A DNA stretch of 60,804 nucleotides, taken from positions 1 through 60,804 of IMG/VR virus record IMGVR_UViG_3300048592_000232. The stretch is one strand, 5' to 3'. The DNA comes from a virus. Below the pieces are notes generated by a model. It had not been told where the DNA came from. It made no database searches and worked only from the letters and a program-made list of their open reading frames with translations. Both the position numbers and the translations under genes were made by a program. Shown in pieces: positions 1-60,804 of the stretch (within the stretch, counting starts at the first letter, position 1; each line of letters begins with the position of its first letter).

Positions 1-127
1 AGAGGAATGTCCATTGTGGGTTATCCCACGCCTGCTGTAACACGGCATCGATCCAGGCGGTAGGCACCCACTTACCGAACAAATCCGCCATGCTGCACAC
101 GAACACGTTGCGCTTGGCCATGCGCAA
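1..127. repeat. Terminal redundancy (same as 60678-60804)
   Basis: The first 127 bases are identical to bases 60678-60804. The DUF5131 gene on the minus strand reads in frame from one copy into the other, so the two ends are one locus. An exact 127-bp overlap is the usual signature of a circular contig from a k=127 de Bruijn assembly. A genuine short terminal repeat is possible but less likely. The real circle is about 60,677 bp. Confidence 0.93.
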
Positions 128-853
128 CACAGGGTCATCGATTGCCGACAAGTTGGGCGTCCTTGTGTTGGCCGGCGCGCTGAGTCGGTCGGGCAAGAAA
201 GACGGTGCGAACTTCTGAGGATAAAACCGATTTGCGATGTCCCTGGCGTAGCAGTATGGGCAATCGTGCAGGCAACCCGTTACCGGATTCCATGACCATG
301 CAGCCCACTCGATGTTGTCGTTGGTTTCGTTGAACGTGGACTTGCCGCCGTGCTGCATGAACAGCCAGTCACTGCGCTGCGCGTCGTTGGCGTCGTTCCA
401 CTCTTGCACGGAGATGGTAGCCGTCGCAGGCTTTTCGAGCTGCTCCTGTTCCGGTTCTTGCTTTCGGTACTCGTTGACAACCGCTTGCACGTGCGCCGCA
501 GTAACCTTGCCGTTTGTGGCTGTCTCGACTGCACGTTGCCACACTTCCCGCTGCTGTTCGGGTTCAAGGACGGTCAACGGGCGCGCTTGGCTTTCGGTGA
601 CTGGGATTTGTGTCCAATTGGACACATTCTCGACAACCTGCGCAGCGTCAATCAACCGGTATGCATGGCGGCGTTCCATGCTCCACCGCTCACGGCAATA
701 GTCCTCAAAGGTGCCGTGCGATGTGCGATACAGGCGGCTGTCTCGAATCTCCAACAATGCATTGCCGACATGCACGAAGGTTTGCATACCGGCGTCAATC
801 ACCGATTCCAGCACTTCCAGCCGTTGCACTTCTGTTGTTGTTAATGCATCCAT
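1..853 (-). CDS. DUF5131 (phage Gp37/Gp68) family protein, N-terminal part
   Basis: This part begins with ATG at 853, 4 nt after the primase stop, and runs off the window start. It continues in frame at 60804, giving about 409 residues in all. The N-terminal 110 or so residues form an all-helical domain (LESVIDAG near the start, then GTFEDYCRERW) of the kind found in front of phage DNA-binding proteins. Next comes the Cys cluster GCLHDCPYCYARDIA, which in this family resembles a radical-SAM-type three-Cys motif. The remaining motifs (CSMADLF, FLTKFP, WIGTTVD, CEPMMERL) are in the other piece. The enzymatic role of the family is not established. It is co-directional with primase and followed by a TcmP-like gene, the usual partner of three-Cys-motif proteins. 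Confidence 0.85.
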   Translation of the reverse strand, partial: MDALTTTEVQRLEVLESVIDAGMQTFVHVGNALLEIRDSRLYRTSHGTFEDYCRERWSMERRHAYRLIDAAQVVENVSNWTQIPVTESQARPLTVLEPEQQREVWQRAVETATNGKVTAAHVQAVVNEYRKQEPEQEQLEKPATATISVQEWNDANDAQRSDWLFMQHGGKSTFNETNDNIEWAAWSWNPVTGCLHDCPYCYARDIANRFYPQKFAPSFLPDRLSAPANTRTPNLSAIDDPVLRMAKRNVFVCSMADLFGKWVPTAWIDAVLQQAWDNPQWTFL

Positions 854-857
854 TCCC

Positions 858-2117
858 CTACCCCCTCACTTTCGTTGTGTACTCGTTCAAAATCTTCAAC
901 GTCTTCGGCGACAGTTCCATCTCGCCCGCCGCGTCGAAGTAGTCACACAGAATCCCACGCACCATCTCCGTATCGCCGCCTGTCAGGTACTTGAAGCGCA
1001 GGTAGGCGATCACAAACTGCAAGTGGCCGAGCTGCAACAGGTCGTTGGCGTCCTTGCCTTCCAGCGACTGGGTCGCAGCGACCAGCCCGGACGCACCCGC
1101 CGCAATGTCTGCGCGCACCCTGGCCGCCCGATCCGGCTCATCCATCCAGACAAGCACCTTGCCGTAACGGTGCAAGAACGCCAACATCCCCGGCGTGAAC
1201 TTGGTGTCCTGGCTGCCGATGCTCATCACGTCCACGTTGGCGGTGTGCGCTTCCTGCCAGATGGACATCGCATTCAGTTCGCCCTCGCAGACAATCACCG
1301 TGCGCAGCCGTTCGGTGGGACGCTCCCCCGGCAGCAGCTTCACCAGGTGAAAGCCCGGCAAGCCAGCGCCGCCCCACAGCAGCCCGACAAACTCGCCGCG
1401 CCCGCTCTGCTTGTAACTCTTGCCGAGGGGGTTAGTCTGCTTCTCGATGAAGCGGTAGCGAACGCCCTTCAGGACATTGCCCGACCACCACGGCATGACA
1501 ATCGCCGGCGCTTTCTGCTTGCCCTCCGTCCCCGGCACCGGCACGGCTGGATCAAAGCCCAGCCCGAAGCGCTCCCACGTGGCGCGCTTGAAGCCGCGGC
1601 CTTCCAGGTACGCCACACCCGGCGCACCGTCCAACCCCGCTAAAATCGCCTGAGAGCGTTTCAGTTTGTCGGTGTAATATTCCGGGTCGAATTTTTTGGT
1701 TTCGCTCAATTTCGTGGCCTCTACGCCCGATGGCGGGGCTATTGCGCTAACGGCGCGGGTGATATTTTTCGGCGCCGTTGATTTTCCGGCAAACGTGCGC
1801 CCTGTCAGCGTTCTTACCGCGTCCGAGACGGACACCTTGTCGTAGTAGGTGATGAAATCTATCGGGTCCTTCCAGCCCTTCTCTTCCAGCGGGTAGCAAA
1901 TCCGGCAGAACCAGCCGTTCTTTTCCACCGAAACGTGTAGCCGATCCTCGCCTCCGCAGTACAAACAAGGACCGCTAAACTCCGAGCGCCCCGCTTCCGG
2001 CGTCAACTGCGCCCCATGCGCAATCGCCAGATCGAGGATCGGCTTCCGCTTGGCCTCTGCCAGCAAATCCCCGTTACTGTCCCCGTGACTGAATTTCCGT
2101 CCCACCGTTGCGTACAT
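858..2117 (-). CDS. DNA primase, CHC2 zinc finger plus TOPRIM
   Basis: A 419-residue primase that should synthesise RNA primers for phage replication. A CHC2-like zinc finger is visible with C51/C54 and C71/C74 (PCLYCGGEDR, then WFCRIC). A TOPRIM domain follows at about residues 275-340, with the acidic motif VIVCEGELNAM and the later acidic segments VWMDEPD and EGKDANDLL. The start at 2117 follows a GGGAGAG ribosome site. The gene is first in the leftward transcript from the operator-controlled promoter at 2139-2167 and ends 4 nt before the DUF5131 gene. No helicase domain is fused; the separate helicase genes lie at 6.1-10.2 kb. Confidence 0.88.
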   Translation of the reverse strand: MYATVGRKFSHGDSNGDLLAEAKRKPILDLAIAHGAQLTPEAGRSEFSGPCLYCGGEDRLHVSVEKNGWFCRICYPLEEKGWKDPIDFITYYDKVSVSDAVRTLTGRTFAGKSTAPKNITRAVSAIAPPSGVEATKLSETKKFDPEYYTDKLKRSQAILAGLDGAPGVAYLEGRGFKRATWERFGLGFDPAVPVPGTEGKQKAPAIVMPWWSGNVLKGVRYRFIEKQTNPLGKSYKQSGRGEFVGLLWGGAGLPGFHLVKLLPGERPTERLRTVIVCEGELNAMSIWQEAHTANVDVMSIGSQDTKFTPGMLAFLHRYGKVLVWMDEPDRAARVRADIAAGASGLVAATQSLEGKDANDLLQLGHLQFVIAYLRFKYLTGGDTEMVRGILCDYFDAAGEMELSPKTLKILNEYTTKVRG

Positions 2118-2138
2118 GACTCTCTCCCTTCCAGAAAA

Positions 2139-2192
2139 AGAATATCACCCAGGCTGATAAATGTCAAGCATAAAGTATCGGCCTGTTTGATA
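2139..2192 (-). promoter_or_regulatory. Leftward primase promoter with two 17-bp operators
   Basis: On the minus strand, TTGACA (2162-2167) lies 17 nt from TATTCT (2139-2144). The operator TATCACCCAGGCTGATA (2143-2159) fills the spacer and takes in the first two bases of the -10. A second site, TATCGGCCTGTTTGATA (2176-2192), is centred 33 bp upstream. Both match the TATCA-7 nt-TGATA pattern repeated elsewhere in the genome, so repressor binding would exclude RNA polymerase. Confidence 0.8.
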
Positions 2193-2268
2193 TTTATGTC
2201 ATGCTGGAACTGGACATTTTATGTCGAGTGGTGATCGGCGGCGCGGGGAGTATTTTTGGGTTGCTTTT

Positions 2269-2396
2269 CAGACGGGAAGGATGAAACGGGGGTTCTGAGT
2301 CTCTCTATCCCCCTAGTGTATATATATCTTTAGATATATATATACACGTAGGGGATATAGAGAGACTTGAAACCGCTGATTTCCCTTCCCGGTCTG
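2269..2396. repeat. Giant imperfect palindrome 1 with AT-rich core
   Basis: The left arm, starting CAGACGGGAAGG, pairs with a right arm ending CTTCCCGGTCTG. Inside them AGTCTCTCTAT pairs with ATATAGAGAGACT, and the core CCCCCTAGTGTATATATAT faces ATATATATACACGTAGGGG. Weaker symmetry extends to about 2252-2413. The core recurs at 24601-24647 inside a second palindrome with different outer arms. It could form a cruciform or a long RNA hairpin; an origin, partition or transcription-barrier role is inference. Confidence 0.75.
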
Positions 2397-2460
2397 AAGC
2401 TCAAAAACAGGGGTTTACATCTTCAAATCACGCTTTTCCTGGCAGGCAATTTTGTTTGTG

Positions 2461-2640
2461 GAGAGTTTGAGAGTAGTTTGTGAGCAAATCGTGGACAATT
2501 AGTGGAGGCTTTGAGAACCTTACAAAAACCGCCGTTTTACTCTGGATAGATTTCCATAAAATTGAGTTAGCGGGCAATTAGTGGACAATTAGTGGAGGCT
2601 TGACGGTAAATTTGCGGTATGTTCACGGTATGTTTGTGAC
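2461..2640. repeat. AATTAGT iteron-like module, copy 1
   Basis: GTGGACAATTAGTGGAGGCT occurs at 2491-2510 and again at 2581-2600, the second time directly after another CAATTAGT. Between them is a stretch (about 2511-2590) that is roughly 80% identical to 24301-24380. Downstream are further short direct repeats (GGTATGTT, 2616-2634). Nothing here is coding. Together with palindrome 1 the module fills the 606-bp gap between primase and the RHH gene. It is a candidate origin or centromere-like site; no initiator is identified. Confidence 0.6.
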
Positions 2641-2643
2641 GCC

Positions 2644-2692
2644 TTGACGGTACGGCGTATATGCGCTATGCTGGTATGCGTAAGAGCCGATA
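2644..2692 (+). promoter_or_regulatory. Leader-class promoter of the RHH gene
   Basis: TTGACG (2644-2649), 17 nt, TATGCT (2667-2672), then 7 nt to GTAAGAGCCGATAA at 2680. The sequence at the expected transcript start is a variant of the GTAAGAGCGA leader shared with the promoters at 16074, 24917 and 49594. No operator lies between the -35 and -10. Confidence 0.6.
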
Positions 2693-2723
2693 AATCCATG
2701 TTTTGCTGATAGGGGAGATTGCA

Positions 2724-3032
2724 ATGTCTAAGAGGAATTTTGTTGCAGCCTGTGAGGCACACCAGCGTGTCGCCGAGATGCTGAAGGCCATTCAGGAACG
2801 CCGTGCATCCACCGCTTCGGTGGTGATGCGGATGCTTATCTATGAAGCTGCTGAGCGGACAAACGATAAGCGGATGCGCTTTGACAGGGCGTACACCGGC
2901 GGGGTAAGCATCCATGTTGACCTGTCGCGTGAAGAACGTGACAGGTTCCGTGAGATTCAGAAGCGGTGGGGGCTGTCGGCCAGCGACACGCTGCGCCATC
3001 TCATCGTAGAGGAATACGAGCGGATGGCGTAG
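2724..3032 (+). CDS. Ribbon-helix-helix DNA-binding protein
   Basis: A 102-residue protein. Its C-terminal half fits an Arc/CopG ribbon-helix-helix: strand VSIHVDLS, helix REERDRFREIQKRWG, turn, then helix SASDTLRHLIVEEYERM. The N-terminal half (MLKAIQERRASTASVVMRML) may be a second, degenerate copy. ATG 2724 is preferred over upstream in-frame starts because AGGGGAG lies 7 nt before it. The gene is next to the iteron-like module and is convergent with the integrase (4-nt gap). It could be a partition or copy-control protein or a transcription regulator. Confidence 0.72.
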   Translation: MSKRNFVAACEAHQRVAEMLKAIQERRASTASVVMRMLIYEAAERTNDKRMRFDRAYTGGVSIHVDLSREERDRFREIQKRWGLSASDTLRHLIVEEYERMA

Positions 3033-3036
3033 CGTG

Positions 3037-4494
3037 TTAGCGCGTCACGATCTGGGTGACGTTCCCGCCTTCGACCCAGATCGTGGCATGGCGCTTGAGG
3101 AATGCGTTGACCTTGACGATGTCGTAGTCGTCGCCGGTCAGCATGTCAACCGTGACGGCGACGAACTCTTGCAGCCGCTCAACCCGGTTGGCAACGTCGG
3201 CGTGTGTTGCCTGGTTGCGCCGGGCGATCAGTTGCAACTCTGCGTTGCGTTGCTGATTGCGGATGCGCGTCATGTGCGCTTGAAATTCTTCCAGGTCGAG
3301 AATGCCGTCAGTGTAGGCGCGTGTGAGCCGGTCTCGCTGCTGGGTCAAATCCTGCAAGGCAGTTTCAAGCTCTGCGATCTCTTTTTCGATTGGCGCCGTG
3401 TCTTGACGCAGCGACTCAATCATTGAGTCGTAGGTTTCCCGCCTTCTGATCTCGCCGATGTAGAGCAGAAGTGCAAAGGTAACGGCGCTTTCCCCGATCA
3501 GCGTCTTCGTGCACCTCTCCGCTTGGTTGCGCCGGTTGCTGCACACGTAGATGCGATCCGTGCGTCCGTAGCCTGCATTGTGAATGTGTTTGCGACCGTT
3601 CGACGCCAGCCGGCCTCCGCACTGCTGGCAGCGCAGGATGCCGCTGTACAACGCTGGCGACGAAACCGAACGCCTAGCCTCACTGCGTCGCGCTCGTTCG
3701 CTCTCGACTTCCTGCGCGGTGTCTTCGCTGACGATGGCTTCCCAGACGCCGCGGTTGCGCATGGGATCGTGCTTCTTGCTTTTCAGCCGGTACTGCGCAT
3801 AGCCCGCATATGTCCAAATCGTGTTGATGACATGTTCTGCCGTGCTGATCCCGATGCCTAGTTCCGTGGCGATCTTGCGCAGAGATAGCCCCTCGTACAG
3901 GTACAACTCGACGATGCGCTTGACCGTCTGCGCCTCTTGCGCATGGATCACATAATCGCCGTCGCCCTTTTTGCGGTAGCCAAACGGTGGGCGACCCGGC
4001 ATTTTGCCTGCCTTGATTCTGGCTTCCATACCAAAGGCGTGGCGCTTGCGCAGGTTGATCAGCTCCATCTGCAAGAAAAGACCTTCAATGCCGTAGGTGA
4101 TTTGCCCGCCAATCGACATGGCTTGTTCGTTGGCGTCAAGGGACTGCGGCGGCGAAGAACGCAAGTAGATGGCGCACCCGTTGGCGTGGCAGATGTCGAT
4201 TACCTGGCTGGCGAGCGCCGTCCTCCTGCCGAGCCGAGACAGGTCACGGGCGATCAGGATGTCAGCCGCGCCAGCCTTGACCATCTCACGCAGTTGGCGG
4301 TAGGCGAGAATGTTCGTTTCGGCGTCTACGAACTCCGTGTACTCTCTTGATTGTCCCGGCACATCCAGCACGGCAACAATCTCCGCGCCGATTTTGCGCG
4401 CGGCGGCTTCGTTCTCGCGGCGCTGTTCGTCGGGTGACTCCTTCTCCGCTTGTGGTCTGCTGGACACTGCAATCCAGGAAATTGCACGGCGCAT
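3037..4494 (-). CDS. int: Large serine recombinase (integrase)
   Basis: 485 residues, typical of large serine phage integrases that insert the genome at attB and, with a directionality factor, excise it. The resolvase catalytic domain starts IAVSSRP, with the nucleophile at Ser11 or Ser12, and has the arginine motif DLSRLGRR. The recombinase domain follows (GYRKKGDGDYVIHAQEAQTV), then a zinc ribbon (CQQCGGRL and VCSNRRNQAERC) and a coiled coil near residues 370-430 that usually controls synapsis. The gene lies between the RHH gene and the repressor and is separated from the repressor by a terminator. attP is normally close to the gene, but its core cannot be defined from one sequence. No directionality factor was recognised. 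Confidence 0.93.
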   Translation of the reverse strand: MRRAISWIAVSSRPQAEKESPDEQRRENEAAARKIGAEIVAVLDVPGQSREYTEFVDAETNILAYRQLREMVKAGAADILIARDLSRLGRRTALASQVIDICHANGCAIYLRSSPPQSLDANEQAMSIGGQITYGIEGLFLQMELINLRKRHAFGMEARIKAGKMPGRPPFGYRKKGDGDYVIHAQEAQTVKRIVELYLYEGLSLRKIATELGIGISTAEHVINTIWTYAGYAQYRLKSKKHDPMRNRGVWEAIVSEDTAQEVESERARRSEARRSVSSPALYSGILRCQQCGGRLASNGRKHIHNAGYGRTDRIYVCSNRRNQAERCTKTLIGESAVTFALLLYIGEIRRRETYDSMIESLRQDTAPIEKEIAELETALQDLTQQRDRLTRAYTDGILDLEEFQAHMTRIRNQQRNAELQLIARRNQATHADVANRVERLQEFVAVTVDMLTGDDYDIVKVNAFLKRHATIWVEGGNVTQIVTR

Positions 4495-4510
4495 GGTGTT
4501 CTCTCTCCAA

Positions 4511-4540
4511 ACAAAAAAGCGGCGACCTTTCAGCCGCCAC
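4511..4540 (-). terminator. Rho-independent terminator after the repressor
   Basis: On the minus strand a GCGGC stem pairs with GCCGC across a 9-nt loop and is followed directly by six T residues. It lies between the repressor stop (4564) and the integrase start (4494) and should uncouple lysogenic repressor transcription from integrase. Confidence 0.65.
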
Positions 4541-4563
4541 TTACATGATTTTGGTTCGTGTGT

Positions 4564-4983
4564 TCAGGCCAGCGTGAATGTTCTGAGAAACGAGATAAGC
4601 GTTTTGCGTCTGTCGGATGGCGTTGATTGCACCAGTGCGCACAGTTCCTCGATTTCCGCCGCCGACTCTGGGCTATCCAAGTGTACGATCAGGACATCTT
4701 CGTCCCGCCTTGCGGGTAGCATCGGGTCTTCAGTCAACAGAACGAGAAAATCAGTCGTGGTTTTCAGCACGATGGCGAGTGCCTTGAGAAGCTGCCCGCT
4801 TGGATAGGTGTCCCCTCGTTCCAGTTCTGAGATGTAGGATTGCCCAACCTTTACGCCTCCTTCCAGGTCAAGCATTGAGGTCAGTTGTTCTTGCGTCATG
4901 CCCATATTGCGACGCAAGAAAAGAATCCGTTTACCGGGGGTGTCCAGTAACGTGTTTTCGTGTCGGTCTTTGCCCTTTCGCAC
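4564..4983 (-). CDS. XRE-family phage repressor
   Basis: About 139 residues. An N-terminal helix-turn-helix is visible: ILFLRRNMGMTQEQLTSML, then VGQSYISELERGDTYPSGQL, the canonical XRE scaffold with SYISELERG as recognition helix. The C-terminal half lacks a LexA-type Ser-Lys protease, so induction is not obviously by RecA self-cleavage. GTG 4983 was chosen because AAAGGAGG lies 4 nt upstream. A longer form from ATG 5010 would be nearly leaderless from the -10 at 5016-5021. It is divergent from the rightward early operon across two operators, the layout of an immunity switch. It is the best candidate to bind the dispersed 17-bp sites. Confidence 0.8.
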   Translation of the reverse strand: MRKGKDRHENTLLDTPGKRILFLRRNMGMTQEQLTSMLDLEGGVKVGQSYISELERGDTYPSGQLLKALAIVLKTTTDFLVLLTEDPMLPARRDEDVLIVHLDSPESAAEIEELCALVQSTPSDRRKTLISFLRTFTLA

Positions 4984-5015
4984 CTTGCCTCCTTTGCGCT
5001 GATACTCCATTATCC

Positions 5016-5118
5016 ATCATACCACGCCGATTTTGTTCGTATCGCCAACGCTGATAAATCTCGGAAAAATGATTGACATTTTGCTTGCTTGCTGGTAGGA
5101 TCATCACCAGCAACGATA
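5016..5118. promoter_or_regulatory. Immunity switch: divergent promoters and two operators
   Basis: Rightward promoter: TTGACA 5073-5078, 17 nt, TAGGAT 5096-5101. Leftward repressor promoter: extended -10 TGGTATGAT (TATGAT at 5016-5021) without a good -35. Operators: TATCGCCAACGCTGATA (5040-5056) between the two promoters, and the weaker CATCACCAGCAACGATA (5102-5118) just downstream of the rightward -10. The arrangement resembles a PRM/PR region. Confidence 0.72.
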
Positions 5119-5142
5119 AATTCATTCGGGAGAGGATAGATA

Positions 5143-5361
5143 ATGGCAAGACCACAGATACGCAACGAATTTGCGGCGGAAGTGCGCAAAGGCATTTACA
5201 TCATGCCGGAAACGCGCGACCGCCTGAACGATGTCAAGAAGCGTTTGGCGCAGAGCGCAGGCGCTGCACTGTCGCAGGACGACGTAATTGAACTGGGTCT
5301 GGCGCTGATCGACCACGTTGGCACCGACAGCGCCGTTTTGCTGTTGGAAGGGAGAAAGTAG
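5143..5361 (+). CDS. Small ribbon-helix-helix regulator, Cro position
   Basis: 72 residues, the first gene of the rightward early operon and opposite the repressor. The segment RKGIYIMPETRDRLNDVKKR followed by LSQDDVIELGLALID has the strand-helix-helix pattern of RHH proteins. It occupies the position of lambda Cro and could act as the lytic counter-regulator; this role is inferred from position only. ATG 5143 follows GGGAGAGGATAGATA. The next gene starts 2 nt after its stop. Confidence 0.6.
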   Translation: MARPQIRNEFAAEVRKGIYIMPETRDRLNDVKKRLAQSAGAALSQDDVIELGLALIDHVGTDSAVLLLEGRK

Positions 5362-5362
5362 C

Positions 5363-5509
5363 ATGGAGATCGTCATCAAGCACCCATTGGCGCCGCCTAT
5401 CGTTGTCCGGTTTACCGCTCGACCAGAACGTCTTGCCTCAAATCTCATTACCGACGCCTTAAAGACTGCTGAAGCTGCAAGAATATCACCTAAACCGATA
5501 ATATCATGA
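5363..5509 (+). CDS. Hypothetical protein, 48 residues
   Basis: Starts at ATG 5363 with GGAAGGGAG upstream and overlaps the next start by 4 nt (ATGA). The product begins MEIVIKHPLAPPIVVRF and is not recognised. Its 3' end contains the operator at 5484-5500. Translational coupling in the early operon is likely. Confidence 0.55.
   Translation: MEIVIKHPLAPPIVVRFTARPERLASNLITDALKTAEAARISPKPIIS
5484..5500. promoter_or_regulatory. Intra-operon operator
   Basis: TATCACCTAAACCGATA matches the 17-bp operator with one mismatch in the right half. It lies 6 nt upstream of ATG 5506 with no convincing promoter. It could act as a stoperator-like roadblock on read-through in a lysogen. Confidence 0.6.
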
Positions 5510-5769
5510 CAGAACTGATAGCCTTCGTCGCGGGTATCATCTGGGGTGTTATCTGGGTGTCATTTTTGTACGGCACCAAACGCGGTCGGTGGGTGCGCAT
5601 GTATCGCACCTGGATCACGGTCGTTGTCGGTGTGGGTGTCACCCTGCTGATCCAGGGCGTCGTCTTCGGCGTGGACGTGGCCGTCAGCGCGCTGATCGTC
5701 TTTGCCGGGTCAGGCACGCCGATCATCCTGGCAAGCCTGTACGACGAATACAAGCGAGACACCGAATAA
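5506..5769 (+). CDS. Small membrane protein, two TM segments
   Basis: 87 residues with two hydrophobic helices (about residues 3-21, and 36-75 containing VVVGVGVTLLIQGVVFGV) separated by a basic loop (GTKRGRWVRMYR), suggesting an inner-membrane hairpin. It overlaps the previous gene by 4 nt and its stop overlaps the next start (TAATG). Function unknown; early expression could suit superinfection exclusion, but nothing in the sequence shows this. Confidence 0.65.
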   Translation: MTELIAFVAGIIWGVIWVSFLYGTKRGRWVRMYRTWITVVVGVGVTLLIQGVVFGVDVAVSALIVFAGSGTPIILASLYDEYKRDTE

Positions 5770-6047
5770 TGGCGACGCCGACACGCCTTGCCAACAAAAC
5801 GATAGCCTCACTGGAGGCAGCGTTTGCACGGCTGGACAAGGCGAGTGCGGACATGTCCGTCCTGAATGAGTACCTGGAAACGGAAATGTCCGAGGCAAGG
5901 TTAAACATGGATCGGCGCCGACAGGCACGCGCCGGCGAGGCCGCGGCAGCGGTTGCACGTATCACGACAAACCTCTGGGTCATCGAGCGAATCCTCAATG
6001 ATGCCCGCTTGGGCAGATTCGACGACTTGCGCTACCCTGAGCAATAA
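5769..6047 (+). CDS. Hypothetical helical protein, 92 residues
   Basis: Starts at ATG 5769, overlapping the previous stop. The product is almost entirely helical and charged (LEAAFARLDKASADMSVLNE, then LETEMSEARLNMDRRRQAR), consistent with a short coiled coil. Last gene before the helicase promoter. Not recognised. Confidence 0.6.
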   Translation: MATPTRLANKTIASLEAAFARLDKASADMSVLNEYLETEMSEARLNMDRRRQARAGEAAAAVARITTNLWVIERILNDARLGRFDDLRYPEQ

Positions 6048-6048
6048 T

Positions 6049-6102
6049 TATCACTCTCAGCAATAATAAATGCTTGACATTTACCAGCACAAGTGATAAT
6101 CT
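6049..6102 (+). promoter_or_regulatory. Helicase promoter with two operators
   Basis: TTGACA 6074-6079, 17 nt, TAATCT 6097-6102. The operator TACCAGCACAAGTGATA (6082-6098) lies in the spacer and overlaps the first two -10 bases, the same register as at 2143, 10295, 56413 and 58596. A weaker site, TATCACTCTCAGCAATA, is at 6049-6065. Confidence 0.8.
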
Positions 6103-6125
6103 GTTCTCTGCAAGGAGACAGAGAA

Positions 6126-8993
6126 ATGGTCACACTACGTGAATATCAAAAAGAGGCACGTGATGCCGTGTGTACGGCATGGGCGGAAGGGACGCACAGC
6201 GTCATTGTCGTGCTTCCCACGGGAATGGGCAAATGCTTGGGATGGCAGGAAGACGTATTTCTAGGGAACGGCAGTATCGTTCCTGCATACACACTTGTCG
6301 GCAAGACGGTTGACGTTATCGGAGTGACGGATACTGAGACGATGCAAAAGGTTTCAGTATCTGCAACGTTCACGGATAACGGAATCCGGGATGTGTATCG
6401 AGTCACGTTTGATAATGGTACTTCGATCATACGGACGGCAGAACACCCGTTGTGGACTGCGCGTATGAAAAAATACCACGTAAACGCGCAGACGGGGAAG
6501 GATTGCACGGTTCCGATTGACGCGGGTTGGGTGCAGACAAAAGATATTCTGCCCACCGGGAATCGTCGGGCGTATTACGATATGGGACACGTTGTTTTGT
6601 CCCCTGTCGGACTTCCCATGAAGGGATACGAAGTAGACCCAGATATTGTATTTCTGGCTGCGTTATTCTTTGCTGAAGGCGCGTTGTCAAATGGCGATGC
6701 AAGATTCTCTACTTCTGACCCCGAAACACTAGAACGCGCCCGCGTCATTGCAGCACGATATGGATGCAGGGTGCAACATATCGCAAACTACGATTATGCC
6801 CTGAGACTAGAAAACGGCACGCGTAATCCTATTACAAAGATTCTGAAGGAATGGGGCATGTGGGGGAAGCGCGCCGAACAAAAAACAATCCCCTCAGAGA
6901 TTATGCAAGGGGACGATCAAACAATCGCCCTGTTTTTGCGTCACCTTTGGGACATGGACGGATGGTATTCGTTCCAGCGGGACACCGCCAAAGCTCCGCA
7001 GATTGGTATAGCACTCGCCACAAAAGAGGGGGTTGAACAAGTCTCAAAACTCGCCCATCGCCTGGGAATCGTCGGTGGTCGAATCCGCTATCAAAAAAAT
7101 GAGAAACGCGGTGCATATCGATGGGTATCGAGCGAAGTAGAAAAATGGCAACAGATTATCGGCGCGAACGTCAAAGCGCAAAATCTTGCGGATTGCGTAA
7201 CGCATAATCAGGCACGAATCGAGGGGCGAAAATCTGAATGGCTTGCATGGCGCACGGCGCGCACGGATGGCAAGTTTGCAGATTGCCCGGAAGGGTATCG
7301 ATGGCTGAAAGTCGTTTCGGTCGAAGCGTTGCCCCCTCAGTCCACCGTGTCTATCGAGGTACATAACGACAATCATGCCTTCCTGGGATACGCGGTCGAG
7401 CATAACACGCATCTGCTGCTTTCTGTATTGGCGGCAGAGCGGGACGGCGGACAGTTAGGTCGAGCAATCATCCTGGCGCATCGCAAGGAGTTGATTGACC
7501 AGCCTGCCAGACGCATCGAAGAATTCTTCCTGGGACAATTGCCCATCCCCGGCATTGTCATGGGTGGGCGCAACGATGCCGGTGCGGAAGTCATCTGCGC
7601 GACCGTGCAGACGCTGTCCAGAGAGCGCCGTTTACGGGAAGTGCTGAGACATGGCCCCGTCACGCACCTTATCATTGATGAGGCGCACCATGCCGCCGCG
7701 AGCGGCTACGTCGAAGTCATCGAGCACTTGCGCAGCGTCAATCCCCATCTGCGCATCTTGGGCGTCACTGCGACCCCGAACCGATCCGACGCAGCGGCTT
7801 TGACCGTCTTCGACAAGCAGGTCTATAAGAAGACGATCAAGGATGCCATCCACAACTACAAAGTGCTGGTGCCTTTCGTCGCGATGGGAATCAAACTCCC
7901 GGTTGACATCAGCCGGGTCAAAATCCAACAGGGCGACTACAGCGCGGGCGAGCTTGGCAGCGTCATGGACGTTGCCAACGCCAATGACATCATTGTCGAG
8001 ACGTGGAAGAAGCACGCCAGCGACCGCCTGACGATGGCATTCACAGCCACCGTAGCACACGCCAAGCACCTGGCCGAGGCATTCCAGGATCACGGCGTCC
8101 GGGCGGAATGGGCGTCAGCAGACACGGCGAAAGAAGACCGAGACGCCATGCTGAAACGCTTCGAGCGTGGCGAAACCCGTGTTATTGTCAACTGCGCTTT
8201 ATTCACGGAGGGGTTAGATGTCCCCAACATCTCCTGTGTCCTCATGGCACGCCCGACGCAGAGCAATACCGTCTACACTCAGGCGGTCGGGCGTGGACTA
8301 CGGACGTTTCCCGGCAAAGAGAACTGCCTGATCCTTGACTTCGTGCCGACCAGCAACAAGAGCCTGTTGACCGGCAATGCGTTGCTGGAAGGCAAGCCGC
8401 TGGAACAGAGAAAGGCCGAAGACGCTGCGATGAAGCAGGGAACCATCCTGGAAGTCATCGGGATGGACATTCAGGGGAACGGCATTGACGCCGATCCGGA
8501 CACGGTTGTCATGCAAGCGTTGAACCTGCTAGGCAGTGCGCCGCTCGCATGGACATTCGACGGCAAGTTAGCGACGGCGGGTGGCGGGCAGAATTTGACG
8601 CTTGTCATTGTGTCGCCGCAGGAAGACAGAGTTGCAAAGGCGCAGCAACTCAAGGCGGCGGGGCAATGGAAGCCGGAATGGGACGCCAGCTTCGAGCGCA
8701 TCTCTGCCTACTCCGTCTACGCCGTCAACGGCAGCGTGTCGCACATCGGCAGTGTTGCGGAGTGGAGCGGCGCGGTGGAAGTGGCGCAGGACTACGTCGA
8801 GGAATACGGCGATCCCATGCTTGCCCGCAAATCGAAAAGTTGGCGCGGCGACGCGGCGACAGCAGGACAGCGCGGCATGATGAAGCGTCTCGGCGTCCCC
8901 TACAAGCCCGGCATGAGCAAAGGCGAGGCCTCACAAGCCATCGCTCACAAAATGGCCGAAATTGAACTCAAGAAAGTGGGCATACTGGCATGA
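6126..8993 (+). CDS. SF2 DNA helicase (ResIII/RAD25-like) with intein
   Basis: The 955-residue precursor contains a 391-residue intein (37-427), so the mature helicase is 564 residues. N-terminal LREYQKEARDAV is a Q-like motif. The Walker A is split as PTGMGK at residues 31-36 and T428 after splicing. LIIDEAHHAAASG is the DEAH box, VTATPNRSD motif III, and QAVGRGLRTF motif VI. It should unwind DNA with ATP during replication or recombination. ATG 6126 follows AAGGAGACAGAGAA; the upstream in-frame start lies in the promoter region and was rejected. The C-terminal KPGMSKGEASQAI region resembles a short DNA-binding tail. The stop overlaps the next start by 4 nt. Confidence 0.92.
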   Translation: MVTLREYQKEARDAVCTAWAEGTHSVIVVLPTGMGKCLGWQEDVFLGNGSIVPAYTLVGKTVDVIGVTDTETMQKVSVSATFTDNGIRDVYRVTFDNGTSIIRTAEHPLWTARMKKYHVNAQTGKDCTVPIDAGWVQTKDILPTGNRRAYYDMGHVVLSPVGLPMKGYEVDPDIVFLAALFFAEGALSNGDARFSTSDPETLERARVIAARYGCRVQHIANYDYALRLENGTRNPITKILKEWGMWGKRAEQKTIPSEIMQGDDQTIALFLRHLWDMDGWYSFQRDTAKAPQIGIALATKEGVEQVSKLAHRLGIVGGRIRYQKNEKRGAYRWVSSEVEKWQQIIGANVKAQNLADCVTHNQARIEGRKSEWLAWRTARTDGKFADCPEGYRWLKVVSVEALPPQSTVSIEVHNDNHAFLGYAVEHNTHLLLSVLAAERDGGQLGRAIILAHRKELIDQPARRIEEFFLGQLPIPGIVMGGRNDAGAEVICATVQTLSRERRLREVLRHGPVTHLIIDEAHHAAASGYVEVIEHLRSVNPHLRILGVTATPNRSDAAALTVFDKQVYKKTIKDAIHNYKVLVPFVAMGIKLPVDISRVKIQQGDYSAGELGSVMDVANANDIIVETWKKHASDRLTMAFTATVAHAKHLAEAFQDHGVRAEWASADTAKEDRDAMLKRFERGETRVIVNCALFTEGLDVPNISCVLMARPTQSNTVYTQAVGRGLRTFPGKENCLILDFVPTSNKSLLTGNALLEGKPLEQRKAEDAAMKQGTILEVIGMDIQGNGIDADPDTVVMQALNLLGSAPLAWTFDGKLATAGGGQNLTLVIVSPQEDRVAKAQQLKAAGQWKPEWDASFERISAYSVYAVNGSVSHIGSVAEWSGAVEVAQDYVEEYGDPMLARKSKSWRGDAATAGQRGMMKRLGVPYKPGMSKGEASQAIAHKMAEIELKKVGILA
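6234..7406 (+). mobile_element. Intein with LAGLIDADG-type homing endonuclease
   Basis: Inserted exactly between Lys and Thr of the helicase P-loop (GMGK / T). Cys37 is the first residue, the terminal dipeptide is His426-Asn427, and the +1 nucleophile is Thr428. Splicing blocks: CLGWQEDVFLGNG (block A), IIRTAEHPLWTA (block B with the TxxH-like motif), and HAFLGYAVEHN (blocks F/G). Two endonuclease helices are visible, LAALFFAEGAL and LRHLWDMDGW, with Glu and Asp as likely catalytic acids. Base composition is visibly more AT-rich than the flanking helicase, consistent with recent acquisition. Confidence 0.92.
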
Positions 8994-10171
8994 GTGATTT
9001 TGACGTAGAGGCTGCGCTTGATAGTGCGGCGCTGGCGGTGGATGCAGAGATTAAAAAGGCTGACGCGGGCGTATTGGGCAAAGCCTGGCAGGTGCGCAGT
9101 TTTCGGGATGCGTTCCAGCCTCGACCGCCGCTGCTCTACGTCGTGGACGGCCTGCTGGCCGCACCGTCGCTCAACATCTTCTATGGCGCACCCGGCAGCA
9201 TGAAATCGATGGTGCTGGCAGACCTGGCCGTCTGCGTTGCGCTGGGTGTGCCCTTCCTGCATTCCATCGAGGGGCAGCTTGGCAAGCCCGGCAGGACGTT
9301 CCGCACAGTGCGCAGTCCGGTGCTTTGGGTGGATATGGACAATGGGAAGCGACGCACCGACGTGCGCTTTGACGCCCTGGGCAGGGCGCACGGTGCGACC
9401 GTGGACGATGCGCAGTTGCAGTACATCTCGATGCCGTCACCGCACTTCAATGCCAGCAACGGCGAATTTATGAGCTACCTGGAAACGTTCATCCGGGCAA
9501 ACGAGCACCGGTTAGTTGTCATAGACAACTTGGGTCTCAGCATCGGTGACGCCGACGAAAACAAAGCGGAGATGGCGACAGTCATGCGCAACTTCAAGTA
9601 CGTTGCCGAAAACACGGCAACGTGCATCGTCATCATCCATCACCCGCGCAAAGGCGGCGCGGCGGAAGGCGTTCGGTTGGGCGACACCATGCGCGGACAC
9701 AGCACCATCGAGGCGAGCCTTGACGCCGCCTTCTACGTGGATCGGCTGGAAGGCAAGGACGCAATCAGTGTGGTTCCGGTCAAGGTGCGCGAGTACCGCA
9801 TTGACCCGTTTGGCGCCCTTTTCGCCTACGAGCATCGGGAAGGAACCTATGACTTGCAGACCGCGCGCTTTTTCAGCCAGTCGGTTGACTCGCCTGACGA
9901 AATGCGCAGAACGTTGGTACAGGACGCAATCCTGACTGTCGTCTTGCACTCCGGTACGGAAGGCATAGAACGCGGCGAGCTTTACGACGCCGTGCAGGGC
10001 AAAATGGAGGGACCACTCAAGATGAAATCGCCGGGTCGAAATGCCATCCGGGGACAACTGACCGTTTTGTGTGAAACCGGCATGATTGACGAGGTCAAAG
10101 AAGGACGCCGGTACATCTACATCCTAACTGAGAGCGGCTGGCCGGAAGCGCAGCGCCGCAAAGTTGGCTAG
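8990..10171 (+). CDS. RepA-like hexameric AAA/RecA ATPase
   Basis: 393 residues. Walker A is YGAPGSMKS, Walker B VVIDNLGLS, and IVIIHHPRKGG resembles the sensor/H4 region of plasmid RepA and KaiC-like ATPases. A C-terminal winged-helix-like segment follows (GELYDAVQGKM, then LCETGMIDEVKEGRR). It is likely a replicative helicase or loader. It overlaps the SF2 helicase by 4 nt and is followed by a hairpin, so the two form one operon. The lesion-bypass or recombination ATPases of this fold are an alternative. Confidence 0.82.
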   Translation: MSDFDVEAALDSAALAVDAEIKKADAGVLGKAWQVRSFRDAFQPRPPLLYVVDGLLAAPSLNIFYGAPGSMKSMVLADLAVCVALGVPFLHSIEGQLGKPGRTFRTVRSPVLWVDMDNGKRRTDVRFDALGRAHGATVDDAQLQYISMPSPHFNASNGEFMSYLETFIRANEHRLVVIDNLGLSIGDADENKAEMATVMRNFKYVAENTATCIVIIHHPRKGGAAEGVRLGDTMRGHSTIEASLDAAFYVDRLEGKDAISVVPVKVREYRIDPFGALFAYEHREGTYDLQTARFFSQSVDSPDEMRRTLVQDAILTVVLHSGTEGIERGELYDAVQGKMEGPLKMKSPGRNAIRGQLTVLCETGMIDEVKEGRRYIYILTESGWPEAQRRKVG

Positions 10172-10176
10172 TCATT

Positions 10177-10196
10177 CACGGCGGGTTTACGCCGTG
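10177..10196 (+). terminator. Hairpin after the RepA-like gene
   Basis: CACGGCG and CGCCGTG form a perfect 7-bp stem with a 6-nt loop 5 nt after the stop codon. A second small hairpin follows (CACTTC/GAAGTG). The U-tract is poor, so termination may be partial. Confidence 0.5.
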
Positions 10197-10243
10197 CACT
10201 TCTTGAAGTGGCCTCCATAACCCGTCCAGCAATGACACTCACC

Positions 10244-10315
10244 TATTACCTGAAATGATAAATACCAGTTTAGGCGTAATGAATACTTGACATTTATCAT
10301 CATGTGTGATAAATT
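10244..10315 (+). promoter_or_regulatory. Promoter of the 10.4-kb operon with two operators
   Basis: TTGACA 10287-10292, 17 nt, TAAATT 10310-10315. TATCATCATGTGTGATA (10295-10311) is a perfect-armed operator in the spacer. A second site, TATTACCTGAAATGATA (10244-10260), lies upstream. No coding sequence lies in 10172-10375. Confidence 0.82.
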
Positions 10316-10375
10316 TAGCTTGTACAGATATTCAGAGCGAATCGACAGATTCTTTTCAATTGTAAAGGAGACATC

Positions 10376-10831
10376 ATGGAGAAGACAAACGGCTACACGG
10401 CACAGGTTTCACCCTGGAGCACATTGCAGGGTGAATTGATCGATGCGTTTGATGGTCTTGATCAAGCCAACTATCGTCTCGCCGATGCGTTGGGTGAACA
10501 GGCGCGTGCGCTGGTGGCGCTGGACGCGGCCAAGCAGGTTGCGGAGGATGTTGAGTCTGAGTTCACAGGCGAGATCATGTTCTCCCTGGAGTTTCAGGAC
10601 AACAAATCCATCCAGAAGAACGCAGAGTCTCGCAAGGCGTACATGGACTTGCGGCTCGTGCGGGCACGCAAGCCCGGCGGCGTGATGTACTACGCTGCCG
10701 AGGCATTGACGAAGGCAAAAGAGGATCGGCTATTGGCCGACAACGAAGTCGAGCTTGCCAAGCGGCAGGTGCTGGCAATCCAGGCGAAGATTGACGCACT
10801 GTCGAGCCTTGTTCGTGGATTGAGCGCATGA
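10376..10831 (+). CDS. Hypothetical coiled-coil protein, 151 residues
   Basis: First gene of the operon from the promoter at 10287. A long alternating charged/hydrophobic pattern (ADALGEQARALVALDAAKQ, and a C-terminal AKRQVLAIQAKIDAL) predicts coiled coil. No catalytic motif was seen. By position before the SSB-like gene it may be a recombination or replication accessory, but this is only context. Overlaps the next gene by 4 nt. Confidence 0.7.
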   Translation: MEKTNGYTAQVSPWSTLQGELIDAFDGLDQANYRLADALGEQARALVALDAAKQVAEDVESEFTGEIMFSLEFQDNKSIQKNAESRKAYMDLRLVRARKPGGVMYYAAEALTKAKEDRLLADNEVELAKRQVLAIQAKIDALSSLVRGLSA

Positions 10832-11022
10832 GCTTGACCACGGGCGACACGGCGAATCGTGGACAGCTTGCCGGTTGGGACAAGTTCCTGGCTGGCAAGC
10901 CCATCACCGAGTGTGCAACGCAGGAGGAACGCAACGGATGGTTAGCTGCTTTCTCCTGCTATGACGACAACTTTTCAGAGACAACTCAGAAGGAAACGAA
11001 CAATGACAACAGCACTCAGTAG
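10828..11022 (+). CDS. Hypothetical protein, 64 residues
   Basis: Starts at ATG 10828 inside the previous stop and extends 20 nt past the next start. Polar and Asn/Thr-rich at its C-terminus (TTQKETNNDNSTQ). Contains GWDKFLAGKPITECATQEER. Not recognised; probably translationally coupled. Confidence 0.55.
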   Translation: MSLTTGDTANRGQLAGWDKFLAGKPITECATQEERNGWLAAFSCYDDNFSETTQKETNNDNSTQ

Positions 11023-11845
11023 GATCAGTGGCGTACCGGCAGGCGTGGCGGAATACGACGAAGAACTTGCCGCTTTGCTCGCCGAGGAAGACGAACAAGA
11101 GGAAACCGCATTTCATTTCCATGCAACCCGACTGAAGTTCCCATCGGGCGGCATGACGGCGGGATTCCCCACCAGCGACGATGAGATGATCCCTGTTCCC
11201 TTTGAGGCGATTATCCTGGTCAGCCAGACCACTCGCGCATGGTGGCCGCGCGAGGGCAACGAGAACAACATCGGCGGCGCGCCGGCCTGTGCAAGCAATG
11301 ATGGGCGTGTCGGCTTCTGGCGTGCGTCCGATGACATGTTTGCCAAGGCGACCAAGTACCCGATTCGGCATCCTGCCTTGCAGATGATTGATGAAGGCGC
11401 AGCGGCCACCATGCAGCCCTTCCAGTGCGCAAGCTGTCCGCTTGGTCAGTACCTGGAAGACAAAGGAACACCGTGCAAGGAATTGCGCCGCCTGTTGGTG
11501 CAAATTTCCGGTATGGCATCGCCGATCATCCTGACTGTGCCGACTGGGTCGATCTCAATTCTCGACCGCTACGCATCTGCGCAGAAGGTCAAGGGGCGGC
11601 GTTACTTCGCTGTTTGGACAAAGTTTGAGCTGACGAAGGAGACCAGCCGCGGCGGGATTGCCTACGCCCGCCTGAAGCTCTCCTTCGTGCGCAACTGCAC
11701 GCCGGATGAAGCACGGGCAGTCATCGAGGTGCGGCGTCAGTTTGGTGAGCTGGTGCGGCGCATGGAAATCACCAGCGACGATTACGAAGTCGGCGGGAAC
11801 GGCAACGGCGGCGTCACCATTGACGCTGATCCGATTCCGTTCTAG
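11003..11845 (+). CDS. Putative phage ssDNA-binding protein
   Basis: 280 residues with a pattern seen in phage ssDNA-binding or annealing-associated proteins: a central CASNDG and CASCPLGQYL Cys cluster, the VPTGSISIL segment, then alternating beta-rich stretches. The extreme C-terminus, TIDADPIPF, closely resembles the acidic, hydrophobic-tipped tail of SSB (DDDIPF), which docks partner proteins. ATG 11003 follows AGAAGGAAAC. It ends at a strong hairpin. The role is inferred from the tail and position among replication genes. Confidence 0.55.
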   Translation: MTTALSRISGVPAGVAEYDEELAALLAEEDEQEETAFHFHATRLKFPSGGMTAGFPTSDDEMIPVPFEAIILVSQTTRAWWPREGNENNIGGAPACASNDGRVGFWRASDDMFAKATKYPIRHPALQMIDEGAAATMQPFQCASCPLGQYLEDKGTPCKELRRLLVQISGMASPIILTVPTGSISILDRYASAQKVKGRRYFAVWTKFELTKETSRGGIAYARLKLSFVRNCTPDEARAVIEVRRQFGELVRRMEITSDDYEVGGNGNGGVTIDADPIPF

Positions 11846-11854
11846 GAAGGAGGG

Positions 11855-11884
11855 AAGCGGGCGGCTTGGAGGGGTCGCCCGCTT
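11855..11884 (+). terminator. GC-rich hairpin after the SSB-like gene
   Basis: AAGCGGGCG (11855-11863) pairs perfectly with CGCCCGCTT (11876-11884) across 12 nt, followed by CATTTCTC. Likely a partial terminator or mRNA-end stabiliser separating the abundant SSB-like mRNA from downstream genes. Confidence 0.6.
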
Positions 11885-11892
11885 CATTTCTC

Positions 11893-12117
11893 ATGCAAAT
11901 TACAAAGGAGAGCGCCCGACAGGAAATAAATGAAGCATTGATGCGTGGGGATTTGTTCGCCGGGACGCTGGAATTTGAGCGCCTGGCAGACATGGCAAGA
12001 GCATTTTGTATCGAGGTTCCGACCGTCCTGATCCGGACAGAATGGAGCCGAAAGAACCTGGAGATCGTGCGGACTGAAACCCCGTCGATTTTCCCACCGA
12101 AACGGAAAGAGGCATGA
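11893..12117 (+). CDS. Hypothetical protein, 74 residues
   Basis: ATG 11893 lies just downstream of the hairpin; an internal ATG at 11941 is the alternative. Contains MRGDLFAGTLEFERLADMAR and a basic C-terminus. Overlaps the next gene by 4 nt. Not recognised. Confidence 0.5.
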   Translation: MQITKESARQEINEALMRGDLFAGTLEFERLADMARAFCIEVPTVLIRTEWSRKNLEIVRTETPSIFPPKRKEA

Positions 12118-12374
12118 GTCAGGTAATTGTGAAAGAAAGGAAAATCATCACCTATGAATCTATCGACGCACTCAAAAAACTTATCGAAGAGGGTGCGCTT
12201 ATCGGCGTCAGGCGTACAAGCTGCGCCTTCTGTGCAGATCGCAGCCCGACCGTCAGCATGTTTCTCGTTCCCGCTGCCGTGCTCGCTGCCTTCCCTGGCG
12301 AGCGTTTGAGCACGCAAGAGACGCTGAATCAAATTGAAAAGGAAGAGCCGCGCATGATGGCGGCCTGGAATTAG
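12114..12374 (+). CDS. Hypothetical protein with CxxC motif, 86 residues
   Basis: Starts in a 4-nt overlap. Contains TSCAFCADRSP, a single CxxC that could be half a zinc site, followed by helical LSTQETLNQIEKEE. Not recognised. In the replication/recombination operon upstream of a nuclease. Confidence 0.55.
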   Translation: MSQVIVKERKIITYESIDALKKLIEEGALIGVRRTSCAFCADRSPTVSMFLVPAAVLAAFPGERLSTQETLNQIEKEEPRMMAAWN

Positions 12375-12382
12375 GAGGCGAC

Positions 12383-12712
12383 ATGGCGAGGCAAAGCCCA
12401 TCGACGTGGAAGCGGCTAGAGCGCGAGACTGCCAAGCAGATCGGCGGCGTGCGCAACGGCAACCGGGGCGCAGCAACGGCAGACGCAGAGAATGACGTGC
12501 TTGCCGTCGAGTGCAAGTCCTGGGCGACGCTACCGGCCAAAGTGGAAGCCGCATTGCTTCAGGCGGAAAGCGCGGCACGAAATGCCGATGGGCTTCTGCC
12601 GGTCGCCCGCATTCACCGCAAAGGGCAGAAGGGCGACAACGACCTGGCTGTCGTGCGGTGGCACGTCATGCTGAAACTGTTGACCGATGCAGGATTTATC
12701 AAAGGAGAGTGA
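12383..12712 (+). CDS. PD-(D/E)XK-type nuclease, Holliday-resolvase-like
   Basis: 109 residues. An N-terminal WKRLERETAKQIGGVRNGNRG with an early Glu, then NDVLAVECKSW, match the E...D...ExK core of archaeal-type Hjc or phage PD-(D/E)XK endonucleases. The segment LPVARIHRKGQKGDNDLAVV would be the following strands. Likely cuts branched DNA during recombination or before packaging. ATG 12383 follows GGAGGCGAC. Exact substrate unknown. Confidence 0.65.
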   Translation: MARQSPSTWKRLERETAKQIGGVRNGNRGAATADAENDVLAVECKSWATLPAKVEAALLQAESAARNADGLLPVARIHRKGQKGDNDLAVVRWHVMLKLLTDAGFIKGE

Positions 12713-12713
12713 C

Positions 12714-12824
12714 ATGCAACAACAAGAGGGGTACAGTCCACTGTTTTACGTGATGCTGTTTTTTGGCATCGTCGGCGTGTTGGGGTTCTTGTTCGTCAGC
12801 GCTAGCGCAGGGTTAGGAGGGTGA
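12714..12824 (+). CDS. Tiny single-pass membrane protein, 36 residues
   Basis: ATG 12714 lies 1 nt after the nuclease stop, with AAAGGAGAG upstream. The product MQQQEGYSP followed by a hydrophobic helix (LFYVMLFFGIVGVLGFLFV) is one transmembrane segment. Its gene carries GGAGG for the next start 1 nt after its stop. Function unknown. Confidence 0.6.
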   Translation: MQQQEGYSPLFYVMLFFGIVGVLGFLFVSASAGLGG

Positions 12825-12825
12825 A

Positions 12826-13557
12826 ATGACTGAAACACTGAATCGTATCTTTCGGCGATACGCCGAAGCAATGCAGGCCGTCTCTGACGGGTCCAGCATC
12901 AGCCTGGACGCTGCGAATCTTTCGCTGGCGCTGGCGATCCGTGACATGGCCGACGATCACGAAAGCGCCAGCAGCACAGACGTGATTCAGGCACTGCAAA
13001 AGAAGCTGAGCGAAACGGCGGCGCATCTGGTGACGGTGCTTGACGAACAAGAAAAGCGCCGCGAGGACTTCTCGACGATGACGAAAGAGCTTGGCGACTG
13101 GCTGCTGAAAAACAAGCCGGATTCGCTCAACGGCGCCGGCCATATCGAGATTGTCAAGGCGGCGCTTGAGTCGTTGAAGGCGTTGACCGCCGAACGGGAT
13201 GAACTGGCAGTCAAGGTTGCCGTGTTGCTGCCCGCAAAACCAACGCTTACCTTGACTTCCAGCAACGGACACCACGGGAACGGCATTGTGATCAACCCGC
13301 CGTTTGAACCTTCCAGCGAAGCGCAGGACTACCGGGACGGCCTCGACGCCGGTCGCTGGAAGTGGATTCAGGTCCCGAAGCGAATCCGCTTGGAACTGGT
13401 GCGCAGCGTCATCGCAGCAACCGCCAATCACACGCAGACCGAGTTTGACGCCGCGCGCCCAAGCTGGATGGCGACAGCGACGGCGCACTGCTCCTCGTTC
13501 GGTGTGACGTGGCGAGAGTTGATTGATCTGGAGAAGGAGATCGAGGTCAAGCCATGA
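12826..13557 (+). CDS. Hypothetical helical protein, 243 residues
   Basis: N-terminal helices (TETLNRIFRRYAEAMQAVSD), a coiled-coil middle (LDEQEKRREDFSTMTKELGD) and a C-terminal region with a YRDGLDAGRWKW motif. No known fold was recognised. Strong ribosome site TTAGGAGGGTGAA. Overlaps the next small gene by 4 nt. Confidence 0.7.
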   Translation: MTETLNRIFRRYAEAMQAVSDGSSISLDAANLSLALAIRDMADDHESASSTDVIQALQKKLSETAAHLVTVLDEQEKRREDFSTMTKELGDWLLKNKPDSLNGAGHIEIVKAALESLKALTAERDELAVKVAVLLPAKPTLTLTSSNGHHGNGIVINPPFEPSSEAQDYRDGLDAGRWKWIQVPKRIRLELVRSVIAATANHTQTEFDAARPSWMATATAHCSSFGVTWRELIDLEKEIEVKP

Positions 13558-13670
13558 GTGTAGCCATGCAGTTGACAGCAATCGCCGTCGCCCTGGGTGC
13601 GGCTGCGATCCTGACCATGATTCTTTGGGCGGCCACGACAATGGCCGGGAAGGTGAATCGTGACGAATAG
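13554..13670 (+). CDS. Tiny membrane protein, 38 residues
   Basis: Overlaps the previous gene by 4 nt (ATGA). One hydrophobic helix from about residue 5 to 31 (LTAIAVALGAAAILTMILWA), then GKVNRDE. The next gene starts inside its 3' end in another frame. Function unknown. Confidence 0.6.
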   Translation: MSVAMQLTAIAVALGAAAILTMILWAATTMAGKVNRDE

Positions 13671-13758
13671 AGACTGGCGATTCAACCATGATGTCTGGCA
13701 GTGGGTCTTCATCGCTGTCTTTCTCCTTTGGCTGGTGCTCATGGAGGTGGCTCGATGA
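13660..13758 (+). CDS. Tiny membrane protein, 32 residues
   Basis: GTG 13660 with GGAAGGTG 5 nt upstream, overlapping the preceding gene by 11 nt and the following one by 4 nt. Contains one Trp/Leu-rich transmembrane helix (WQWVFIAVFLLWLVLM). Tight packing on both sides supports translation. Confidence 0.55.
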   Translation: MTNRDWRFNHDVWQWVFIAVFLLWLVLMEVAR

Positions 13759-14183
13759 ATGGCGCCTTACCAGCGCAGGAATGCCCGCACTGCAAACAGA
13801 TGATTCCCAGTAACGGAATCACCAACCACATACGCCGCTGTGTCTACGAACCGGAGCGCCGTGAACGTCTGCGCAACCTGGTGCCCGTGAATGCCAACAC
13901 AGCAGAATATAACCGTCTTCTCGCAGCAATGCCGGGCGAGTTGGTTGGACTTTCAACCATCGAGAAATGGTTCGGCACTTTCAGCGCGTTCATGCGCTGG
14001 CTGCACGGCGACCAGTACGTCACGAAGGAAGATGAGCTACTCGACAGTATCGACCGTGACCTGCTGGCAGGCGCTGGCGCGCTGCGCAACGAGCGCACCT
14101 ATCGTGGCGTGCCTGTCTTCGAGAAGCCGCGCCGAGAATGGACGGCAAACGGCAAAACTTATGTCGCATGGGGAGTGCGCTAA
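13755..14183 (+). CDS. Zinc-finger protein, 142 residues
   Basis: N-terminal ECPHCKQMIPSNGITNHIRR followed by C is a C2HC zinc finger (CxxC, His, Cys), similar to small nucleic-acid-binding fingers. The rest contains WFGTFSAFMRWLHG and an acidic helix and is not recognised. Starts in a 4-nt overlap with the upstream membrane gene. Confidence 0.6.
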   Translation: MNGALPAQECPHCKQMIPSNGITNHIRRCVYEPERRERLRNLVPVNANTAEYNRLLAAMPGELVGLSTIEKWFGTFSAFMRWLHGDQYVTKEDELLDSIDRDLLAGAGALRNERTYRGVPVFEKPRREWTANGKTYVAWGVR

Positions 14184-14197
14184 CTGAAAGGGGAACA

Positions 14198-14938
14198 ATG
14201 AAGACGCCAGACATCGAGACACTGAAACGCTGGAAAGATTCAACCAACTGGGCGGGCGTGCTGCTGTTTGCGGCGCTGCTCGCCCAAGCACCCCACGCCG
14301 CCTGGGTTTTCCTGCGCGTCGCTCCCCATGACGCCGGGTGGGAGATTGCCATTGCGCTTGTGGGCGCGGTCGTCTACGCCATCGCGCTGGAAGGGGCGAC
14401 AGCCTATTTCGTCTGGCAGGACGCCCGCCGCATTGCAGCCGCCTTTGCAGTGTTCAGCTTCCTGCACAACGTCGCCTACTACATGCCGGAACTGTGGGGC
14501 TTCGAGTTGTGGGGTGCAACGCTGACGGCAAGATTCATTCTCAGTATGCTTCTCATCTCCGCATCGTTGCCGATTGCAATCGCGGCGTTTTCGCACGTGC
14601 AGGCAGAGCGCCGCAACGTGCAAGAGACTGCGAAGCCGGTGCGAGAGACTGCGAAACCCGTGCAAGAGACTGCGAAACCTGTGCAAGAGACTGCGAAACC
14701 TGTGCAAGAGATTGCAGAGCCTGCAAAGCCGACACCGCAACTGCGAAGGGCGGCAATCGTTGCACACCTGTCCAACGGCTGGAACGGTGCAAAGCCAGCC
14801 GCCGAGATCGTAGACGCCATTGTTGAAGAGTTTGCAACGAACCCATCCACCGTCTACCGCGATTTGCAGAGCTTGCAGGATGCGAAGACGGTGCACAAGG
14901 ACGCAAACGGCGTCATCCACTTGAAAGGAATCGCATGA
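14198..14938 (+). CDS. Four-TM protein with Pro repeats and winged-helix tail
   Basis: 246 residues. Four hydrophobic helices cover about residues 18-145 (AGVLLFAALLAQAPHAAWVF, IAIALVGAVVYAIALEGATA, then two more). Next is a linker of heptad-length repeats (ETAKPVQ or ETAKPVR, four copies plus a variant). The last 75 residues look like a winged helix (LRRAAIVAHLSNGWNGAKPA, then PSTVYRDLQSL). This would place a DNA-binding module at the membrane. ATG 14198 follows AAAGGGGAACA. Function unknown. Confidence 0.65.
   Translation: MKTPDIETLKRWKDSTNWAGVLLFAALLAQAPHAAWVFLRVAPHDAGWEIAIALVGAVVYAIALEGATAYFVWQDARRIAAAFAVFSFLHNVAYYMPELWGFELWGATLTARFILSMLLISASLPIAIAAFSHVQAERRNVQETAKPVRETAKPVQETAKPVQETAKPVQEIAEPAKPTPQLRRAAIVAHLSNGWNGAKPAAEIVDAIVEEFATNPSTVYRDLQSLQDAKTVHKDANGVIHLKGIA
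14624..14728 (+). repeat. 21-bp coding tandem repeat
   Basis: Five 21-bp units beginning GAGACTGCGAA (14624, 14645, 14666, 14687, with a diverged unit at 14708). Units 3 and 4 are identical. They encode the ETAKPVQ linker of the four-TM protein and are likely to vary in number by slippage. Confidence 0.85.
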
Positions 14939-15453
14939 ATGAGATCATGACCCTGGCGCTGGCTGAGTCTGACTTTCGCCAGAACTGGGCGACGGAGTCT
15001 TTCCGTTCCGTCTACCGGCGTGGCTTTCACGACATTGGCAGCCTGCCAGTCAACAGCAAGGACAGTTATCTTGCAACGCAGTTCGTGCGGCTGGTCGAGG
15101 AATACTTCGAGTGGCAGCGTTCGCAAGGCGACGAAGCCTTGCAGGAACTCGCAGACATTTGCATTGTCGCTGCAAACATGGCGGCGCTGGTAGGCGTGGA
15201 CGTTGCAGACGATTTGCACGCAAGCACTTCGCAAGTCTCCGTGCAAACCGCGATGGAAGGTGTCGCACGTGCAATGCGAAGCGTCCGCAACGATGCAGGC
15301 GTGCAAATACAGGATGCACTGCGAACGCTGGTGCAAAGTTGTGGACAGGAAGCCCGCTTTGCAATTCGCATGGACTGCGACTTTGCAGGTGTCATTCTTG
15401 CGAAGCTCGACGCCGACGAACAGCGCGGTCGTTTGCATGGCGGTGCGAAATGA
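14935..15453 (+). CDS. MazG-like nucleotide pyrophosphohydrolase
   Basis: 172 residues. The segment FVRLVEEYFEWQRSQGDEAL followed by QELADICIVAANMAALVGVD fits the all-alpha NTP-pyrophosphatase core (EExxE with a distant ExxD-like ELAD). These enzymes hydrolyse NTPs or dNTPs, and phage versions are linked to nucleotide-pool or (p)ppGpp control. The C-terminal third is unassigned. Overlaps both neighbours by 4 nt. DNA here is unusually rich in TGCAA/TTGCA. Confidence 0.6.
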   Translation: MNEIMTLALAESDFRQNWATESFRSVYRRGFHDIGSLPVNSKDSYLATQFVRLVEEYFEWQRSQGDEALQELADICIVAANMAALVGVDVADDLHASTSQVSVQTAMEGVARAMRSVRNDAGVQIQDALRTLVQSCGQEARFAIRMDCDFAGVILAKLDADEQRGRLHGGAK

Positions 15454-15935
15454 TTCTCAACCTAAGCAAGGAAGAAGCGTTTGCAATTGCATCCGGTGCA
15501 TTGCAGCGCCTCGAACGTCCATGCAAACCGCAACCATCCTTCTATCGAATCGAGAACGTTGGCGACTTCTGGGTCTGGTCGCCAACGGAAGGCAGAGTCT
15601 TTTTCGCACAGGCAAACGCAAACGCTTTTGCACTGCCGGAACTGACGCAGCGCGCGCCGTTTGCGCCGGGCGACGTGGTGATGCTGCGCGAGCCGTGGAA
15701 GCATCTACGCACGGAGCCGAACGGCGATCTGCTTGTCCAGTACGTGGACGGCGTAACGACGAAGTGCACGCCGGTTGGCGGCAAGTGGACGGTGCGTCAT
15801 CCGTATGGATGGAATTCCAGTTTGAACATGATGACGTGGCTGAGCCGCATGAGTGCGCAGATCACCCAGGTATACCTGGAGCGCAAAGGCAGCCTGTCAC
15901 CCTGGCAATGGATTTATGATTTTGTGTTGGTGTGA
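15450..15935 (+). CDS. ASCH-like domain protein
   Basis: 161 residues. The arrangement of an N-terminal helix (LSKEEAFAIASGALQRLERP), FAPGDVVMLREPWKHLR and a late LSRMSAQITQVYLER follows the phage ASCH/PUA-like pattern, usually PGD-x-LWVREtW then a PRxASRxxLEV-like strand. ASCH proteins bind RNA or act on modified nucleosides. Overlaps the MazG-like gene by 4 nt; last gene of this operon. Confidence 0.5.
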   Translation: MILNLSKEEAFAIASGALQRLERPCKPQPSFYRIENVGDFWVWSPTEGRVFFAQANANAFALPELTQRAPFAPGDVVMLREPWKHLRTEPNGDLLVQYVDGVTTKCTPVGGKWTVRHPYGWNSSLNMMTWLSRMSAQITQVYLERKGSLSPWQWIYDFVLV

Positions 15936-15960
15936 AGCAAACGTCACTCACATACACACC

Positions 15961-16044
15961 GTTCGGTCAGGCGTTCGGTCTGGCCGTTCGGTCGTTCGGT
16001 ACCTCTGGTAGCCCTCCCCCCGTTCGCACCGTTCGGCGTTCGGT
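15961..16044. repeat. GTTCGGT short direct-repeat array
   Basis: Exact GTTCGGT at 15961, 15973, 15986, 15994 and 16038, with variants GTTCGCA (16022) and GTTCGGC (16031). The array ends 30 bp before the -35 at 16074, so it may bind an activator of that promoter. The rest of 15936-16149 holds the promoter described next. Confidence 0.7.
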
Positions 16045-16073
16045 TTTGTACTGATATTCATGCGCTTCAAGTA

Positions 16074-16143
16074 TTGACATTTGATTAAATGCCGTGTACA
16101 ATAGGAGACGTAAGAGCGAGTTAGAATATCAGCAGGGGAGATA
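16074..16143 (+). promoter_or_regulatory. Leader-class promoter with downstream operator
   Basis: TTGACA 16074-16079, 17 nt, TACAAT 16097-16102, then 7 nt to GTAAGAGCGA (16110-16119) at the expected transcript start. From the -35 through the leader it is nearly identical to 49594-49639. The operator-like TATCAGCAGGGGAGATA (16127-16143) overlaps the ribosome site of the first gene rather than the promoter spacer. Confidence 0.8.
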
Positions 16144-16149
16144 ATCAGC

Positions 16150-16332
16150 ATGGTAGAAATCTTCACAGGCCGCACACGGGGCAAGCAGGCCGCACGCTTC
16201 ATCGAAAAGATTGAAGCGGCTGGCGGCGAGGTCTACGAGACGTGTGACGATCAGGAAATCGAGACCGGGGTGCGCTTCCTCGAAGTGCACTACGAAATGC
16301 CAGCAGAGACCGAAGAAGAAGATGAGGAATAG
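16150..16332 (+). CDS. Hypothetical acidic-tailed protein, 60 residues
   Basis: First gene behind the leader-class promoter at 16074. The product begins MVEIFTGRTRGKQAARFIE and ends in an acidic run (PAETEEEDEE). Ribosome site CAGGGGAG upstream. Not recognised. The stop codon runs directly into a structured spacer. Confidence 0.6.
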   Translation: MVEIFTGRTRGKQAARFIEKIEAAGGEVYETCDDQEIETGVRFLEVHYEMPAETEEEDEE

Positions 16333-16364
16333 CCAACCGGGGGAGGTGACGAGCCTCCCCACTA
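16333..16364 (+). other. Intergenic hairpin A (covarying pair with B)
   Basis: CCAACCG then GGGGAGG (16340-16346) pairs with CCTCCCC (16354-16360), loop TGACGAG, then ACTA. The same flanks and stem recur at 16584-16617 with one base pair changed on both sides, which argues for a selected RNA structure. Confidence 0.65.
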
Positions 16365-16388
16365 TCTACCACATCGGGAGGGGATACC

Positions 16389-16583
16389 ATGATAGCTAGA
16401 ATCGACATCATCGTTAGAACGTGGGCATGGGGACAGGGAGAAACGACTGACATCGTTGTGCACCGCCCCTGGAACTCCGTGCCGCGTCGCTACTTTGGCC
16501 GCCATAACAACGTCACGACCGCCAGCTACATGCGCATCATGCACATGGCGAGAGCGAACCGTTGGGGCGTCAACTTCATCTAG
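16389..16583 (+). CDS. Hypothetical protein, 64 residues
   Basis: ATG 16389 follows GGGAGGGGATACC. Contains VVHRPWNSVPRRYFGRHNNV and is basic overall. Not recognised. Flanked on both sides by the homologous hairpin spacers A and B, as if the gene sits in a duplicated cassette. Confidence 0.55.
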   Translation: MIARIDIIVRTWAWGQGETTDIVVHRPWNSVPRRYFGRHNNVTTASYMRIMHMARANRWGVNFI

Positions 16584-16617
16584 TCAACCGGGGGAGATCG
16601 TCAGGGTCTCCCCACTA
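16584..16617 (+). other. Intergenic hairpin B (covarying pair with A)
   Basis: TCAACCG then GGGGAGA (16591-16597) pairs with TCTCCCC (16607-16613), then ACTA. Compared with hairpin A the innermost G-C pair is replaced by A-T on both arms while the loop differs. Confidence 0.65.
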
Positions 16618-16638
16618 CCGAAAGGACTTGAGCAGACC

Positions 16639-16905
16639 ATGAACGCCGAACAGAACGCCGAAAAAGCCAAGCAGTTGTTGCGCCATTACTTCCGCCTGGC
16701 TTTTGAGAAAAGCAACAATACCCGCTGGGACAGCGACAACGCCGCCGAAGTCTCGGACATCGTTGACCACATTATCAACGCCTGGGACAGCGACAACGCC
16801 CCCGTCCAGCCCGACGCCCTGACCCGCATCGCCGTGGCGCTGGAACGCATCGCCGACCGGCTGGACGGCTTTAGCGACAACCTGGCAGAAGACGCCTTGC
16901 GCTGA
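16639..16905 (+). CDS. Hypothetical helical protein, 88 residues
   Basis: ATG 16639 after GAAAGGACTTGAG. Contains AKQLLRHYFRLAFEKSNN, twice AWDSDNA/RWDSDNA, and a C-terminal amphipathic helix (TRIAVALERIADRLDGFSDN) of the kind common in small phage proteins. Function unknown. Followed after 19 nt by the DUF5131 gene. Confidence 0.6.
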   Translation: MNAEQNAEKAKQLLRHYFRLAFEKSNNTRWDSDNAAEVSDIVDHIINAWDSDNAPVQPDALTRIAVALERIADRLDGFSDNLAEDALR

Positions 16906-16924
16906 TTGCCTAGGAGAGACTGAC

Positions 16925-17809
16925 ATGGAGAACACAAAGATCGAGTGGGCGCATCACACGTTTAACCCGTGGATTGGATGCGCAAAGGTGTCGGATGGTT
17001 GCCGGTTCTGCTACGCCGAAGCATTCGCCAGGCGCTACAACAAGGCCGAATGGGGACCAGCCGCGCAGCGCATACGCACCAGCGACGCCTACTGGCGCAA
17101 ACCGTTGTCGTGGAATCGGAAAGCCAAGCAAGAAGGCCGGCGCTATCGGGTGTTCTGCGCATCGCTGGCCGATGTCTTTGAGGATAAAGCCGAACTTGAT
17201 ACCTGGCGTCATGACCTCTTTCTTATAATTGAGCAGACACAGTCGCTTGATTGGCTTTTACTTACCAAACGACCAGAAAACGTGGCGACCATCATCGAGC
17301 GCCATGTTCCACAGGGAATTGCAAACTACTTCGATCTCAATCCGCACGTCTGGATCGGTGCGTCAATCGAAAACCAGGAGCAGGCAAACAAGCGTATCCC
17401 CCATCTGTTGGAAATACCTGCACGAGTACGCTTTCTAAGCATGGAACCACTGCTCGACCCAGTAGACCTAACCCCATGGGTAAACAGTTGCCCCAGTTGC
17501 GGCGCGCATCGCAAGGATAGCCTCCCAAATATCAGTTGTGGCTACTGCGAAGAACAACCACGCGTCCGTGGCCTCCAGTGGGTCATCGTCGGCGGCGAGA
17601 GTGGCGCCAAAGCCCGCCCAATGCGTGAAAGTTGGGTACGCTCCATTCTCAATCAATGCCAAGTATCGGCAACGCCATTCTTCTTCAAGCAATGGGGAGA
17701 ATGGGCGCCAACAGATCACTCTCCGACAGTAACCGACGTAATGAATCGCGTCGGAAAAACCGCAGCCGGACGCCAACTCAACGGGCGCACATGGGACGAA
17801 ACGCCATGA
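16925..17809 (+). CDS. DUF5131 (phage Gp37/Gp68) family protein
   Basis: 294 residues with the family hallmarks in order: TKIEWAHHTFNPWIGC, the three-Cys cluster GCAKVSDGCRFCYAE, CASLADVFE, WLLLTKRPEN, WIGASIENQEQ, FLSMEPLLDP and VIVGGESG. A second CxxC pair (CPSCGAH, CGYCEE) interrupts the C-terminal half. The family is often annotated as radical-SAM-like but its reaction is unknown. Unlike the 60.3/0.8-kb paralogue it has no N-terminal helical domain and no TcmP-like neighbour. ATG 16925 after AGGAGAGACTGAC. Confidence 0.9.
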   Translation: MENTKIEWAHHTFNPWIGCAKVSDGCRFCYAEAFARRYNKAEWGPAAQRIRTSDAYWRKPLSWNRKAKQEGRRYRVFCASLADVFEDKAELDTWRHDLFLIIEQTQSLDWLLLTKRPENVATIIERHVPQGIANYFDLNPHVWIGASIENQEQANKRIPHLLEIPARVRFLSMEPLLDPVDLTPWVNSCPSCGAHRKDSLPNISCGYCEEQPRVRGLQWVIVGGESGAKARPMRESWVRSILNQCQVSATPFFFKQWGEWAPTDHSPTVTDVMNRVGKTAAGRQLNGRTWDETP

Positions 17810-18183
17810 CCACCATCACCGACTACTCGCAGAAAGAGCTGCCGCAGAACATCCGCGACATGCTCGACGGCAAGCACGATGGCCGAGCGCTGGACGGCAA
17901 GAGCCTGGCGCAGGATGTGCGCGACCTGGGCGCAGCCAAAGAGCGCGTTAAGGCGCTGCTGTACATCGAAGGGCACGTAACCGGCGCTGACCTGTACACC
18001 CTGGCCGCCGATGAAATCGAGAGCCTGCGTGCGCAGGTGGAAGACCACATCGCCAATGCCCTGGTTAGGGCAAATCGGCAGGCGATCATCGTCGAGGCGC
18101 TGCGGCATATCCGGGAATTCAGCTTGTATCAACATGACCGAGAGGTTGCCACGCAGGTGCTGAGAGAGATTGGGGAGCAGTGA
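17806..18183 (+). CDS. Hypothetical helical protein, 125 residues
   Basis: Overlaps the DUF5131 gene by 4 nt. Mostly helical (LAQDVRDLGAAKERVKALLY, and DEIESLRAQVEDHIANAL). No motif recognised. Could be a small accessory of its upstream neighbour. Confidence 0.6.
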   Translation: MTTITDYSQKELPQNIRDMLDGKHDGRALDGKSLAQDVRDLGAAKERVKALLYIEGHVTGADLYTLAADEIESLRAQVEDHIANALVRANRQAIIVEALRHIREFSLYQHDREVATQVLREIGEQ

Positions 18184-18186
18184 ACC

Positions 18187-18405
18187 ATGACTAACGGCAT
18201 GGGATTTAAGACACTCATCTGGACGCACGTCGAACGCCCGTGCCGCTGCACGCCAGAGCACCGGCCATTCTGCCACCGCTGCGGAGGCACGGGCATCTAC
18301 AAAAGCGCACGACTACGGAGGATTGACCATGTACATCAGCAGGAGACCGACGCCACGCACGGCGCACCTGACGCCGCAACCGATCACCAAGCAGCAGGTG
18401 CTTGA
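18187..18405 (+). CDS. Small zinc-binding protein (tail uncertain)
   Basis: 72 residues as read. CRCTPEHRPFCHRCGGTGIY is a plausible zinc-binding knuckle resembling DnaJ-type CxxCxGxG repeats. The last 25 or so codons overlap the next gene's start and read as its off-frame shadow, so the original stop may have been lost. ATG 18187 lies 3 nt after the preceding stop. Confidence 0.5.
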   Translation: MTNGMGFKTLIWTHVERPCRCTPEHRPFCHRCGGTGIYKSARLRRIDHVHQQETDATHGAPDAATDHQAAGA

Positions 18406-18571
18406 CGCCGCTGCGCACTGGCGCAGGATCGCCAACGAGCAGGACGCCATCGCCGACAGCGAGACAGCGCAGGGTTTGCCGCGCGGCGACGTGTCCAGTT
18501 ACCGGGCACGTGCCACACTATGGCATCAAGTGGCGGATGACTTGAAAGCGCAAGCGGAGGTGATGGCATGA
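18329..18571 (+). CDS. Hypothetical helical protein, 80 residues
   Basis: ATG 18329 with GGAGGATTGACC upstream. Helical and charged (ITKQQVLDAAAHWRRIANEQ, and SYRARATLWHQVADDLKAQA). Overlaps the zinc-protein reading frame by 77 nt and the next gene by 4 nt. Not recognised. Confidence 0.6.
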   Translation: MYISRRPTPRTAHLTPQPITKQQVLDAAAHWRRIANEQDAIADSETAQGLPRGDVSSYRARATLWHQVADDLKAQAEVMA

Positions 18572-18984
18572 ACACGACCATAACTGTCAACATTGCCGAC
18601 CTCGAAAAGGTCAAGGTCAATCTTGCCCACTATCGAAAACAAATCGAGCAAGCGGCAGAGCGTGAAAACACTTTGATGCGGCTCCTTGAGCGCGCAAACG
18701 CCGAACGGCAGCAACTCAAGGCGGAGATTGCTGCACTGAAGCGCCAACGGATTGCCGACCGCGACGCCATTGCGGAGTATCTGCGCAGGGCAATGTCGGA
18801 TTTCCTCCAGAACACGATCAAGTTTCAGTTGCGCGAGACGCCGGATAGCTACGTTGTCGAAAAGGAGATCGTCAACGCGTGGTGGAAAGCCGCCAATACG
18901 AACTACGAAGACCTGGACGAAGACGATAAGTCCCTGTACATCTGCGACGCTGACGCAATCGTATCGATAGTGAGAGTGAACTGA
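18568..18984 (+). CDS. Hypothetical coiled-coil protein, 138 residues
   Basis: A strong N-terminal coiled coil (VNLAHYRKQIEQAAERENTL, then LERANAERQQLKAEIAALKR) precedes a C-terminal region with NAWWKAANTNYEDLDEDDK. Overlaps the previous gene by 4 nt. Not recognised. Confidence 0.65.
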   Translation: MNTTITVNIADLEKVKVNLAHYRKQIEQAAERENTLMRLLERANAERQQLKAEIAALKRQRIADRDAIAEYLRRAMSDFLQNTIKFQLRETPDSYVVEKEIVNAWWKAANTNYEDLDEDDKSLYICDADAIVSIVRVN

Positions 18985-18988
18985 CACC

Positions 18989-19174
18989 ATGAATACACCA
19001 ACCTATGTCCCGTGGCTTGTCCTGGCAGGCTATGCAATCGCCACAACATCGCTGGTGCATCTCACCATCAAGATAGGCGCTGATGCTGCGCTGGCATGGC
19101 TGGCAGTTGCTGCAATCAGCGTTGCCGTTCGACTTGGCGAGCGGCATTTGAGAAGGACAGAAAGGATACAGTAG
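18989..19174 (+). CDS. Small membrane protein, 61 residues
   Basis: Two hydrophobic segments (VPWLVLAGYAIATTSLVHLT and AALAWLAVAAISVAVRL) followed by a basic tail (GERHLRRTERIQ) suggest a membrane hairpin with cytoplasmic C-terminus. The stop overlaps the next GTG start by one base. Confidence 0.6.
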   Translation: MNTPTYVPWLVLAGYAIATTSLVHLTIKIGADAALAWLAVAAISVAVRLGERHLRRTERIQ

Positions 19175-19428
19175 TGAGCAACGACACACGTGAAGCGGTT
19201 GCCAGCGTGCAACACGACATCTGGGCGCACTGGATGAAATATCTGTTTTCAGTTTGTTACGTGAATCATGACGGAACGGTGACGATCCCAGCGGACAAAG
19301 CAATTCGCTGGAAACGGCAAATGAATACTGAATACGCCAAGTTAAGCGATGAGGAACAGGAGAGCGACCGCAATCAAGCCGATAAAGTTATCGGAGTGCT
19401 GCAACAAATTGAGCAGGTGAAACCATGA
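19174..19428 (+). CDS. Conserved phage hypothetical protein, 84 residues
   Basis: GTG start at 19174. The pattern IWAHWMKYLFS, DGTVTIPADKAIRWKRQMNT, then YAKLSDEEQESDRNQADKVI matches a protein widespread in phage early regions, though of unknown function. The ATG frames upstream are shadows of the membrane gene. Overlaps the next gene by 4 nt. Confidence 0.65.
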   Translation: MSNDTREAVASVQHDIWAHWMKYLFSVCYVNHDGTVTIPADKAIRWKRQMNTEYAKLSDEEQESDRNQADKVIGVLQQIEQVKP

Positions 19429-19661
19429 ACACCACGATGCGAGCGTGGGTAGTTCGTTGCGAAGGCGAGAGTTGCGTTGTCGTTGCCCGAACTCCAAATC
19501 GGGCAAAACAAATCACACAGCGTTCTGCAAAGGACGCCGGACTCGATGCGCAGTGGACGACTATCACCGTGCGCCGGGCAAAGCAGTTTGACTGTCTCGC
19601 TTTACACCGGGAGATCGGCCCCATCACGCCAAAAGTAGCGGAAACGATGGCGGCGCTATGA
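19425..19661 (+). CDS. Hypothetical protein, 78 residues
   Basis: Compact alpha/beta-like sequence (MRAWVVRCEGESCVVVART, KQITQRSAKDAG). Overlaps both neighbours by 4 nt. Not recognised. Confidence 0.55.
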   Translation: MNTTMRAWVVRCEGESCVVVARTPNRAKQITQRSAKDAGLDAQWTTITVRRAKQFDCLALHREIGPITPKVAETMAAL

Positions 19662-19924
19662 CTGCCCGCTACGCCATCCAGCTTGCCGACTTCATGGTGT
19701 TGCGCCAGCGTGAACCGGCGCTCGGCATCGTGCTGGCCGCCAACGTCGAGCGTCAGCCGATCACCATCGGCAAGGAGCGCTTTGACGACGAAGCCGTAAC
19801 GTTTGCGTGCCCGGCAGAACAGGCTGAAGCGCTGGTGCAAATCGTGCGCACCAAATACCGCCGCGACGAAGTGCGCATCTGGCGCAACGACACGGGAGCC
19901 AAGAGCGCATGGAGGCGGGTGTAG
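19658..19924 (+). CDS. Hypothetical protein, 88 residues
   Basis: Last small gene before the modification cassette. Contains LGIVLAANVERQPITIGKER and a C-terminal RDEVRIWRNDTGAKSAWRRV. Not recognised. Its stop codon lies inside the first copy of a 19-bp direct repeat. Confidence 0.55.
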   Translation: MTARYAIQLADFMVLRQREPALGIVLAANVERQPITIGKERFDDEAVTFACPAEQAEALVQIVRTKYRRDEVRIWRNDTGAKSAWRRV

Positions 19925-20011
19925 TGCTGCAACGAATCGGGCGAATCCGCCACAAAAGATGGCGTGCTATGCCACATTTTGTGGCATCTGCAGGTGTAGT
20001 GCTGCAACGAA
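19918..20011. repeat. 19-bp direct repeats flanking a perfect hairpin
   Basis: GGTGTAGTGCTGCAACGAA at 19918-19936 and again at 19993-20011. Between them ATGCCACA (19969-19976) pairs with TGTGGCAT (19980-19987) across TTT. It sits directly upstream of the C5 methyltransferase. It may be an operator/attenuator or the scar of a duplicated and lost gene end. Confidence 0.75.
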
Positions 20012-20053
20012 CTGCGACGCGTGCGTGGAACAGATGAAGGAGGAAAGGAAACA

Positions 20054-21388
20054 ATGGCTAAAAAATCATATTTGACTGTCACTGATCAGTTTTGCGGTGC
20101 GGGCGGTTCCAGTATCGGAGCCACCGCAACCGGTGTTGAATTGCGGGTGGCGCTCAATCACTGGCAACTTGCCATCGAGACACACAACAGCAATTTTCCA
20201 AACGCGCTACATGATTGCACCGACATCTCGGCCTGCGATCCGCGCCGCTACCCATCGACGGACATCCTGATTACCAGCCCGGAATGTACCAATCATAGCT
20301 TGGCGAAGGGAAAGCGCAGGCACAGCCAACCCGATCTATTCGGCGCGAACGTGCCCGACCCGGCAGAGGAACGCAGTCGAGCGACCATGTGGGACGTGCC
20401 CCGCTTTGCGGAGTATCATCGCTACAATGCCATCATCGTCGAGAACGTAGTCGATGCGAAACACTGGGTCACATGGGACGCCTGGCTGCACGCCATGCAG
20501 TTGCTTGGCTACGAGCACCAGATCGTCTTTTTTAACAGCATGTTCGCATGGCCGACGCCGCAGTCGAGAGATCGCATGTACGTGGTCTTCTGGCGCAAGG
20601 GCAATGCACGACCTGACCTCGACTTCCACCCGGCTGCGCACTGCGAGAGGTGCGGCAAGACTGTCGAGAGCGTCCAGTCCTGGAAGCGCCACGGGCAACG
20701 GTGGGGCCGCTACGGTGCGCAATACGTCTACCGCTGTCCCACCTGCGCCGCCGAGGTCAAGCCGTTCTACAACCCCGCTGCTAGCGCCATCGACTGGACG
20801 CTGCCCGCCCCGCGCATCGGAGACCGCAATAAGCCGCTTAAAGGGAAGACGGTTGATAGAATCCAAAAGGGGTTGGACAAATACGGAAGGCGAGAATTGA
20901 TCGTCGATACATCATTTGGCGACGGAGATCGCGCGTCGTTGGTGTCCGAACCACTGCGAACACAGACGACGCGTCAGACGATGGCGCTTATCATGCCCTA
21001 TTACAGCACCGGCGTCGCCAGGCCAACCAGCGAGCCAATTCCGACCGTAACAACGACCGACCGGCACGCGCTTGTAGTGGCGCCTCCGTTCATCCTCGGC
21101 TACTATACGCGCGTATCTGGCGTTCGGGCTGCAATCAGCGGAGTCAATGAGCCTATGCCGACGCAGAGCACGCAGCCGCGTCATTACTTGGTACAGCCGG
21201 GCGGCGTGCCATCTGTCGAGGATTGCGGCTTTAGAATGCTGCGTCCGCACGAGATTCACAACGCGATGGCGTTCCCCTCCGATTATAAAGTCCTCGGCAA
21301 CAATCGCGAACAAGTGCGGCAACTGGGTAACGCAGTCACGCCGCCAGTGATGAAACTGCTCGTTGAGCGTGTGGTGAGGGCACTATGA
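20054..21388 (+). CDS. DNA (cytosine-5) methyltransferase
   Basis: 444 residues. Motif I is DQFCGAGGSS (11-20, S-adenosylmethionine binding). Motif IV is LITSPECTNHS with catalytic Cys78 in PEC rather than the usual PCQ. Motif VI is IVENVVDAKH (ENV at 130-132). QLGNAVTPPV near the C-terminus is motif X. A zinc-ribbon-like insert (CERCGK and CPTCAAE) follows motif VIII. It should methylate C5 of cytosine in a specific site, protecting phage DNA; no cognate endonuclease is adjacent. ATG 20054 follows GAAGGAGGAAAGGAAACA. Overlaps the next gene by 4 nt. Confidence 0.93.
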   Translation: MAKKSYLTVTDQFCGAGGSSIGATATGVELRVALNHWQLAIETHNSNFPNALHDCTDISACDPRRYPSTDILITSPECTNHSLAKGKRRHSQPDLFGANVPDPAEERSRATMWDVPRFAEYHRYNAIIVENVVDAKHWVTWDAWLHAMQLLGYEHQIVFFNSMFAWPTPQSRDRMYVVFWRKGNARPDLDFHPAAHCERCGKTVESVQSWKRHGQRWGRYGAQYVYRCPTCAAEVKPFYNPAASAIDWTLPAPRIGDRNKPLKGKTVDRIQKGLDKYGRRELIVDTSFGDGDRASLVSEPLRTQTTRQTMALIMPYYSTGVARPTSEPIPTVTTTDRHALVVAPPFILGYYTRVSGVRAAISGVNEPMPTQSTQPRHYLVQPGGVPSVEDCGFRMLRPHEIHNAMAFPSDYKVLGNNREQVRQLGNAVTPPVMKLLVERVVRAL

Positions 21389-22539
21389 GAAACCAAACGT
21401 CATTCTTTGAGGACATGCGCCTGACACTCGAAGACGCCATCGGCCTAAGCGTCGCCAGCCTGAACGAATACGGGCAACGGTATCGACACTGGGCGATTGC
21501 CTACAGCGGCGGCAAGGACAGCACGGCAACAGTTGCGTTTGTGGCGTGGGCGATTCGCACCGGGCTGGTGCCTGCTCCGGCGTCGCTGACCGTGCTCTAT
21601 GCAGACACGCGCATGGAGCTACCGCCGTTGCAGCAAAGCGCCATGCAGTTGCTGTCAGCATTGTCGGCGCAAGGAATCAGCACGCAGGTCGTGTTGCCGA
21701 AGATGGCGGACAGATTTTTCGTTTACATGCTTGGTCGTGGCGTTCCACCACCAAGCAACACGTTCAGATGGTGCACACCGCAACTCAAGATCGAGCCGAT
21801 GCACGCAGCATTAGCCGACTTACGCCAGCGGCACGGCGAAAAGCTGTTGATGTTGACTGGCGTCAGAATGGGTGAATCGGCGGCGCGTGACCAGCGAATT
21901 GCATTGTCATGCTCAAAAGATTCCGGAGAATGCGGGCAAGGATGGTTTCAGGTCGCCACGCCTGACAGCATGGCAGACACGCTTGCACCGCTTCTGCACT
22001 GGCGATTGTGTCACGTGTACGACTGGCTCTATTTCGATGATCGGCACGGCTATGACGCTTCTGGAATCGCAGCAATCTATGGCGAGGATGATGTGCGAAC
22101 TGGGTGCGTTGGATGCAATCTTGCCAGCCGTGACAACGCGCTAGAACGCCTGCTGCGCCGGCCTGAGTGGTCGCACCTGGCGCCGCTGTTGGAATTGCGC
22201 CCGCTTTACGCTGAACTGAAGCTCGCAAAAAACCGCAAACGCAAAGCCGAACCGGAACTGCGCAAGGACGGCACATTTGCAACGAACGTACAGCGTCTCG
22301 GCCCGCTGACAATGGATGCGCGTCGCTATGGACTTGACCGAGTGTTGGACATTCAGCGGCGCGCCGGCGTTGACCTGATCAATGATGAAGAGATCGCTCG
22401 CATCTTGGAATTGATCGCCGCCGACACCTGGCCGAACAAATGGAGTGGTGACGACATCGCTGGCGACAAGATGCTTGACGCAGTGAGCGTCACAACATTG
22501 GGCGATCTTGTGACGCAACCAATCCTGGTGCACCTATGA
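21385..22539 (+). CDS. DndC/PAPS-reductase-like ATP pyrophosphatase
   Basis: 384 residues of the adenine nucleotide alpha-hydrolase fold. The PP-loop is YSGGKDSTATV (S41-T47). Other landmarks are TRMELPP, FRWCTPQLKIEPM (Cys130), LTGVRMGESAARDQR and GCVGCN (Cys241/244). The combination fits DndC-like proteins, which activate sulfur for DNA phosphorothioation, better than classical PAPS reductase. No DndA, B, D or E is present, so it would have to act with host proteins or perform another nucleobase or backbone modification. Overlaps the C5 methyltransferase and the next gene by 4 nt each, implying coupled expression. Confidence 0.78.
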   Translation: MRNQTSFFEDMRLTLEDAIGLSVASLNEYGQRYRHWAIAYSGGKDSTATVAFVAWAIRTGLVPAPASLTVLYADTRMELPPLQQSAMQLLSALSAQGISTQVVLPKMADRFFVYMLGRGVPPPSNTFRWCTPQLKIEPMHAALADLRQRHGEKLLMLTGVRMGESAARDQRIALSCSKDSGECGQGWFQVATPDSMADTLAPLLHWRLCHVYDWLYFDDRHGYDASGIAAIYGEDDVRTGCVGCNLASRDNALERLLRRPEWSHLAPLLELRPLYAELKLAKNRKRKAEPELRKDGTFATNVQRLGPLTMDARRYGLDRVLDIQRRAGVDLINDEEIARILELIAADTWPNKWSGDDIAGDKMLDAVSVTTLGDLVTQPILVHL

Positions 22540-22766
22540 ACTACTACATCTTCGACCGTGTACCGGGCTACCATCCAAAATACACGTTTGCGGTGTTGGC
22601 CGTCAACGCCAACGATGCACGGCAGTGGATGCGCAACGTCAACAAAGGCGGTGTGCTGATTCGCACGATCACAAGCGGCGAGGTAAAGGCCGACATGGGC
22701 GCATTGACCACAGCAGCAGAACACGTCATCAGGGAGAAGCGAGAACTTGAGGAAGGGGAGCTATGA
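22536..22766 (+). CDS. Hypothetical protein, 76 residues
   Basis: Lies between the DndC-like and Mom-like genes with 4-nt overlaps on both sides. Contains YIFDRVPGYHPKYTFAVLAV and a C-terminal charged helix. Not recognised; may be a small partner of the modification cassette. Confidence 0.55.
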   Translation: MNYYIFDRVPGYHPKYTFAVLAVNANDARQWMRNVNKGGVLIRTITSGEVKADMGALTTAAEHVIREKRELEEGEL

Positions 22767-23422
22767 CACACGAACTCCGTCTCGACCTGGGCGACCGCAA
22801 CGATCTCACCTGGGCGCAGCGCATCGTCACCAGCTACCACTACCTGCGCCGCCCCGTTGACCCGCGCGCACGCCCGATGGTCTACATCGTGCGTCACGAT
22901 GCTGACACGTACCAGCGTCCCCTCGGTCTGATCATGCTCGGCATTCCGCACGCCACACGCTGCACGGGCTGGTGGGGCTATCCCGGCCTGCCGACACAGT
23001 GGCAGGTCGTGGACTTGTGCCGCATTTGGATTGACCCGGATTTGCAACCTGGTGGACGATGGTGCGACCCGTACACCGTCCCCGGCTTCTACGACCGCTG
23101 CGGCAAGTTTCGCCCGACTACACCAACATGGGCGATCAACGAGGTGCTACAGCGCGTGCAGGCTGACCGGGTGCGCCTGTGGCCTCCGGTCTATTTGGAC
23201 CAGCCCTATCACATCCGGCTCGCCATCTCGTATCATGACCCGCACTACCACCGCGGCACCATCTACCGGCACAGCCACGCCACGCCGATGTACACCGACG
23301 CAACCGGCAACCCGATCCCCGGCTCGTCTGGTAAGTTCGGCTGGTGCTGGCCTCTGCCCGCGCCGGCCTGGGAATGGTGCAACCTGGCGGATTTGCGGGC
23401 AAGACAGATCAGGATGATATGA
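22763..23422 (+). CDS. Mom-like (GNAT-fold) DNA modification protein
   Basis: 219 residues. The order of landmarks matches Mom-like phage proteins: an N-terminal IVTSYHYLRRPVDP, a strand LGLIMLGIP, VVDLCRIWIDP, then LAISYHDPHYHRGTIYRHS near the C-terminus, equivalent to the family pattern ISYxDp-x-G-x-IYr. Mu Mom adds a methylcarbamoyl group to adenine N6 to block restriction. The chemistry here is unknown. It is the last gene of a tightly overlapped cassette with a C5 methyltransferase and a DndC-like protein and is followed by a hairpin. Confidence 0.6.
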   Translation: MTHELRLDLGDRNDLTWAQRIVTSYHYLRRPVDPRARPMVYIVRHDADTYQRPLGLIMLGIPHATRCTGWWGYPGLPTQWQVVDLCRIWIDPDLQPGGRWCDPYTVPGFYDRCGKFRPTTPTWAINEVLQRVQADRVRLWPPVYLDQPYHIRLAISYHDPHYHRGTIYRHSHATPMYTDATGNPIPGSSGKFGWCWPLPAPAWEWCNLADLRARQIRMI

Positions 23423-23443
23423 TCTCTTGCAGCCAGTCGCTCC

Positions 23444-23464
23444 GACTGCGGAATTTCCGCAGTC
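23444..23464 (+). terminator. Hairpin after the Mom-like gene
   Basis: GACTGCGG and CCGCAGTC pair around AATTT, extending through the AA/TT edges, 22 nt after the stop. Followed by ACTTTC, a weak U-tract. Confidence 0.55.
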
Positions 23465-23514
23465 ACTTTCACACAAATGCATCTCACCAAACCGCAACAC
23501 ACAAGGAGCACGCC

Positions 23515-23976
23515 ATGAAACTCTACGCACTTCTGATCGCCGTCGCCGCTGCCATCCTCGCCACCACTGCCGCCGCGCCAGCAGCACCCCGCTGGCCGTC
23601 CGCATCGCTCACCTACTGGCAGGAGGCCGAGCCGCTGCTCGACACCCTCGACATGGAATGCCGCGCCGGGCTGAAAGCCATAGGCGACCCGGACGCCATC
23701 GAGACCCCCCTCGACGCCGTGACAGCCGTCCAGGAAAGCGCCGCCGAGCTTGACCCGCCGCCCGCCTTGCTGCCGCTGCATACCCGCTTGGCCTACGCCG
23801 CCGAAACGTGCCGGAACACCCTCCAGTATGCCAGCGGTGCAACAAACAACGACGACATGCGCATCGTAATTCCCATGATTACCCAGTTCGGCATTGAGAC
23901 GCTGCGCAGCCTCAATGAGGCACGCGTCGAAGCTGCCCGCTACGCTGCCACGGTCGGCGGATTCCCAGGACGCTAA
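23515..23976 (+). CDS. Secreted protein with signal peptide
   Basis: 153 residues. The start MKLYALLIAVAAAILATTAA followed by APAAP is a classic Sec signal peptide with an Ala-rich cleavage site near residue 22-25. The mature part is helical with two Cys (MECRAGLKAIGD, AAETCRNTLQY) that could form a disulfide. ATG 23515 has CAAGGAGCACGCC upstream. It is flanked by hairpins on both sides and so looks like an independently regulated moron-type gene. Function unknown. Confidence 0.65.
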   Translation: MKLYALLIAVAAAILATTAAAPAAPRWPSASLTYWQEAEPLLDTLDMECRAGLKAIGDPDAIETPLDAVTAVQESAAELDPPPALLPLHTRLAYAAETCRNTLQYASGATNNDDMRIVIPMITQFGIETLRSLNEARVEAARYAATVGGFPGR

Positions 23977-23999
23977 TGAGTTTGCCTGACAGGAGATAG

Positions 24000-24128
24000 A
24001 AAGGGGAAGCGCCCGGCCAATGGAGACCGGGCGCCTTGTCTTGCGGGCAGTGGGCGCTGAAAGGAAGGGCGTAAGAGCGAATTACAACCCATGCAAAGGA
24101 GAGTGCGCCGCGAGCCTGCCCCTCGTTG
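24000..24128 (-). ncRNA. Candidate antisense small RNA
   Basis: A leftward promoter with TTGACA (24159-24164), 17 nt and TATGCT (24136-24141) predicts a start near 24128. A stem-loop at 24009-24034 followed by TTCCCCTTTCT would end the RNA at about 24000. The roughly 125-nt transcript contains TTCGCTCTTAC, the exact complement of the GTAAGAGCGAA leader shared by other phage promoters, and 13 nt upstream of it CTCTCCTTT, complementary to the AAAGGAGAG ribosome site. No ORF with a ribosome site lies in it. Alternatively the plus strand is a decayed copy of a leader-class promoter. Confidence 0.5.
24009..24034. terminator. Bidirectional GC hairpin
   Basis: GCGCCCGG (24009-24016) and CCGGGCGC (24027-24034) with a 10-nt loop. 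On the plus strand it follows the secreted-protein gene and is followed by CTTGTCTT. On the minus strand it is followed by TTCCCCTTTCT and would end the candidate small RNA. Confidence 0.65.
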
Positions 24129-24135
24129 CATTGAC

Positions 24136-24164
24136 AGCATAGCACGTCGCCCGCCCACTGTCAA
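24136..24164 (-). promoter_or_regulatory. Leftward promoter inside an inverted repeat
   Basis: TTGACA and TATGCT with 17-nt spacing on the minus strand. TGCATTGACAG (24128-24138) and CTGTCAATGCA (24158-24168) form an inverted repeat whose arms contain the -35 box and a mirror copy of it. No 17-bp operator overlaps it. Confidence 0.65.
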
Positions 24165-24251
24165 TGCACGGCGGATAAGTACCCTGGCGCACCCCTCCGC
24201 AAACTTCACATAAAACCGACTTTTTGCGCAGAGCTTACCAAGAGTTCACGG

Positions 24252-24400
24252 CTATTTTTAGCACAGTTTGTGCACAATTGGTCTACAATTGGTCGTAGTA
24301 TTAAGAGCTTTACGAAAATCGCCTTTTTACTCTGGGCGGATTGTCATAAAATTGAGTTAGCGAGCAATTAGTGGACAATTAGTCGTAGTCTAGAGCATAG
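24252..24400. repeat. AATTAGT iteron-like module, copy 2
   Basis: Contains CACAATTGGTCTACAATTGG (24273-24292) and GCAATTAGTGGACAATTAGT (24364-24383), with an intervening block (TTTTTACTCTGG, then CATAAAATTGAGTTAGCG) that is about 80% identical to 2511-2590 and in the same orientation. Short AT-rich repeats continue to about 24500. The whole 24214-24882 interval has no credible gene. Confidence 0.65.
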
Positions 24401-24564
24401 TTTTAGCACAGTTTGTGAAAAGTATACCGACTTTTTCGTAGACATAACGCAAAAATCTTCACGCAAACCATACGCAAACCTTGCAGGATGTATGTGCTAA
24501 TCGGCGCAACTTGATAGTTACGTCAATTTCTGTAAGTGCCTCCCAGGAAATTTGTAGGTTTCAT

Positions 24565-24686
24565 GGCGACAGTCCGCCAGGGGTCACTTGTCCCAGGATA
24601 TATCCCCCTACGTGTATATATATCTAAAAGATATATACACTAGGGGGGATATCCTTTGGGACGGTGACACCCTGAGCGCTGTCGCC
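24565..24686. repeat. Giant imperfect palindrome 2 with AT-rich core
   Basis: GGCGACAG and CGCTGTCGCC close the outer arms. Inside, CAGGGGTCACTTGTCCCAGG faces CCTTTGGGACGGTGACACCCTG. The core CCCCCTACGTGTATATATAT is matched by ATATATACACTAGGGGG. The core is shared with palindrome 1 (2269-2396) but the outer arms are unrelated in sequence while still self-complementary. Confidence 0.75.
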
Positions 24687-24882
24687 CGGCCTACCAGAAA
24701 ACAAAATCGGCCGCCGACACGCAAAACGCCTTAGACGGGCTGCAAGGCGTCGGAAGTTGCGCTCATGGTAGATTGTACCTTTTTCGTATTTCCGTTGAAC
24801 ATGACCCCCGCCACGACCGAAAACGGCCTATCCGCTGCATATTCGCTGGAAGGATATTTTTATATCAGCCGAAACCGCTAAA

Positions 24883-24961
24883 AATCATGCAGGCTGATAT
24901 GGTTGCCTGACAGGTATTGACAATTGCTTTGTTTGTGCTACAATCGGGGCTGTAGGAGCGA
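24883..24961 (+). promoter_or_regulatory. Leader-class promoter with upstream operator
   Basis: TTGACA 24917-24922, 16 nt, TACAAT 24939-24944, then 7 nt to GTAGGAGCGA (24952-24961). The operator AATCATGCAGGCTGATA (24883-24899) ends 17 bp upstream of the -35 and so would not block polymerase directly. Drives the 25.0-26.3 kb genes. Confidence 0.75.
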
Positions 24962-25070
24962 ACAGTCAGGAACGTGCATGAAAGGAGCAAGCCAGTGATT
25001 CACCTATCAGATGCAGCCGCCGCACTGCTTGCGGATTGCGAAACCGCCGCGTGGCTGCAAGGAGCAGGCA

Positions 25071-25238
25071 ATGACGTACCCGGAGAAATTTCAAGTCGTC
25101 GAAGCGTGGGTCAACACCGCGTGGGTGTCCGTCTTCTGGGATGGCCAGGGGTGGCGATTCTTCCACACTCGGCAGACTATCGAAACGGCCATCACGCACT
25201 GGCGACCGCTGATCGGATTGAAGGTGACGCATGACTAG
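25071..25238 (+). CDS. Hypothetical protein, 55 residues
   Basis: ATG 25071 has AAGGAG 7 nt upstream and encodes a compact Trp/aromatic-rich product (VVEAWVNTAWVSVFWDGQGW). A GTG-initiated frame from 24994 (VIHLSDAAAALLADCETAAW), with its own AAAGGAG, overlaps it in another frame to 25234. Only the first 26 codons of that frame look protein-like, so it may be a short leader ORF. Overlaps the next gene by 8 nt. Confidence 0.5.
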   Translation: MTYPEKFQVVEAWVNTAWVSVFWDGQGWRFFHTRQTIETAITHWRPLIGLKVTHD

Positions 25239-25827
25239 CAATAAGCGGGAAGATCGCTTCTTTCACGTGGCCTTGACGGTCGCCAATGCGCTGGTGGTCA
25301 ATGCCGTCGCGCAGCATGGCGAGTCGCAGGGCGTAGAGTTCGAGCCGCCATTGGCAACCATCGCTTGGCACGAAGGAAATTTCTACATTGTCAACGACGA
25401 AACGATGATTGCTGAAACTGTACCGCCGAACGATGCCGCTGAATACCTTGCTGCCGTATGGCTAGGAAGCTGGCTGGCACGCCGGGACAGCCGCTCCGCA
25501 ATGGAACGTGCGATGCGCGAGAAGGGGCGACAGCTTGGCGTCTTGCAGCGTGGCGGCAGCCGACCCGCCGAACGCCCGGACGATGGACGCAAGTCCAACC
25601 GGGTGGGCACGCCTATCCCTGGCAGGCTCGCCAACCGTTTTGTACTGTCGCCTTTCTCCGCGGGCAAGGGAGAGGGATACTCGACAGCCACGCTGACGCT
25701 GACGCGCTGCAACACCTGCGGCGCGCTGTTCATCAACCCCTACACGGAGTGGGCGAACGGAACATCCTACCCGCACCCAGGCCAACCGATGCAGCACAAA
25801 GACGACTGTCCGATGAAGGGTGCGTAA
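25231..25827 (+). CDS. Hypothetical protein with C-terminal zinc site
   Basis: 198 residues. The N-terminal half has FEPPLATIAWHEGNFYIVND and a helix (AAEYLAAVWLGSWLARRDSR). The C-terminus carries CNTCGALF and, after a gap, CPMKGA with a preceding His (MQHKDDC), a likely zinc-binding set. Function unknown. Confidence 0.6.
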   Translation: MTSNKREDRFFHVALTVANALVVNAVAQHGESQGVEFEPPLATIAWHEGNFYIVNDETMIAETVPPNDAAEYLAAVWLGSWLARRDSRSAMERAMREKGRQLGVLQRGGSRPAERPDDGRKSNRVGTPIPGRLANRFVLSPFSAGKGEGYSTATLTLTRCNTCGALFINPYTEWANGTSYPHPGQPMQHKDDCPMKGA

Positions 25828-25829
25828 GC

Positions 25830-26336
25830 GTGGCGTCCGGTCGCACGCACGCGCGTGTTGCTGCTGTCTTGCAGGTTCCGCTGACGATAGCGGGCGCCGT
25901 TCTGTTCCTGTCAGGCGACAGTGACTTGGGCGTCGGCTTGGTGATCGGTGGCTTCTTGGGGCTGCTGATTACACCGGACATCGACCACCACGCGCGCACG
26001 GTCGAGGAGGTGCGCTTCTACCAACTCGGCAAAGTGCCGGGTGTGGTGTGGGAGTGGCTTTGGTACGGCTACGCTTTGTTCGTGCCGCACCGAGGCTTGT
26101 CACATTGGCCGGTCATCGGTACGCTGTCGAGGATGCTTTACCTTGCCGTTCTGCTGCGCGTAGCGTCGTGGCTGCTGGCAGGCTTTACCGGCGACGTATG
26201 CCACTTCGCTGACTGCGAAGGCGTAACCGTTCCGCTTGGCGCAATGGCGCTCTTGTTGAGCTACCAGTCACTTTGGGCGGGCGTCCTGCTTGGCTGGATC
26301 ATGCAGGACTTGGGACATCTGTTACTCGACAGGTGA
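25830..26336 (+). CDS. DUF2227 family membrane protein
   Basis: 168 residues from GTG 25830. The start VASGRTHARVA, then LITPDIDHHART, and FVPHRGLSHWPVIG match DUF2227, a family of membrane proteins with conserved His/Asp motifs that probably bind metal. Four to five hydrophobic helices are visible. The upstream in-frame extension is a shadow of the previous gene. Its stop is 5 nt from the convergent phosphoesterase stop. The biochemical role is unknown. Confidence 0.72.
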   Translation: MASGRTHARVAAVLQVPLTIAGAVLFLSGDSDLGVGLVIGGFLGLLITPDIDHHARTVEEVRFYQLGKVPGVVWEWLWYGYALFVPHRGLSHWPVIGTLSRMLYLAVLLRVASWLLAGFTGDVCHFADCEGVTVPLGAMALLLSYQSLWAGVLLGWIMQDLGHLLLDR

Positions 26337-26341
26337 GAAGG

Positions 26342-27208
26342 TTACGCCCGGCTTGCATCGTAGCGAATCCGGTTGCGCGCCAGCGTGTCGTACCAGAAGC
26401 GCAGCCACGTGCCGCCCAGCGGCTTTGGCGGCCTTCCCTTCTCGATGTGGTAGCCCTCCCCGGCTGCCCATTCGTCTTTGTACGTTGCAGAGGACACATG
26501 AAGCTGATCGTAGGTGTACGTGTGTCCTTGCGATGTGACGCCCGCCTTCGGTATCCACATCTGCCACGCTTCGTGGATATGGCCTGACAGGAAAATGTGA
26601 GCGCCGTCAATCATGGCCGAACGTCGATTCGTGTCGATAACGCCGCGCGTCACCGCGCCGCCGCCGCCTGATCCATGGTGGTAGTAGCAGCGAAACGCCG
26701 AACGCGTGCGCTTCTCCGCCTCGCCTGACAGGAATCGAAAGAGCATCCAGCCGCTGTAGGGCATAGCCTCCACGCCAAGCGCAGCCGCAAGCCGTTTGGT
26801 CGGATTCGTGCCAAGCCGTTTGCGCACCGCTGACTCGTGGTTGCCTTCGCTGACCATGAGGATGTTGGAAGCGTAGGGAGAGAGGAACGCTTGTGCATCG
26901 ATGAGTACCTGATCCAGGTAGTCAATCAGGTACTCGGCCTTCATCGATGCGCCGTCTCGCCGTGGGTCGTCACGACCTTGCATCAAGTCGAGCGTGTCGC
27001 CAAGCAGGATGATTCCTGCTTGGCGCTCCATTGCCTGATCAAGATGCGCCCGCAACAGCGTTCGGTCGCAGTGCGGATTGTCGAAGTGAATGTCGCTGGC
27101 GATCAGGAAGTGCCGCTCCCATCCTGCCGCAGCGTCATCGCTTTCAATCAGCAGGACATTGCTTGCCTTTCGTCGCACCGCCAGCCCCGCCGATTGTGTT
27201 TCGCTCAC
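26342..27208 (-). CDS. Calcineurin-like metallophosphoesterase
   Basis: 288 residues from GTG 27208 (GGAGG 10 nt upstream). All family motifs are visible: ASDIHFD, LLGDTLDL, SEGNHESA, YYHHGSGG and LSGHIHEAW. These coordinate two metals for phosphomonoester, diester or nucleotide hydrolysis; substrate unknown. Overlaps the upstream gene by 4 nt and is the last gene of the leftward tail operon, convergent with the DUF2227 gene. Confidence 0.88.
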   Translation of the reverse strand: MSETQSAGLAVRRKASNVLLIESDDAAAGWERHFLIASDIHFDNPHCDRTLLRAHLDQAMERQAGIILLGDTLDLMQGRDDPRRDGASMKAEYLIDYLDQVLIDAQAFLSPYASNILMVSEGNHESAVRKRLGTNPTKRLAAALGVEAMPYSGWMLFRFLSGEAEKRTRSAFRCYYHHGSGGGGAVTRGVIDTNRRSAMIDGAHIFLSGHIHEAWQMWIPKAGVTSQGHTYTYDQLHVSSATYKDEWAAGEGYHIEKGRPPKPLGGTWLRFWYDTLARNRIRYDASRA

Positions 27209-27453
27209 TGTGTTGGTTCCTCCGCTAATCCTTCCGGCTGACCCGCACTCGGCGCCACAAACCCCACGTCCGTACTGACAATCTGCCAATCATCTGGCAC
27301 GTCTAGCAACTCTCTCGCCGTCGCAATCACATCATTGATACGCTGCTGCTGCTGCTGCAACAGCGCCTGCATCGTCTGTTGCTCTTGCAGTGCCCGCTCC
27401 AGGATGGCCCGTGTCTTGGCCGGTAACGCAATCGGTGTCACTTTCTTACTCAT
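27205..27453 (-). CDS. Hypothetical Gln-rich coiled-coil protein, 82 residues
   Basis: RAILERALQEQQTMQALLQQ begins a Gln-rich coiled coil; the tail ends GQPEGLAEEPTQ. Short coiled-coil proteins downstream of fibre genes may be fibre assembly factors; here that is only positional. ATG 27453. Confidence 0.6.
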   Translation of the reverse strand: MSKKVTPIALPAKTRAILERALQEQQTMQALLQQQQQRINDVIATARELLDVPDDWQIVSTDVGFVAPSAGQPEGLAEEPTQ

Positions 27454-27454
27454 C

Positions 27455-27916
27455 TTATTCTTCTTCCTGTTGGGTTGGCATTGCTGTCAGCGCCGCCAAC
27501 ATCTCATTCATACGCGTTGCAATTTCCGCCGCTGCCCCGGCCTGATCATCTAGCCAGTCAGCCACCGTCCATGTCCAGGCTGGCAGCGCCAGCAGCATAT
27601 TGATCAGCCGCGTGATCCCCTCCTTCGCCGGGTCGGGCATTCCCGGCATTGCCTGCGGCGCGGTGAATCCGCCCAGATTGACGCCCTGCACGGCGAGAGC
27701 ATTCTCCAGAAAGGTGCGCTCCGTCCGTGCGATCTGCCGTGCAATCAGATGCTCTGCTGTCGCCTGTCCTGCCATTTCAAGCACATCGATCTGCATGAGA
27801 ATCGCTGTCGCCGCCTTCCAACGTTCGACGCCAACGACCGTCAGCGCGCCAGCCACCTGCCGCCGAAAGGTCGGCGAGGCGACGAACGTTTCGATCTGTA
27901 GTGAATCCGATAGCAT
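27455..27916 (-). CDS. Hypothetical protein downstream of tail fibre
   Basis: 153 residues, largely helical (FRRQVAGALTVVGVERWKAA, then EHLIARQIARTERTFLENAL) with a C-terminal WTWTVADWLDDQAGAAAEI. Follows the fibre gene by 12 nt in the same operon. May be tail-associated. Not recognised. Confidence 0.6.
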   Translation of the reverse strand: MLSDSLQIETFVASPTFRRQVAGALTVVGVERWKAATAILMQIDVLEMAGQATAEHLIARQIARTERTFLENALAVQGVNLGGFTAPQAMPGMPDPAKEGITRLINMLLALPAWTWTVADWLDDQAGAAAEIATRMNEMLAALTAMPTQQEEE

Positions 27917-27928
27917 AAGACCCCTCCT

Positions 27929-30900
27929 TTATCTCTTGTACACACAGTTGATTGACACGACCTGATTGGCGTTCACTGCCGCGCTAACGCGCACAATGCC
28001 GGTTGACAGTACATCCAGCGAACAGCCGAGGTTATTGGCTGTCGTTGCAAATTTCTGGTGTACGGAAGGTCGCAAATCGGCGACCAGCGTCGCAATAGTG
28101 GCGTTTGCGGCCTGATTGCTGCTCGGCAACACCAGCCCCCTCAGCACCACCCAATCGCCAAACACGGCATACTGCGCAGTCGCCCACCCCGATCCGTTGT
28201 TACCCCAGGGCGAGGTGAGCGTGAGGGTTGTCCAGGACGTACCGATTGTGCCACCTGATCGCACGTTGGCGTTGAGCAGGATCGTAGTGGCATCTAACGT
28301 CGTCGTCCCGGACTCATTCGCCAACGTGACCGAGTTGCCACCGGAAAATGATGTGCGCACCATCAAACCGATTGCATATACGCCCGCGTTGGTCGCCACA
28401 CCAAAGTACGCGGTCGCATCGCCATTCAAATAGCCATGAGCGAAAGCACGCAGCACATTGTGCGATGCACTCGCCTTGTACGCTCGGATACCAGCAACTC
28501 GATTTGTGTTCGTGATCGGAAACGCCGTGCCCCAGTCAATGGTGCGCATTTCCGGTGCTGTCGGCTCTGTCGTAGTCGCCAACAGCCCAATGCCACTGGA
28601 TGTGTTGAAATGCACCTGCGTGACGCCTGCTGTCTGCGCTACAATCTCACCACTGTCGATGTTCCAGCCGTTGAGATTGCTGTTTTTTGTCCCGCTGCCT
28701 ACCCGGATGCTGGCCCCGTTGATCAGCGTCGAGATGCCTGAGTTGGCGAGGTTGGTGTCGGCTTTGCCAGCCAGCCCGGTTGAGAGCGCGGTCGTCGTCG
28801 CGGCGTTCCCACTTACCACGTTGATTGCCCCACTCACCGTCAACGTCGTACCGTCCCAGGACATATAGTTACTGCCTGCTCCGGCGTTGACGTAGAACCT
28901 ACCGGCGCTGTCCATGTAGGTGCGCCAAGCCGTGCCTGTCCAGTAGCCCATATAGTCTGCGCCAAGAAGCAGACCGGCATAGCCTGCACCCGGATTCGCC
29001 CCCCAGTTGACGCCAGGATCGACCCGGCTTTGAATAATGCCACCCGACGAGATGGCGGTCGTAATACGCCCATCGGTCAACTCAGCCGGACGACCGGTCA
29101 GGTTCGTACCCCACGCTGCCCCAACCGTTGCATTGTCAGCAGGCTTGCCTGTACCAGTCACTTGCGTTGACCACGTTACACTGCTCTGCGTCGCCAGTGC
29201 GCCTGCATCTGAGAAGGAACCGATGCCCGACGATCCGGACTGGATGACGATTGCACCGTTGATGGTCAACGTCGTGCCATTCCATGCCATGTAGTTACTG
29301 CCTGCTCCGGCGTTGACATAGAAGCGCCCGGCATTGTCCATGTAGGTGCGCCAAGCCGTGCCTGTCCAGTAGCCCATGTAATCGCCACCGAGCAGCAGAC
29401 CGGCATAGCCCGCGCCAGGATTCGCACCCCAGTTGACGCCAGGATCGACCCGGCTAACCACGATGCCGCTAGAGTTGAGCGCCGCAGGTATACGCCCATC
29501 GGTCAACTCGGTCGGGCGACCGGTCAGGTTCGTTGCCCAGGCTGCTCCCACTGTCGCGTTGTCAGCAGGCTTGCCTGTACCGGCGACCTGAGTCGCCCAG
29601 TTTGCGCTGTTCGCCGTCGCTAGCGCGCCCTGCCCGGCGATGGAGTTGGCGGCCCCACCCGGCGTTGATGCGCCTGCATAGTTGACGCCCGAAAACGACC
29701 CGGTGATAACGACTGTGCCGCGCACGGTGAGGTTCGTACCATCCCAATGGATGCCCTGCGCTAGTGCTCCGGTTGTGATTGTTCCGACCCGGAATTGATA
29801 AGCACCCCCGGACAACCCCATCCAAATACCGGAGTTGGTAAGCGGCGCGGTCGGCAGGGGCGACCCCATTGCGAAGGATGGTGCGTTGTTGCTACTGCCC
29901 GCTGAGAGCAGGACGGTATTGTTCGCTCCATCGTAGAGAGCGAGCGGCACGTTGCGCAACTCGACCACCTCCGACGAGGCTCGGAAATACCGACTGGTCA
30001 CCGTCGTGCCATTGCCGGCAAACAAGCCAAACTCATTGGCGACGTTGGTGATGCCGCGCAGATTCCCGAAGCGTGCGCGCACCGTCTGCGTCGCCGGATG
30101 CGTCTGCCACGTGACGACCTGCGCGTAGGGAGAATTTAGCCCATACGCTCCGTCGATGGCGTTGACTTCGTAAAAGCCGTTCCCCGAAACGCCGAAATCG
30201 AGCACGAGCGCATCGACCGGAATCACGCCTGTGGCGGCGCCCGCAGTGGCGTGCCGCGTGAATGTCCACGTCTGCGTGCCATCCGTCTGATCGGCATAGG
30301 CTGTCACCGTACCCCATGCCCACCCGACCGTGAGCGATCCGCTCGCTCGGCTGAATACGCGCATGGCAACGAAATCGCCGGTCTGGAATACCGCCATGTT
30401 GGGCGCAGAAGGCAGGTCACGGACGCGCAGCGTTCCGGTAGCACCCGCAGCAGGCAGCGTGAAGGCAACTGCTACTACCGCCACCGACTTGGCAATGATC
30501 TGCCCCCCGGCCAACGCCTGCTCAAGGTCGGCAATAAAGCTCTTGACGTGCATCTCGTCAGCAAAGAGATAGCGAAAGTCGCCCTCGCCCAAATCAGTGA
30601 TCCGCCAGCCGGTCGTCTGGCTGGCATAGCTGCTCGCCTGAATCGCATCGCCGCTCGCCATGCGCACCAGTCCGCTGCCTGGATTGAGGATCAGGTCAAG
30701 CGTAGGAGAGATCGTCATGCTGACGCCCGCTGCCGTGTCGAGCAGAGGCGTGCGCACCCTGGTCGTACCGGTCAACTGCACCAACGTCAGGAAGCCGCTC
30801 GCATCGCTTGCCAGCAGGCGCGCAGCCGCTCCTGGATCGCTGCTGCTCGTGATAGCGTGCGTGTGATCTGCTCTCGCGAGATTTGCACTTGTCCCTGTCG

Positions 30901-31678
30901 TGTTCGTGCTGGCGACATTCAGCGTCGAGGCTGAACCAGTCGCAATCGCATGAGTATGATCCGCACGCACCAAATTTGTACTTGTGCCTGCTGCATTCGT
31001 TGTCGCGGCACTCAGTCCAACGGCCGCGGCTGTCGCAATGGCGTGCGTGTGGCTCCCGGCCGCGCTGTTGGTCGTTGCAGCGGTCAAGCCACCCGGCGTC
31101 GTCAGTGCCACCGTATCGGCTGCGACCGTAATCCCGTCGCCAGCACCAACCGCAAATGCGCCACTCACGAATGTCAGCCCGCTTCCGGCAAAGGTCGAGA
31201 GCGCGGTATAGGCAGGCGTGTAGGGAGATGCTCCTGTAACCGGCACTTGGTATTGCGCACTGCCATTCGCCAGCCCAACGGTATCGGCGGCCACGGCGAT
31301 CAGCGTGCCCGCTCCGACGTTCAAAGACACGTCTGAGGATAGTGCTCCGCCACCGGTCAGCCCGTTCCCGGCCAGCACCTGCCTCGACGTGCGCACCACG
31401 GTATTGTTGACGGCGACCTGCTGACCAGTAACGCTCATGCCGTCGCCAGCGGTCACCGGCGAATGGTGTGCGGAGGCGTTCCCGGCGTGCGCGATTATAT
31501 CCGTCTTCGTGGCTGCCCACGGCGCCTGTGCAGCGCTTAGCAGGCCGGTATGGCTTGGACCATCCAGCGCATGAATCGCCATCCCGCCCGCCGCACTGCC
31601 GGAGCCTCCGACCGCTTCGGCGATCCAGCCCCGCACAATGGCCTCAAGTCCTGTTGCCGCCTCGGTGTATCGCTGCAT
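27929..31678 (-). CDS. Large tail fibre / host-recognition protein
   Basis: 1249 residues. The N-terminal third has repeats typical of phage fibres (SGAFAVGAGDGITVAADTVA, ADHTHAI motifs repeated about every 30 residues). The middle contains two near-identical blocks around GYAGLLLGADYMGYWTGTAW and FYVNAGAGSNYM. Gly/Ala/Ser/Thr-rich beta composition throughout suggests a trimeric fibre. ATG 31678 follows GAGGGATAAA. Encoded at the distal end of the tail operon, as expected for a receptor-binding protein. Confidence 0.82.
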   Translation of the reverse strand: MQRYTEAATGLEAIVRGWIAEAVGGSGSAAGGMAIHALDGPSHTGLLSAAQAPWAATKTDIIAHAGNASAHHSPVTAGDGMSVTGQQVAVNNTVVRTSRQVLAGNGLTGGGALSSDVSLNVGAGTLIAVAADTVGLANGSAQYQVPVTGASPYTPAYTALSTFAGSGLTFVSGAFAVGAGDGITVAADTVALTTPGGLTAATTNSAAGSHTHAIATAAAVGLSAATTNAAGTSTNLVRADHTHAIATGSASTLNVASTNTTGTSANLARADHTHAITSSSDPGAAARLLASDASGFLTLVQLTGTTRVRTPLLDTAAGVSMTISPTLDLILNPGSGLVRMASGDAIQASSYASQTTGWRITDLGEGDFRYLFADEMHVKSFIADLEQALAGGQIIAKSVAVVAVAFTLPAAGATGTLRVRDLPSAPNMAVFQTGDFVAMRVFSRASGSLTVGWAWGTVTAYADQTDGTQTWTFTRHATAGAATGVIPVDALVLDFGVSGNGFYEVNAIDGAYGLNSPYAQVVTWQTHPATQTVRARFGNLRGITNVANEFGLFAGNGTTVTSRYFRASSEVVELRNVPLALYDGANNTVLLSAGSSNNAPSFAMGSPLPTAPLTNSGIWMGLSGGAYQFRVGTITTGALAQGIHWDGTNLTVRGTVVITGSFSGVNYAGASTPGGAANSIAGQGALATANSANWATQVAGTGKPADNATVGAAWATNLTGRPTELTDGRIPAALNSSGIVVSRVDPGVNWGANPGAGYAGLLLGGDYMGYWTGTAWRTYMDNAGRFYVNAGAGSNYMAWNGTTLTINGAIVIQSGSSGIGSFSDAGALATQSSVTWSTQVTGTGKPADNATVGAAWGTNLTGRPAELTDGRITTAISSGGIIQSRVDPGVNWGANPGAGYAGLLLGADYMGYWTGTAWRTYMDSAGRFYVNAGAGSNYMSWDGTTLTVSGAINVVSGNAATTTALSTGLAGKADTNLANSGISTLINGASIRVGSGTKNSNLNGWNIDSGEIVAQTAGVTQVHFNTSSGIGLLATTTEPTAPEMRTIDWGTAFPITNTNRVAGIRAYKASASHNVLRAFAHGYLNGDATAYFGVATNAGVYAIGLMVRTSFSGGNSVTLANESGTTTLDATTILLNANVRSGGTIGTSWTTLTLTSPWGNNGSGWATAQYAVFGDWVVLRGLVLPSSNQAANATIATLVADLRPSVHQKFATTANNLGCSLDVLSTGIVRVSAAVNANQVVSINCVYKR
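28841..29596 (-). repeat. Internal duplication in the tail fibre gene
   Basis: A block of about 335 bp (28841-29180) is repeated at 29266-29596 with an offset of about 425 bp and high identity. It encodes two copies of the GYMGYWTG/RFYVNAGAGSNYM fibre module. It probably arose by tandem duplication and may expand or contract. Confidence 0.85.
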
Positions 31679-31679
31679 T

Positions 31680-33713
31680 TTATCCCTCGCTCAATCCTTG
31701 CCCCCACCCCTTCGCACTGGTAGGCGATACGGTGTAGGTTTGCGTGCGAGCGTCATACTCGACTTCTTCGGCGTACATCCACGACATATTCGACAATGTG
31801 TCGTCCAGATTCCCCGGCCATGCGATGCGCACCCACTCACCAGGGAAGAGAGACCCTTCGTCAATCGGGTCGCCCGAAATGCCCTTCACGCCTTGCGCCG
31901 TCCAGGAAATGCGCGGCGTCGTCGGCGGCGTCGTGGAGGCTGGCGTAATCAGCACGCCCCGCTCCTCCGTCACCTGCACGGCAAGCCGATACACATCGGT
32001 CGTCCCGTAAGTCGAAGCGCCCATATCGAGCAGCTTGGCAACCTCTACCGCCGCTGTCGTGTCGCCAGGTCGGTAGATGATCGACAAAATACCGGTCTTG
32101 TTGTCAGTTGCCGTCCCATACACCATTACGCCTGTGATGTACGGTGCGCAAGCATAATTGAGGATGTCAATCATCTGCGTGCCGGTGTCGTCCTCTCCCC
32201 ACAGACGATAGGCAAGATTCCATGTCGTGCTCTGATAGGCAGTGCCATCCCACAGGCGCATGTTCGACGAACCCGCCGCCGTGTCGATAGCGACGGCGTA
32301 GTAATTCTCCGGGTCTGGATCGCCGTCCCGCTCGATGACGATCCAGAAGTCGCCAGGCAAGCCGCCCTCGTCGTAGGTAAAATCGAACATCTTCCAGGTC
32401 GCTGTCGTGCCGATCTCCGCGGCGGTCAGGTAGGAGGATGCAATTTCACTGCCCGGTGCGCCGCCGTCGTCGATGCGAACGATGACGGTCAACCAGTCGC
32501 TCGGATTGCCAATCTTGCGCACCTTGAGCGCCACTCGCCCAAACTTCGCCCACGGTTGCGTCAGGGTAATTCGCTGCGCAATGCGCAAGCCGACCAATTC
32601 ACAGTTGATCCCCGATGTGCCCGGCGTCACCGAAGTCGGCGCGGCAGTCAAGCTGACGGCGTTTCCCTGCGTAATCGTCACCGTGTAGCCCGACACGTTT
32701 TCATCTTGAGTGAGGCTGTCCCACTTGAACGCCGTCGCGATATGCGTATTGCCGTCGCTGGGTCCATCATCCATGATGTAGTGCCCATCGTTGTACAGGC
32801 TTCCTGCGATACGGATTGGGTTGTACCGCTCGAAGGCTGACATGTCGGTATACTTCAAGTCATCCGACATTTCAATGCGGATGGACGCACTGTCCACGAT
32901 CTGCGTGCCCTCGAAGCTGGTCGTCTCTTGCACCTGCCACAGGCCATTGTTGGCGACTGCGTTCGAGATGCGAAACCGGTCGCCCACCTTGATGCCGTCA
33001 GCGTGCAGCCTTGCCCCGATGTCACACAGCAGGTTGCGCCCGTCGATATTGTCCGCAAAGCCAATGTCGTCACTGTCATAGATTGCCCAGCCGACAACCT
33101 GCTCGGCATTGTCGGATTCGTACTCGATGCGTCCGCTCTCTTGTGCGTAGTAACGCCATTCCGCCGTTGTCAGCAGCCCCTTGCAGAAGAGCGTCGCCTT
33201 CGTTTCGCCTCCACCAATTGACGGGTTGCCGGTTGGCGTGGCGATCCGTTCCAGCATCCTGTCGCGCAGATTCACCGCAACCGCTTCCGTCATCTCACTG
33301 CGCGATAGCACCATCTCCTTGATACCGTAGTTGCTGATCGACACGTCACTTTGCGCCCATTCCGTGTCGCCGCGCTGCACCGTCCCGTTCGGGTCGCTGT
33401 AGGTGTAGATCGTCTTGATACGATTGCTCATGCCATCCAGGGACAGCGTAGCCGTTACGCCTGAAATGGATACCTCAATCTCGTTGACGTACCCGATCCA
33501 CACCGTCACCCCGGCGTCATTGATGATGCGCACGCCGAAGCGCAGCCACGCCGACAGCGAAGCCAGGGCGTCCGGGTCACCGCGCACATCAATGCGCGCC
33601 GTTTTGTAGCCAATCTTGTCGTTAGCTGATAGGCGACCGACCGTTAGTGTCAGATCGTCCGGCGTGTTGATCGGTGCGAAGTCTCGATTCAGAATCACGG
33701 CGTGCAGCGTCAT
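31680..33713 (-). CDS. Phage tail tip / baseplate-like protein
   Basis: 677 residues from ATG 33713 (GGAGGTTATCGGC). The N-terminal part (ADIGYKTARI-like strands, FGVRIINDAGVTVWIGYVNE) resembles tail-tip hub proteins. Central YESDNAEQVVGWAIYDSDDI and a beta-rich C-terminal half may include a carbohydrate-binding jelly roll (WKMFDFTYDEGGLPGDFW). Overlaps the Dit-like gene by 4 nt and precedes the fibre. No peptidase motif seen. Confidence 0.65.
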   Translation of the reverse strand: MTLHAVILNRDFAPINTPDDLTLTVGRLSANDKIGYKTARIDVRGDPDALASLSAWLRFGVRIINDAGVTVWIGYVNEIEVSISGVTATLSLDGMSNRIKTIYTYSDPNGTVQRGDTEWAQSDVSISNYGIKEMVLSRSEMTEAVAVNLRDRMLERIATPTGNPSIGGGETKATLFCKGLLTTAEWRYYAQESGRIEYESDNAEQVVGWAIYDSDDIGFADNIDGRNLLCDIGARLHADGIKVGDRFRISNAVANNGLWQVQETTSFEGTQIVDSASIRIEMSDDLKYTDMSAFERYNPIRIAGSLYNDGHYIMDDGPSDGNTHIATAFKWDSLTQDENVSGYTVTITQGNAVSLTAAPTSVTPGTSGINCELVGLRIAQRITLTQPWAKFGRVALKVRKIGNPSDWLTVIVRIDDGGAPGSEIASSYLTAAEIGTTATWKMFDFTYDEGGLPGDFWIVIERDGDPDPENYYAVAIDTAAGSSNMRLWDGTAYQSTTWNLAYRLWGEDDTGTQMIDILNYACAPYITGVMVYGTATDNKTGILSIIYRPGDTTAAVEVAKLLDMGASTYGTTDVYRLAVQVTEERGVLITPASTTPPTTPRISWTAQGVKGISGDPIDEGSLFPGEWVRIAWPGNLDDTLSNMSWMYAEEVEYDARTQTYTVSPTSAKGWGQGLSEG

Positions 33714-34966
33714 GCCGATAACCTCCGTGGCCGATACCACGCACGCACCGTCACAATGTTGGTGGGCAACGTCCCGGTCTGCGTGTCAACCAGGATAATA
33801 AGCCGCTGATTCCTGCCAGGAAAGACATTCAGCTTGCCAGCAAATGAGCCGAAGACGAACGAACGCTGTGAAGATTGCAGGAGCCACGCCCGATCTTCAA
33901 TCCAGTCGAAGTTCAGCACGCCCCCGACAGCCACGACGCCACCCATCTGGCTGATTCTCGAAAACGCATCGGTGGGCAAGATGAAAAGCTCATTCAGGTC
34001 AACAGAGCCGGAGCCGAACCCCTGCACGATGATGCTTAGCGCCGCGTTGCTTGACGTACCGCCGCCCGGAGGCAACGGTGTGCCGCCCAAGTCCAACAGG
34101 CGGCTGCTCCCGCCCTGCACGGAGACCGAAGGTCGCCACACCTCCCCGCCGCCGCTCTGGATGGACGCGCGGAAGAAGGCGCTTGTCGTCGTGTTGGCCG
34201 CCGTCGTTGCCAGTAGGCGAAAGCGCCTTCCTGCTGCGCTTTCCACCGCCGTTGCGCCAAGCGTAAACGCCTCGACCGTCTGCCAGATGTTGATCAGACT
34301 CACGCCGCCCACCGCCGAATTAATCAAATGCGTCATGTTGGCGGGCGCGCCTTCAGCGTTGTTGCTGAAGTAGAAGTTGCGTGAGGACAGCGTGCCAGCC
34401 GTGTTGGTGATCTCCATCCGCACTGGCGCTGGTACGTCGCCGCCGATGCTCGTACTCTGAATGTTGGCGTAGGGCAACGTGGTCAGTGTGATGTTGCGCC
34501 CGCCTACGCCATCCGTCATGTTGGCGGCGGTAGACATCGGAATCTCTTGCTCTGCGCCTTCCCAGAACGGGTTTCGCTCGACAATCAACCTGACAGGCAA
34601 AATGTTGTTGCCCCACGCCCGGAAGGTGTCCTTATCGGGCAGCAGTGCGCCGTCGAAAATCTCCGAGCGCAGATAAGTCGCCTCATTCATCGGGCGCCAT
34701 TCCAGGTAGATGCGTGCGCCCGCCTGATTCTTGGCGCGCGTCTGCGCTCGATGCAGCAACCGCAGGATGGACGTTTTCGCCGCGTCCACTGCCGCCCGAT
34801 TTGCGCCATACAGATGAAGCTCAATCTCTTCCGTCAACGTCTTTCCGGCGTCGTAGTCTGCCATGCTTGCCTGCGTCGGCGTGTAGCTCATCAGCCGAGA
34901 GGACGTAGCTGTCAAATCGAACGTCACACTGAGGTCAGGAGCCGACAAGCGCAAACTGTGTGTCAT
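33710..34966 (-). CDS. Distal-tail (Dit)-like tail protein
   Basis: 418 residues. The N-terminus (LTEEIELHLYGANRAAVDAA, IYLEWRPMNEATYLRSEIFD, then a jelly-roll-like stretch ILPVRLIVERNPFWEGAEQE) fits siphovirus tail-family proteins that connect tail tube and tip. The remainder is beta-rich. It is preceded by the CHAT-like gene and followed by the tail-tip gene with 4-nt overlaps. Confidence 0.65.
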   Translation of the reverse strand: MTHSLRLSAPDLSVTFDLTATSSRLMSYTPTQASMADYDAGKTLTEEIELHLYGANRAAVDAAKTSILRLLHRAQTRAKNQAGARIYLEWRPMNEATYLRSEIFDGALLPDKDTFRAWGNNILPVRLIVERNPFWEGAEQEIPMSTAANMTDGVGGRNITLTTLPYANIQSTSIGGDVPAPVRMEITNTAGTLSSRNFYFSNNAEGAPANMTHLINSAVGGVSLINIWQTVEAFTLGATAVESAAGRRFRLLATTAANTTTSAFFRASIQSGGGEVWRPSVSVQGGSSRLLDLGGTPLPPGGGTSSNAALSIIVQGFGSGSVDLNELFILPTDAFSRISQMGGVVAVGGVLNFDWIEDRAWLLQSSQRSFVFGSFAGKLNVFPGRNQRLIILVDTQTGTLPTNIVTVRAWYRPRRLSA

Positions 34967-35676
34967 AAGTCCCTCAGTAGTAAGAAAATGCCGACGATGC
35001 CACCCAGAACAATCATTACCTCAATCACGACAACACCCACCAGCACATTGATGATTGTGCTCATGTGCCTTGTCAAGCGCTCGACAGCAAAGTTCAACGT
35101 GTCGGTTGTCTGGCGAATGAAGTGAATCTCCGCTTGCAGATTGCCCATTGAGTTTTGTTGCTGCCTCGTAGCCGAGCGGGTTGAACGTGTGGCGGGAAAG
35201 AACCGATACCGGTTATCGACCTCTCGCACTCTATCGTATGCCTCTTGCAGATTGTCCGTGTCGTTCAGGGACTCGGCCAGCATTCTGCCCATGCGCCACG
35301 CGCTGACATCCTCGATCCCGCTTGGGTCAGCCACGGCGATTACATCCATGCCGGCGCGCGTGTAGATGTGCGCTGCACTGTCGGACTCGCACATATTCAG
35401 CACCACCCACGACACCCCGGCCTCGGCAAACGCTACGGCCAGAACGCCATGCGGTACGATGCCGGATTGCAGCAGGACACCTTCGGCGTTGGCGTGCGAA
35501 GCTACCCAGACGCCATCGAAAGGCGCCATCGAAACCAGTGCGTTGTAGACATCATTCTCGGTGACGGTGCCTTGCAGAATGTGACGAGGACGCAGCGAAT
35601 TTACCACCGACATCGCTTCTGGTACGACAAATTCCAGATCGGGGTGGAACGGTGCTATCAGAAGCGTCTCACACAT
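34963..35676 (-). CDS. Membrane-anchored CHAT-like (caspase-fold) protease
   Basis: 237 residues. FDGVWVASHANAEGV (His61) and VSWVVLNMCESDSA (Cys96) form the His-Cys dyad spacing of CHAT peptidases. GMDVIAVADPSGIEDVSAWR is the following conserved helix-strand. The C-terminus is a single transmembrane helix (STIINVLVGVVVIEVMIVLG). CHAT proteases usually act in bacterial defence or cell-death systems. Here the gene opens the tail-tip operon behind two operators and overlaps the Dit-like gene by 4 nt. Possible roles are processing of tail proteins, counter-defence or superinfection exclusion; none is shown. Confidence 0.7.
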   Translation of the reverse strand: MCETLLIAPFHPDLEFVVPEAMSVVNSLRPRHILQGTVTENDVYNALVSMAPFDGVWVASHANAEGVLLQSGIVPHGVLAVAFAEAGVSWVVLNMCESDSAAHIYTRAGMDVIAVADPSGIEDVSAWRMGRMLAESLNDTDNLQEAYDRVREVDNRYRFFPATRSTRSATRQQQNSMGNLQAEIHFIRQTTDTLNFAVERLTRHMSTIINVLVGVVVIEVMIVLGGIVGIFLLLRDL

Positions 35677-35713
35677 CTAGCAAGCCTTTCAGGTAAGAGG
35701 AATCGTTTGTGAA

Positions 35714-35772
35714 TATCACTATAGCTGATATTCACACTCAATTGCAAACTTACCATATCACCCCTACTGGTA
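35714..35772 (-). promoter_or_regulatory. Tail-tip operon promoter region with two operators
   Basis: TATCACTATAGCTGATA (35714-35730) is a perfect-armed operator; TATCACCCCTACTGGTA (35756-35772) has one mismatch. On the minus strand TTGAGT-17 nt-TGATAT or TTGCAA-18 nt-TATAGT could be the promoter, either one overlapping the first operator. Confidence 0.65.
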
Positions 35773-35774
35773 GA

Positions 35775-35806
35775 ATCGTCGGGGATCGGGGGAAACCCCC
35801 GACGAT
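35775..35806. terminator. Strong hairpin at the end of the fibre/capsid operon
   Basis: ATCGTCGGGG (35775-35784) and CCCCGACGAT (35797-35806) form a 10-bp stem 4 nt after the stop of the 35810-36124 gene. It lacks a long U-tract, so it may be an RNA-end stabiliser as much as a terminator. Confidence 0.6.
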
Positions 35807-35809
35807 GTT

Positions 35810-36124
35810 CTAGCTCGCCGAGTGCAGGTTGACGACCTCGTACACGTACTGTGCCACCACCTGATCGGCGTCCCCGTAGACGCCTGTCACCGTCACCACA
35901 TGGCGCTCTGTCGCCAGAGACGCCGACACGATGACGTTGTCGCTAGGCGTCAAGACAATTTCTACCGACGCAGCAGACGACACCGCCGTCGCTTCTCGAA
36001 TTGGCGTGCGTGTCAGCGCGTCGTCAACCCGATAGGTGATGCTGGTAGGCTGCTGAAGCGTCCCCGCTTTGTTGAGGAAGCTCGCCAGCAGATAGGCCGT
36101 GCTCTGTTCGTTCACCTGCTGCAT
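35810..36124 (-). CDS. Hypothetical beta-rich protein, 104 residues
   Basis: Alternating strands (ITYRVDDALTRTPIREATAV, IVLTPSDNVIVSASLATERH, VVTVTGVYGD) suggest an Ig-like or fibre-attached domain. Last gene of the leftward 36-49 kb operon. Not recognised. Confidence 0.6.
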   Translation of the reverse strand: MQQVNEQSTAYLLASFLNKAGTLQQPTSITYRVDDALTRTPIREATAVSSAASVEIVLTPSDNVIVSASLATERHVVTVTGVYGDADQVVAQYVYEVVNLHSAS

Positions 36125-36133
36125 GGCACGCTC

Positions 36134-36649
36134 CTAGCTAATCGTCAACGAAACGTCCACTGTCCACGTCTGCCCGCTCGCCTTCGTGCCCTGCGCACTG
36201 ACGCGCCGGTTCAGGTTCGTTCCGGCGTTGCTGTTGCCGTTGACAATCGAGAACTCGTTCCAAGCAATGTTGGCGTCATCGCTGCCGAAGACGGCGCGCC
36301 ACGTCACCGTTTGTCCGCTGCGACTCGGATAGCCGGACTCCATCGGGCGAAACGTCGTTGTACTGCCGAGTAAGCCAGTCTGTGCCGCCGCCGCCGCCGT
36401 GCTATCCTCACCGACGCCGATATAGGCGTTGGCGTTGGCGTAGGTCGTGCCGCCCGCACCAATCAGCAGATCGAGCAGCAACTGAATGCCCTCGTTCAAC
36501 AAAACATTCCCTTCAATCTCCGAGACGCCTGGCAGGACTTGCCCATCTTCGCACGGGATGGGCGTAGGCGTCCCCGCCTGAAACGCTGCGTTGTCGGCGT
36601 AGCGGCGCACCGTCCAATGCGTGCAGTAACTCAGTTTGTCGTCAATCAT
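36134..36649 (-). CDS. Structural protein, probably tail/fibre-associated
   Basis: 171 residues from ATG 36649 (GAAGGAGAAGGGA). Contains ILLNEGIQLLLDLL-like helix then AYIGVGEDSTAAAAAQTGLL and ATFRPMESGYPSRSGQTVTW-like strands, a pattern common in phage virion-associated proteins whose strands end in a TWTVDVSLTI motif. Follows the repeat-rich fibre gene by 11 nt. Confidence 0.55.
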   Translation of the reverse strand: MIDDKLSYCTHWTVRRYADNAAFQAGTPTPIPCEDGQVLPGVSEIEGNVLLNEGIQLLLDLLIGAGGTTYANANAYIGVGEDSTAAAAAQTGLLGSTTTFRPMESGYPSRSGQTVTWRAVFGSDDANIAWNEFSIVNGNSNAGTNLNRRVSAQGTKASGQTWTVDVSLTIS

Positions 36650-36660
36650 TCCCTTCTCCT

Positions 36661-38625
36661 TCACATTGAAAATTCGATTGAGCGTTGCGCCCACTCGAAG
36701 ACAGCTCTACGATTTTGCCAGCCGATGTCAATCTGTCGCTGCAACCAACCGAACTCGACAGAACGTTGTAACCAACCGAACGCAATCGAGCGACGGCGCA
36801 CCGCAAACGTAATGGAGACAATGCGTGTTGCGGAGTCGAAACTAGCCGTCACGTCCACGCCAGCGCCAACGTCAACCACTGCCAGCGCCGCCGCCAATGC
36901 GCCCAGCGTTTCCGCCGCTTGCCCAACGTCCGACACCGGCACGCTGACCGCAATGTCGCCCGTGCCATCAACCGCCGCCGCCGCTTCGCTGACCGCAATC
37001 AGCACGCCAGCCAGCAGTCCGTCAATGCCCGCCGCATTGTCGCTAAGCGACAGCGCAACCTGCGCAACCGTCGCCTCACTGCCTACCCCGGCGTCACTGA
37101 TAAGCAGCGGATCGAGCGTCACCGCAATCGACTCACCGCCCGTCGCCACTTCAAACAGCGATACCAACGTTGCCGACAGCAGCGACAGGCCGCTTTGCCC
37201 TGTGCCGATCTCCGCAACCGTCAACGAGGCCGCAATCGGCGCCGCTTCCGTGCCACTGCCCGACTCGCCAACCGTCAGCGTCACCGTCATGCTTAGCGAC
37301 TCGCCGCCGCCTGCATTCTCCGTTACGTCAATCTGGACGGCTGGCACAAGCACGGCGTCAGACCCTGCGCCGCCCTCTGTGATTTGTTTCAGCGCCTCTG
37401 TCAGCAGCGCCAGGGTGTCCGTGGCCTGTGCACTGTCGCCCACATTCAACGCAACACTGACGGAGGCTGCATCTGTTCCGCCGCCGCTGTCGGCCAACGT
37501 CAACGAAACCAGCGGGGACAGCACGCTATCCATGCCGCCGCCTGACTCGCCAATCTGTTTCAGCGCAGCAATCAGCAGCGTCGCGGCGTCGCTTGCACTC
37601 CCTGTGTCCGACACCGACACCGTCACGACAGCAAACGCCGCGGCATCGTCACCTGTCCCCGATTCACTGACAGGCACGCTTGCCGACAGGCTGGTAACAG
37701 CGTCCGTCCCAGTCCCGCTGTCAGTCAGCGCAGCCAGCACACCAGCCAGCAGCCCGTCAACGCTTGCCCCGGCGTCGGTCACGGTCAACGTGACTGTCAG
37801 GGTATGCGTCTCTAGCCCGCTTCCACTCTCGACAACAGGCACGCTCGCCAGCACGTTGTCAGGCGTATCCAGCCCGCCGCCCGTTTCATTCAACGCCAGC
37901 GCCGCCAGCACCTGCGCCAGCGCGTCAACGCTTGTCCCTGTCTCCGTTGTTGGCACGCCCGCTGCGCCGCCGAAGGATTCATCCCCTGCGCCGCTGTCAT
38001 TAAGCCCCAGGCTCACGCCAAGCTGCGCCAGCGCGTCAACGCCTGCGCCGCTGTCCGTTACGTCAACCTCTAGCGCGCCGCCGCCCAGGTCAATCGCCGT
38101 CCAGGTATCGGCGTAGCAGTTGGTATTGCCGCCGCCATACCCGGCAATGCCGGGCGCGCCGCTGGTCAGTGTCGAGTGTGTCGCCTCGACCAGCAGATCG
38201 CCGTTGACATAGCCACGCAGCGCAGTGCCTTCCACCTCCAGCCGCAACGTGTAGGCGGTGGATGTGTTGGCCGTGAATCCGCTTGACGAGGCCAGCACCG
38301 TCTCAGCGCCGCCGTTGATGTAGACCAAATACGCGCCGTACCCTCCGAAGATAATCAGCGCATAGTACGTCACGGTGCTGGCTGCCGTCAGGCGTGCGGC
38401 GGGTCCAATGCCGTGGCCGTCCGTTGGCGCACGCCCAACGATCTCAACCGAGTAGTCATTGCTGTCCATCGCCGCGCCGATCCAGCGCAGCTTTCGATAG
38501 CTGCTGCCCGTCGTGTAGTTGTAGACAGTGTTGCTATTGATTCGCCAATCGCCGCTATCCTCAGACCAATCTGATCCCAGTGACGTGCTATTGGCTCGGT
38601 TGAAATCGTCAGACCGTGTTGTCAT
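36661..38625 (-). CDS. Repeat-rich fibre with LamG-like N-terminus
   Basis: 654 residues. Residues 1-185 resemble a LamG/concanavalin jelly roll (DDFNRANSTSLGSDWSEDSG, YTLRLEVEGTALRGYVNGD). Then about 15-17 degenerate repeats of 20-28 residues built on (V/L)(S/T)(E/D)SG(S/A)G.D follow. The last 45 residues repeat a short motif: RSIAFGWLQ, RSVEFGWLQ, RQIDIGWQN, RAVFEWAQ, RSIEFSM. An elongated adhesin or fibre is likely. No clear Shine-Dalgarno precedes ATG 38625, so coupling to the upstream gene is possible. Confidence 0.7.
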   Translation of the reverse strand: MTTRSDDFNRANSTSLGSDWSEDSGDWRINSNTVYNYTTGSSYRKLRWIGAAMDSNDYSVEIVGRAPTDGHGIGPAARLTAASTVTYYALIIFGGYGAYLVYINGGAETVLASSSGFTANTSTAYTLRLEVEGTALRGYVNGDLLVEATHSTLTSGAPGIAGYGGGNTNCYADTWTAIDLGGGALEVDVTDSGAGVDALAQLGVSLGLNDSGAGDESFGGAAGVPTTETGTSVDALAQVLAALALNETGGGLDTPDNVLASVPVVESGSGLETHTLTVTLTVTDAGASVDGLLAGVLAALTDSGTGTDAVTSLSASVPVSESGTGDDAAAFAVVTVSVSDTGSASDAATLLIAALKQIGESGGGMDSVLSPLVSLTLADSGGGTDAASVSVALNVGDSAQATDTLALLTEALKQITEGGAGSDAVLVPAVQIDVTENAGGGESLSMTVTLTVGESGSGTEAAPIAASLTVAEIGTGQSGLSLLSATLVSLFEVATGGESIAVTLDPLLISDAGVGSEATVAQVALSLSDNAAGIDGLLAGVLIAVSEAAAAVDGTGDIAVSVPVSDVGQAAETLGALAAALAVVDVGAGVDVTASFDSATRIVSITFAVRRRSIAFGWLQRSVEFGWLQRQIDIGWQNRRAVFEWAQRSIEFSM

Positions 38626-38636
38626 GATTCAGTTAC

Positions 38637-39704
38637 TCAGTTCGGCAGTACGACGCCGCTGCCTGAGAAGGTGCGCTGCACCGCGTTGCCGGGGAATGTC
38701 ATCGGCTGCACGGTGGGTGCGATGTACTGCCGCAAGCAGAGCGTCGGGTACGTGCGCTCGCCTACCGTGCGTGGTGTACCACATACCGGGTCGCTTGCTC
38801 CGCTGACAATGCGTCCCCACTGCGTTGCCCAGAACTCGCCACGAGGTGCGGGGCGAATCCCGCTGCCGCCCAGATACCAAGCAAACTCAATACGCCGATC
38901 CAGATTGCGGATTCCGCCTGTCGGCGTCCAGGTTGCCGGGTTTGCCGGGTCACCGCCGTGGAAGTAGTTGGGGTTAATGTTGAAGCCGAAGTCAGGCGCC
39001 CATCCGCCGCTACCGCCTGCTCGTGCGTACCACGACTCGAAGTTGACGGAACAGCCAAGCTCTGTCGGCGTCATAACCGGCCGCACGCCGGTGTCATTAC
39101 CGCAGATCGGGACAACCTGCGGGCCTGTGCTGTTGCCGACGCCGAAGTCCAGCCAGCCCGTAACGAAACTCACCGCGCCGGTTGCGTCTCGCACCCAAAG
39201 CTGATAGGAGTGGAAGCGACTCACGCGCCCGCCAGGGTGAAAGTCAAGGTGAAAGATACCGAACCAATCCTGATTGCTGAATCTGCCCGCCCACTGCTTG
39301 AACGCCGTGTGCTTCTCGCATGGCAAATTCTCAGCAGGCGTCATCGCTGCATGGTCGAAGCGCGGCGAGTATCCAGCGTCCAGCACCCACTGCGATACAG
39401 GGTCGCCGTGCTCGTGCGCCGTGCATCCGTCGTGCGCAATGCCGGGTGCGTGCCATGTCGCCTTGTCAATGCCTGGTGCTTGCGTCGCTGTCGGTTCCGG
39501 CGTCGCTGTCGGTGGCTCTGTGGTTGGCGTCGGTTCAGGTGTCGGTGTCGGTTCCGCTGGCTGGAAAGGCTCGCAATCCAGCGTGATCCGCCCGCCGTCG
39601 CCAACCGTGATGGCGCACAAGAACAAGTCTTGTGCAGATGCAGCGCCAAAGGCAGCCAGCACCAGAGCAATAGCCACGATGAAGATGATCGATGTTCTCT
39701 GCAT
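38637..39704 (-). CDS. Secreted protein with signal peptide and Pro/Thr linker
   Basis: 355 residues from ATG 39704 (GAGGGGAACC). Signal peptide SIIFIVAIALVLAAFGAASA, then about 40 residues of PTPEPT-type linker, then a Cys- and His-rich globular region (HDGCTAHEHGDPVSQW, IFHLDFHPGGRVSRFHSYQL, ENLPCEKH). The architecture is that of an exported host-type protein, unusual for a structural operon. It could be a lysogenic-conversion factor, an adhesin or a metal-dependent hydrolase; no catalytic set is proven. Confidence 0.65.
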   Translation of the reverse strand: MQRTSIIFIVAIALVLAAFGAASAQDLFLCAITVGDGGRITLDCEPFQPAEPTPTPEPTPTTEPPTATPEPTATQAPGIDKATWHAPGIAHDGCTAHEHGDPVSQWVLDAGYSPRFDHAAMTPAENLPCEKHTAFKQWAGRFSNQDWFGIFHLDFHPGGRVSRFHSYQLWVRDATGAVSFVTGWLDFGVGNSTGPQVVPICGNDTGVRPVMTPTELGCSVNFESWYARAGGSGGWAPDFGFNINPNYFHGGDPANPATWTPTGGIRNLDRRIEFAWYLGGSGIRPAPRGEFWATQWGRIVSGASDPVCGTPRTVGERTYPTLCLRQYIAPTVQPMTFPGNAVQRTFSGSGVVLPN

Positions 39705-39720
39705 GGTTCCCCTCATTGAC

Positions 39721-40227
39721 TTAACGTAACGTAGCCTTGACGGTGGGCGTCACTGCGCCCGTTGCCGCCACTTTCACGCGAACAAACTCGCCTGCAATCG
39801 GCGTGCGAAAGAGGCCGGTCTTGGATGCGCCCGACAGTGAAGCGTTGAGCGTGTAGGTGTTGCTGGTCAGCGTGCCTGTGGTGTTGAAGGTATGTACGAT
39901 CTCCGTTGCATCCGCCCACAACTCCTGATCGGGGCTGAACTGCACCGTCACCACCACCGAGCCGGTTGTCGCAGCGTCTGTGGCTGCGAAAATTTCCACT
40001 TGACTGTAATTGCTGGTGCGTGAGTTGTCGATACCCTGCACGAGTAGCGGCGCTTCGCTGTAGGTTGTGCCGGTCGTCACCGCTGTGGGCGGGTAGAGCG
40101 TCACGGTGCGCGGCGTCGCAATCTGTGCAGGCGGCGCAGCAGTGACAGCCGGTGTGCCCCACAACGTCGCCAGCAGCCCCAGCAGCAGCACGAAAGCGAC
40201 TACGATCCCAAATCCAGACTTCTGCAT
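39721..40227 (-). CDS. Secreted beta-rich protein
   Basis: 168 residues. Signal peptide FGIVVAFVLLLGLLATLWG with a likely Ala-x-Ala site (VTAAPPA). The mature part has repeated strands (TGSVVVTVQFSPDQELWADA, TYTLNASLSGASKTGLFRTP) typical of an Ig-like domain. ATG 40227 follows GGGAGGAACACATC. Paired with the secreted gene downstream and placed just after the tape measure gene. Confidence 0.6.
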   Translation of the reverse strand: MQKSGFGIVVAFVLLLGLLATLWGTPAVTAAPPAQIATPRTVTLYPPTAVTTGTTYSEAPLLVQGIDNSRTSNYSQVEIFAATDAATTGSVVVTVQFSPDQELWADATEIVHTFNTTGTLTSNTYTLNASLSGASKTGLFRTPIAGEFVRVKVAATGAVTPTVKATLR

Positions 40228-40248
40228 GATGTGTTCCTCCCGGAAACT

Positions 40249-43200
40249 CTAGCCATTCCTGTCAATCACTTGCTTGATTCGATAAGCAAGTCGCTCTATG
40301 TCTACGTCGTTCGTTACGGTCGCATGTACCGTGACGCTGACGGGATTGCCGGTCAGCATTCCTTGCATTTCCCGATTGTTGTACACCTGACTGCCGCGCG
40401 GCAGGCCGACCAACTCCGGCCCATTCTCGCCAACCAACGTCAAGCCGCCCGGCGCAAACGAGGTGCCGAGACGATTCCCGCCAAACAGATCATTCCACGC
40501 CTGCCCAGCGCCACCGATGGCGTCGTTGACCGCTTGACCGGCCTCACCAACGGCCTCCTGCGCACCTTCTACCGCGGCACCGATACCGGTCACGTTGCCA
40601 AGTTCAGCGATGATACCGGCGATCATGTCCTGGAGGGCTTTCAGGACTGCGCTGCCGAGGTCGTTGAACGCACCGCCGATCATGTCCCACTTGATGGACG
40701 TGATCGCATTACGCACAGCCGCCGTGAAGCCGCCCCAGGAGATGCCGCCGCCGCCTTCCTCACCGCTGCCGCCAATCATGGACGCCAACGCGCTCACCAT
40801 GTTCTTGCCGAGCGCCGACCAGTCCATCGTCTTGATTTTCTCACCAAGCGAATCCACCATAGCGACGAAGTCCCACGATGCCGCTGTCCAGTCAACTGCG
40901 CTGATCGCCCCGGCCACGCCGTCAACGATTCTCTGATCCAGCCCCTGCATGGTCGTGTCAATCTGCGTCCACAGCCCCGCCATTGCGTCGGTCAGGCCAG
41001 CCCCTTCGTTGAAGCCAGCCCACAGCCCGGTAATGGCGCCCAGGATGGCGTCACGTAGCCCAACGAACGATTCACCGATGCTGGCAAAGTCCAGGTCAGT
41101 GATCGCCTGCTCAATCGACATGCGCAGCCCGTTGAAAGCGAATGCCTCCCCTTCGGGCGTAGAGGACTCACCAAACAGCGCCCCGATGCCATCCACGATG
41201 GACTTGACGAAGTTCCCAAAGCTGAAACCTGCGCCCGCCCAATCAATCTCGTTGATGTATCCGGTGATCGAATCGATGAAACTCTGGACGGACAACCCCG
41301 CCGCCTTCCAGTCAATCGAATTGACGGCCATCGTCGCCGCCATGGCCAGCTTGGTGCGCAGTGCGGAGAAGCCATCCGCCGACCACTCGAAGCCATTCAG
41401 CGCAAACTGAATCGAGTCAGCGATGCTCTGCAAATCCAGTGCGGCGACAACGTCCTTCTTGAGTTGCTCGAAGGCGTCGCCCGTGAACAGGGCTTTGAGC
41501 GTCTCGCCCATTTTGGCGATCTCCTCACCCATCGTTGCGCCCAGGTCGCCAAACGAGATTTCACCCGCCATGAACTGCTGGAAGGTTTCCCAAATTGCCG
41601 CAATGTTGCCCTTCACGCTTTCAGCATTGGCCAGCCACGAACCGAACGCCTCCGAGATGGCCGCAATCTTGCCCTGTACGCCGCCCAGGTCGAGGTACCA
41701 GATCGCCGCACCCAACGCCACGATAGCGCCGATCACCAGCACAACCGGAGAGGTCAGCGCCGCCAATGCCGCCGATAAGCCGCCGATCACTGGACCCGCC
41801 AGCCACGCCAGCATCTTGGCGAACGTGCCTACTGCCATCAAGCCGGGACCAATCGCCGCAACAACGCCTGTCAGCAGCAGGATTACCCGCTGCATGGCCG
41901 GTGACAGGTTGGTGAAGGAGGAAATTAGATCCGCCGCCTGCCGAATCATGTCGGAGATGCCGCCCAGGAACGGGTAGACTGCTGCGATCAGCGTCGATTC
42001 GAGCGAACCTTTGAAGTACTCGATTGCACCTTTCAGGCCGTCCATCTTCGCACCCGCCATCGCAGCCGCTGCACCCTGCTCGCCGACAGCGCCCACCATC
42101 GCGGCAATATCTTCCTCGGATTGATTCAGCAGGATGGACAGTGCGCGCACCGCGTCAGCGCCGCCAAGCGTGCTTAGCATGGCGTTGCGCTCGGCCTCCG
42201 TGTATTCCTTCATCACGGTGGTTGCTGTGCCTTGAATGCCTGCCAGGGAGTTGTATTCCGCCTGCATCGCGGCAAGTTCACGGTTCAGCCGATCCACCGC
42301 GACGATCTTGTCGTTCTCACTCTGCGCAACGCCTGCAATGCCGCTTGCGTAGTCGGAAAGTTTTGTGTTGACGCCCTGAATCCGCTTTTGCAGATCGGCC
42401 ATACGATCCGCCTGCTCCTGCGTGCGCCCACCCGAAACAACCGTTACCTCATTCAGCCCGTACAGGCTGGAACGCATGTCGTTGATTACGTCGAACAGCG
42501 GGCGTGCCTTCCCTTCGGCGTCGTAGGCAGAGATGCCAAGCTGCTGCATGATGCCAGCCGCTTCATCTGTCGGCGCATACAGGCGCATCATCGCTGTCTT
42601 GAGCGAAGTGCCTGCATCGCTGCCTCTCAGGGCGTTGTCGTTGAGAAGGGCGAGCGCCGCCGTAGTGGTGCCAAGCGACTGCCCGAAGGTGTTGGCGACG
42701 GCGCTTGACATCTGCATCCCCATACCCAGGTCAGAGATGTCAGCCGCCGACGAAACCGCCGCCGCTGCCAGCATGTTGGCGACTTCTCCCGACGCCGAGG
42801 CGTCCATGTTGAAGGCTTTCAGCGTTTTGGCGGTCAGCGATGCCGCCTGATCCAGACTCATGCCCGAAGCCGCCGCCAAATCAAGCACACCGCCGATACT
42901 CGCCATTGTCTGCGATGCGTCGAAGCCCGCTTTGCCAAGCTCGACCATCGCTTGCGCTGCGTCGCCTGCTGAGAAGCTGGTGACGGCGCCGAGGCGCAGC
43001 GCCTCCGCTTGCAGCGCCTGCAAGTCACCCTCCGTCGCGCCGGCAACGACGGCAATCGTGTTCATCGCTTGCTCGAATGTACCCGCGGAATTGAGCGCCA
43101 CCGCGCCCATGCCGACGATGGGAGCCGTGACCGCAAGGGACATCTTCTGTCCGATGCCGGTCACGGAATCGCCGAAGGATTGCAGCTTTTCCTTTGCGCC

Positions 43201-43266
43201 ATTGAGGGCACGCTCTAGCGACTGCGCATTGCCGAGGATGTTGATCGCAATCGTTGCTGTGGACAT
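40249..43266 (-). CDS. Tail tape measure protein
   Basis: 1005 residues from ATG 43266. The N-terminal ~400 residues show the phage tail tape measure TP901 pattern (MNTIAVVAGATEGDLQALQA, LGAVTSFSAGDAAQAMVELG, QAASLTAKTLKAFNMDASAS). Hydrophobic helices near 440-545 (VILLLTGVVAAIGPGLMAVG, VVLVIGAIVALGAAIWYL) are the membrane-active region often seen in these proteins. It sets tail length, here suggesting a tail of about 150 nm by the usual length relation. Starts at the end of the tail chaperone gene. Confidence 0.93.
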   Translation of the reverse strand: MSTATIAINILGNAQSLERALNGAKEKLQSFGDSVTGIGQKMSLAVTAPIVGMGAVALNSAGTFEQAMNTIAVVAGATEGDLQALQAEALRLGAVTSFSAGDAAQAMVELGKAGFDASQTMASIGGVLDLAAASGMSLDQAASLTAKTLKAFNMDASASGEVANMLAAAAVSSAADISDLGMGMQMSSAVANTFGQSLGTTTAALALLNDNALRGSDAGTSLKTAMMRLYAPTDEAAGIMQQLGISAYDAEGKARPLFDVINDMRSSLYGLNEVTVVSGGRTQEQADRMADLQKRIQGVNTKLSDYASGIAGVAQSENDKIVAVDRLNRELAAMQAEYNSLAGIQGTATTVMKEYTEAERNAMLSTLGGADAVRALSILLNQSEEDIAAMVGAVGEQGAAAAMAGAKMDGLKGAIEYFKGSLESTLIAAVYPFLGGISDMIRQAADLISSFTNLSPAMQRVILLLTGVVAAIGPGLMAVGTFAKMLAWLAGPVIGGLSAALAALTSPVVLVIGAIVALGAAIWYLDLGGVQGKIAAISEAFGSWLANAESVKGNIAAIWETFQQFMAGEISFGDLGATMGEEIAKMGETLKALFTGDAFEQLKKDVVAALDLQSIADSIQFALNGFEWSADGFSALRTKLAMAATMAVNSIDWKAAGLSVQSFIDSITGYINEIDWAGAGFSFGNFVKSIVDGIGALFGESSTPEGEAFAFNGLRMSIEQAITDLDFASIGESFVGLRDAILGAITGLWAGFNEGAGLTDAMAGLWTQIDTTMQGLDQRIVDGVAGAISAVDWTAASWDFVAMVDSLGEKIKTMDWSALGKNMVSALASMIGGSGEEGGGGISWGGFTAAVRNAITSIKWDMIGGAFNDLGSAVLKALQDMIAGIIAELGNVTGIGAAVEGAQEAVGEAGQAVNDAIGGAGQAWNDLFGGNRLGTSFAPGGLTLVGENGPELVGLPRGSQVYNNREMQGMLTGNPVSVTVHATVTNDVDIERLAYRIKQVIDRNG

Positions 43267-43978
43267 TACTCCCACCCCATTTCGGCGGCTAAATCTTCAA
43301 ACTTCTGCATGTTGGCGTGCCGCTTGATACTCGATTCGTCGTGCAGTTGCTGCCTGCCAGACCAGTTGACAAGGAAGTCATCAACCTTGAATCGAGCCTT
43401 GCCGCCACCCATCGCAGCGAATCCGTTGGCGATTGTCGTCATGACCATAGCCGCCAACGCGTCGCCCCGCTCACCGCCAAGTGGTCCAAACTCAGCCTCA
43501 TACGCCTGCCAGGAAGTCAACTCAGCCGACGAGATGTTGCTCAGCCCCCACTCGACTGACGGCCAGCCAAGCGCCAGGGCTAATCGGTGATAGAATCGTC
43601 GCCCTGGTCGGCGAAAAAATCTTCCGCCGCCTTCTCTTTGGCTTCCTCACCAATGCCGCTCAACCGTTGCGCGACCTTGGCGACACGCTCCAGCGCCGAC
43701 GCGGACTTGCGTCCCAGCCTGGCAACATCGGCGTCCGTGAAGATGCGCTCGCCCTTTTCGTCAACCACGCACAGGCTCACCAGCCGTGCACGCATGTTGA
43801 CCATGTTGACTTCAATCTCGCCCTTCGCACCGCGCTTGATCGACATCTGCTCGAAGGTGTCTCGTTCCTTGCCGGTCAGCGCACGCACGCGCACGTTGCC
43901 GCCCCACTCCGGGACAGTGACGATCTCGGCGACCATATCGTCCGCGTCAAAGATTGCATTCCGTGAAAGTAGTGTCAT
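43266..43978 (-). CDS. Tail assembly chaperone GT, made by -1 frameshift
   Basis: The downstream frame (43266-about 43612, containing RLALALGWPSVEWG and LTSWQAYEAEFGPLG) has no start or ribosome site of its own. It joins the upstream chaperone in the -1 frame at the slippery heptamer T TTT TTC (minus strand, 43619 to 43613). The fusion would be 122 residues of G plus 115 of T, about 237 in all. The T part has the W-x-x-Y...GPL-x-x-xR-x-D pattern of lambda-type T proteins. It recruits tail tube subunits to the tape measure. Confidence 0.8.
43580..43978 (-). CDS. Tail assembly chaperone G
   Basis: 132 residues, the zero-frame product. Contains WGGNVRVRALTGKERDTFEQ and ALERVAKVAQRLSGIGEEAK, the pattern of phage tail assembly chaperones that precede the tape measure. 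The slippery T TTT TTC lies at codons for Phe-Phe (EDFFADQG), 10 codons before the stop, so most ribosomes make G and a minority make GT. ATG 43978; 8 nt from the tail tube gene. Confidence 0.82.
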   Translation of the reverse strand: MTLLSRNAIFDADDMVAEIVTVPEWGGNVRVRALTGKERDTFEQMSIKRGAKGEIEVNMVNMRARLVSLCVVDEKGERIFTDADVARLGRKSASALERVAKVAQRLSGIGEEAKEKAAEDFFADQGDDSITD

Positions 43979-43986
43979 TATGCCCC

Positions 43987-44979
43987 CTACAACGTCGCCC
44001 GGCTGTTCGTCACCGAGAACTCGGCATACAGTGCGTCCGTAGGCGAATAGACGGCGTGTCCGTCAAACTTGACGCCCGTTGCGCCGTCGTCCAGCTTCTC
44101 GTATGGATTGACCTTGTCCCACCGCACTGCCATGTCTGCCGTGAAGCTGCGATTCGATGCGCCCGGCGTCTGCAAGCGCAGCAGGCGAATCACGTTCGCT
44201 GCAAAGTCGGCGCGCTCCGCTGCGACAATGTTGTCGTCATTTTCGAGCGCAAGCGTCAAGCTGATCTCGATGGCCGGTCGGTCAAACCAGTGGTTGATGT
44301 AGTACAGTTGCCCGTCGCCGGGCACAACGTACTTGACGCCCGTCTGCACACGCATCGAGAAGGCGCGTAGCACCCCTTCCGCCTGTGTCGTGCCGATGGT
44401 GCCGCCTGTGTCGTCTAGGTAGAGCAGGGTGTTGGCGAAAATCATCGGCGTCACCGACAGCAGCGACAGCGCCCCCGTAGGCGTTCCGCTGGTAAGCCGC
44501 TGCCCGTTCCATGTCGAAGCAATCATCCATGCCTCGCCTGACTGACCCGACAGCTCAAACTCCGACACGAAACAATAAGGAACAACCTGGAAGTCACCCG
44601 TTGCAATGGAGTTGCCACAGCGAAGGGTGTACGGTCGGATCGTGTTGAATGTGGTTCCGAGCGCAAAGCTGTACTCGCGCACGTAGTTGGGCGCGGTGCC
44701 CGTGGGCGTCGCTGTCAAGATGCCAGCCTCGAAGATGTGCGGCAGTTGCTCATACGATGCTTCTGTCGCTGGCAACTGAATAATGGCGCCGTACTGCGTA
44801 TCGTAGGTGTCTTCAGCCGGGACAAGCAGCCCGACTTCTTCCTCTCGTGCCGTGCGTGTGCGGTCGTCATCCGGGTAGGCGGCAAGCCCGCGCCAGATTT
44901 CCGTAGCGGCTACCGCAGTGCCTGCTACGCTTTCTCGCCCAAGCTGGACCAGCCCCAAACTATAATTCGCCTGTGGCAT
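43987..44979 (-). CDS. Major tail tube protein
   Basis: 330 residues from ATG 44979 (AGGGAGAAGAAGACA); an upstream start would add residues overlapping the previous gene. Contains LGRESVAGTAVAATEIWRGL, EFELSGQSGEAWMIASTWNG and AIEISLTLALENDDNIVAAE, the arrangement of large siphovirus tail tube proteins. Located between the neck genes and the tail chaperones, as expected. Confidence 0.82.
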   Translation of the reverse strand: MPQANYSLGLVQLGRESVAGTAVAATEIWRGLAAYPDDDRTRTAREEEVGLLVPAEDTYDTQYGAIIQLPATEASYEQLPHIFEAGILTATPTGTAPNYVREYSFALGTTFNTIRPYTLRCGNSIATGDFQVVPYCFVSEFELSGQSGEAWMIASTWNGQRLTSGTPTGALSLLSVTPMIFANTLLYLDDTGGTIGTTQAEGVLRAFSMRVQTGVKYVVPGDGQLYYINHWFDRPAIEISLTLALENDDNIVAAERADFAANVIRLLRLQTPGASNRSFTADMAVRWDKVNPYEKLDDGATGVKFDGHAVYSPTDALYAEFSVTNSRATL

Positions 44980-45145
44980 TGTCTTCTTCTCCCTCTGGCG
45001 TTTCGTCGCCAATCACTTCATAAAGGCGATCAGGGCAAGCCTCAATCTCTACCCTGTGCGCTTCATATTCCGCCGCCGTCAGGTCTCTGGCAGGCACGCC
45101 CGGCAGGTGAGCGCCACCCAGGTACTTTGCATAGAATTGCGTCAT
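44960..45145 (-). CDS. Small protein between tail terminator and tube genes
   Basis: 61 residues (MTQFYAKYLGGAHLPGVPAR, then an acidic tail PEGEEDNATGEL). Overlaps the upstream gene by 4 nt and the tube gene by 20 nt. The FYAKYLGG.LPGVPARDLT pattern recurs in small phage proteins at this locus. Function unknown. Confidence 0.6.
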   Translation of the reverse strand: MTQFYAKYLGGAHLPGVPARDLTAAEYEAHRVEIEACPDRLYEVIGDETPEGEEDNATGEL

Positions 45146-45585
45146 GCCCCCCCCACCAGCGCCAGTAGGCTAATCTGCTCGACCAGGTACGTGTATGGCC
45201 CGATCAGCGTGCTTTGAATCAGGCTTGGCCGCTCGTAATGCAGTTGATTCCATGCAGTCGTTTGCGTGTTGTCGATAACCCAATTCGCAATGGCCACCTC
45301 GATGTTGTCGAGCATGTCTTCACTGGCCGCTTGCTCTGCGTCCGTCGCATTCTCATCAACCAGCACCCACACCTGGATGGTGATCCGGATTGCGTTGTTG
45401 ATATTCTGCGTTCGGCTTTCCGGTCTCTGCGCCGACTCCGACCACACGCGCACGATGGGCGATTCACCCTCGAAGCCGGTCTTCAGGTAGTCGTACACCA
45501 CCGGGACAGGCGTCAATGTCGCCGTTGCGGACACCACCCCCGCCCCGATAGCTTCCCTCACCAATCGACGATTAGGCGCTGTCAT
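45142..45585 (-). CDS. Tail terminator / neck protein
   Basis: 147 residues, alpha/beta (PVVYDYLKTGFEGESPIVRV, AIRITIQVWVLVDENATDAE, LDNIEVAIANWV), the layout of gpU-like tail terminators that cap the tube. Position immediately before the tube gene supports this. Overlaps both neighbours by 4 nt. Confidence 0.6.
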   Translation of the reverse strand: MTAPNRRLVREAIGAGVVSATATLTPVPVVYDYLKTGFEGESPIVRVWSESAQRPESRTQNINNAIRITIQVWVLVDENATDAEQAASEDMLDNIEVAIANWVIDNTQTTAWNQLHYERPSLIQSTLIGPYTYLVEQISLLALVGGA

Positions 45586-45905
45586 TTGCGCACGCTCTCA
45601 ATCATTAACTGCATCGCAGTGTCCAGCGGGCGCAGCCACGTCGAAACGCCGCGCACGATGTACCGCTCGCTGCCGATGGCGACCACGTCGCCTTGCACAA
45701 TGTCGTACTCGCCCGCAACGAAGCACTCGAAGACGTTGACCACCGACTGAATCATGCCGACAGCCTGCATCTGTCCAAGCCGCTGCACATCCGCCGATAC
45801 AGGCGGCGTCACCGGCACACTCGACAGGTGCAAAGACTCCGTACGCGTCGCGCCCGCGCGCCGGTAAATGTCTGCACTCGCCGTCGCCTTGAGTGCGATT
45901 GTCAT
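45582..45905 (-). CDS. Head closure (head-tail connector) protein
   Basis: 107 residues with a beta-barrel-like pattern (FECFVAGEYDIVQGDVVAIG, ERYIVRGVSTWLRPLDTAMQ), matching gp16/FII-like head-closure or minor connector proteins. It is part of an ordered neck cluster with 4-nt overlaps. Confidence 0.6.
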   Translation of the reverse strand: MTIALKATASADIYRRAGATRTESLHLSSVPVTPPVSADVQRLGQMQAVGMIQSVVNVFECFVAGEYDIVQGDVVAIGSERYIVRGVSTWLRPLDTAMQLMIESVRK

Positions 45906-46324
45906 AACGACACAATCCCCGTTCGGCGTAGCACCGTCTCGCCTGCGCCCACGTTGACGCCGTGCACGGCAAGAATTTCAGCGCGCTTCTCACGCCGTGC
46001 CGTTTCTAGCCGCCGCGCAAGATCGTTGTAGTCGTCGCGCAGCGGACCCGTCTGGTTTGTCGTGGCCGTCAGGTTGCCGTACATCGAATTAAGCAGGCGC
46101 AGTTCGGCAAGGTCGATCAGCGCTTCATCCTGCGCAATGGCGACGACTTCCCCACTCGTTGCATCCACGAACGAAGCTGTCGATCCACCAAGGCGACGCA
46201 CCGCCCAGGCAATCGCCTGATCGGGGGATGGGCTGTCCTGGCTGCCCGTGAGCGTTCGCACCAGCGCAAGCATTGCGCCCGTGCGTTCGGTCAGGATCGC
46301 CGTAACCTCCGCCTTTGTCGCCAC
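45902..46324 (-). CDS. Head-tail adaptor (gp6/gp15-like) protein
   Basis: 140 residues, helical (TGAMLALVRTLTGSQDSPSP, ALIDLAELRLLNSMYGNLTA, LARRLETARREKRAEILAVH). Small helical adaptors at this place bind under the portal. Assignment rests on size, helicity and position. Confidence 0.5.
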   Translation of the reverse strand: MATKAEVTAILTERTGAMLALVRTLTGSQDSPSPDQAIAWAVRRLGGSTASFVDATSGEVVAIAQDEALIDLAELRLLNSMYGNLTATTNQTGPLRDDYNDLARRLETARREKRAEILAVHGVNVGAGETVLRRTGIVSL

Positions 46325-46660
46325 TTACTTCACTTCTTCCTGGTAGGCGTCGATACCCTGCTTCAGCCAGAACACCGCAGCTTCGATTGCCGCCTTCAGA
46401 TGTTCACCCTGTAGCGCCGGGAACTCCGCTTCCAACAGGGACATGGCGTAGTCGAACCGCGCGCCCGCTGGCAACTTGCCCGTGCGCCACAGTTGCTCCG
46501 CCGCTGCGACCGCCGTCTCTGCTACCGCCGACACTTCTTGCAGGCTGGCAATCGCCTCACCTACGCTGGTAGGTCGAGTGCGCAGCCAGACCACGATCAG
46601 CAGGATCGCCGTCAGCATGACCGACGCCAACCCCAGAATTTCACCGCTAGACAGTTCCAT
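46325..46660 (-). CDS. Holin-like protein (LLH-type)
   Basis: 111 residues. One N-terminal transmembrane helix (ILGLASVMLTAILLIVVWLR), then AETAVAAAEQLWRTGKLPAG, RFDYAMSLLEAEF and LKAAIEAAVFWLKQG, the pattern of LLH-type phage holins. These open the membrane for lysis. Unusually it sits between neck genes. It overlaps the helix-hairpin-helix gene by 14 nt. No recognisable endolysin accompanies it. Confidence 0.65.
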   Translation of the reverse strand: MELSSGEILGLASVMLTAILLIVVWLRTRPTSVGEAIASLQEVSAVAETAVAAAEQLWRTGKLPAGARFDYAMSLLEAEFPALQGEHLKAAIEAAVFWLKQGIDAYQEEVK

Positions 46661-46961
46661 TCAGTGTCTCCCTAATTTGTTCCAGCGCCGTCTCACCAAT
46701 CCCGCGAACAGCAAGCAACTCGTCATCGCTTGCCGCGCTTGCAGACGCCGGGTTGAAGCCTGCACTTTCCAGCCGCCGCGCAATCTTGTCGTCAAGACCG
46801 TTCCAGCTTGGCATGGCCTCGCAGCGTTCCGGCTCCTGGACAGGCGTCAACTTGTCCAGGAACCCCCGCGCCGCTGCGTCATCGATCTCGACGATGTCAC
46901 CTGACGCAAACTCATTGCTTGCGCCGAAGTGACACCCCGGATTGACTTGATACAGGCTCAT
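46647..46961 (-). CDS. Helix-hairpin-helix domain protein, 104 residues
   Basis: The C-terminal LLAVRGIGETALEQIRETL is a helix-hairpin-helix motif of the non-specific DNA-binding type, and GLDDKIARRLESAGF may be a second one. Small HhH proteins next to capsid genes occur in several phages, possibly as head-tail components. Starts 2 nt after the capsid stop. Confidence 0.65.
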   Translation of the reverse strand: MSLYQVNPGCHFGASNEFASGDIVEIDDAAARGFLDKLTPVQEPERCEAMPSWNGLDDKIARRLESAGFNPASASAASDDELLAVRGIGETALEQIRETLNGTV

Positions 46962-46963
46962 GG

Positions 46964-48049
46964 CTATGCACCTGTGGCGTGAATGATGCCGCTCTTGCCG
47001 TCTGCGCGTGCCTTGATCTTTGGCGCTGCGATGGTCATCACACGCCAGTTGACTTCCATGCCGTCACCCGTGCGCCACTCGCGCGTCATCGGCGCCAGCG
47101 TTTCCGCCCAGGTCACAACGTCGCTGCTCATCTGCACAAGCAAAACGTTTCCGTCCGCCAGCATCGGAGCCGGAACCTTCTTGATCTCACTGATCTGCTT
47201 GGTGCCGTCTGCGCCCATGCCAAAGGTGCGCTTGAGGCGCATCAGGGCAGTTTCCGCGCCGTTGCTGCCGTCGCTGAAATACGTCTGCGCCGCTTCGTCG
47301 TACTGCGTCTCGGACACATACAGGTTGTATGGCCCGTAGTGGCGATTCGTGTTGCTGGCCGAACGCAGCATCCCGGCGACTGTGGCGACGACGTTGGCCG
47401 GAGTGCCCCAATCACCGCCGCCAAAGCTGCCTACCGCCGCCGTGCTGCGGTTTGGATGCGTGGTGTAGCCGTACACGACGCTGCCCTGGAAGTTGACGCC
47501 GCTGTCCCCGTTGAACAGCATGTACTCCAGCGATTCAGCCACGACGCGCGCGGCTTCGATGGAGGTGGTTGTGTCGATGCCGTTGCCAAGCAGCCGGGAA
47601 GCCTCCAGGAAGCGCAGATCAACCGCGAATTCCTTGAAGGTCACGGGCAGGGGCACGCCGGCCTGGGTCATGTCGGGCAAGTCACGGTCGCCGCGAGAAC
47701 GCCCGGTCATGTTGCGCTGCGCAGCAGTGATTTCGCTCGACATGTACCATGTCGCCATCAACGTGCCGATGCTGCCGATCTGCTCGACCAACCCAGCAGC
47801 GCGCAAGTCAGCGACGCCGCCCAGTGGGTAACGCGCAGCAGGCAACACTGCCCGGTCGATAGCTTCCCACTCGTCCTCGAAAAGAACGGAGTTGACAATT
47901 GGCTGCCCGTTCGGGACAAGCACGCCGTCCTTGAGGCCGTAGCCGCTCAAGGCGACCAGTCCGTTTTCAGCCACGCCCAGCGGACGGTAGCTGTTGGTGA
48001 TGTGCTGTAGCGCGTCACGCCCTGCCATCACGTTTGCTCTGCTATTCAT
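46964..48049 (-). CDS. Major capsid protein (HK97 fold)
   Basis: 361 residues from ATG 48049 (TAGGAGGAACC). Features of encapsulin/HK97-type capsid proteins: GLVEQIGSIGTLMATWYMSS, LPVTFKEFAVDLRFLEASRL, ARVVAESLEYMLFNGDSGVN and NLYVSETQYDEAAQTYF. It follows decoration and DUF2213 genes, as in other phages with this capsid family. The longer frame upstream of 48049 is a shadow. Confidence 0.85.
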   Translation of the reverse strand: MNSRANVMAGRDALQHITNSYRPLGVAENGLVALSGYGLKDGVLVPNGQPIVNSVLFEDEWEAIDRAVLPAARYPLGGVADLRAAGLVEQIGSIGTLMATWYMSSEITAAQRNMTGRSRGDRDLPDMTQAGVPLPVTFKEFAVDLRFLEASRLLGNGIDTTTSIEAARVVAESLEYMLFNGDSGVNFQGSVVYGYTTHPNRSTAAVGSFGGGDWGTPANVVATVAGMLRSASNTNRHYGPYNLYVSETQYDEAAQTYFSDGSNGAETALMRLKRTFGMGADGTKQISEIKKVPAPMLADGNVLLVQMSSDVVTWAETLAPMTREWRTGDGMEVNWRVMTIAAPKIKARADGKSGIIHATGA

Positions 48050-48057
48050 GGTTCCTC

Positions 48058-48516
48058 CTACCCGATCCGAACTGTGACCAAAGCGGTTGCACCCGCGCCG
48101 GTCGTGGTTGCCACTTCGACAGTGCCGACGCGTGTACCGGAGGCAAGTTCGACTACCCAACCGCCCGTGTCCACTTCGACTTCGTCGCCGACTGCCAGGT
48201 TCTGCGACGCGGCCGCGACAAGCTGCACCAGGTCGCCCGGCAGCAGGTACATGTGCGGCACGAGTGCGCCGCTGGCATAGGCGGCCGTTGTCGCCGCGCC
48301 AGCGGACAGGTTGCCAGCGATGTACTTGTTCTCCGTCGCGACGATCCAGGGCCCGTCATGCGCGTCGCCAGCGCCATCTACGGCGCCAGCAGAAGTCTTG
48401 ACCAGCAGCAGACCGGGCACGATGTTTGCATCTGCCGCGACAGCTTCAAACGTCGGGCGGTCAAATGCCCCGTTCTGCTGCAAAACAATCACAGTGTTGC
48501 TTCGTGTGCGAGACAT
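48058..48516 (-). CDS. Head decoration-like protein
   Basis: 152 residues, Ala/Gly/Val-rich beta protein (IVPGLLLVKTSAGAVDG, YLLPGDLVQLVAAASQNLAV, VGDEVEVDTGGWVVEL), the form of DUF2190-type or lambda D-like capsid decoration proteins. Between the DUF2213 and capsid genes. Confidence 0.6.
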   Translation of the reverse strand: MSRTRSNTVIVLQQNGAFDRPTFEAVAADANIVPGLLLVKTSAGAVDGAGDAHDGPWIVATENKYIAGNLSAGAATTAAYASGALVPHMYLLPGDLVQLVAAASQNLAVGDEVEVDTGGWVVELASGTRVGTVEVATTTGAGATALVTVRIG

Positions 48517-49494
48517 CTACTTTTCCTCCGTTGGAGCAATGTAGGGCTTCAGCCCTGCCGGTTTGCGCTCCGTGCTTGCCGCACTGACCCCGGTGTAGTC
48601 GGCATTCGCCTTGACGCCGACGTTCGCCAGCTTTGCGAGCGCAGCGTTGGTCATGCCTGCCAGGTCTTCAGCCGTCAAGCCAAGCGCCTTGTTGCCGGTA
48701 ATGCGTGCGATCAGGTCGTCACGCTCCCGATTGACATTTGCGCGCAGACCGTCCAGCAGACTGCGCAGCGCATCCACGCCACCGAAGCTGTCGGCAAACG
48801 CCGTAAAAGCATCCGGCTGGCCGGTCGTCGATTCAGCCCCACTGACCTCGACCACCTCTTCGACTTGTTCCTCGTTCACTTCCACCTCCACTTCATCCTG
48901 TTGCGTTTCGTTCACCTGCATAGAAATGCCTCCGTTGGAATTGGTGCGACCGACGCCGCACCCGTCCTTGATTGAACATGCGCCGATTTCATCCAGCAGG
49001 ATCGCCAGATGGTCGGGGGTAATGTCTCTCTGTACGCCGAAGTATTGCGTACCCTCATGCTCACCGCCTACCGCTTCAATCTCACACCAGTAGGCAGTTG
49101 ACACCTCAATCTGTCGCCCGGCAGACAGCGCCGCCAAGATTGCCGAACCGCGCGCCGTAGCCTCACACTGCGCCACGTCGAACCACGCCTCGCCAAGCAG
49201 CTTGTCATCCTGCGCCTGCGCGCCGAACAGTTGCCCCAAGCCAAAGCGCGCCAGCGTGCATGGACAATTCGCCGTGACGTACATCCCTGCATCATCCTGC
49301 GGATGCCCATCCACCAGCGGACGCCCATTCCAGGCAAACGGGCGCTTTGCAATCTCCTCAGCAGGTAAGTACTGACCGTTCAGCACCTTCGCAATCACAG
49401 CCACCACCGGCGCGACGACATAGGAACGATCCCCAATGCGGTCGCTGCGCAGACTGTTTCCCGCTATCTCAAATTTGTGCGTGATGAGTTCCAT
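48517..49494 (-). CDS. DUF2213 protein, prohead protease/scaffold-like
   Basis: 325 residues. VVAVIAKVLNGQYLPAEEIA, AWNGRPLVDGHPQDDAGMYV, and EVSTAYWCEIEA match DUF2213, a family at the prohead protease/scaffold position. The Glu-rich C-terminal half (VEVEVNEEQVEEVVEVSGAE) resembles a scaffold domain. First gene of the leftward head-tail operon; its promoter is at 49539-49567. Confidence 0.78.
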   Translation of the reverse strand: MELITHKFEIAGNSLRSDRIGDRSYVVAPVVAVIAKVLNGQYLPAEEIAKRPFAWNGRPLVDGHPQDDAGMYVTANCPCTLARFGLGQLFGAQAQDDKLLGEAWFDVAQCEATARGSAILAALSAGRQIEVSTAYWCEIEAVGGEHEGTQYFGVQRDITPDHLAILLDEIGACSIKDGCGVGRTNSNGGISMQVNETQQDEVEVEVNEEQVEEVVEVSGAESTTGQPDAFTAFADSFGGVDALRSLLDGLRANVNRERDDLIARITGNKALGLTAEDLAGMTNAALAKLANVGVKANADYTGVSAASTERKPAGLKPYIAPTEEK

Positions 49495-49538
49495 GCTTGC
49501 CCCAATCGCAATGCACTTGACGTAAAAGTGGCATAACT

Positions 49539-49639
49539 ACAATAGCAAGTATCAGCGGGCGTGTCAAATATCGTATTTAGTGATATTTGCCTATTGACAT
49601 TTGATTCGATGTCGTGTAAAGTAGGAGATGTAAGAGCGA
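49539..49639. promoter_or_regulatory. Divergent late promoters with two operators
   Basis: Leftward: TTGACA (49562-49567), 17 nt, TATTGT (49539-49544), with TATCAGCGGGCGTGTCA (49550-49566) in the spacer. Rightward: TTGACA (49594-49599), 17 nt, TAAAGT (49617-49622), then 7 nt to GTAAGAGCGA (49630-49639). The operator TATCGTATTTAGTGATA (49569-49585) lies between the two -35 boxes. The rightward promoter and leader are a near copy of 16074-16119. Confidence 0.8.
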
Positions 49640-49668
49640 AACAATTCAGGCAGTAAAGGAGAGAGTCA

Positions 49669-49871
49669 TGCCTACAATTACACTGGAAGGGAAGGTTTAT
49701 CGGGTTTTGGGAAACCAGACCCCGGAGACCGTCGAAGCGGAGGAGTTGCCGACCCAGGCGGCGCACTACCGCAAGATGGGCATTACGGACGTGTACAACC
49801 TGGCCGACAACACCGGCTGGTTTCACGCAACCGTCACTGTCAACGGCGTCGAAGTCGTGCGCATCGGGTAG
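49669..49871 (+). CDS. Hypothetical protein, 67 residues
   Basis: First gene of a three-gene rightward island inside the late region. ATG 49669 follows AAAGGAGAGAGTC. Small beta-rich product (PTITLEGKVYRVLGNQTPET, WFHATVTVNGVEVVRIG). Not recognised. Its leader is the best match to the candidate antisense RNA. Confidence 0.6.
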
Positions 49872-49878
49872 GTGCGAC

Positions 49879-50055
49879 ATGACACAGACAGCCACGCTCG
49901 TGTTCGACCTGCCAGTTTCCCTCAACTGGCAGGTGTGGGAAGAAGAGCCGGAAATGATGCAGGGAGAAGCGGAGGAACTGCCTATTGAAGATGAGATTTT
50001 TGAAGAAGAGTACGGTATCGAAGACGACTACGATTGGATCAGGCGAGGGTGCTGA
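49879..50055 (+). CDS. Very acidic protein, 58 residues
   Basis: Starts 8 nt after the previous stop. Begins MTQTATLVFDLPVSLNWQVW and continues with more than 20 Glu/Asp in 38 residues (EELPIEDEIFEEEYGIEDD). Such acidic phage mini-proteins can mimic DNA or inhibit nucleic-acid enzymes; here this is speculation. Confidence 0.5.
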   Translation: MTQTATLVFDLPVSLNWQVWEEEPEMMQGEAEELPIEDEIFEEEYGIEDDYDWIRRGC

Positions 50056-50056
50056 C

Positions 50057-50242
50057 ATGAGCAAAGAACAAGTTGAACGGGTGTCAGCCCTCAGCCACTT
50101 CAAAAACTACGTGCCGCCTGTGGATGACTACGAGTTTGGCGGATACGTACAGCAGTACGGGCTAGGCAGGCAGTATTGCAGCAACGACATACAGCGCAAG
50201 GGCTTCGATGATGCGGAAAGAAAAGTAAAGGAGGTAGAGTAA
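50057..50242 (+). CDS. Hypothetical protein, 61 residues
   Basis: ATG 50057, 1 nt after the acidic gene. Contains HFKNYVPPVDDYEFGGYVQQ and a charged C-terminus. Not recognised. Followed by a strong terminator. Confidence 0.55.
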   Translation: MSKEQVERVSALSHFKNYVPPVDDYEFGGYVQQYGLGRQYCSNDIQRKGFDDAERKVKEVE

Positions 50243-50248
50243 ATTACC

Positions 50249-50290
50249 AGCCCGGCAGTCATTGAAGGTTGACTGCCGGGCTTTTTGTTT
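50249..50290 (+). terminator. Strong rho-independent terminator
   Basis: AGCCCGGCAGTC (50249-50260) and GACTGCCGGGCT (50271-50282), 10-nt loop, then TTTTGTTT. Ends the three-gene island; the opposing gene 50259-50789 stops inside the stem, so it probably serves both strands. Confidence 0.9.
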
Positions 50291-50789
50291 GGCGCACCCC
50301 TGCCAGCACCAGCGACAATCGTTCCAACACTTCGTCTGAATCGTGACCGTCAAAAGTGCTGTACCGTTCGACTTCCGGCACTTTCACCAACTCCCAAAGC
50401 TCCATAGGCAGATGATAAGAAATGTCGCCATAGTCCGAAACGATGACGCCGACGAACCAACCCGGATGCTCTGATCCGTCGTCATGCTTGCGCGTCTTGA
50501 ATGCCCGCTCGCTTTTCAGATTCATCAGCCACGCAAATAGCCGACAGCGATGATCGTAAAGCTCATGGAACGTATGATAGCCGTCGCTGATAATGTCCGT
50601 CCTGCGATGCAGCACCGGCTTTCCCTGATCCATCTCGTAGTAGTAGCCCGCCTTGCTTGCCAGCCGTGCTATCGTCATGTAGGCGTTGTGCCCGCCCGTA
50701 CCGTGTGCAAATTGCGTGGCGTAAAGCAAAGACAGCAACACTTCTTTTTCTTGCCGGTCATCCAACTGAGTCAGTTTGTCGAAGTTCAT
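50259..50789 (-). CDS. WDGH-type phage protein
   Basis: 176 residues. SDGYHTFHELYDHRCRLF, HPGWFVGVIVSDYGDISYHL and PMELWELV fit a widespread phage protein family of unknown function. Last gene of the leftward transcript. Confidence 0.65.
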   Translation of the reverse strand: MNFDKLTQLDDRQEKEVLLSLLYATQFAHGTGGHNAYMTIARLASKAGYYYEMDQGKPVLHRRTDIISDGYHTFHELYDHRCRLFAWLMNLKSERAFKTRKHDDGSEHPGWFVGVIVSDYGDISYHLPMELWELVKVPEVERYSTFDGHDSDEVLERLSLVLAGVRQTKSPAVNLQ

Positions 50790-50955
50790 TGCTCACTTGC
50801 CTCTCCGTCTCCGTCATAACGCTTGAAACTTCCGCCGAACCGCATGATTCACAACTAGACGCCTTGATACTGCGCCATCTGCCGCAGTGCGCACACCGAA
50901 CCCATGCGACCGGCTCAACAGGCATTAGCGGCATTGGTGGGACACGTAACCCCAT
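50758..50955 (-). CDS. Small zinc-ribbon protein, 65 residues
   Basis: VRCAHCGRWRSIKASSCESC holds two CxxC knuckles, a rubredoxin-like zinc ribbon. ATG 50955 (GGAGGCAAGTG) overlaps the previous stop. Overlaps the WDGH gene by 32 nt. Function unknown. Confidence 0.6.
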   Translation of the reverse strand: MGLRVPPMPLMPVEPVAWVRCAHCGRWRSIKASSCESCGSAEVSSVMTETERQVSNELRQTDSVG

Positions 50956-51158
50956 CACTTGCCTCCCTGTTCCGCCAGCGCCGCCAACACCACCGGCGCA
51001 TCTTCCCGGCGCACGAACACCATACTGCCCGTCAACGCCTTTTCAATGGCGCCTTCAACCGGCTCCGGTTTGCTGTACTGCAAGAGCACATTCTCGCAGT
51101 AGACCACGCCTGACGGCCTGCGCCCGATACGTGACGCTTCAGTCCAAGGCCCCGTCAC
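50955..51158 (-). CDS. Hypothetical protein, 67 residues
   Basis: GTG start overlapping the previous stop (GTGA). Contains AIEKALTGSMVFVRREDAPV and no recognisable motif. Confidence 0.5.
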   Translation of the reverse strand: MTGPWTEASRIGRRPSGVVYCENVLLQYSKPEPVEGAIEKALTGSMVFVRREDAPVVLAALAEQGGK

Positions 51159-51409
51159 AATTCACTCCAAGCCGCTTCATCCTGCGCTGACAGCCACGTA
51201 GTTGATAACGACGCATCGTCAGCAAGCACATTGGCGCACGAAGTTGCGTACAGGGGCTGCAACCGCGGCGCTATCGAATCCGGCTCGGCTGGTAGGCGTG
51301 GCGACGGGTCGCAATGGCAATAGCGCGACATTGCCTCCAAGCAAGCAACTCTCCGTTCTAGCTCCGCAACTCTTTCTTCTAGGTTTGCGATCCTTTGCTT
51401 CTTCTTCAT
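51155..51409 (-). CDS. Hypothetical protein with leucine-zipper N-terminus
   Basis: 84 residues. RIANLEERVAELERRVACLE is a clear coiled coil; the rest has RYCHCDPSPRLPAEP. Overlaps neighbours by 4 nt on each side. Function unknown. Confidence 0.5.
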   Translation of the reverse strand: MKKKQRIANLEERVAELERRVACLEAMSRYCHCDPSPRLPAEPDSIAPRLQPLYATSCANVLADDASLSTTWLSAQDEAAWSEL

Positions 51410-51603
51410 GCCGCGCCGCTCCCATTCACCAGCCGATGCACCAGCGATTCGAGATGCCGCACGCGCCGCTCTAGCGAATCAATGCGCCGCTGTGCCTTTT
51501 CCGGCCACGCCTCCACCCGCTTTTCTTCCGGCACGTAGGCGTGAAGCTGCCCAGGGATCGTGCATTCGTCATCCATCATATCGACCAAAGCACCCTCTCC
51601 CAT
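51406..51603 (-). CDS. Hypothetical protein with C-terminal coiled coil
   Basis: 65 residues from ATG 51603 (GGAGTGGTGACA). The C-terminal RRIDSLERRVRHLESLVHRL repeats the zipper pattern of the next gene, suggesting duplicated or partner proteins. Function unknown. Confidence 0.5.
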   Translation of the reverse strand: MGEGALVDMMDDECTIPGQLHAYVPEEKRVEAWPEKAQRRIDSLERRVRHLESLVHRLVNGSGAA

Positions 51604-51605
51604 TG

Positions 51606-51785
51606 TCACCACTCCTGTTCTGGCACTTCTACATGACTGTCGATCCGCTCCTGCTGCCTCCCAATGATTTGGTGCAGGGTTTCCCGTTCCCGCTCTGACC
51701 GCACCATCAGCCAGAAAACGCCGTTCGCACCGATGACCAGACCGGTGCAGAAGATGATCACGCCCAGCAGCATTCCATCTTGCAT
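51606..51785 (-). CDS. Small single-pass membrane protein, 59 residues
   Basis: ATG 51785 with GGAGTAGACA. Transmembrane helix MLLGVIIFCTGLVIGANGVF, then a charged coiled tail (SEREREQ-like, QQERIDSHVEV). The topology resembles an i-spanin or small holin partner, but no lysis genes are adjacent. Confidence 0.55.
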   Translation of the reverse strand: MQDGMLLGVIIFCTGLVIGANGVFWLMVRSERERETLHQIIGRQQERIDSHVEVPEQEW

Positions 51786-51788
51786 TGT

Positions 51789-52250
51789 CTACTCCAATCC
51801 CCTACGCAATGCCGATTCGACTTCACGAATAATGAACGAACGATTCCGCTCCAGGACATCCTCGTCTGTCTGCCAGATGCCCCGGTGAATGTTCGCTTGA
51901 AACTTCCTGGATTGCACCCACGCTGCGTACTGCGTCTGGTTGAACACAACCGCGCCGTACTGCCCCATTACGCCGTCAGTAAAGCGCCACGTCCACGCCC
52001 TGCCAAGCTGCCCGCTGCGCTGCCACGCGCCGCCGTTCTCACGCATCTTGGCAAAGAAGGCACGACGCTGCGCCGGGGTCGCCCTCGCCATGAATGACCC
52101 CGGTGGACGCTCCGGGTACACCTTCATTTCCTCCTCGATACGCAGCGCCGCATTGCGCAGCCCAGGACGAATCATCGCGCCGACGCGCCGACTCAGCAGG
52201 CTCTGCGCCGCTTCCATCCCCTTGATCTCAAAAGAGACTACAGAGTCCAT
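51789..52250 (-). CDS. HK97 gp10-like tail completion protein
   Basis: 153 residues. AAQSLLSRRVGAMIRPGLRN, LRIEEEMKVYPERPPGSFMA and WQRSGQLGRAWTWRFTD fit minor tail/gp10-type completion proteins. Overlaps the head morphogenesis gene by 13 nt. Confidence 0.6.
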   Translation of the reverse strand: MDSVVSFEIKGMEAAQSLLSRRVGAMIRPGLRNAALRIEEEMKVYPERPPGSFMARATPAQRRAFFAKMRENGGAWQRSGQLGRAWTWRFTDGVMGQYGAVVFNQTQYAAWVQSRKFQANIHRGIWQTDEDVLERNRSFIIREVESALRRGLE

Positions 52251-53020
52251 ATTGACCGTCCTCTCACGGGCCCCGCATCACCGATGACTTCCAAGTGTCG
52301 AGGCTGGCAGATCGGGCACACCCGATCATCTACTACCGTGTACCAGACATAAGACAGCCGCCCGCTTTCCTGCGCCACGCCCACGAAGCAGCGACACCCA
52401 GGGTGTGCGGGGGGCCTGTCCGCTGGGCGCGGCGCCAGCCCGATGGCCTCGTAGTAGTCGAACGCTCCTTCGGTGAAAGCAAAGGTTGATTCCGTGACGG
52501 CGATCAGCTTGGCGCGCTCAAGGCCGAACAGGCCCGGCGCTTGCAGCCGGTCGCGCAAATCGCTGATCGGCGCACCGGAGGCAATCCATGCCGCAATTTC
52601 ATCACGCAATCTTTGCCGTGTCGTCTCGTTGATGCGCGTCACCAGCGCAGCGGAGTACTGTTCCGCCCAGCGTATCGCCCACTCGTGACGATACGCCCCA
52701 TAGCCCGGCATAGTTGGCCACGCCGCCGCCGCCAACTGAGACCCGCCGACAGCCGCATCGACCAACAATCGAAGCAGCGCAATTTGCAGCACGTCAGACT
52801 GCGCATCCACCGAACGCAGCGCCGCGCCCACGTCGAAGCCGACGCCGAGCAACACATCACCCGGCGATAACACGATGCCAGCCTCCATCGTCGCCAGCGC
52901 GCCGGCCACCTCCCGCGTCCCTTCCGCTGCGTAGCCGTCCAGGACACTCTGCCACTGCGCCGGGTCGATCAGCAGGCTATCTTCACGGATACGTTGCCCA
53001 GCGGCGTAGAAATTCCGCAT
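52238..53020 (-). CDS. Phage head morphogenesis protein (Mu F-like)
   Basis: 260 residues from ATG 53020 (AGGAGGCAAAGGTCA), overlapping the portal gene by 38 nt. AKLIAVTESTFAFTEGAFDY, PPAHPGCRCFVGVAQ and the late VDDRVCPICQPRH are the signature of the Mu gpF/SPP1 gp7 family, with its His-x-x-Cys-x-Cys zinc-like site. It assists portal incorporation. The longer upstream frame mirrors the portal repeats and was rejected. Confidence 0.85.
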   Translation of the reverse strand: MRNFYAAGQRIREDSLLIDPAQWQSVLDGYAAEGTREVAGALATMEAGIVLSPGDVLLGVGFDVGAALRSVDAQSDVLQIALLRLLVDAAVGGSQLAAAAWPTMPGYGAYRHEWAIRWAEQYSAALVTRINETTRQRLRDEIAAWIASGAPISDLRDRLQAPGLFGLERAKLIAVTESTFAFTEGAFDYYEAIGLAPRPADRPPAHPGCRCFVGVAQESGRLSYVWYTVVDDRVCPICQPRHLEVIGDAGPVRGRSIWTL

Positions 53021-54425
53021 TGACCTTTGCCTCCTGTTCATCTTCCGATGTCTGTTCCGGCTGTTCCGGCTCAAGTTCCGGCTGTTCCGGCTCAAGTTCC
53101 GGCTGTTCCGGCTCGTTGCTGACGGCGTCTTCCGGCAAGTCAGGCAGGTAGACGGCAACGAACGCCTTTGCATCCACCTGCGCGCCGATTTTCTGGAGTG
53201 CGCTGGCTGCCTTGTCTGCCCGCTCTACCGCTTCGCTTGGGTTGTCGCCTAGCAGCGGCTCCCAATTGCACACGTAGCGCCCGGTAGCCGGTTGCGGCAA
53301 GACGCCAGCCCACCGCAAGCGATTGACCACAGGCCGCACGAGGATCGGCTCTGCGAAGGTGCTGCGCCGCGCGTCAATCTTGTTCGACCAGTTCTTTTCA
53401 TCCTGAGAGGATGCAAGCTCGCCGCGCTCACTGCCGGTCAGCAGCCGAACAGGAATGCCGGTCGCCGCGCTGACCATCTTAATGTACGCGTCCAGCGCGC
53501 CGTTAGGGTCGCTCATCTGCACATCTTCCCAGTGCGGCTCCAGCCCTTCCAGTGCCACGGCGCGACGCAGACCGTGCACAAGTTCGTCAATCTGTCCCTC
53601 CTGCTTGTCCAGCGCCGCCTGCAATGCCGTCCGCATGTCTTCCGGCATGGAGGGGTCAGGGTTGGGCAACTGATAGCCGTCCTTCGTCGCGAAGATGACG
53701 CTTGGATTCATCAGCCGCCAGCCACCTTCGCCCGTGGCCGCCATGATCTTCTCGATGTCGAGCAAGCGGTTGTAGATCGAGCGCAGTCTCGGCTGGCCTA
53801 GCAGGTCGTTTGTCAGCGGCTTCTCGGCCACGTGCACGCAGCGTGTCCAGTGCGCAAAGCGGATGTCAATCTTCTCACCGTTCGTGACCTTGAGGTTATA
53901 GCCGACCGGCTTGCCGTAACGCCGATTGCTTGCGTCTGTCTCGTAGGCGGCAATGCCCGCCTGTTCCTCGGAGTATACCGACAGGTACATCAAGTCACCT
54001 TCCGCCATGCTGCCCGGTCTCACCGGCTCCGATAGCGGCTGCCCATCCGCAAAGCCCAGCAGCAGCACGGCGTAGCGCCCCATGCCCGCCACCACGTCAG
54101 TGCGCTGAAGGTAGTGCGTAATGCCGGGTCTGGTATCGCCGTCCTCCGACTCTTGCGTAACAAGCAAATCCAGCCACGCTTGCTCAAAAATCGAAAGCTC
54201 CGTCTCCTCGTTCTCTTGCAGTTCCAGCGCGCCGCGCCACGTTTCCTCTGCGTAGATTTCGATAACACGCTGCGCGATGTCCTGCCGCTCGTAGCGATCC
54301 AGGTAATCGCTCGCCGTCAATGCCCGCGGGTATCCCGCGGCCTCGAAGACATCACGCTTGCCGCCAAACGTGGCGCGCGTGCTGAAGAAGCGTTCCGCCA
54401 AAAGTCCGTTCAACTTGTATCTCAT
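52983..54425 (-). CDS. Portal protein (DUF1073 / phage_portal_3 type)
   Basis: 480 residues. QDIAQRVIEIYAEETWRGAL near the start, RDLVAGMGRYAVLLLGFADG-like core, then SAATGIPVRLLTGSERGELA with the SSQDEKNWSNKI helix fit the DUF1073-type portal. The C-terminus has a tandem LEPEQPE repeat before TSEDEQEAKVNAEFLRRW. It forms the dodecameric channel for DNA packaging. Overlaps TerL by 4 nt. Confidence 0.88.
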   Translation of the reverse strand: MRYKLNGLLAERFFSTRATFGGKRDVFEAAGYPRALTASDYLDRYERQDIAQRVIEIYAEETWRGALELQENEETELSIFEQAWLDLLVTQESEDGDTRPGITHYLQRTDVVAGMGRYAVLLLGFADGQPLSEPVRPGSMAEGDLMYLSVYSEEQAGIAAYETDASNRRYGKPVGYNLKVTNGEKIDIRFAHWTRCVHVAEKPLTNDLLGQPRLRSIYNRLLDIEKIMAATGEGGWRLMNPSVIFATKDGYQLPNPDPSMPEDMRTALQAALDKQEGQIDELVHGLRRAVALEGLEPHWEDVQMSDPNGALDAYIKMVSAATGIPVRLLTGSERGELASSQDEKNWSNKIDARRSTFAEPILVRPVVNRLRWAGVLPQPATGRYVCNWEPLLGDNPSEAVERADKAASALQKIGAQVDAKAFVAVYLPDLPEDAVSNEPEQPELEPEQPELEPEQPEQTSEDEQEAKVNAEFLRRWATYP

Positions 54426-55864
54426 GCCGCCCCCGTTGTTTTTACTGTGCTGACCAATTGCACCCTGGCACGGTCTGCCAAGGCGACACTATCGGCAAGG
54501 TCATCGTGCGCGCCGCCTGGCGCCCGTAACGTCGCCCCTTCAATTGATGAAAGCTGCATGTACGACTCGAAGGTATGCAGGATGATGTTCCGGTCACGCA
54601 GCGATTCCGCTACGCCTGAATACATCAATGCCTTGCCCAGGGAGTTGGACAACCAGCCCGGCTTTTCTGCGATGCCCCTTTTCCCGCCGTCATGCCCTTC
54701 CAGAATTTTGATTCTGCTGTTCTGCCGAAACCACAAAATGAATGCATGTCCGTGATTGTTGCGCTCTGGCAACACTGCCGCCCACCGGAAATACTTGGCA
54801 AGCTCATCAACGTAGGCGGCAAAGGTGTCGATCTCGAATCGACCCGTCAGCGATGCGACTTCCTCCCCGCTCTCAAATTCCAACACGGTCGCCGCCGATG
54901 GGTCACTCGTTGGGTTGCCTTCCGCCGTGTCTACGCCAATGACGTAGGTTGTGCCGGGTTGCGGGTAGGCGTAGACCGTCAACCCCGGAATGGAAGGAAT
55001 GCCGCTGCGCAATGGCGCCGCTTCCACGTAGCACTGTTCCAGCCATTCGCCGGGAATGCGCTTGTCGAGGCTGCGCGGGGAGAGCGCCTGCGTGTCGGTT
55101 TCCGGGTACTCCTGATACAGGTCGTCAAGCGATCCCGTGTTGGCCTTGGTATCCCTTGCCTGCGCATCGTACCATTCCCGCGTGCGCCCCGGTCGAGCGT
55201 GCCACGGCAGAAAAACGCCGTGCCATTCATTCAACTTGGCTTTGGCTGCCCGGTAGGTGTTCTTGAATCTCGATTCAGGCAAACTCTTGTCCGAGGTGGA
55301 AAGCAAAATCATCCTGCCGCCGCCGTCAATCGCCGGTTTCGATGCCCGCATCAAAGCATCCAAATCAGGCTGAAAGTCAGCCTCATCGACCAGCACCAGG
55401 GAGAAGGTGTAGGATCGCCCGCCTGTCGTGGCGAAAGCCATTGCCGTAGAGCCGTTACTGAGTCGCCACCGGCTCTTGTTATCCTCCGCTATCCGCTCCG
55501 CACGCATCCAGACCGGCAATCGCTCGTACATCCCCTTCAAGCGAAAGTCAAGCAGTTCTTTGGCGTCCGTCTCAATGCGGCTGAAGATGCCGATCACCGA
55601 CGCCGGGCGAAAGAGCATCAACCACAGACAGAAGCCCAACGCCAACCAGGTCAGCCCCAACTGACGCGCCTTGAGCACGATCACCAGCCTGTGATCGTCC
55701 ATCTGGTAGAGCACGTCTCGCTGCGTAGGCCACAGCGAAAACTGCATCCACTGTTCTTCGTTGGCGTTGAATACCCAACAGTACCGATGCACGAAGTAGC
55801 CAACATCGGCGTAGCAGCGCGCCCACTCTGCCGCCTGCTCCCAGGACAAATCACTGCGCAGCAT
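54422..55864 (-). CDS. terL: Terminase large subunit
   Basis: 480 residues. ATPase part: VIVLKARQLGLTW (Walker A variant) and FSLVLVDEADFQ (Walker B plus catalytic Glu). Nuclease part: VIGVDTAEGNPTS and GGAHDDLADSVALAD, the RNase-H-like metal site. It cuts and pumps DNA into the head. It overlaps TerS by 14 nt and the portal by 4 nt. Confidence 0.95.
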   Translation of the reverse strand: MLRSDLSWEQAAEWARCYADVGYFVHRYCWVFNANEEQWMQFSLWPTQRDVLYQMDDHRLVIVLKARQLGLTWLALGFCLWLMLFRPASVIGIFSRIETDAKELLDFRLKGMYERLPVWMRAERIAEDNKSRWRLSNGSTAMAFATTGGRSYTFSLVLVDEADFQPDLDALMRASKPAIDGGGRMILLSTSDKSLPESRFKNTYRAAKAKLNEWHGVFLPWHARPGRTREWYDAQARDTKANTGSLDDLYQEYPETDTQALSPRSLDKRIPGEWLEQCYVEAAPLRSGIPSIPGLTVYAYPQPGTTYVIGVDTAEGNPTSDPSAATVLEFESGEEVASLTGRFEIDTFAAYVDELAKYFRWAAVLPERNNHGHAFILWFRQNSRIKILEGHDGGKRGIAEKPGWLSNSLGKALMYSGVAESLRDRNIILHTFESYMQLSSIEGATLRAPGGAHDDLADSVALADRARVQLVSTVKTTGAA

Positions 55865-56378
55865 CGTCGATCATCTTGCCGCGCTGCTTCATGGCCTCCG
55901 TCACCAACGCCGCCATTGTGTCCGAGTTCACACTGACGGTGCGCTTGCCGCCGTCCGCTTCGTCCAGCATCTGCAAAGCCGCTCGATCCAAAATGGAGTT
56001 GGCAGCGGCAAGGCGAATTTTTGGATCATCACTCGCCAGCAGGTTAAACAACTCATCTCCCGCCGCCCTTGCCGCCGTTGCCAGGCTGCGCTTTGCCGCG
56101 CGCAGATTCTCCAGCGACTCCCGATCCATGTAAGCGAATGCGAGCCGCTCAACCTCTTCAAGCACCTCTTTGAAGATAGGGTCTTCTTCCATCCAACGAT
56201 AATATGCCCCTTCGCTGCATGGACGATCTGACGACGCCCACAACTGCGTCAAGGAAATGCCGCTCGTGCGCGCTGTCACAACGGCCAAAATCGCCGAGCG
56301 TTTCTTCCGGCTCGCCCCATCCTTGAGACGATCCAGAACTCGTATGACTTCACTTTCCCACGGCGGTTGCTTGTTCAT
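55851..56378 (-). CDS. terS: Terminase small subunit
   Basis: 175 residues from ATG 56378 (GAGAGG 5 nt upstream). N-terminal helix-turn-helix-like region (SLTQLWASSDRPCSEGAYYR), a central coiled coil, and a stretch (LFNLLASDDPKIRLAAANSI) that recurs in TerS proteins. Position directly before TerL supports it. Promoter and operator at 56409-56438 precede it. Confidence 0.75.
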   Translation of the reverse strand: MNKQPPWESEVIRVLDRLKDGASRKKRSAILAVVTARTSGISLTQLWASSDRPCSEGAYYRWMEEDPIFKEVLEEVERLAFAYMDRESLENLRAAKRSLATAARAAGDELFNLLASDDPKIRLAAANSILDRAALQMLDEADGGKRTVSVNSDTMAALVTEAMKQRGKMIDDAAQ

Positions 56379-56408
56379 ATTGCCTCTCAATTTTATTGAC
56401 TACTAACA

Positions 56409-56438
56409 AAAATATCACCCAAACCGCTATTACGTCAA
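56409..56438 (-). promoter_or_regulatory. Terminase promoter with operator
   Basis: TTGACG (56433-56438), 18 nt, TATTTT (56409-56414) on the minus strand. TATCACCCAAACCGCTA (56413-56429) sits in the spacer in the common register, with two mismatches in the right half. It overlaps the 3' end of the FtsK-like gene. Confidence 0.7.
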
Positions 56439-58076
56439 GCCATTCTCGGCGTCCCATTCCTTGAAGCAGTCCGAAATGTAGCCCCGGCCATACTCCATGT
56501 TGTGTTCGGCGCGCAGCCAGTTCCGAAAATCCGCCTGGCTGTATTCCGGGTAACGGTTGCGCCACTCGAAAATAACTTCACGCTTGGGCGCAGTTCGTGG
56601 ATTGGGGATTTCGCCAGCGTAGGCAACGTCCCATTCCGGCGCAAGGCTGACCGGCTCAGCAGCAACCGAAGGGGCGACCGGCGCACCGTCCATCAATGCC
56701 GGGAATGCCGTCTTCGGCGTGGCAGCCAGCAGCCCGGCGCACGTGCCCGCCATGTCGAACGAGCGATATTTATCATCACGCAGGTAGAATTCGCCAACGT
56801 CCAGGTTGCCCGCCTTGGGCGCGCTGACCTTGGCTCCCTTGCCGCCGTCAATCTGGAAGACGTACTTCGTCTTGGCGTTGACCAGGGTCTGATCAGGCCA
56901 GAGGTTGGGGTACTGGTCAAAGAGCATAATGTGAATGCCGGTCTTCCGGCTCTTCCGCATCAATTCGTCAAGGATGTCATTCACCCTGCCTTTGTCGCCA
57001 CTGCGCTGGCCGAACGATTGCAGCAGCGAACCGTATTCCTCGACGATCACGAAGATGCGCGGGTTGTCGGCATAGACCGCTGCGTCTGCCTCGATGGAGT
57101 CCAGATCGTGTCGCAGCAATATCTGGTCGCGGCGCGCCTTCTCCGCTGCGACGGCGACAAGCTGATCCTCGAAGACGCCTGAATCCGTCTCATGCCACTC
57201 CGCATGACCGGCAAAGCGGCGCCAGTCTACGCCGCCGTCAGCGTCCAGGATGATCAGCCGCCCGCCCGAGCGCAACGCGTGCAGCGCCATCAAGTAACCG
57301 ATTGACTTAGTCTTGCCGCTGCCTGTCGCGCCAACTATCGCCGCGTGTACGTCCGTGGCTGGACGGAAAACCGCGTACCCGGCGCTTCCTTCCTCCTGAC
57401 CCAGAATCCAGTAGTCAGGACGGCTCGCGCGCAGCGCAGCTTCACCATTCAGCAAACGCGGGTTGAAGTCGCCCGGCTCGATGACGCCGTTCGGCGTGGT
57501 AGCCGCCGTCAACAGTTTCGGTGGTTTGGCTGCCGACAAGGTCTTGCCGGGCGACTTCGGCATTTGCGACATGTGTCCATACTTGTCCATGCGCGCCACG
57601 TCACCGGGAAATACCGAGCGCGCCGTGTTCGTCTTCTCCTGTTCCAGCTTCAACGCCAGCCGCCGATCTGCGCCGTACTCAGGATTGCTGAAGGTCGTCA
57701 ATCCCTGTCGGCTGATGACCGCAAAGTCATCGAAAGTGGTGTTGGGATTCCAGTACGCCACGACGCCGTTGCCGAGCTTGCGCTCGATCAGCGGGAATGC
57801 GCCATCCTCCATGCGCAACCGCCGCACCCGCCCACCCTGGTAGGCGTTCCACGCCTTGACCGCAAAGTACGTGACTGCCACGCCAGCACCCAACGAACCC
57901 GTTACGACGATGGTGTAGGTGACAGCCTCGAAGCCGAAAATGAGCACAGCGCCCAGCGCGTCGAAGAACGAACCGACGTTGTCGGTCGCCGCGTCAATAC
58001 GCTCCGAGCGCGTCGCACCAAACGACATGATGACGATCAGGAGGAAGCTAAAGAGGGAAAGCGAAAACCACTTCAT
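56430..58076 (-). CDS. FtsK/HerA-type membrane-anchored DNA translocase
   Basis: 548 residues. Two N-terminal transmembrane segments (about 4-20 and 42-78). The ATPase domain has Walker A VGATGSGKT (248-257), LIILDADGGVDW, and Walker B IFVIVEEYGS. The C-terminal 45 residues (FEWRNRYPEYSQADFRNWLR) look like a winged-helix DNA-contact module. FtsK/SpoIIIE or TcpA-like ATPases move double-stranded DNA through membranes or septa, which is not a standard siphovirus function because TerL already packages DNA. It could serve segregation or transfer of an extrachromosomal prophage. Upstream of terS. Confidence 0.82.
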   Translation of the reverse strand: MKWFSLSLFSFLLIVIMSFGATRSERIDAATDNVGSFFDALGAVLIFGFEAVTYTIVVTGSLGAGVAVTYFAVKAWNAYQGGRVRRLRMEDGAFPLIERKLGNGVVAYWNPNTTFDDFAVISRQGLTTFSNPEYGADRRLALKLEQEKTNTARSVFPGDVARMDKYGHMSQMPKSPGKTLSAAKPPKLLTAATTPNGVIEPGDFNPRLLNGEAALRASRPDYWILGQEEGSAGYAVFRPATDVHAAIVGATGSGKTKSIGYLMALHALRSGGRLIILDADGGVDWRRFAGHAEWHETDSGVFEDQLVAVAAEKARRDQILLRHDLDSIEADAAVYADNPRIFVIVEEYGSLLQSFGQRSGDKGRVNDILDELMRKSRKTGIHIMLFDQYPNLWPDQTLVNAKTKYVFQIDGGKGAKVSAPKAGNLDVGEFYLRDDKYRSFDMAGTCAGLLAATPKTAFPALMDGAPVAPSVAAEPVSLAPEWDVAYAGEIPNPRTAPKREVIFEWRNRYPEYSQADFRNWLRAEHNMEYGRGYISDCFKEWDAENGLT

Positions 58077-58079
58077 GGG

Positions 58080-58542
58080 CTAATCCCGGAACATGTCGCC
58101 GAACACGTCGAAGATTGCTTCAATCGGCGTTCTTGCCCGTGTCCGCTTGCCACCCTCCCAGGGAGGAGGTAAGCGACCGTTATGTTTGGCCGCCCACTGC
58201 ACGTTACGCGTATCCAACATCTTCGTTGTCAGCGACAAACCAGCCCGACAGAGCACGTACTCGGCAAGCCGCGCTTGTTTGCGGTTGACCCACATCCACC
58301 TATGCATCTCGCGCCGCTTCTTCCCGTCCCTGTCAGGCACAAGATGGACGGCAATCGCGCGCCCATGCGCATGAATGTTGTACCGGCGCAAGACATCCTC
58401 GACCGCATAGCCGCTGGTATCGATCCAGCCAAACTTCTGTAGCCTGCCATACCGCAGCAGACCATACAGGAAGTCCAGCCAACCGATAATGTCCATCCTG
58501 AAGAGCGTATTTTCGATAGCAACCATCGATTCTTGACTCATT
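58080..58542 (-). CDS. Hypothetical protein upstream of FtsK-like gene
   Basis: 154 residues from ATG 58542 (AAAGGGGAGAAA); upstream in-frame starts lie in the promoter. LFRMDIIGWLDFLYGLLRYG and AVEDVLRRYNIHAHGRAIAV could be a winged helix, followed by RREMHRWMWVNRKQARLAEY. Some plasmid relaxation proteins have a similar layout, but the match is weak. Co-transcribed with the translocase (3-nt gap). Confidence 0.6.
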
Positions 58543-58591
58543 TTCTCCCCTTTGCGTGCTGAAAAGGCGTCATAAGCCGCCCATACATGAC

Positions 58592-58620
58592 AGAATATCA
58601 CCCCATGCAATAAAAATCAA
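58592..58620 (-). promoter_or_regulatory. Leftward promoter with operator before 58542 gene
   Basis: TTGATT (58615-58620), 17 nt, TATTCT (58592-58597) on the minus strand. TATCACCCCATGCAATA (58596-58612) occupies the spacer in the same register as the primase promoter. The left half-site is perfect. Confidence 0.75.
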
Positions 58621-58670
58621 GCATTTTTGGATTACTTGCTGCAAATTTATCGTTTTTGGTCATGTTTATG

Positions 58671-58749
58671 AGCGAAAAAGAAAGCCGCAGGCACAAAACC
58701 CACGGCTTTTTCTTGGCTTCCTACCAGTCTGTACGCAAAACCTGGTAGG
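58671..58749 (-). terminator. Two hairpins downstream of the zinc-ribbon gene
   Basis: CGGCTTT (58703-58709) pairs with AAAGCCG (58681-58687) and on the minus strand is followed by a T-rich run (TTTCTTTTTC), a good terminator. A second hairpin CCTACCAG/CTGGTAGG (58720-58727, 58742-58749) lies upstream of it. 58543-58820 otherwise holds only the promoter at 58592 and no gene. Confidence 0.7.
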
Positions 58750-58820
58750 CGTTGACTCGATTCCACTGACGACGGTAAAGGAGAGTAAACCACCGTGCGC
58801 ACCTAACTATCGAGCGCCAG

Positions 58821-59510
58821 CTAGGTGTCTTTCTTCGTGTGCTTCAACCCGTACTCACGCTCCATCTCCAGTTCTTCGGCATAGCAATCGTCGCAAAGCA
58901 TCAACGTGTCGGTGTGACTGCGAATCGTGACGGCGATCTTGTGCCTTGCCGGTCTTCCGCAGTCACACCAGCCCAACGAATCGACGCCCCACAGATAGGA
59001 AGGGCGCTCCCCGCGCCCACGCTGCTGGTATTCGTAGCAGACCCGACACAACCCCCTCGACGGTCGTCCACGCCCAGCACGGACGCCAGACCCAAGCGGA
59101 TACCCACAGTTCCGGCACCGTTCAGGACGGTCATACCAGCGACGCGGACGCGGGCGACCGGTGGCGTGCTGATAGTTGTAGCAAGAGTTGCATAGCCCCT
59201 TGACGGACGCAACCTGACGGCGACAATTCTTGCATATCCCGCCCGCCCTGGGACGCCTGTCAGCCTCGGTGCGTATTCGTCCATTCTTGTAGAAGAAGCT
59301 GCGACAGGTGTTGCACATGCCGTTGCTTCTGTGCCCCTTTTGCAGTGGGCCTCCGCAGTTGACGCATTCCGTTACATCCTGGTACTTGCACTTCGCTTCC
59401 GGGCGCATCACGCCGTGCCTCTTCCAGTACCGGTAGCAGTTATTGCACATGCCGTGCGCTTTGTGTTCGTGCGCGCCGCAATTGATGCAGACTCGAATTG
59501 GTTCCGTCAT
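58821..59510 (-). CDS. Five-module zinc-ribbon protein
   Basis: 229 residues made almost only of Cys-rich modules. CINCGAHEHKAHGMCNNCYR, CVNCGGPLQKGHRSNGMC, CKNCRRQVASVKGLCNSCYN and CRNCGYPLG...GLCRVC are four similar CxxC...CxxC units of about 30-40 residues, and a fifth (CDCGRPARHK...CDDCYA) is diverged. Basic, aromatic-rich linkers suggest nucleic-acid binding. The repetition suggests internal duplication. Overall arrangement not recognised in a named family. It lies 1 nt from the TcmP-like gene. Confidence 0.7.
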   Translation of the reverse strand: MTEPIRVCINCGAHEHKAHGMCNNCYRYWKRHGVMRPEAKCKYQDVTECVNCGGPLQKGHRSNGMCNTCRSFFYKNGRIRTEADRRPRAGGICKNCRRQVASVKGLCNSCYNYQHATGRPRPRRWYDRPERCRNCGYPLGSGVRAGRGRPSRGLCRVCYEYQQRGRGERPSYLWGVDSLGWCDCGRPARHKIAVTIRSHTDTLMLCDDCYAEELEMEREYGLKHTKKDT

Positions 59511-59511
59511 G

Positions 59512-60297
59512 CTAGAAAATGCTTGGCTGTAATTCCGCCATGAGTTGCTTCTTGGTTTTGGCCAGTTGCCTCCAAACCTTCAGCCCTTTGTCCGTATCCA
59601 TCCGGTAAAATCCAGCCTTCTCCCACTCAGGCGCGTTCGCCCAGTTTGTACCCACGAGCAACGACCATTGGTGCCTGGCGTGAGGCTCCCTGACAAGCCA
59701 CGTTCGCTTGTTGACCCGCGCCAGCAATGAATCAAGCGCAATGTCATCGTAGTTTTCTTTCTGAATCATCCGCTTCAACGAAGCTGCCGCAATGTTGACA
59801 ATCAAATCCGTGCGGTTGAACGATTGTCTGGAGAACATGTCAACCAACATATCGATGGGCAACTTCGCATCGTTCGGATCGGCGTAGACATACCCAAACC
59901 GTTCGGCGCCAAAGTACCCCGGCAAGGTCGGCGGTAGCGTGATCTCATTGTCACCCTGCAACACCGTGACCTTGTTGTCGAGCACGAAGTGTCGCTGCAA
60001 ATCTGCCGCATTGTCGGCGCGCAGTTCACACAGTACCGCCCTGTAACTCAAGCCATGCTGTCTGGCTCTGGTGACGCCCAAAACGGCGCTACCGATGATC
60101 CGCTCGCCTGTATCCTCATCGACATATTCGCTGCGCGCTGCGTTCAAGTCGTAGATCCAAAAATATGGATTGCAATTACGCCACCTTGCCATGCTGCGCT
60201 TGGCGACGGGCATCAGGATGTCAAGGATTCCCACAAAATGTTTTTGCTTTGTCGCTGTTTCTGGGCTTGTACAAATACCATATCGGTTCTTGCCCAT
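59512..60297 (-). CDS. TcmP-like (three-Cys-motif partner) protein
   Basis: 261 residues. PYFWIYDLNAARSEYVDEDT then IIGSAVLGV resembles the Y-x-D-x-fAG...GSP start of TcmP-type Rossmann proteins. FGYVYADPNDAKLPIDML takes the place of the later DP motif. NRTDLIVNIAAASLKRMIQK also follows the family order. TcmP genes typically neighbour three-Cys DUF5131 genes, exactly as here (3-nt gap). It may be a methyltransferase-like partner; the match is partial. Confidence 0.5.
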   Translation of the reverse strand: MGKNRYGICTSPETATKQKHFVGILDILMPVAKRSMARWRNCNPYFWIYDLNAARSEYVDEDTGERIIGSAVLGVTRARQHGLSYRAVLCELRADNAADLQRHFVLDNKVTVLQGDNEITLPPTLPGYFGAERFGYVYADPNDAKLPIDMLVDMFSRQSFNRTDLIVNIAAASLKRMIQKENYDDIALDSLLARVNKRTWLVREPHARHQWSLLVGTNWANAPEWEKAGFYRMDTDKGLKVWRQLAKTKKQLMAELQPSIF

Positions 60298-60300
60298 CGA

Positions 60301-60804
60301 TTACGCTCCCACCGGGTATTCACGCACACGTTGCTCAATGCCCAGGTTGGTCTTCATGTAGACCGGCAAGTCGAGCGCCTTCGCTTGCGTCCACAGATGT
60401 ACGATCCATTCAAACGGCGGACGATGCTCAGGCGTCTGCGTTGATTTGCTGGACCCGCCCATGATGACCCAATCGAACATGCCCAAGCTGCCGAAGGTCA
60501 AACGTTCCATCATCGGCTCGCAGGATAGCCAAGCAATCCCTTCATATCCGCCATTGCGAATCTTGGTAAAAGCCTTCTGTGCACGGTCAACCGTATACTG
60601 CCAGTCAACGGTCGTCCCGATCCAGCTATTCTTGGGAAATTGAAACTCCGCCATCCGCACGGGGAACTTGGTCAGAAAGAGGAATGTCCATTGTGGGTTA
60701 TCCCACGCCTGCTGTAACACGGCATCGATCCAGGCGGTAGGCACCCACTTACCGAACAAATCCGCCATGCTGCACACGAACACGTTGCGCTTGGCCATGC
60801 GCAA
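60301..60804 (-). CDS. DUF5131 family protein, C-terminal part
   Basis: Continuation of the gene at 1-853; the frame enters at 60804 and stops at 60301. It carries the later family motifs: VFVCSMADLFGKWVP, WTFLFLTKFPVRM, WIGTTVDWQYTV, IAWLSCEPMMERL and WVIMGGSSKST. The last part (FEWIVHLWTQAKALDLPVYM) fits the family C-terminus, where the Cys-dependent chemistry would be completed. Together the two parts make one uninterrupted gene of about 409 codons. Confidence 0.85.
   Translation of the reverse strand: MRMAKRNVFVCSMADLFGKWVPTAWIDAVLQQAWDNPQWTFLFLTKFPVRMAEFQFPKNSWIGTTVDWQYTVDRAQKAFTKIRNGGYEGIAWLSCEPMMERLTFGSLGMFDWVIMGGSSKSTQTPEHRPPFEWIVHLWTQAKALDLPVYMKTNLGIEQRVREYPVGA
60678..60804. repeat. 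Terminal redundancy (same as 1-127)
   Basis: Second copy of the 127-bp overlap that closes the circle; lies inside the DUF5131 gene. Confidence 0.93.

What the first reader, a model, noticed from the sequence alone, without database searches (positions are those of the whole stretch)
20054..23422. Compact DNA-modification cassette: C5 methyltransferase, DndC-like ATPase, Mom-like acyltransferase
Four genes overlap by 4 nt each: cytosine-5 methyltransferase, a PP-loop protein with DndC landmarks, a 76-residue protein and a Mom-like protein. I know no standard system combining these. The phage may hypermodify DNA at more than one position, or the DndC-like protein may feed sulfur or another group to the Mom-like enzyme. 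Orphan DndC without the other Dnd genes suggests a new use. The likely purpose is broad resistance to restriction.
Basis: partly seen in the sequence, partly recalled or inferred. Interest (0 to 1): 0.82.

Follow-up and report, generated by a model that had tools for sequence, protein, structure and literature searches.

The report
Phage DNA-modification stack with stand-alone DndC-like enzyme
A temperate phage (probably of Chloroflexota bacteria) carries four tightly joined genes: a cytosine methyltransferase, a relative of the sulfur-transfer enzyme DndC, a small protein and a distant relative of the phage Mu DNA modifier Mom, which together most likely disguise its DNA from restriction, and the DndC relative belongs to a phage clade that is also found in cyanobacterial DNA-sulfur loci.

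Summary
Window 20054-23422 holds a C5 cytosine methyltransferase, a DndC-like PP-loop protein, a 76-aa protein and a Mom-like protein, each overlapping the next by 4 nt (ATGA). Mom homology is confirmed by profile comparison (hhalign 97%, E 7e-11) and fold. The DndC-like protein keeps the PP-loop and RWCT/GCxxC cysteines of DndC along its length, but falls far below the DndC cut-off and forms its own clade ('DndC2'; PHROG 12882) in phages and prophages. DndD and DndE are absent from the window. DndC2 genes cluster with DNA methyltransferases (19 of 37 phages within 1 kb; 1.8 expected). This Mom clade carries a DndC-like gene in 8 of 22 other contigs, in several gene orders; two DndC2 phages also carry DpdA. 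Yet each enzyme also occurs without the others, so the idea that DndC feeds Mom is not supported. Unexpectedly, one cyanobacterial branch of DndC2 lies in chromosomal dnd loci (26 of 31), beside DndCDE and/or the phosphorothioation-associated methyltransferase TIGR04096; none of 130 other loci has these genes. Best reading: a stacked anti-restriction DNA-modification cassette in which DndC2 is probably a Dnd-independent sulfurtransferase. Its product is unknown and directly testable.

The parts
20037..20043 (+). Ribosome-binding site AAGGAGG of the first gene
   Evidence: sequence
20054..21388 (+). C5 cytosine DNA methyltransferase (P0001) with a zinc-ribbon-like insert; motif IV reads SPEC; C-terminal EP-x-PT repeat modules
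   Evidence: PF00145 9.6e-27, phrog_116 1.4e-62; motifs; full-length relatives about 50% identical in 201 phage records
21385..21388 (+). ATGA overlap, C5 MTase / DndC-like
21385..22539 (+). DndC-like PP-loop ATP-pyrophosphatase (P0002, 'DndC2', phrog_12882); SGGKDS loop and invariant C130, C176, C183, C209, C241, C244
22536..22539 (+). ATGA overlap, DndC-like / 76-aa protein
22536..22766 (+). 76-aa protein of unknown function; homologs lie directly upstream of the mom-like gene in L002, L013/L187 and L188/L189
   Evidence: no family match
22763..22766 (+). ATGA overlap, 76-aa protein / Mom-like
22763..23422 (+). Mom-like DNA-adenine acyltransferase (P0004); H26-Y27, D84-L-C-R87, S156-Y-x-D159, G165-x-x-Y168 match Mom landmarks
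   Evidence: hhalign 97%, E 6.7e-11 to the Mom family; GNAT fold and Mu Mom 8bv8 in fold searches
16925..17809 (+). DUF5131 protein (weak radical-SAM similarity), recurrent neighbour of DndC2 and Mom genes; possible member of the wider island, not of the four-gene unit
   Evidence: PF07505 1.6e-85, PADLOC PDC-M41B/M30B, TIGR04471 3e-10; neighbours

Best explanation
The four genes are one translationally coupled early operon that stacks separate DNA-modifying enzymes, so that the phage genome resists several kinds of host restriction. The C5 MTase methylates cytosines at its sites. The Mom-like enzyme adds an acyl-derived group to adenine N6. The DndC-like protein (DndC2) is an ATP-pyrophosphatase with a probable Fe-S site; it activates a target by adenylation and transfers sulfur taken from a host cysteine desulfurase, most likely onto DNA, without DndD/DndE and possibly with the methyltransferase as its DNA-targeting partner. 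Shown here: gene identities, overlapping arrangement, recurrence of the associations, kinship to DndC. Inferred: enzymatic activities, DNA as DndC2's substrate, anti-restriction as the purpose.
For: Gene identities. DndC2 matches Salmonella DndC colinearly along its length, including RWCT and GCxxC (E 1.3e-43); six cysteines are invariant in 39 diverse relatives. Clustering with C5 or N6/N4 MTases: 19 of 37 phages within 1 kb, 1.84 expected from random placement, never reached in 20,000 draws. The Mom clade carries a DndC-like gene in 8 of 22 other contigs, in different orders: C5-DndC2-76aa-Mom, MTase-DndC2-76aa-Mom, MTase-Mom-DndC2, Mom-DndC. In L003 (C5 76% and Mom 76-77% identical to the window) a different DndC-like protein directly follows Mom. 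Two DndC2 loci also hold DpdA, a DNA-deazaguanine enzyme (L184, and L035's record 1.3 kb from DndC2). Cyanobacterial DndC2 lies in dnd loci.
Against: No activity is measured. DndC2 lacks the partners that canonical DndC needs and scores 118 bits against a 290-bit DndC cut-off. PP-loop enzymes of the same fold act on RNA and small molecules (TtuA, NcsA, TilS, GMP synthetase). Stacking could reflect a shared genomic niche rather than cooperation.
Confidence: 0.55

Rival explanations
1. DndC2 does not modify DNA but RNA or a small molecule, like TtcA/TtuA/NcsA, TilS or FAD synthase; it lies beside MTases because early phage regions collect host-takeover genes.
For: Fold search returns PP-loop enzymes acting on RNA and nucleotides: GMP synthetase, TtuA, NcsA, TilS, LarE; FAD synthase is the only sequence-profile hit in the PDB.
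Against: Sequence similarity is far stronger to DndC than to those families; MTase clustering is well above random placement on the same contigs, though that control does not allow for early-region clustering; the cyanobacterial copies sit in dnd loci.
Confidence: 0.18
2. DndC2 is a counter-defence protein: a DndC mimic that disturbs, or borrows, the host's phosphorothioation system so that PT-sensing defences fail.
For: It resembles DndC but lacks its partners in the phage; DndE/DndD-bearing cyanobacteria hold a DndC2 in the same locus.
Against: PP-loop and all putative Fe-S cysteines are invariant, as for an active enzyme; 130 non-cyanobacterial DndC2 loci, 49 of them bacterial, have no dnd genes nearby, though a distant host dnd locus was not looked for.
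Confidence: 0.14
3. DndC2 supplies sulfur or an activated group to the Mom-like enzyme, which adds a thiolated or otherwise new group to adenine.
For: Direct adjacency of Mom and DndC-like genes in several gene orders; a different DndC-like protein in the same place in L003.
Against: 14 of 22 other contigs with this Mom clade have no DndC-like gene, including L002 whose Mom is 91% identical; most DndC2 phages have no Mom. Some contigs are fragments.
Confidence: 0.07
4. An ordinary, loosely assembled set of orphan phage genes with no common role; the order in the window is accidental.
For: Each gene occurs alone: this C5 MTase in 201 phage records, DndC2 without Mom, Mom without DndC2.
Against: MTase-DndC2 and Mom-DndC associations recur far more often than chance, on different branches of the DndC2 tree.
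Confidence: 0.06

Closest known systems
Dnd phosphorothioation system (DndA/IscS, DndB, DndC, DndD, DndE)
   Same: DndC2 shares the PP-loop, FRWCT, GCxxC and C-terminal segment of DndC in the same order.
   Different: DndC2 is about 384-400 aa against 543, below the DndC cut-off, a separate clade, and without DndD/DndE in the phage.
Phage Mu Mom (PDB 8bv8) and phrog_1384
   Same: Profile-profile similarity, HY motif, (D/E)LxR segment, SxxD...GxxY segment, GNAT fold.
   Different: Too divergent for single-sequence detection (E 0.031); long inserts after the (D/E)LxR segment and before SxxD; no Com homolog, but a different 76-aa protein overlaps its start.
Phage orphan 'PAPS reductase' / DndC-like genes (phrog_12882; Thermus phage Tsatsa, Rhizobium phage RR1-A, Pseudomonas phages Dobby and phiC725A)
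   Same: Same family or superfamily; RR1-A and Dobby also have C5 MTase and DndC2 overlapping by 4 nt.
   Different: Those phages show no annotated Mom gene; published notes leave the function open (PMC11437467, PMC13299392).
Cyanobacterial dnd loci with TIGR04096 putative methyltransferase
   Same: Contain a DndC2 of the same family beside a methyltransferase.
   Different: There it accompanies canonical DndC-DndD-DndE.
Phage 7-deazaguanine DNA modification (DpdA)
   Same: DpdA occurs in the same island as Mom and DndC2 in L184, and beside DndC2 in L035's record.
   Different: No DpdA in the window.

Membership tests
DndC (TIGR03183 equivalog) | Score above the curated cut-off (290.4 bits) | tested here: not met
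   117.7 bits; a canonical cyanobacterial DndC scores 566
DndC (TIGR03183 equivalog) | PP-loop and Fe-S cysteines (RWC, GCxxC) | tested here: met
   invariant in 39 relatives; align with Salmonella C146, C280, C283. The assignment of remaining ligands is not settled
Dnd phosphorothioation system | DndD and DndE present | tested here: not met
   no hit to TIGR03185 or TIGR03184 at E<=1 in the 60.8-kb record; the record may be incomplete
Dnd phosphorothioation system | Phosphorothioate in DNA | not testable with these tools
   needs LC-MS/MS or iodine cleavage
DndC2 / phrog_12882 | Full-length profile match | tested here: met
   4e-127 over residues 7-382
Mom family | Profile similarity to Mu Mom and relatives | tested here: met
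   hhalign 97.1%, E 6.7e-11 over 139 columns; sister clade A4 96.3%, E 2e-9, and phrog_1384 7e-10
Mom family | Conserved HY, D and Y of the Mom alignment (H48, Y49, D139, Y149) | tested here: met
   H26, Y27, D159, Y168; E98 is D84, N153 is not kept
Mom family | GNAT-type acyltransferase fold | tested here: met
   moderate model (pLDDT 68); GNATs at E 4e-4, Mu Mom 8bv8 E 4e-3, Mom of FSL SP-031 E 1.5e-4
Mom family | N6-acyl-type adenine modification | not testable with these tools
   needs nucleoside mass spectrometry
C5 DNA methyltransferase (PF00145) | Score over cut-off and motifs I, IV, VI, VIII, X | tested here: met
   94.7 bits against 22; catalytic Cys kept but motif IV is SPEC, not PPC

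The most novel reading that the evidence does not exclude
DndC2 is a stand-alone DNA thiolation enzyme that needs no DndD/DndE and works together with a DNA methyltransferase (phage C5 or N6/N4 MTases; TIGR04096 in cyanobacteria), making a sulfur-containing DNA mark not yet described; cyanobacterial dnd loci took up this phage enzyme as a second DndC.
Probability: 0.22. Interest if true: 0.88.

Novelty: new variant of a known kind. Interest (0 to 1): 0.66.

Why it matters
Phages evade restriction by chemically altering their DNA, and new enzyme families of this kind have led to new modifications. Here one operon stacks three different modifier types, one of which (DndC2) is widespread in phages, annotated only as 'PAPS reductase', and of unknown product. 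Its tight link to methyltransferases, its recurrence beside Mom and DpdA, and its nested place in cyanobacterial phosphorothioation loci turn a vague annotation into a testable claim that a Dnd-independent sulfur modification exists. Isolated phages (RR1-A, Dobby, phiC725A) make the test practical.

Tried and rejected
Single-sequence PDB searches of P0002 and P0004 found nothing; profile searches found only FAD synthase for A2 and nothing for A1. tblastn of P0004 in 50,697 phage records: no match. A greedy longest-ORF gene caller misplaced genes in this GC-rich DNA and hid Mom in L003; replaced by a codon-model caller plus six-frame HMM searches. The codon-model caller itself misses some genes (it lost DUF5131 at 16925-17809), so neighbour lists are approximate. 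A control locus set from a DnaB query failed, returning only its own contig, so the Mom-DndC association has no matched control; instead, 20 of 50,697 phage records have any DndC-like match, and at assumed background rates of 0.04%, 1% and 5%, seeing at least 7 of 22 has P 3e-19, 1.5e-9 and 7e-5. RNA hairpin at the mom start, as in Mu: rejected, the region folds worse than shuffles (z +2.1); the start of the 76-aa gene does sit in a hairpin (z -3.0), not followed up. Considered and rejected: an R-M system (no nuclease in the cassette), a complete Dnd system.
Full report
1. What is there. The window is a 60,804-base virus record with a tailed-phage gene set: terminase 54422-55864, portal 52983-54425, tape measure 40249-43275, serine integrase 3037-4494, so probably temperate. 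In the rightward early region, 20054-23422 holds four ATG-started genes, each overlapping the next by ATGA. Many other early genes overlap the same way, so this shows co-translation, not a special partnership.

2. C5 methyltransferase. PF00145 9.6e-27 and phrog_116 1.4e-62. Motifs I (DQFCGAGG), VI (VENV), VIII (TPQSRDR) and X (QLGNAV) are intact; motif IV reads SPEC instead of the usual PPC, and SP[E/D]C is the commonest form among C5 MTases near DndC2 genes. Full-length relatives of about 50% identity occur in 201 phage records, mostly actinophages, so this enzyme does not depend on the others.

3. DndC-like protein. phrog_12882 4e-127; DndC models of NCBIfam (117.7 bits, cut-off 290.4) and PADLOC (1.1e-35). 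In 39 relatives the PP-loop SGGKDS, the RWCT motif and six cysteines (C130, C176, C183, C209, C241, C244) never vary. A profile of the family matches Salmonella DndC colinearly in two stretches (E 1.3e-43), aligning C130 with C146 and C241/C244 with C280/C283; C280 of DndC is reported as indispensable for its [4Fe-4S] cluster (PMC11662687). The predicted fold (pLDDT 85) matches PP-loop ATP-pyrophosphatases, including the Fe-S thiolases TtuA and NcsA. A tree places canonical DndC outside the family with 100% support (long branches, quick method). I call the family DndC2. No DndD or DndE is in the record.

4. Mom-like protein. Alone it gives only phrog_1384 at E 0.031. With nine relatives it matches a Mu Mom family profile at 97.1%, E 6.7e-11; a sister clade found in DndC2 phages hits phrog_1384 at 7e-10 and 2e-7 directly. 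H26-Y27, D84-L-C-R87, SYxD159 and G165xxY168 line up with Mom's H48-Y49, E98-L-N-R, SFAD139 and G146xxY149. The model (pLDDT 68) finds GNAT acyltransferases, a phage Mom and the Mu Mom structure 8bv8.

5. The 76-aa protein has no family match. Homologs lie directly upstream of the mom-like gene in L002, L013/L187 and L188/L189, with or without DndC2. It thus belongs to Mom rather than DndC2. Its place resembles that of Com before mom in Mu, but it has no cysteines and so cannot be a Com-type zinc finger.

6. Recurrence. (a) DndC2 and methyltransferases: of 50 viral contigs with DndC2, 37 hold a PF00145 or PF01555 match; in 19 it lies within 1 kb of DndC2 against 1.84 expected from random placement on the same contigs, and no draw in 20,000 reached it. 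Random placement does not allow for early genes lying together, so part of this may be regional. (b) Mom and DndC-like: scans with Mom sequences or profiles give, after merging near-copies, 22 other contigs; 8 hold a DndC-like gene, in the orders MTase-DndC2-76aa-Mom (L013), MTase-Mom-DndC2 (L053), DndC2...DUF5131-Mom (L018), Mom-DndC-like (L003), against C5-DndC2-76aa-Mom in the window. The profile of the second clade was built from DndC2-linked members, so its share may be somewhat inflated; scans with the window's own clade alone give 4 of 11 (L003, L182, L183, L184). On the DndC2 tree the Mom neighbours need 6 changes. (c) L003 is a close relative of the cassette (C5 76%, Mom 76-77%), yet carries a different, only 41% identical DndC-like protein directly after Mom, as if some DndC-type activity were wanted there. 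(d) L184 holds Mom, a DpdA-like protein (PF23859 1.3e-13) and DndC2 within about 4 kb; L035's record holds DpdA 1.3 kb from DndC2, with C5 and N6/N4 MTases further upstream.

7. An unexpected setting. A scan of bacterial genomes found DndC2 in Chloroflexota (closest to the window, up to 71%), Cyanobacteriota, Pseudomonadota and Bacteroidota. In 26 of 31 cyanobacterial loci it lies in a dnd locus, with DndD and/or DndE and/or the 'DNA phosphorothioation-associated putative methyltransferase' TIGR04096; none of 130 other loci (phage or bacterial) has any of these genes nearby. Identities were checked on representatives with NCBIfam: DndC 566 bits, DndD 596, DndE 124, TIGR04096 865, and a cysteine desulfurase. 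The eight of these copies put in the tree form one clade (99%) nested among phage sequences. This ties the phage family to DNA-sulfur chemistry by context, and again beside a methyltransferase.

8. Interpretation. The simplest account is a stack of independent DNA modifications in one early operon. Each enzyme also occurs alone, so a fixed pathway from DndC2 to Mom is unlikely. What DndC2 does is the open question: its active-site conservation argues for catalysis; its setting argues for DNA; the lack of DndD/DndE argues against ordinary Dnd phosphorothioation. I put 0.55 on the stacked anti-restriction account with DndC2 as a DNA-directed sulfurtransferase, and less on RNA/small-molecule or counter-PT roles.

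9. Novelty. Orphan DndC-like or 'PAPS reductase' genes in phages have been noted without a function (PMC11437467, PMC12429752, PMC13299392), and Mom-like enzymes are known in many phages (PMC7824862). The open-access paper searches I ran gave no report of the C5-DndC2-Mom combination, the statistical link to MTases, or the second DndC in cyanobacterial dnd loci; subscription papers were not searched. I rate it a new variant of a known kind.

10. Limits. Contigs are often fragments, pattern scans miss divergent relatives, the Mom-DndC association lacks a matched control set, the Mom model is moderate, and no activity is measured. The host is inferred only from the nearest bacterial DndC2.

Noticed in passing
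L109, L111, L113-L116, L118-L123, L125-L130, L132, L133, L137, L139, L150, L155, L157, L161: A phage-type DndC2 lies in cyanobacterial dnd loci beside DndCDE genes and/or TIGR04096; a small HARE-HTH protein sits next to it in several.
   Followed up: partly
window 20054-21388 and L003, L007, L038, L045, L085, L086, L103 and others: C5 MTases near DndC2 carry SP[E/D]C in place of the PPC of motif IV; the C-terminal half holds EP-x-PT repeat modules (3 in the window; L003 has about 64 more residues there), perhaps target-recognition units.
   Followed up: partly
window 16925-17809 and 60301-60804 (partial, - strand): Two DUF5131 genes (the first with weak radical-SAM similarity and PADLOC PDC-M41B/M30B matches); DUF5131 recurs near DndC2 and close to Mom in L018 and L182.
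   Followed up: partly
L184:4026-10049: Island with DUF4942/MTS methyltransferase, Mom, DpdA-like protein, DUF6610 and DndC2 in about 6 kb.
   Followed up: partly
L186:1345-8133: C5 MTase, N6/N4 MTase, Mom, a Vut_1-family (queuosine-precursor-transporter type) protein and a truncated DndC2 in one run; a 202-aa gene between them may be DpdA-like but gave no Pfam DpdA hit.
   Followed up: partly
window 6093-8993: DNA helicase with an intein-like splicing domain and LAGLIDADG endonuclease.
   Followed up: no
window 22486-22595: The start of the 76-aa gene lies in a hairpin stronger than all 200 shuffles (z -3.0); possible translational control.
   Followed up: no
L005, L009 and L026, upstream of Mom or DndC2: Clusters with Prok-E2 (family D) and ThiF-like proteins; the two Pfam matches were made on L026.
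   Followed up: no
L188/L189:5881-6681 and 10117-10851: Two Mom-like genes in one phage, with a D12 adenine MTase and DUF5131 between or near them.
   Followed up: no
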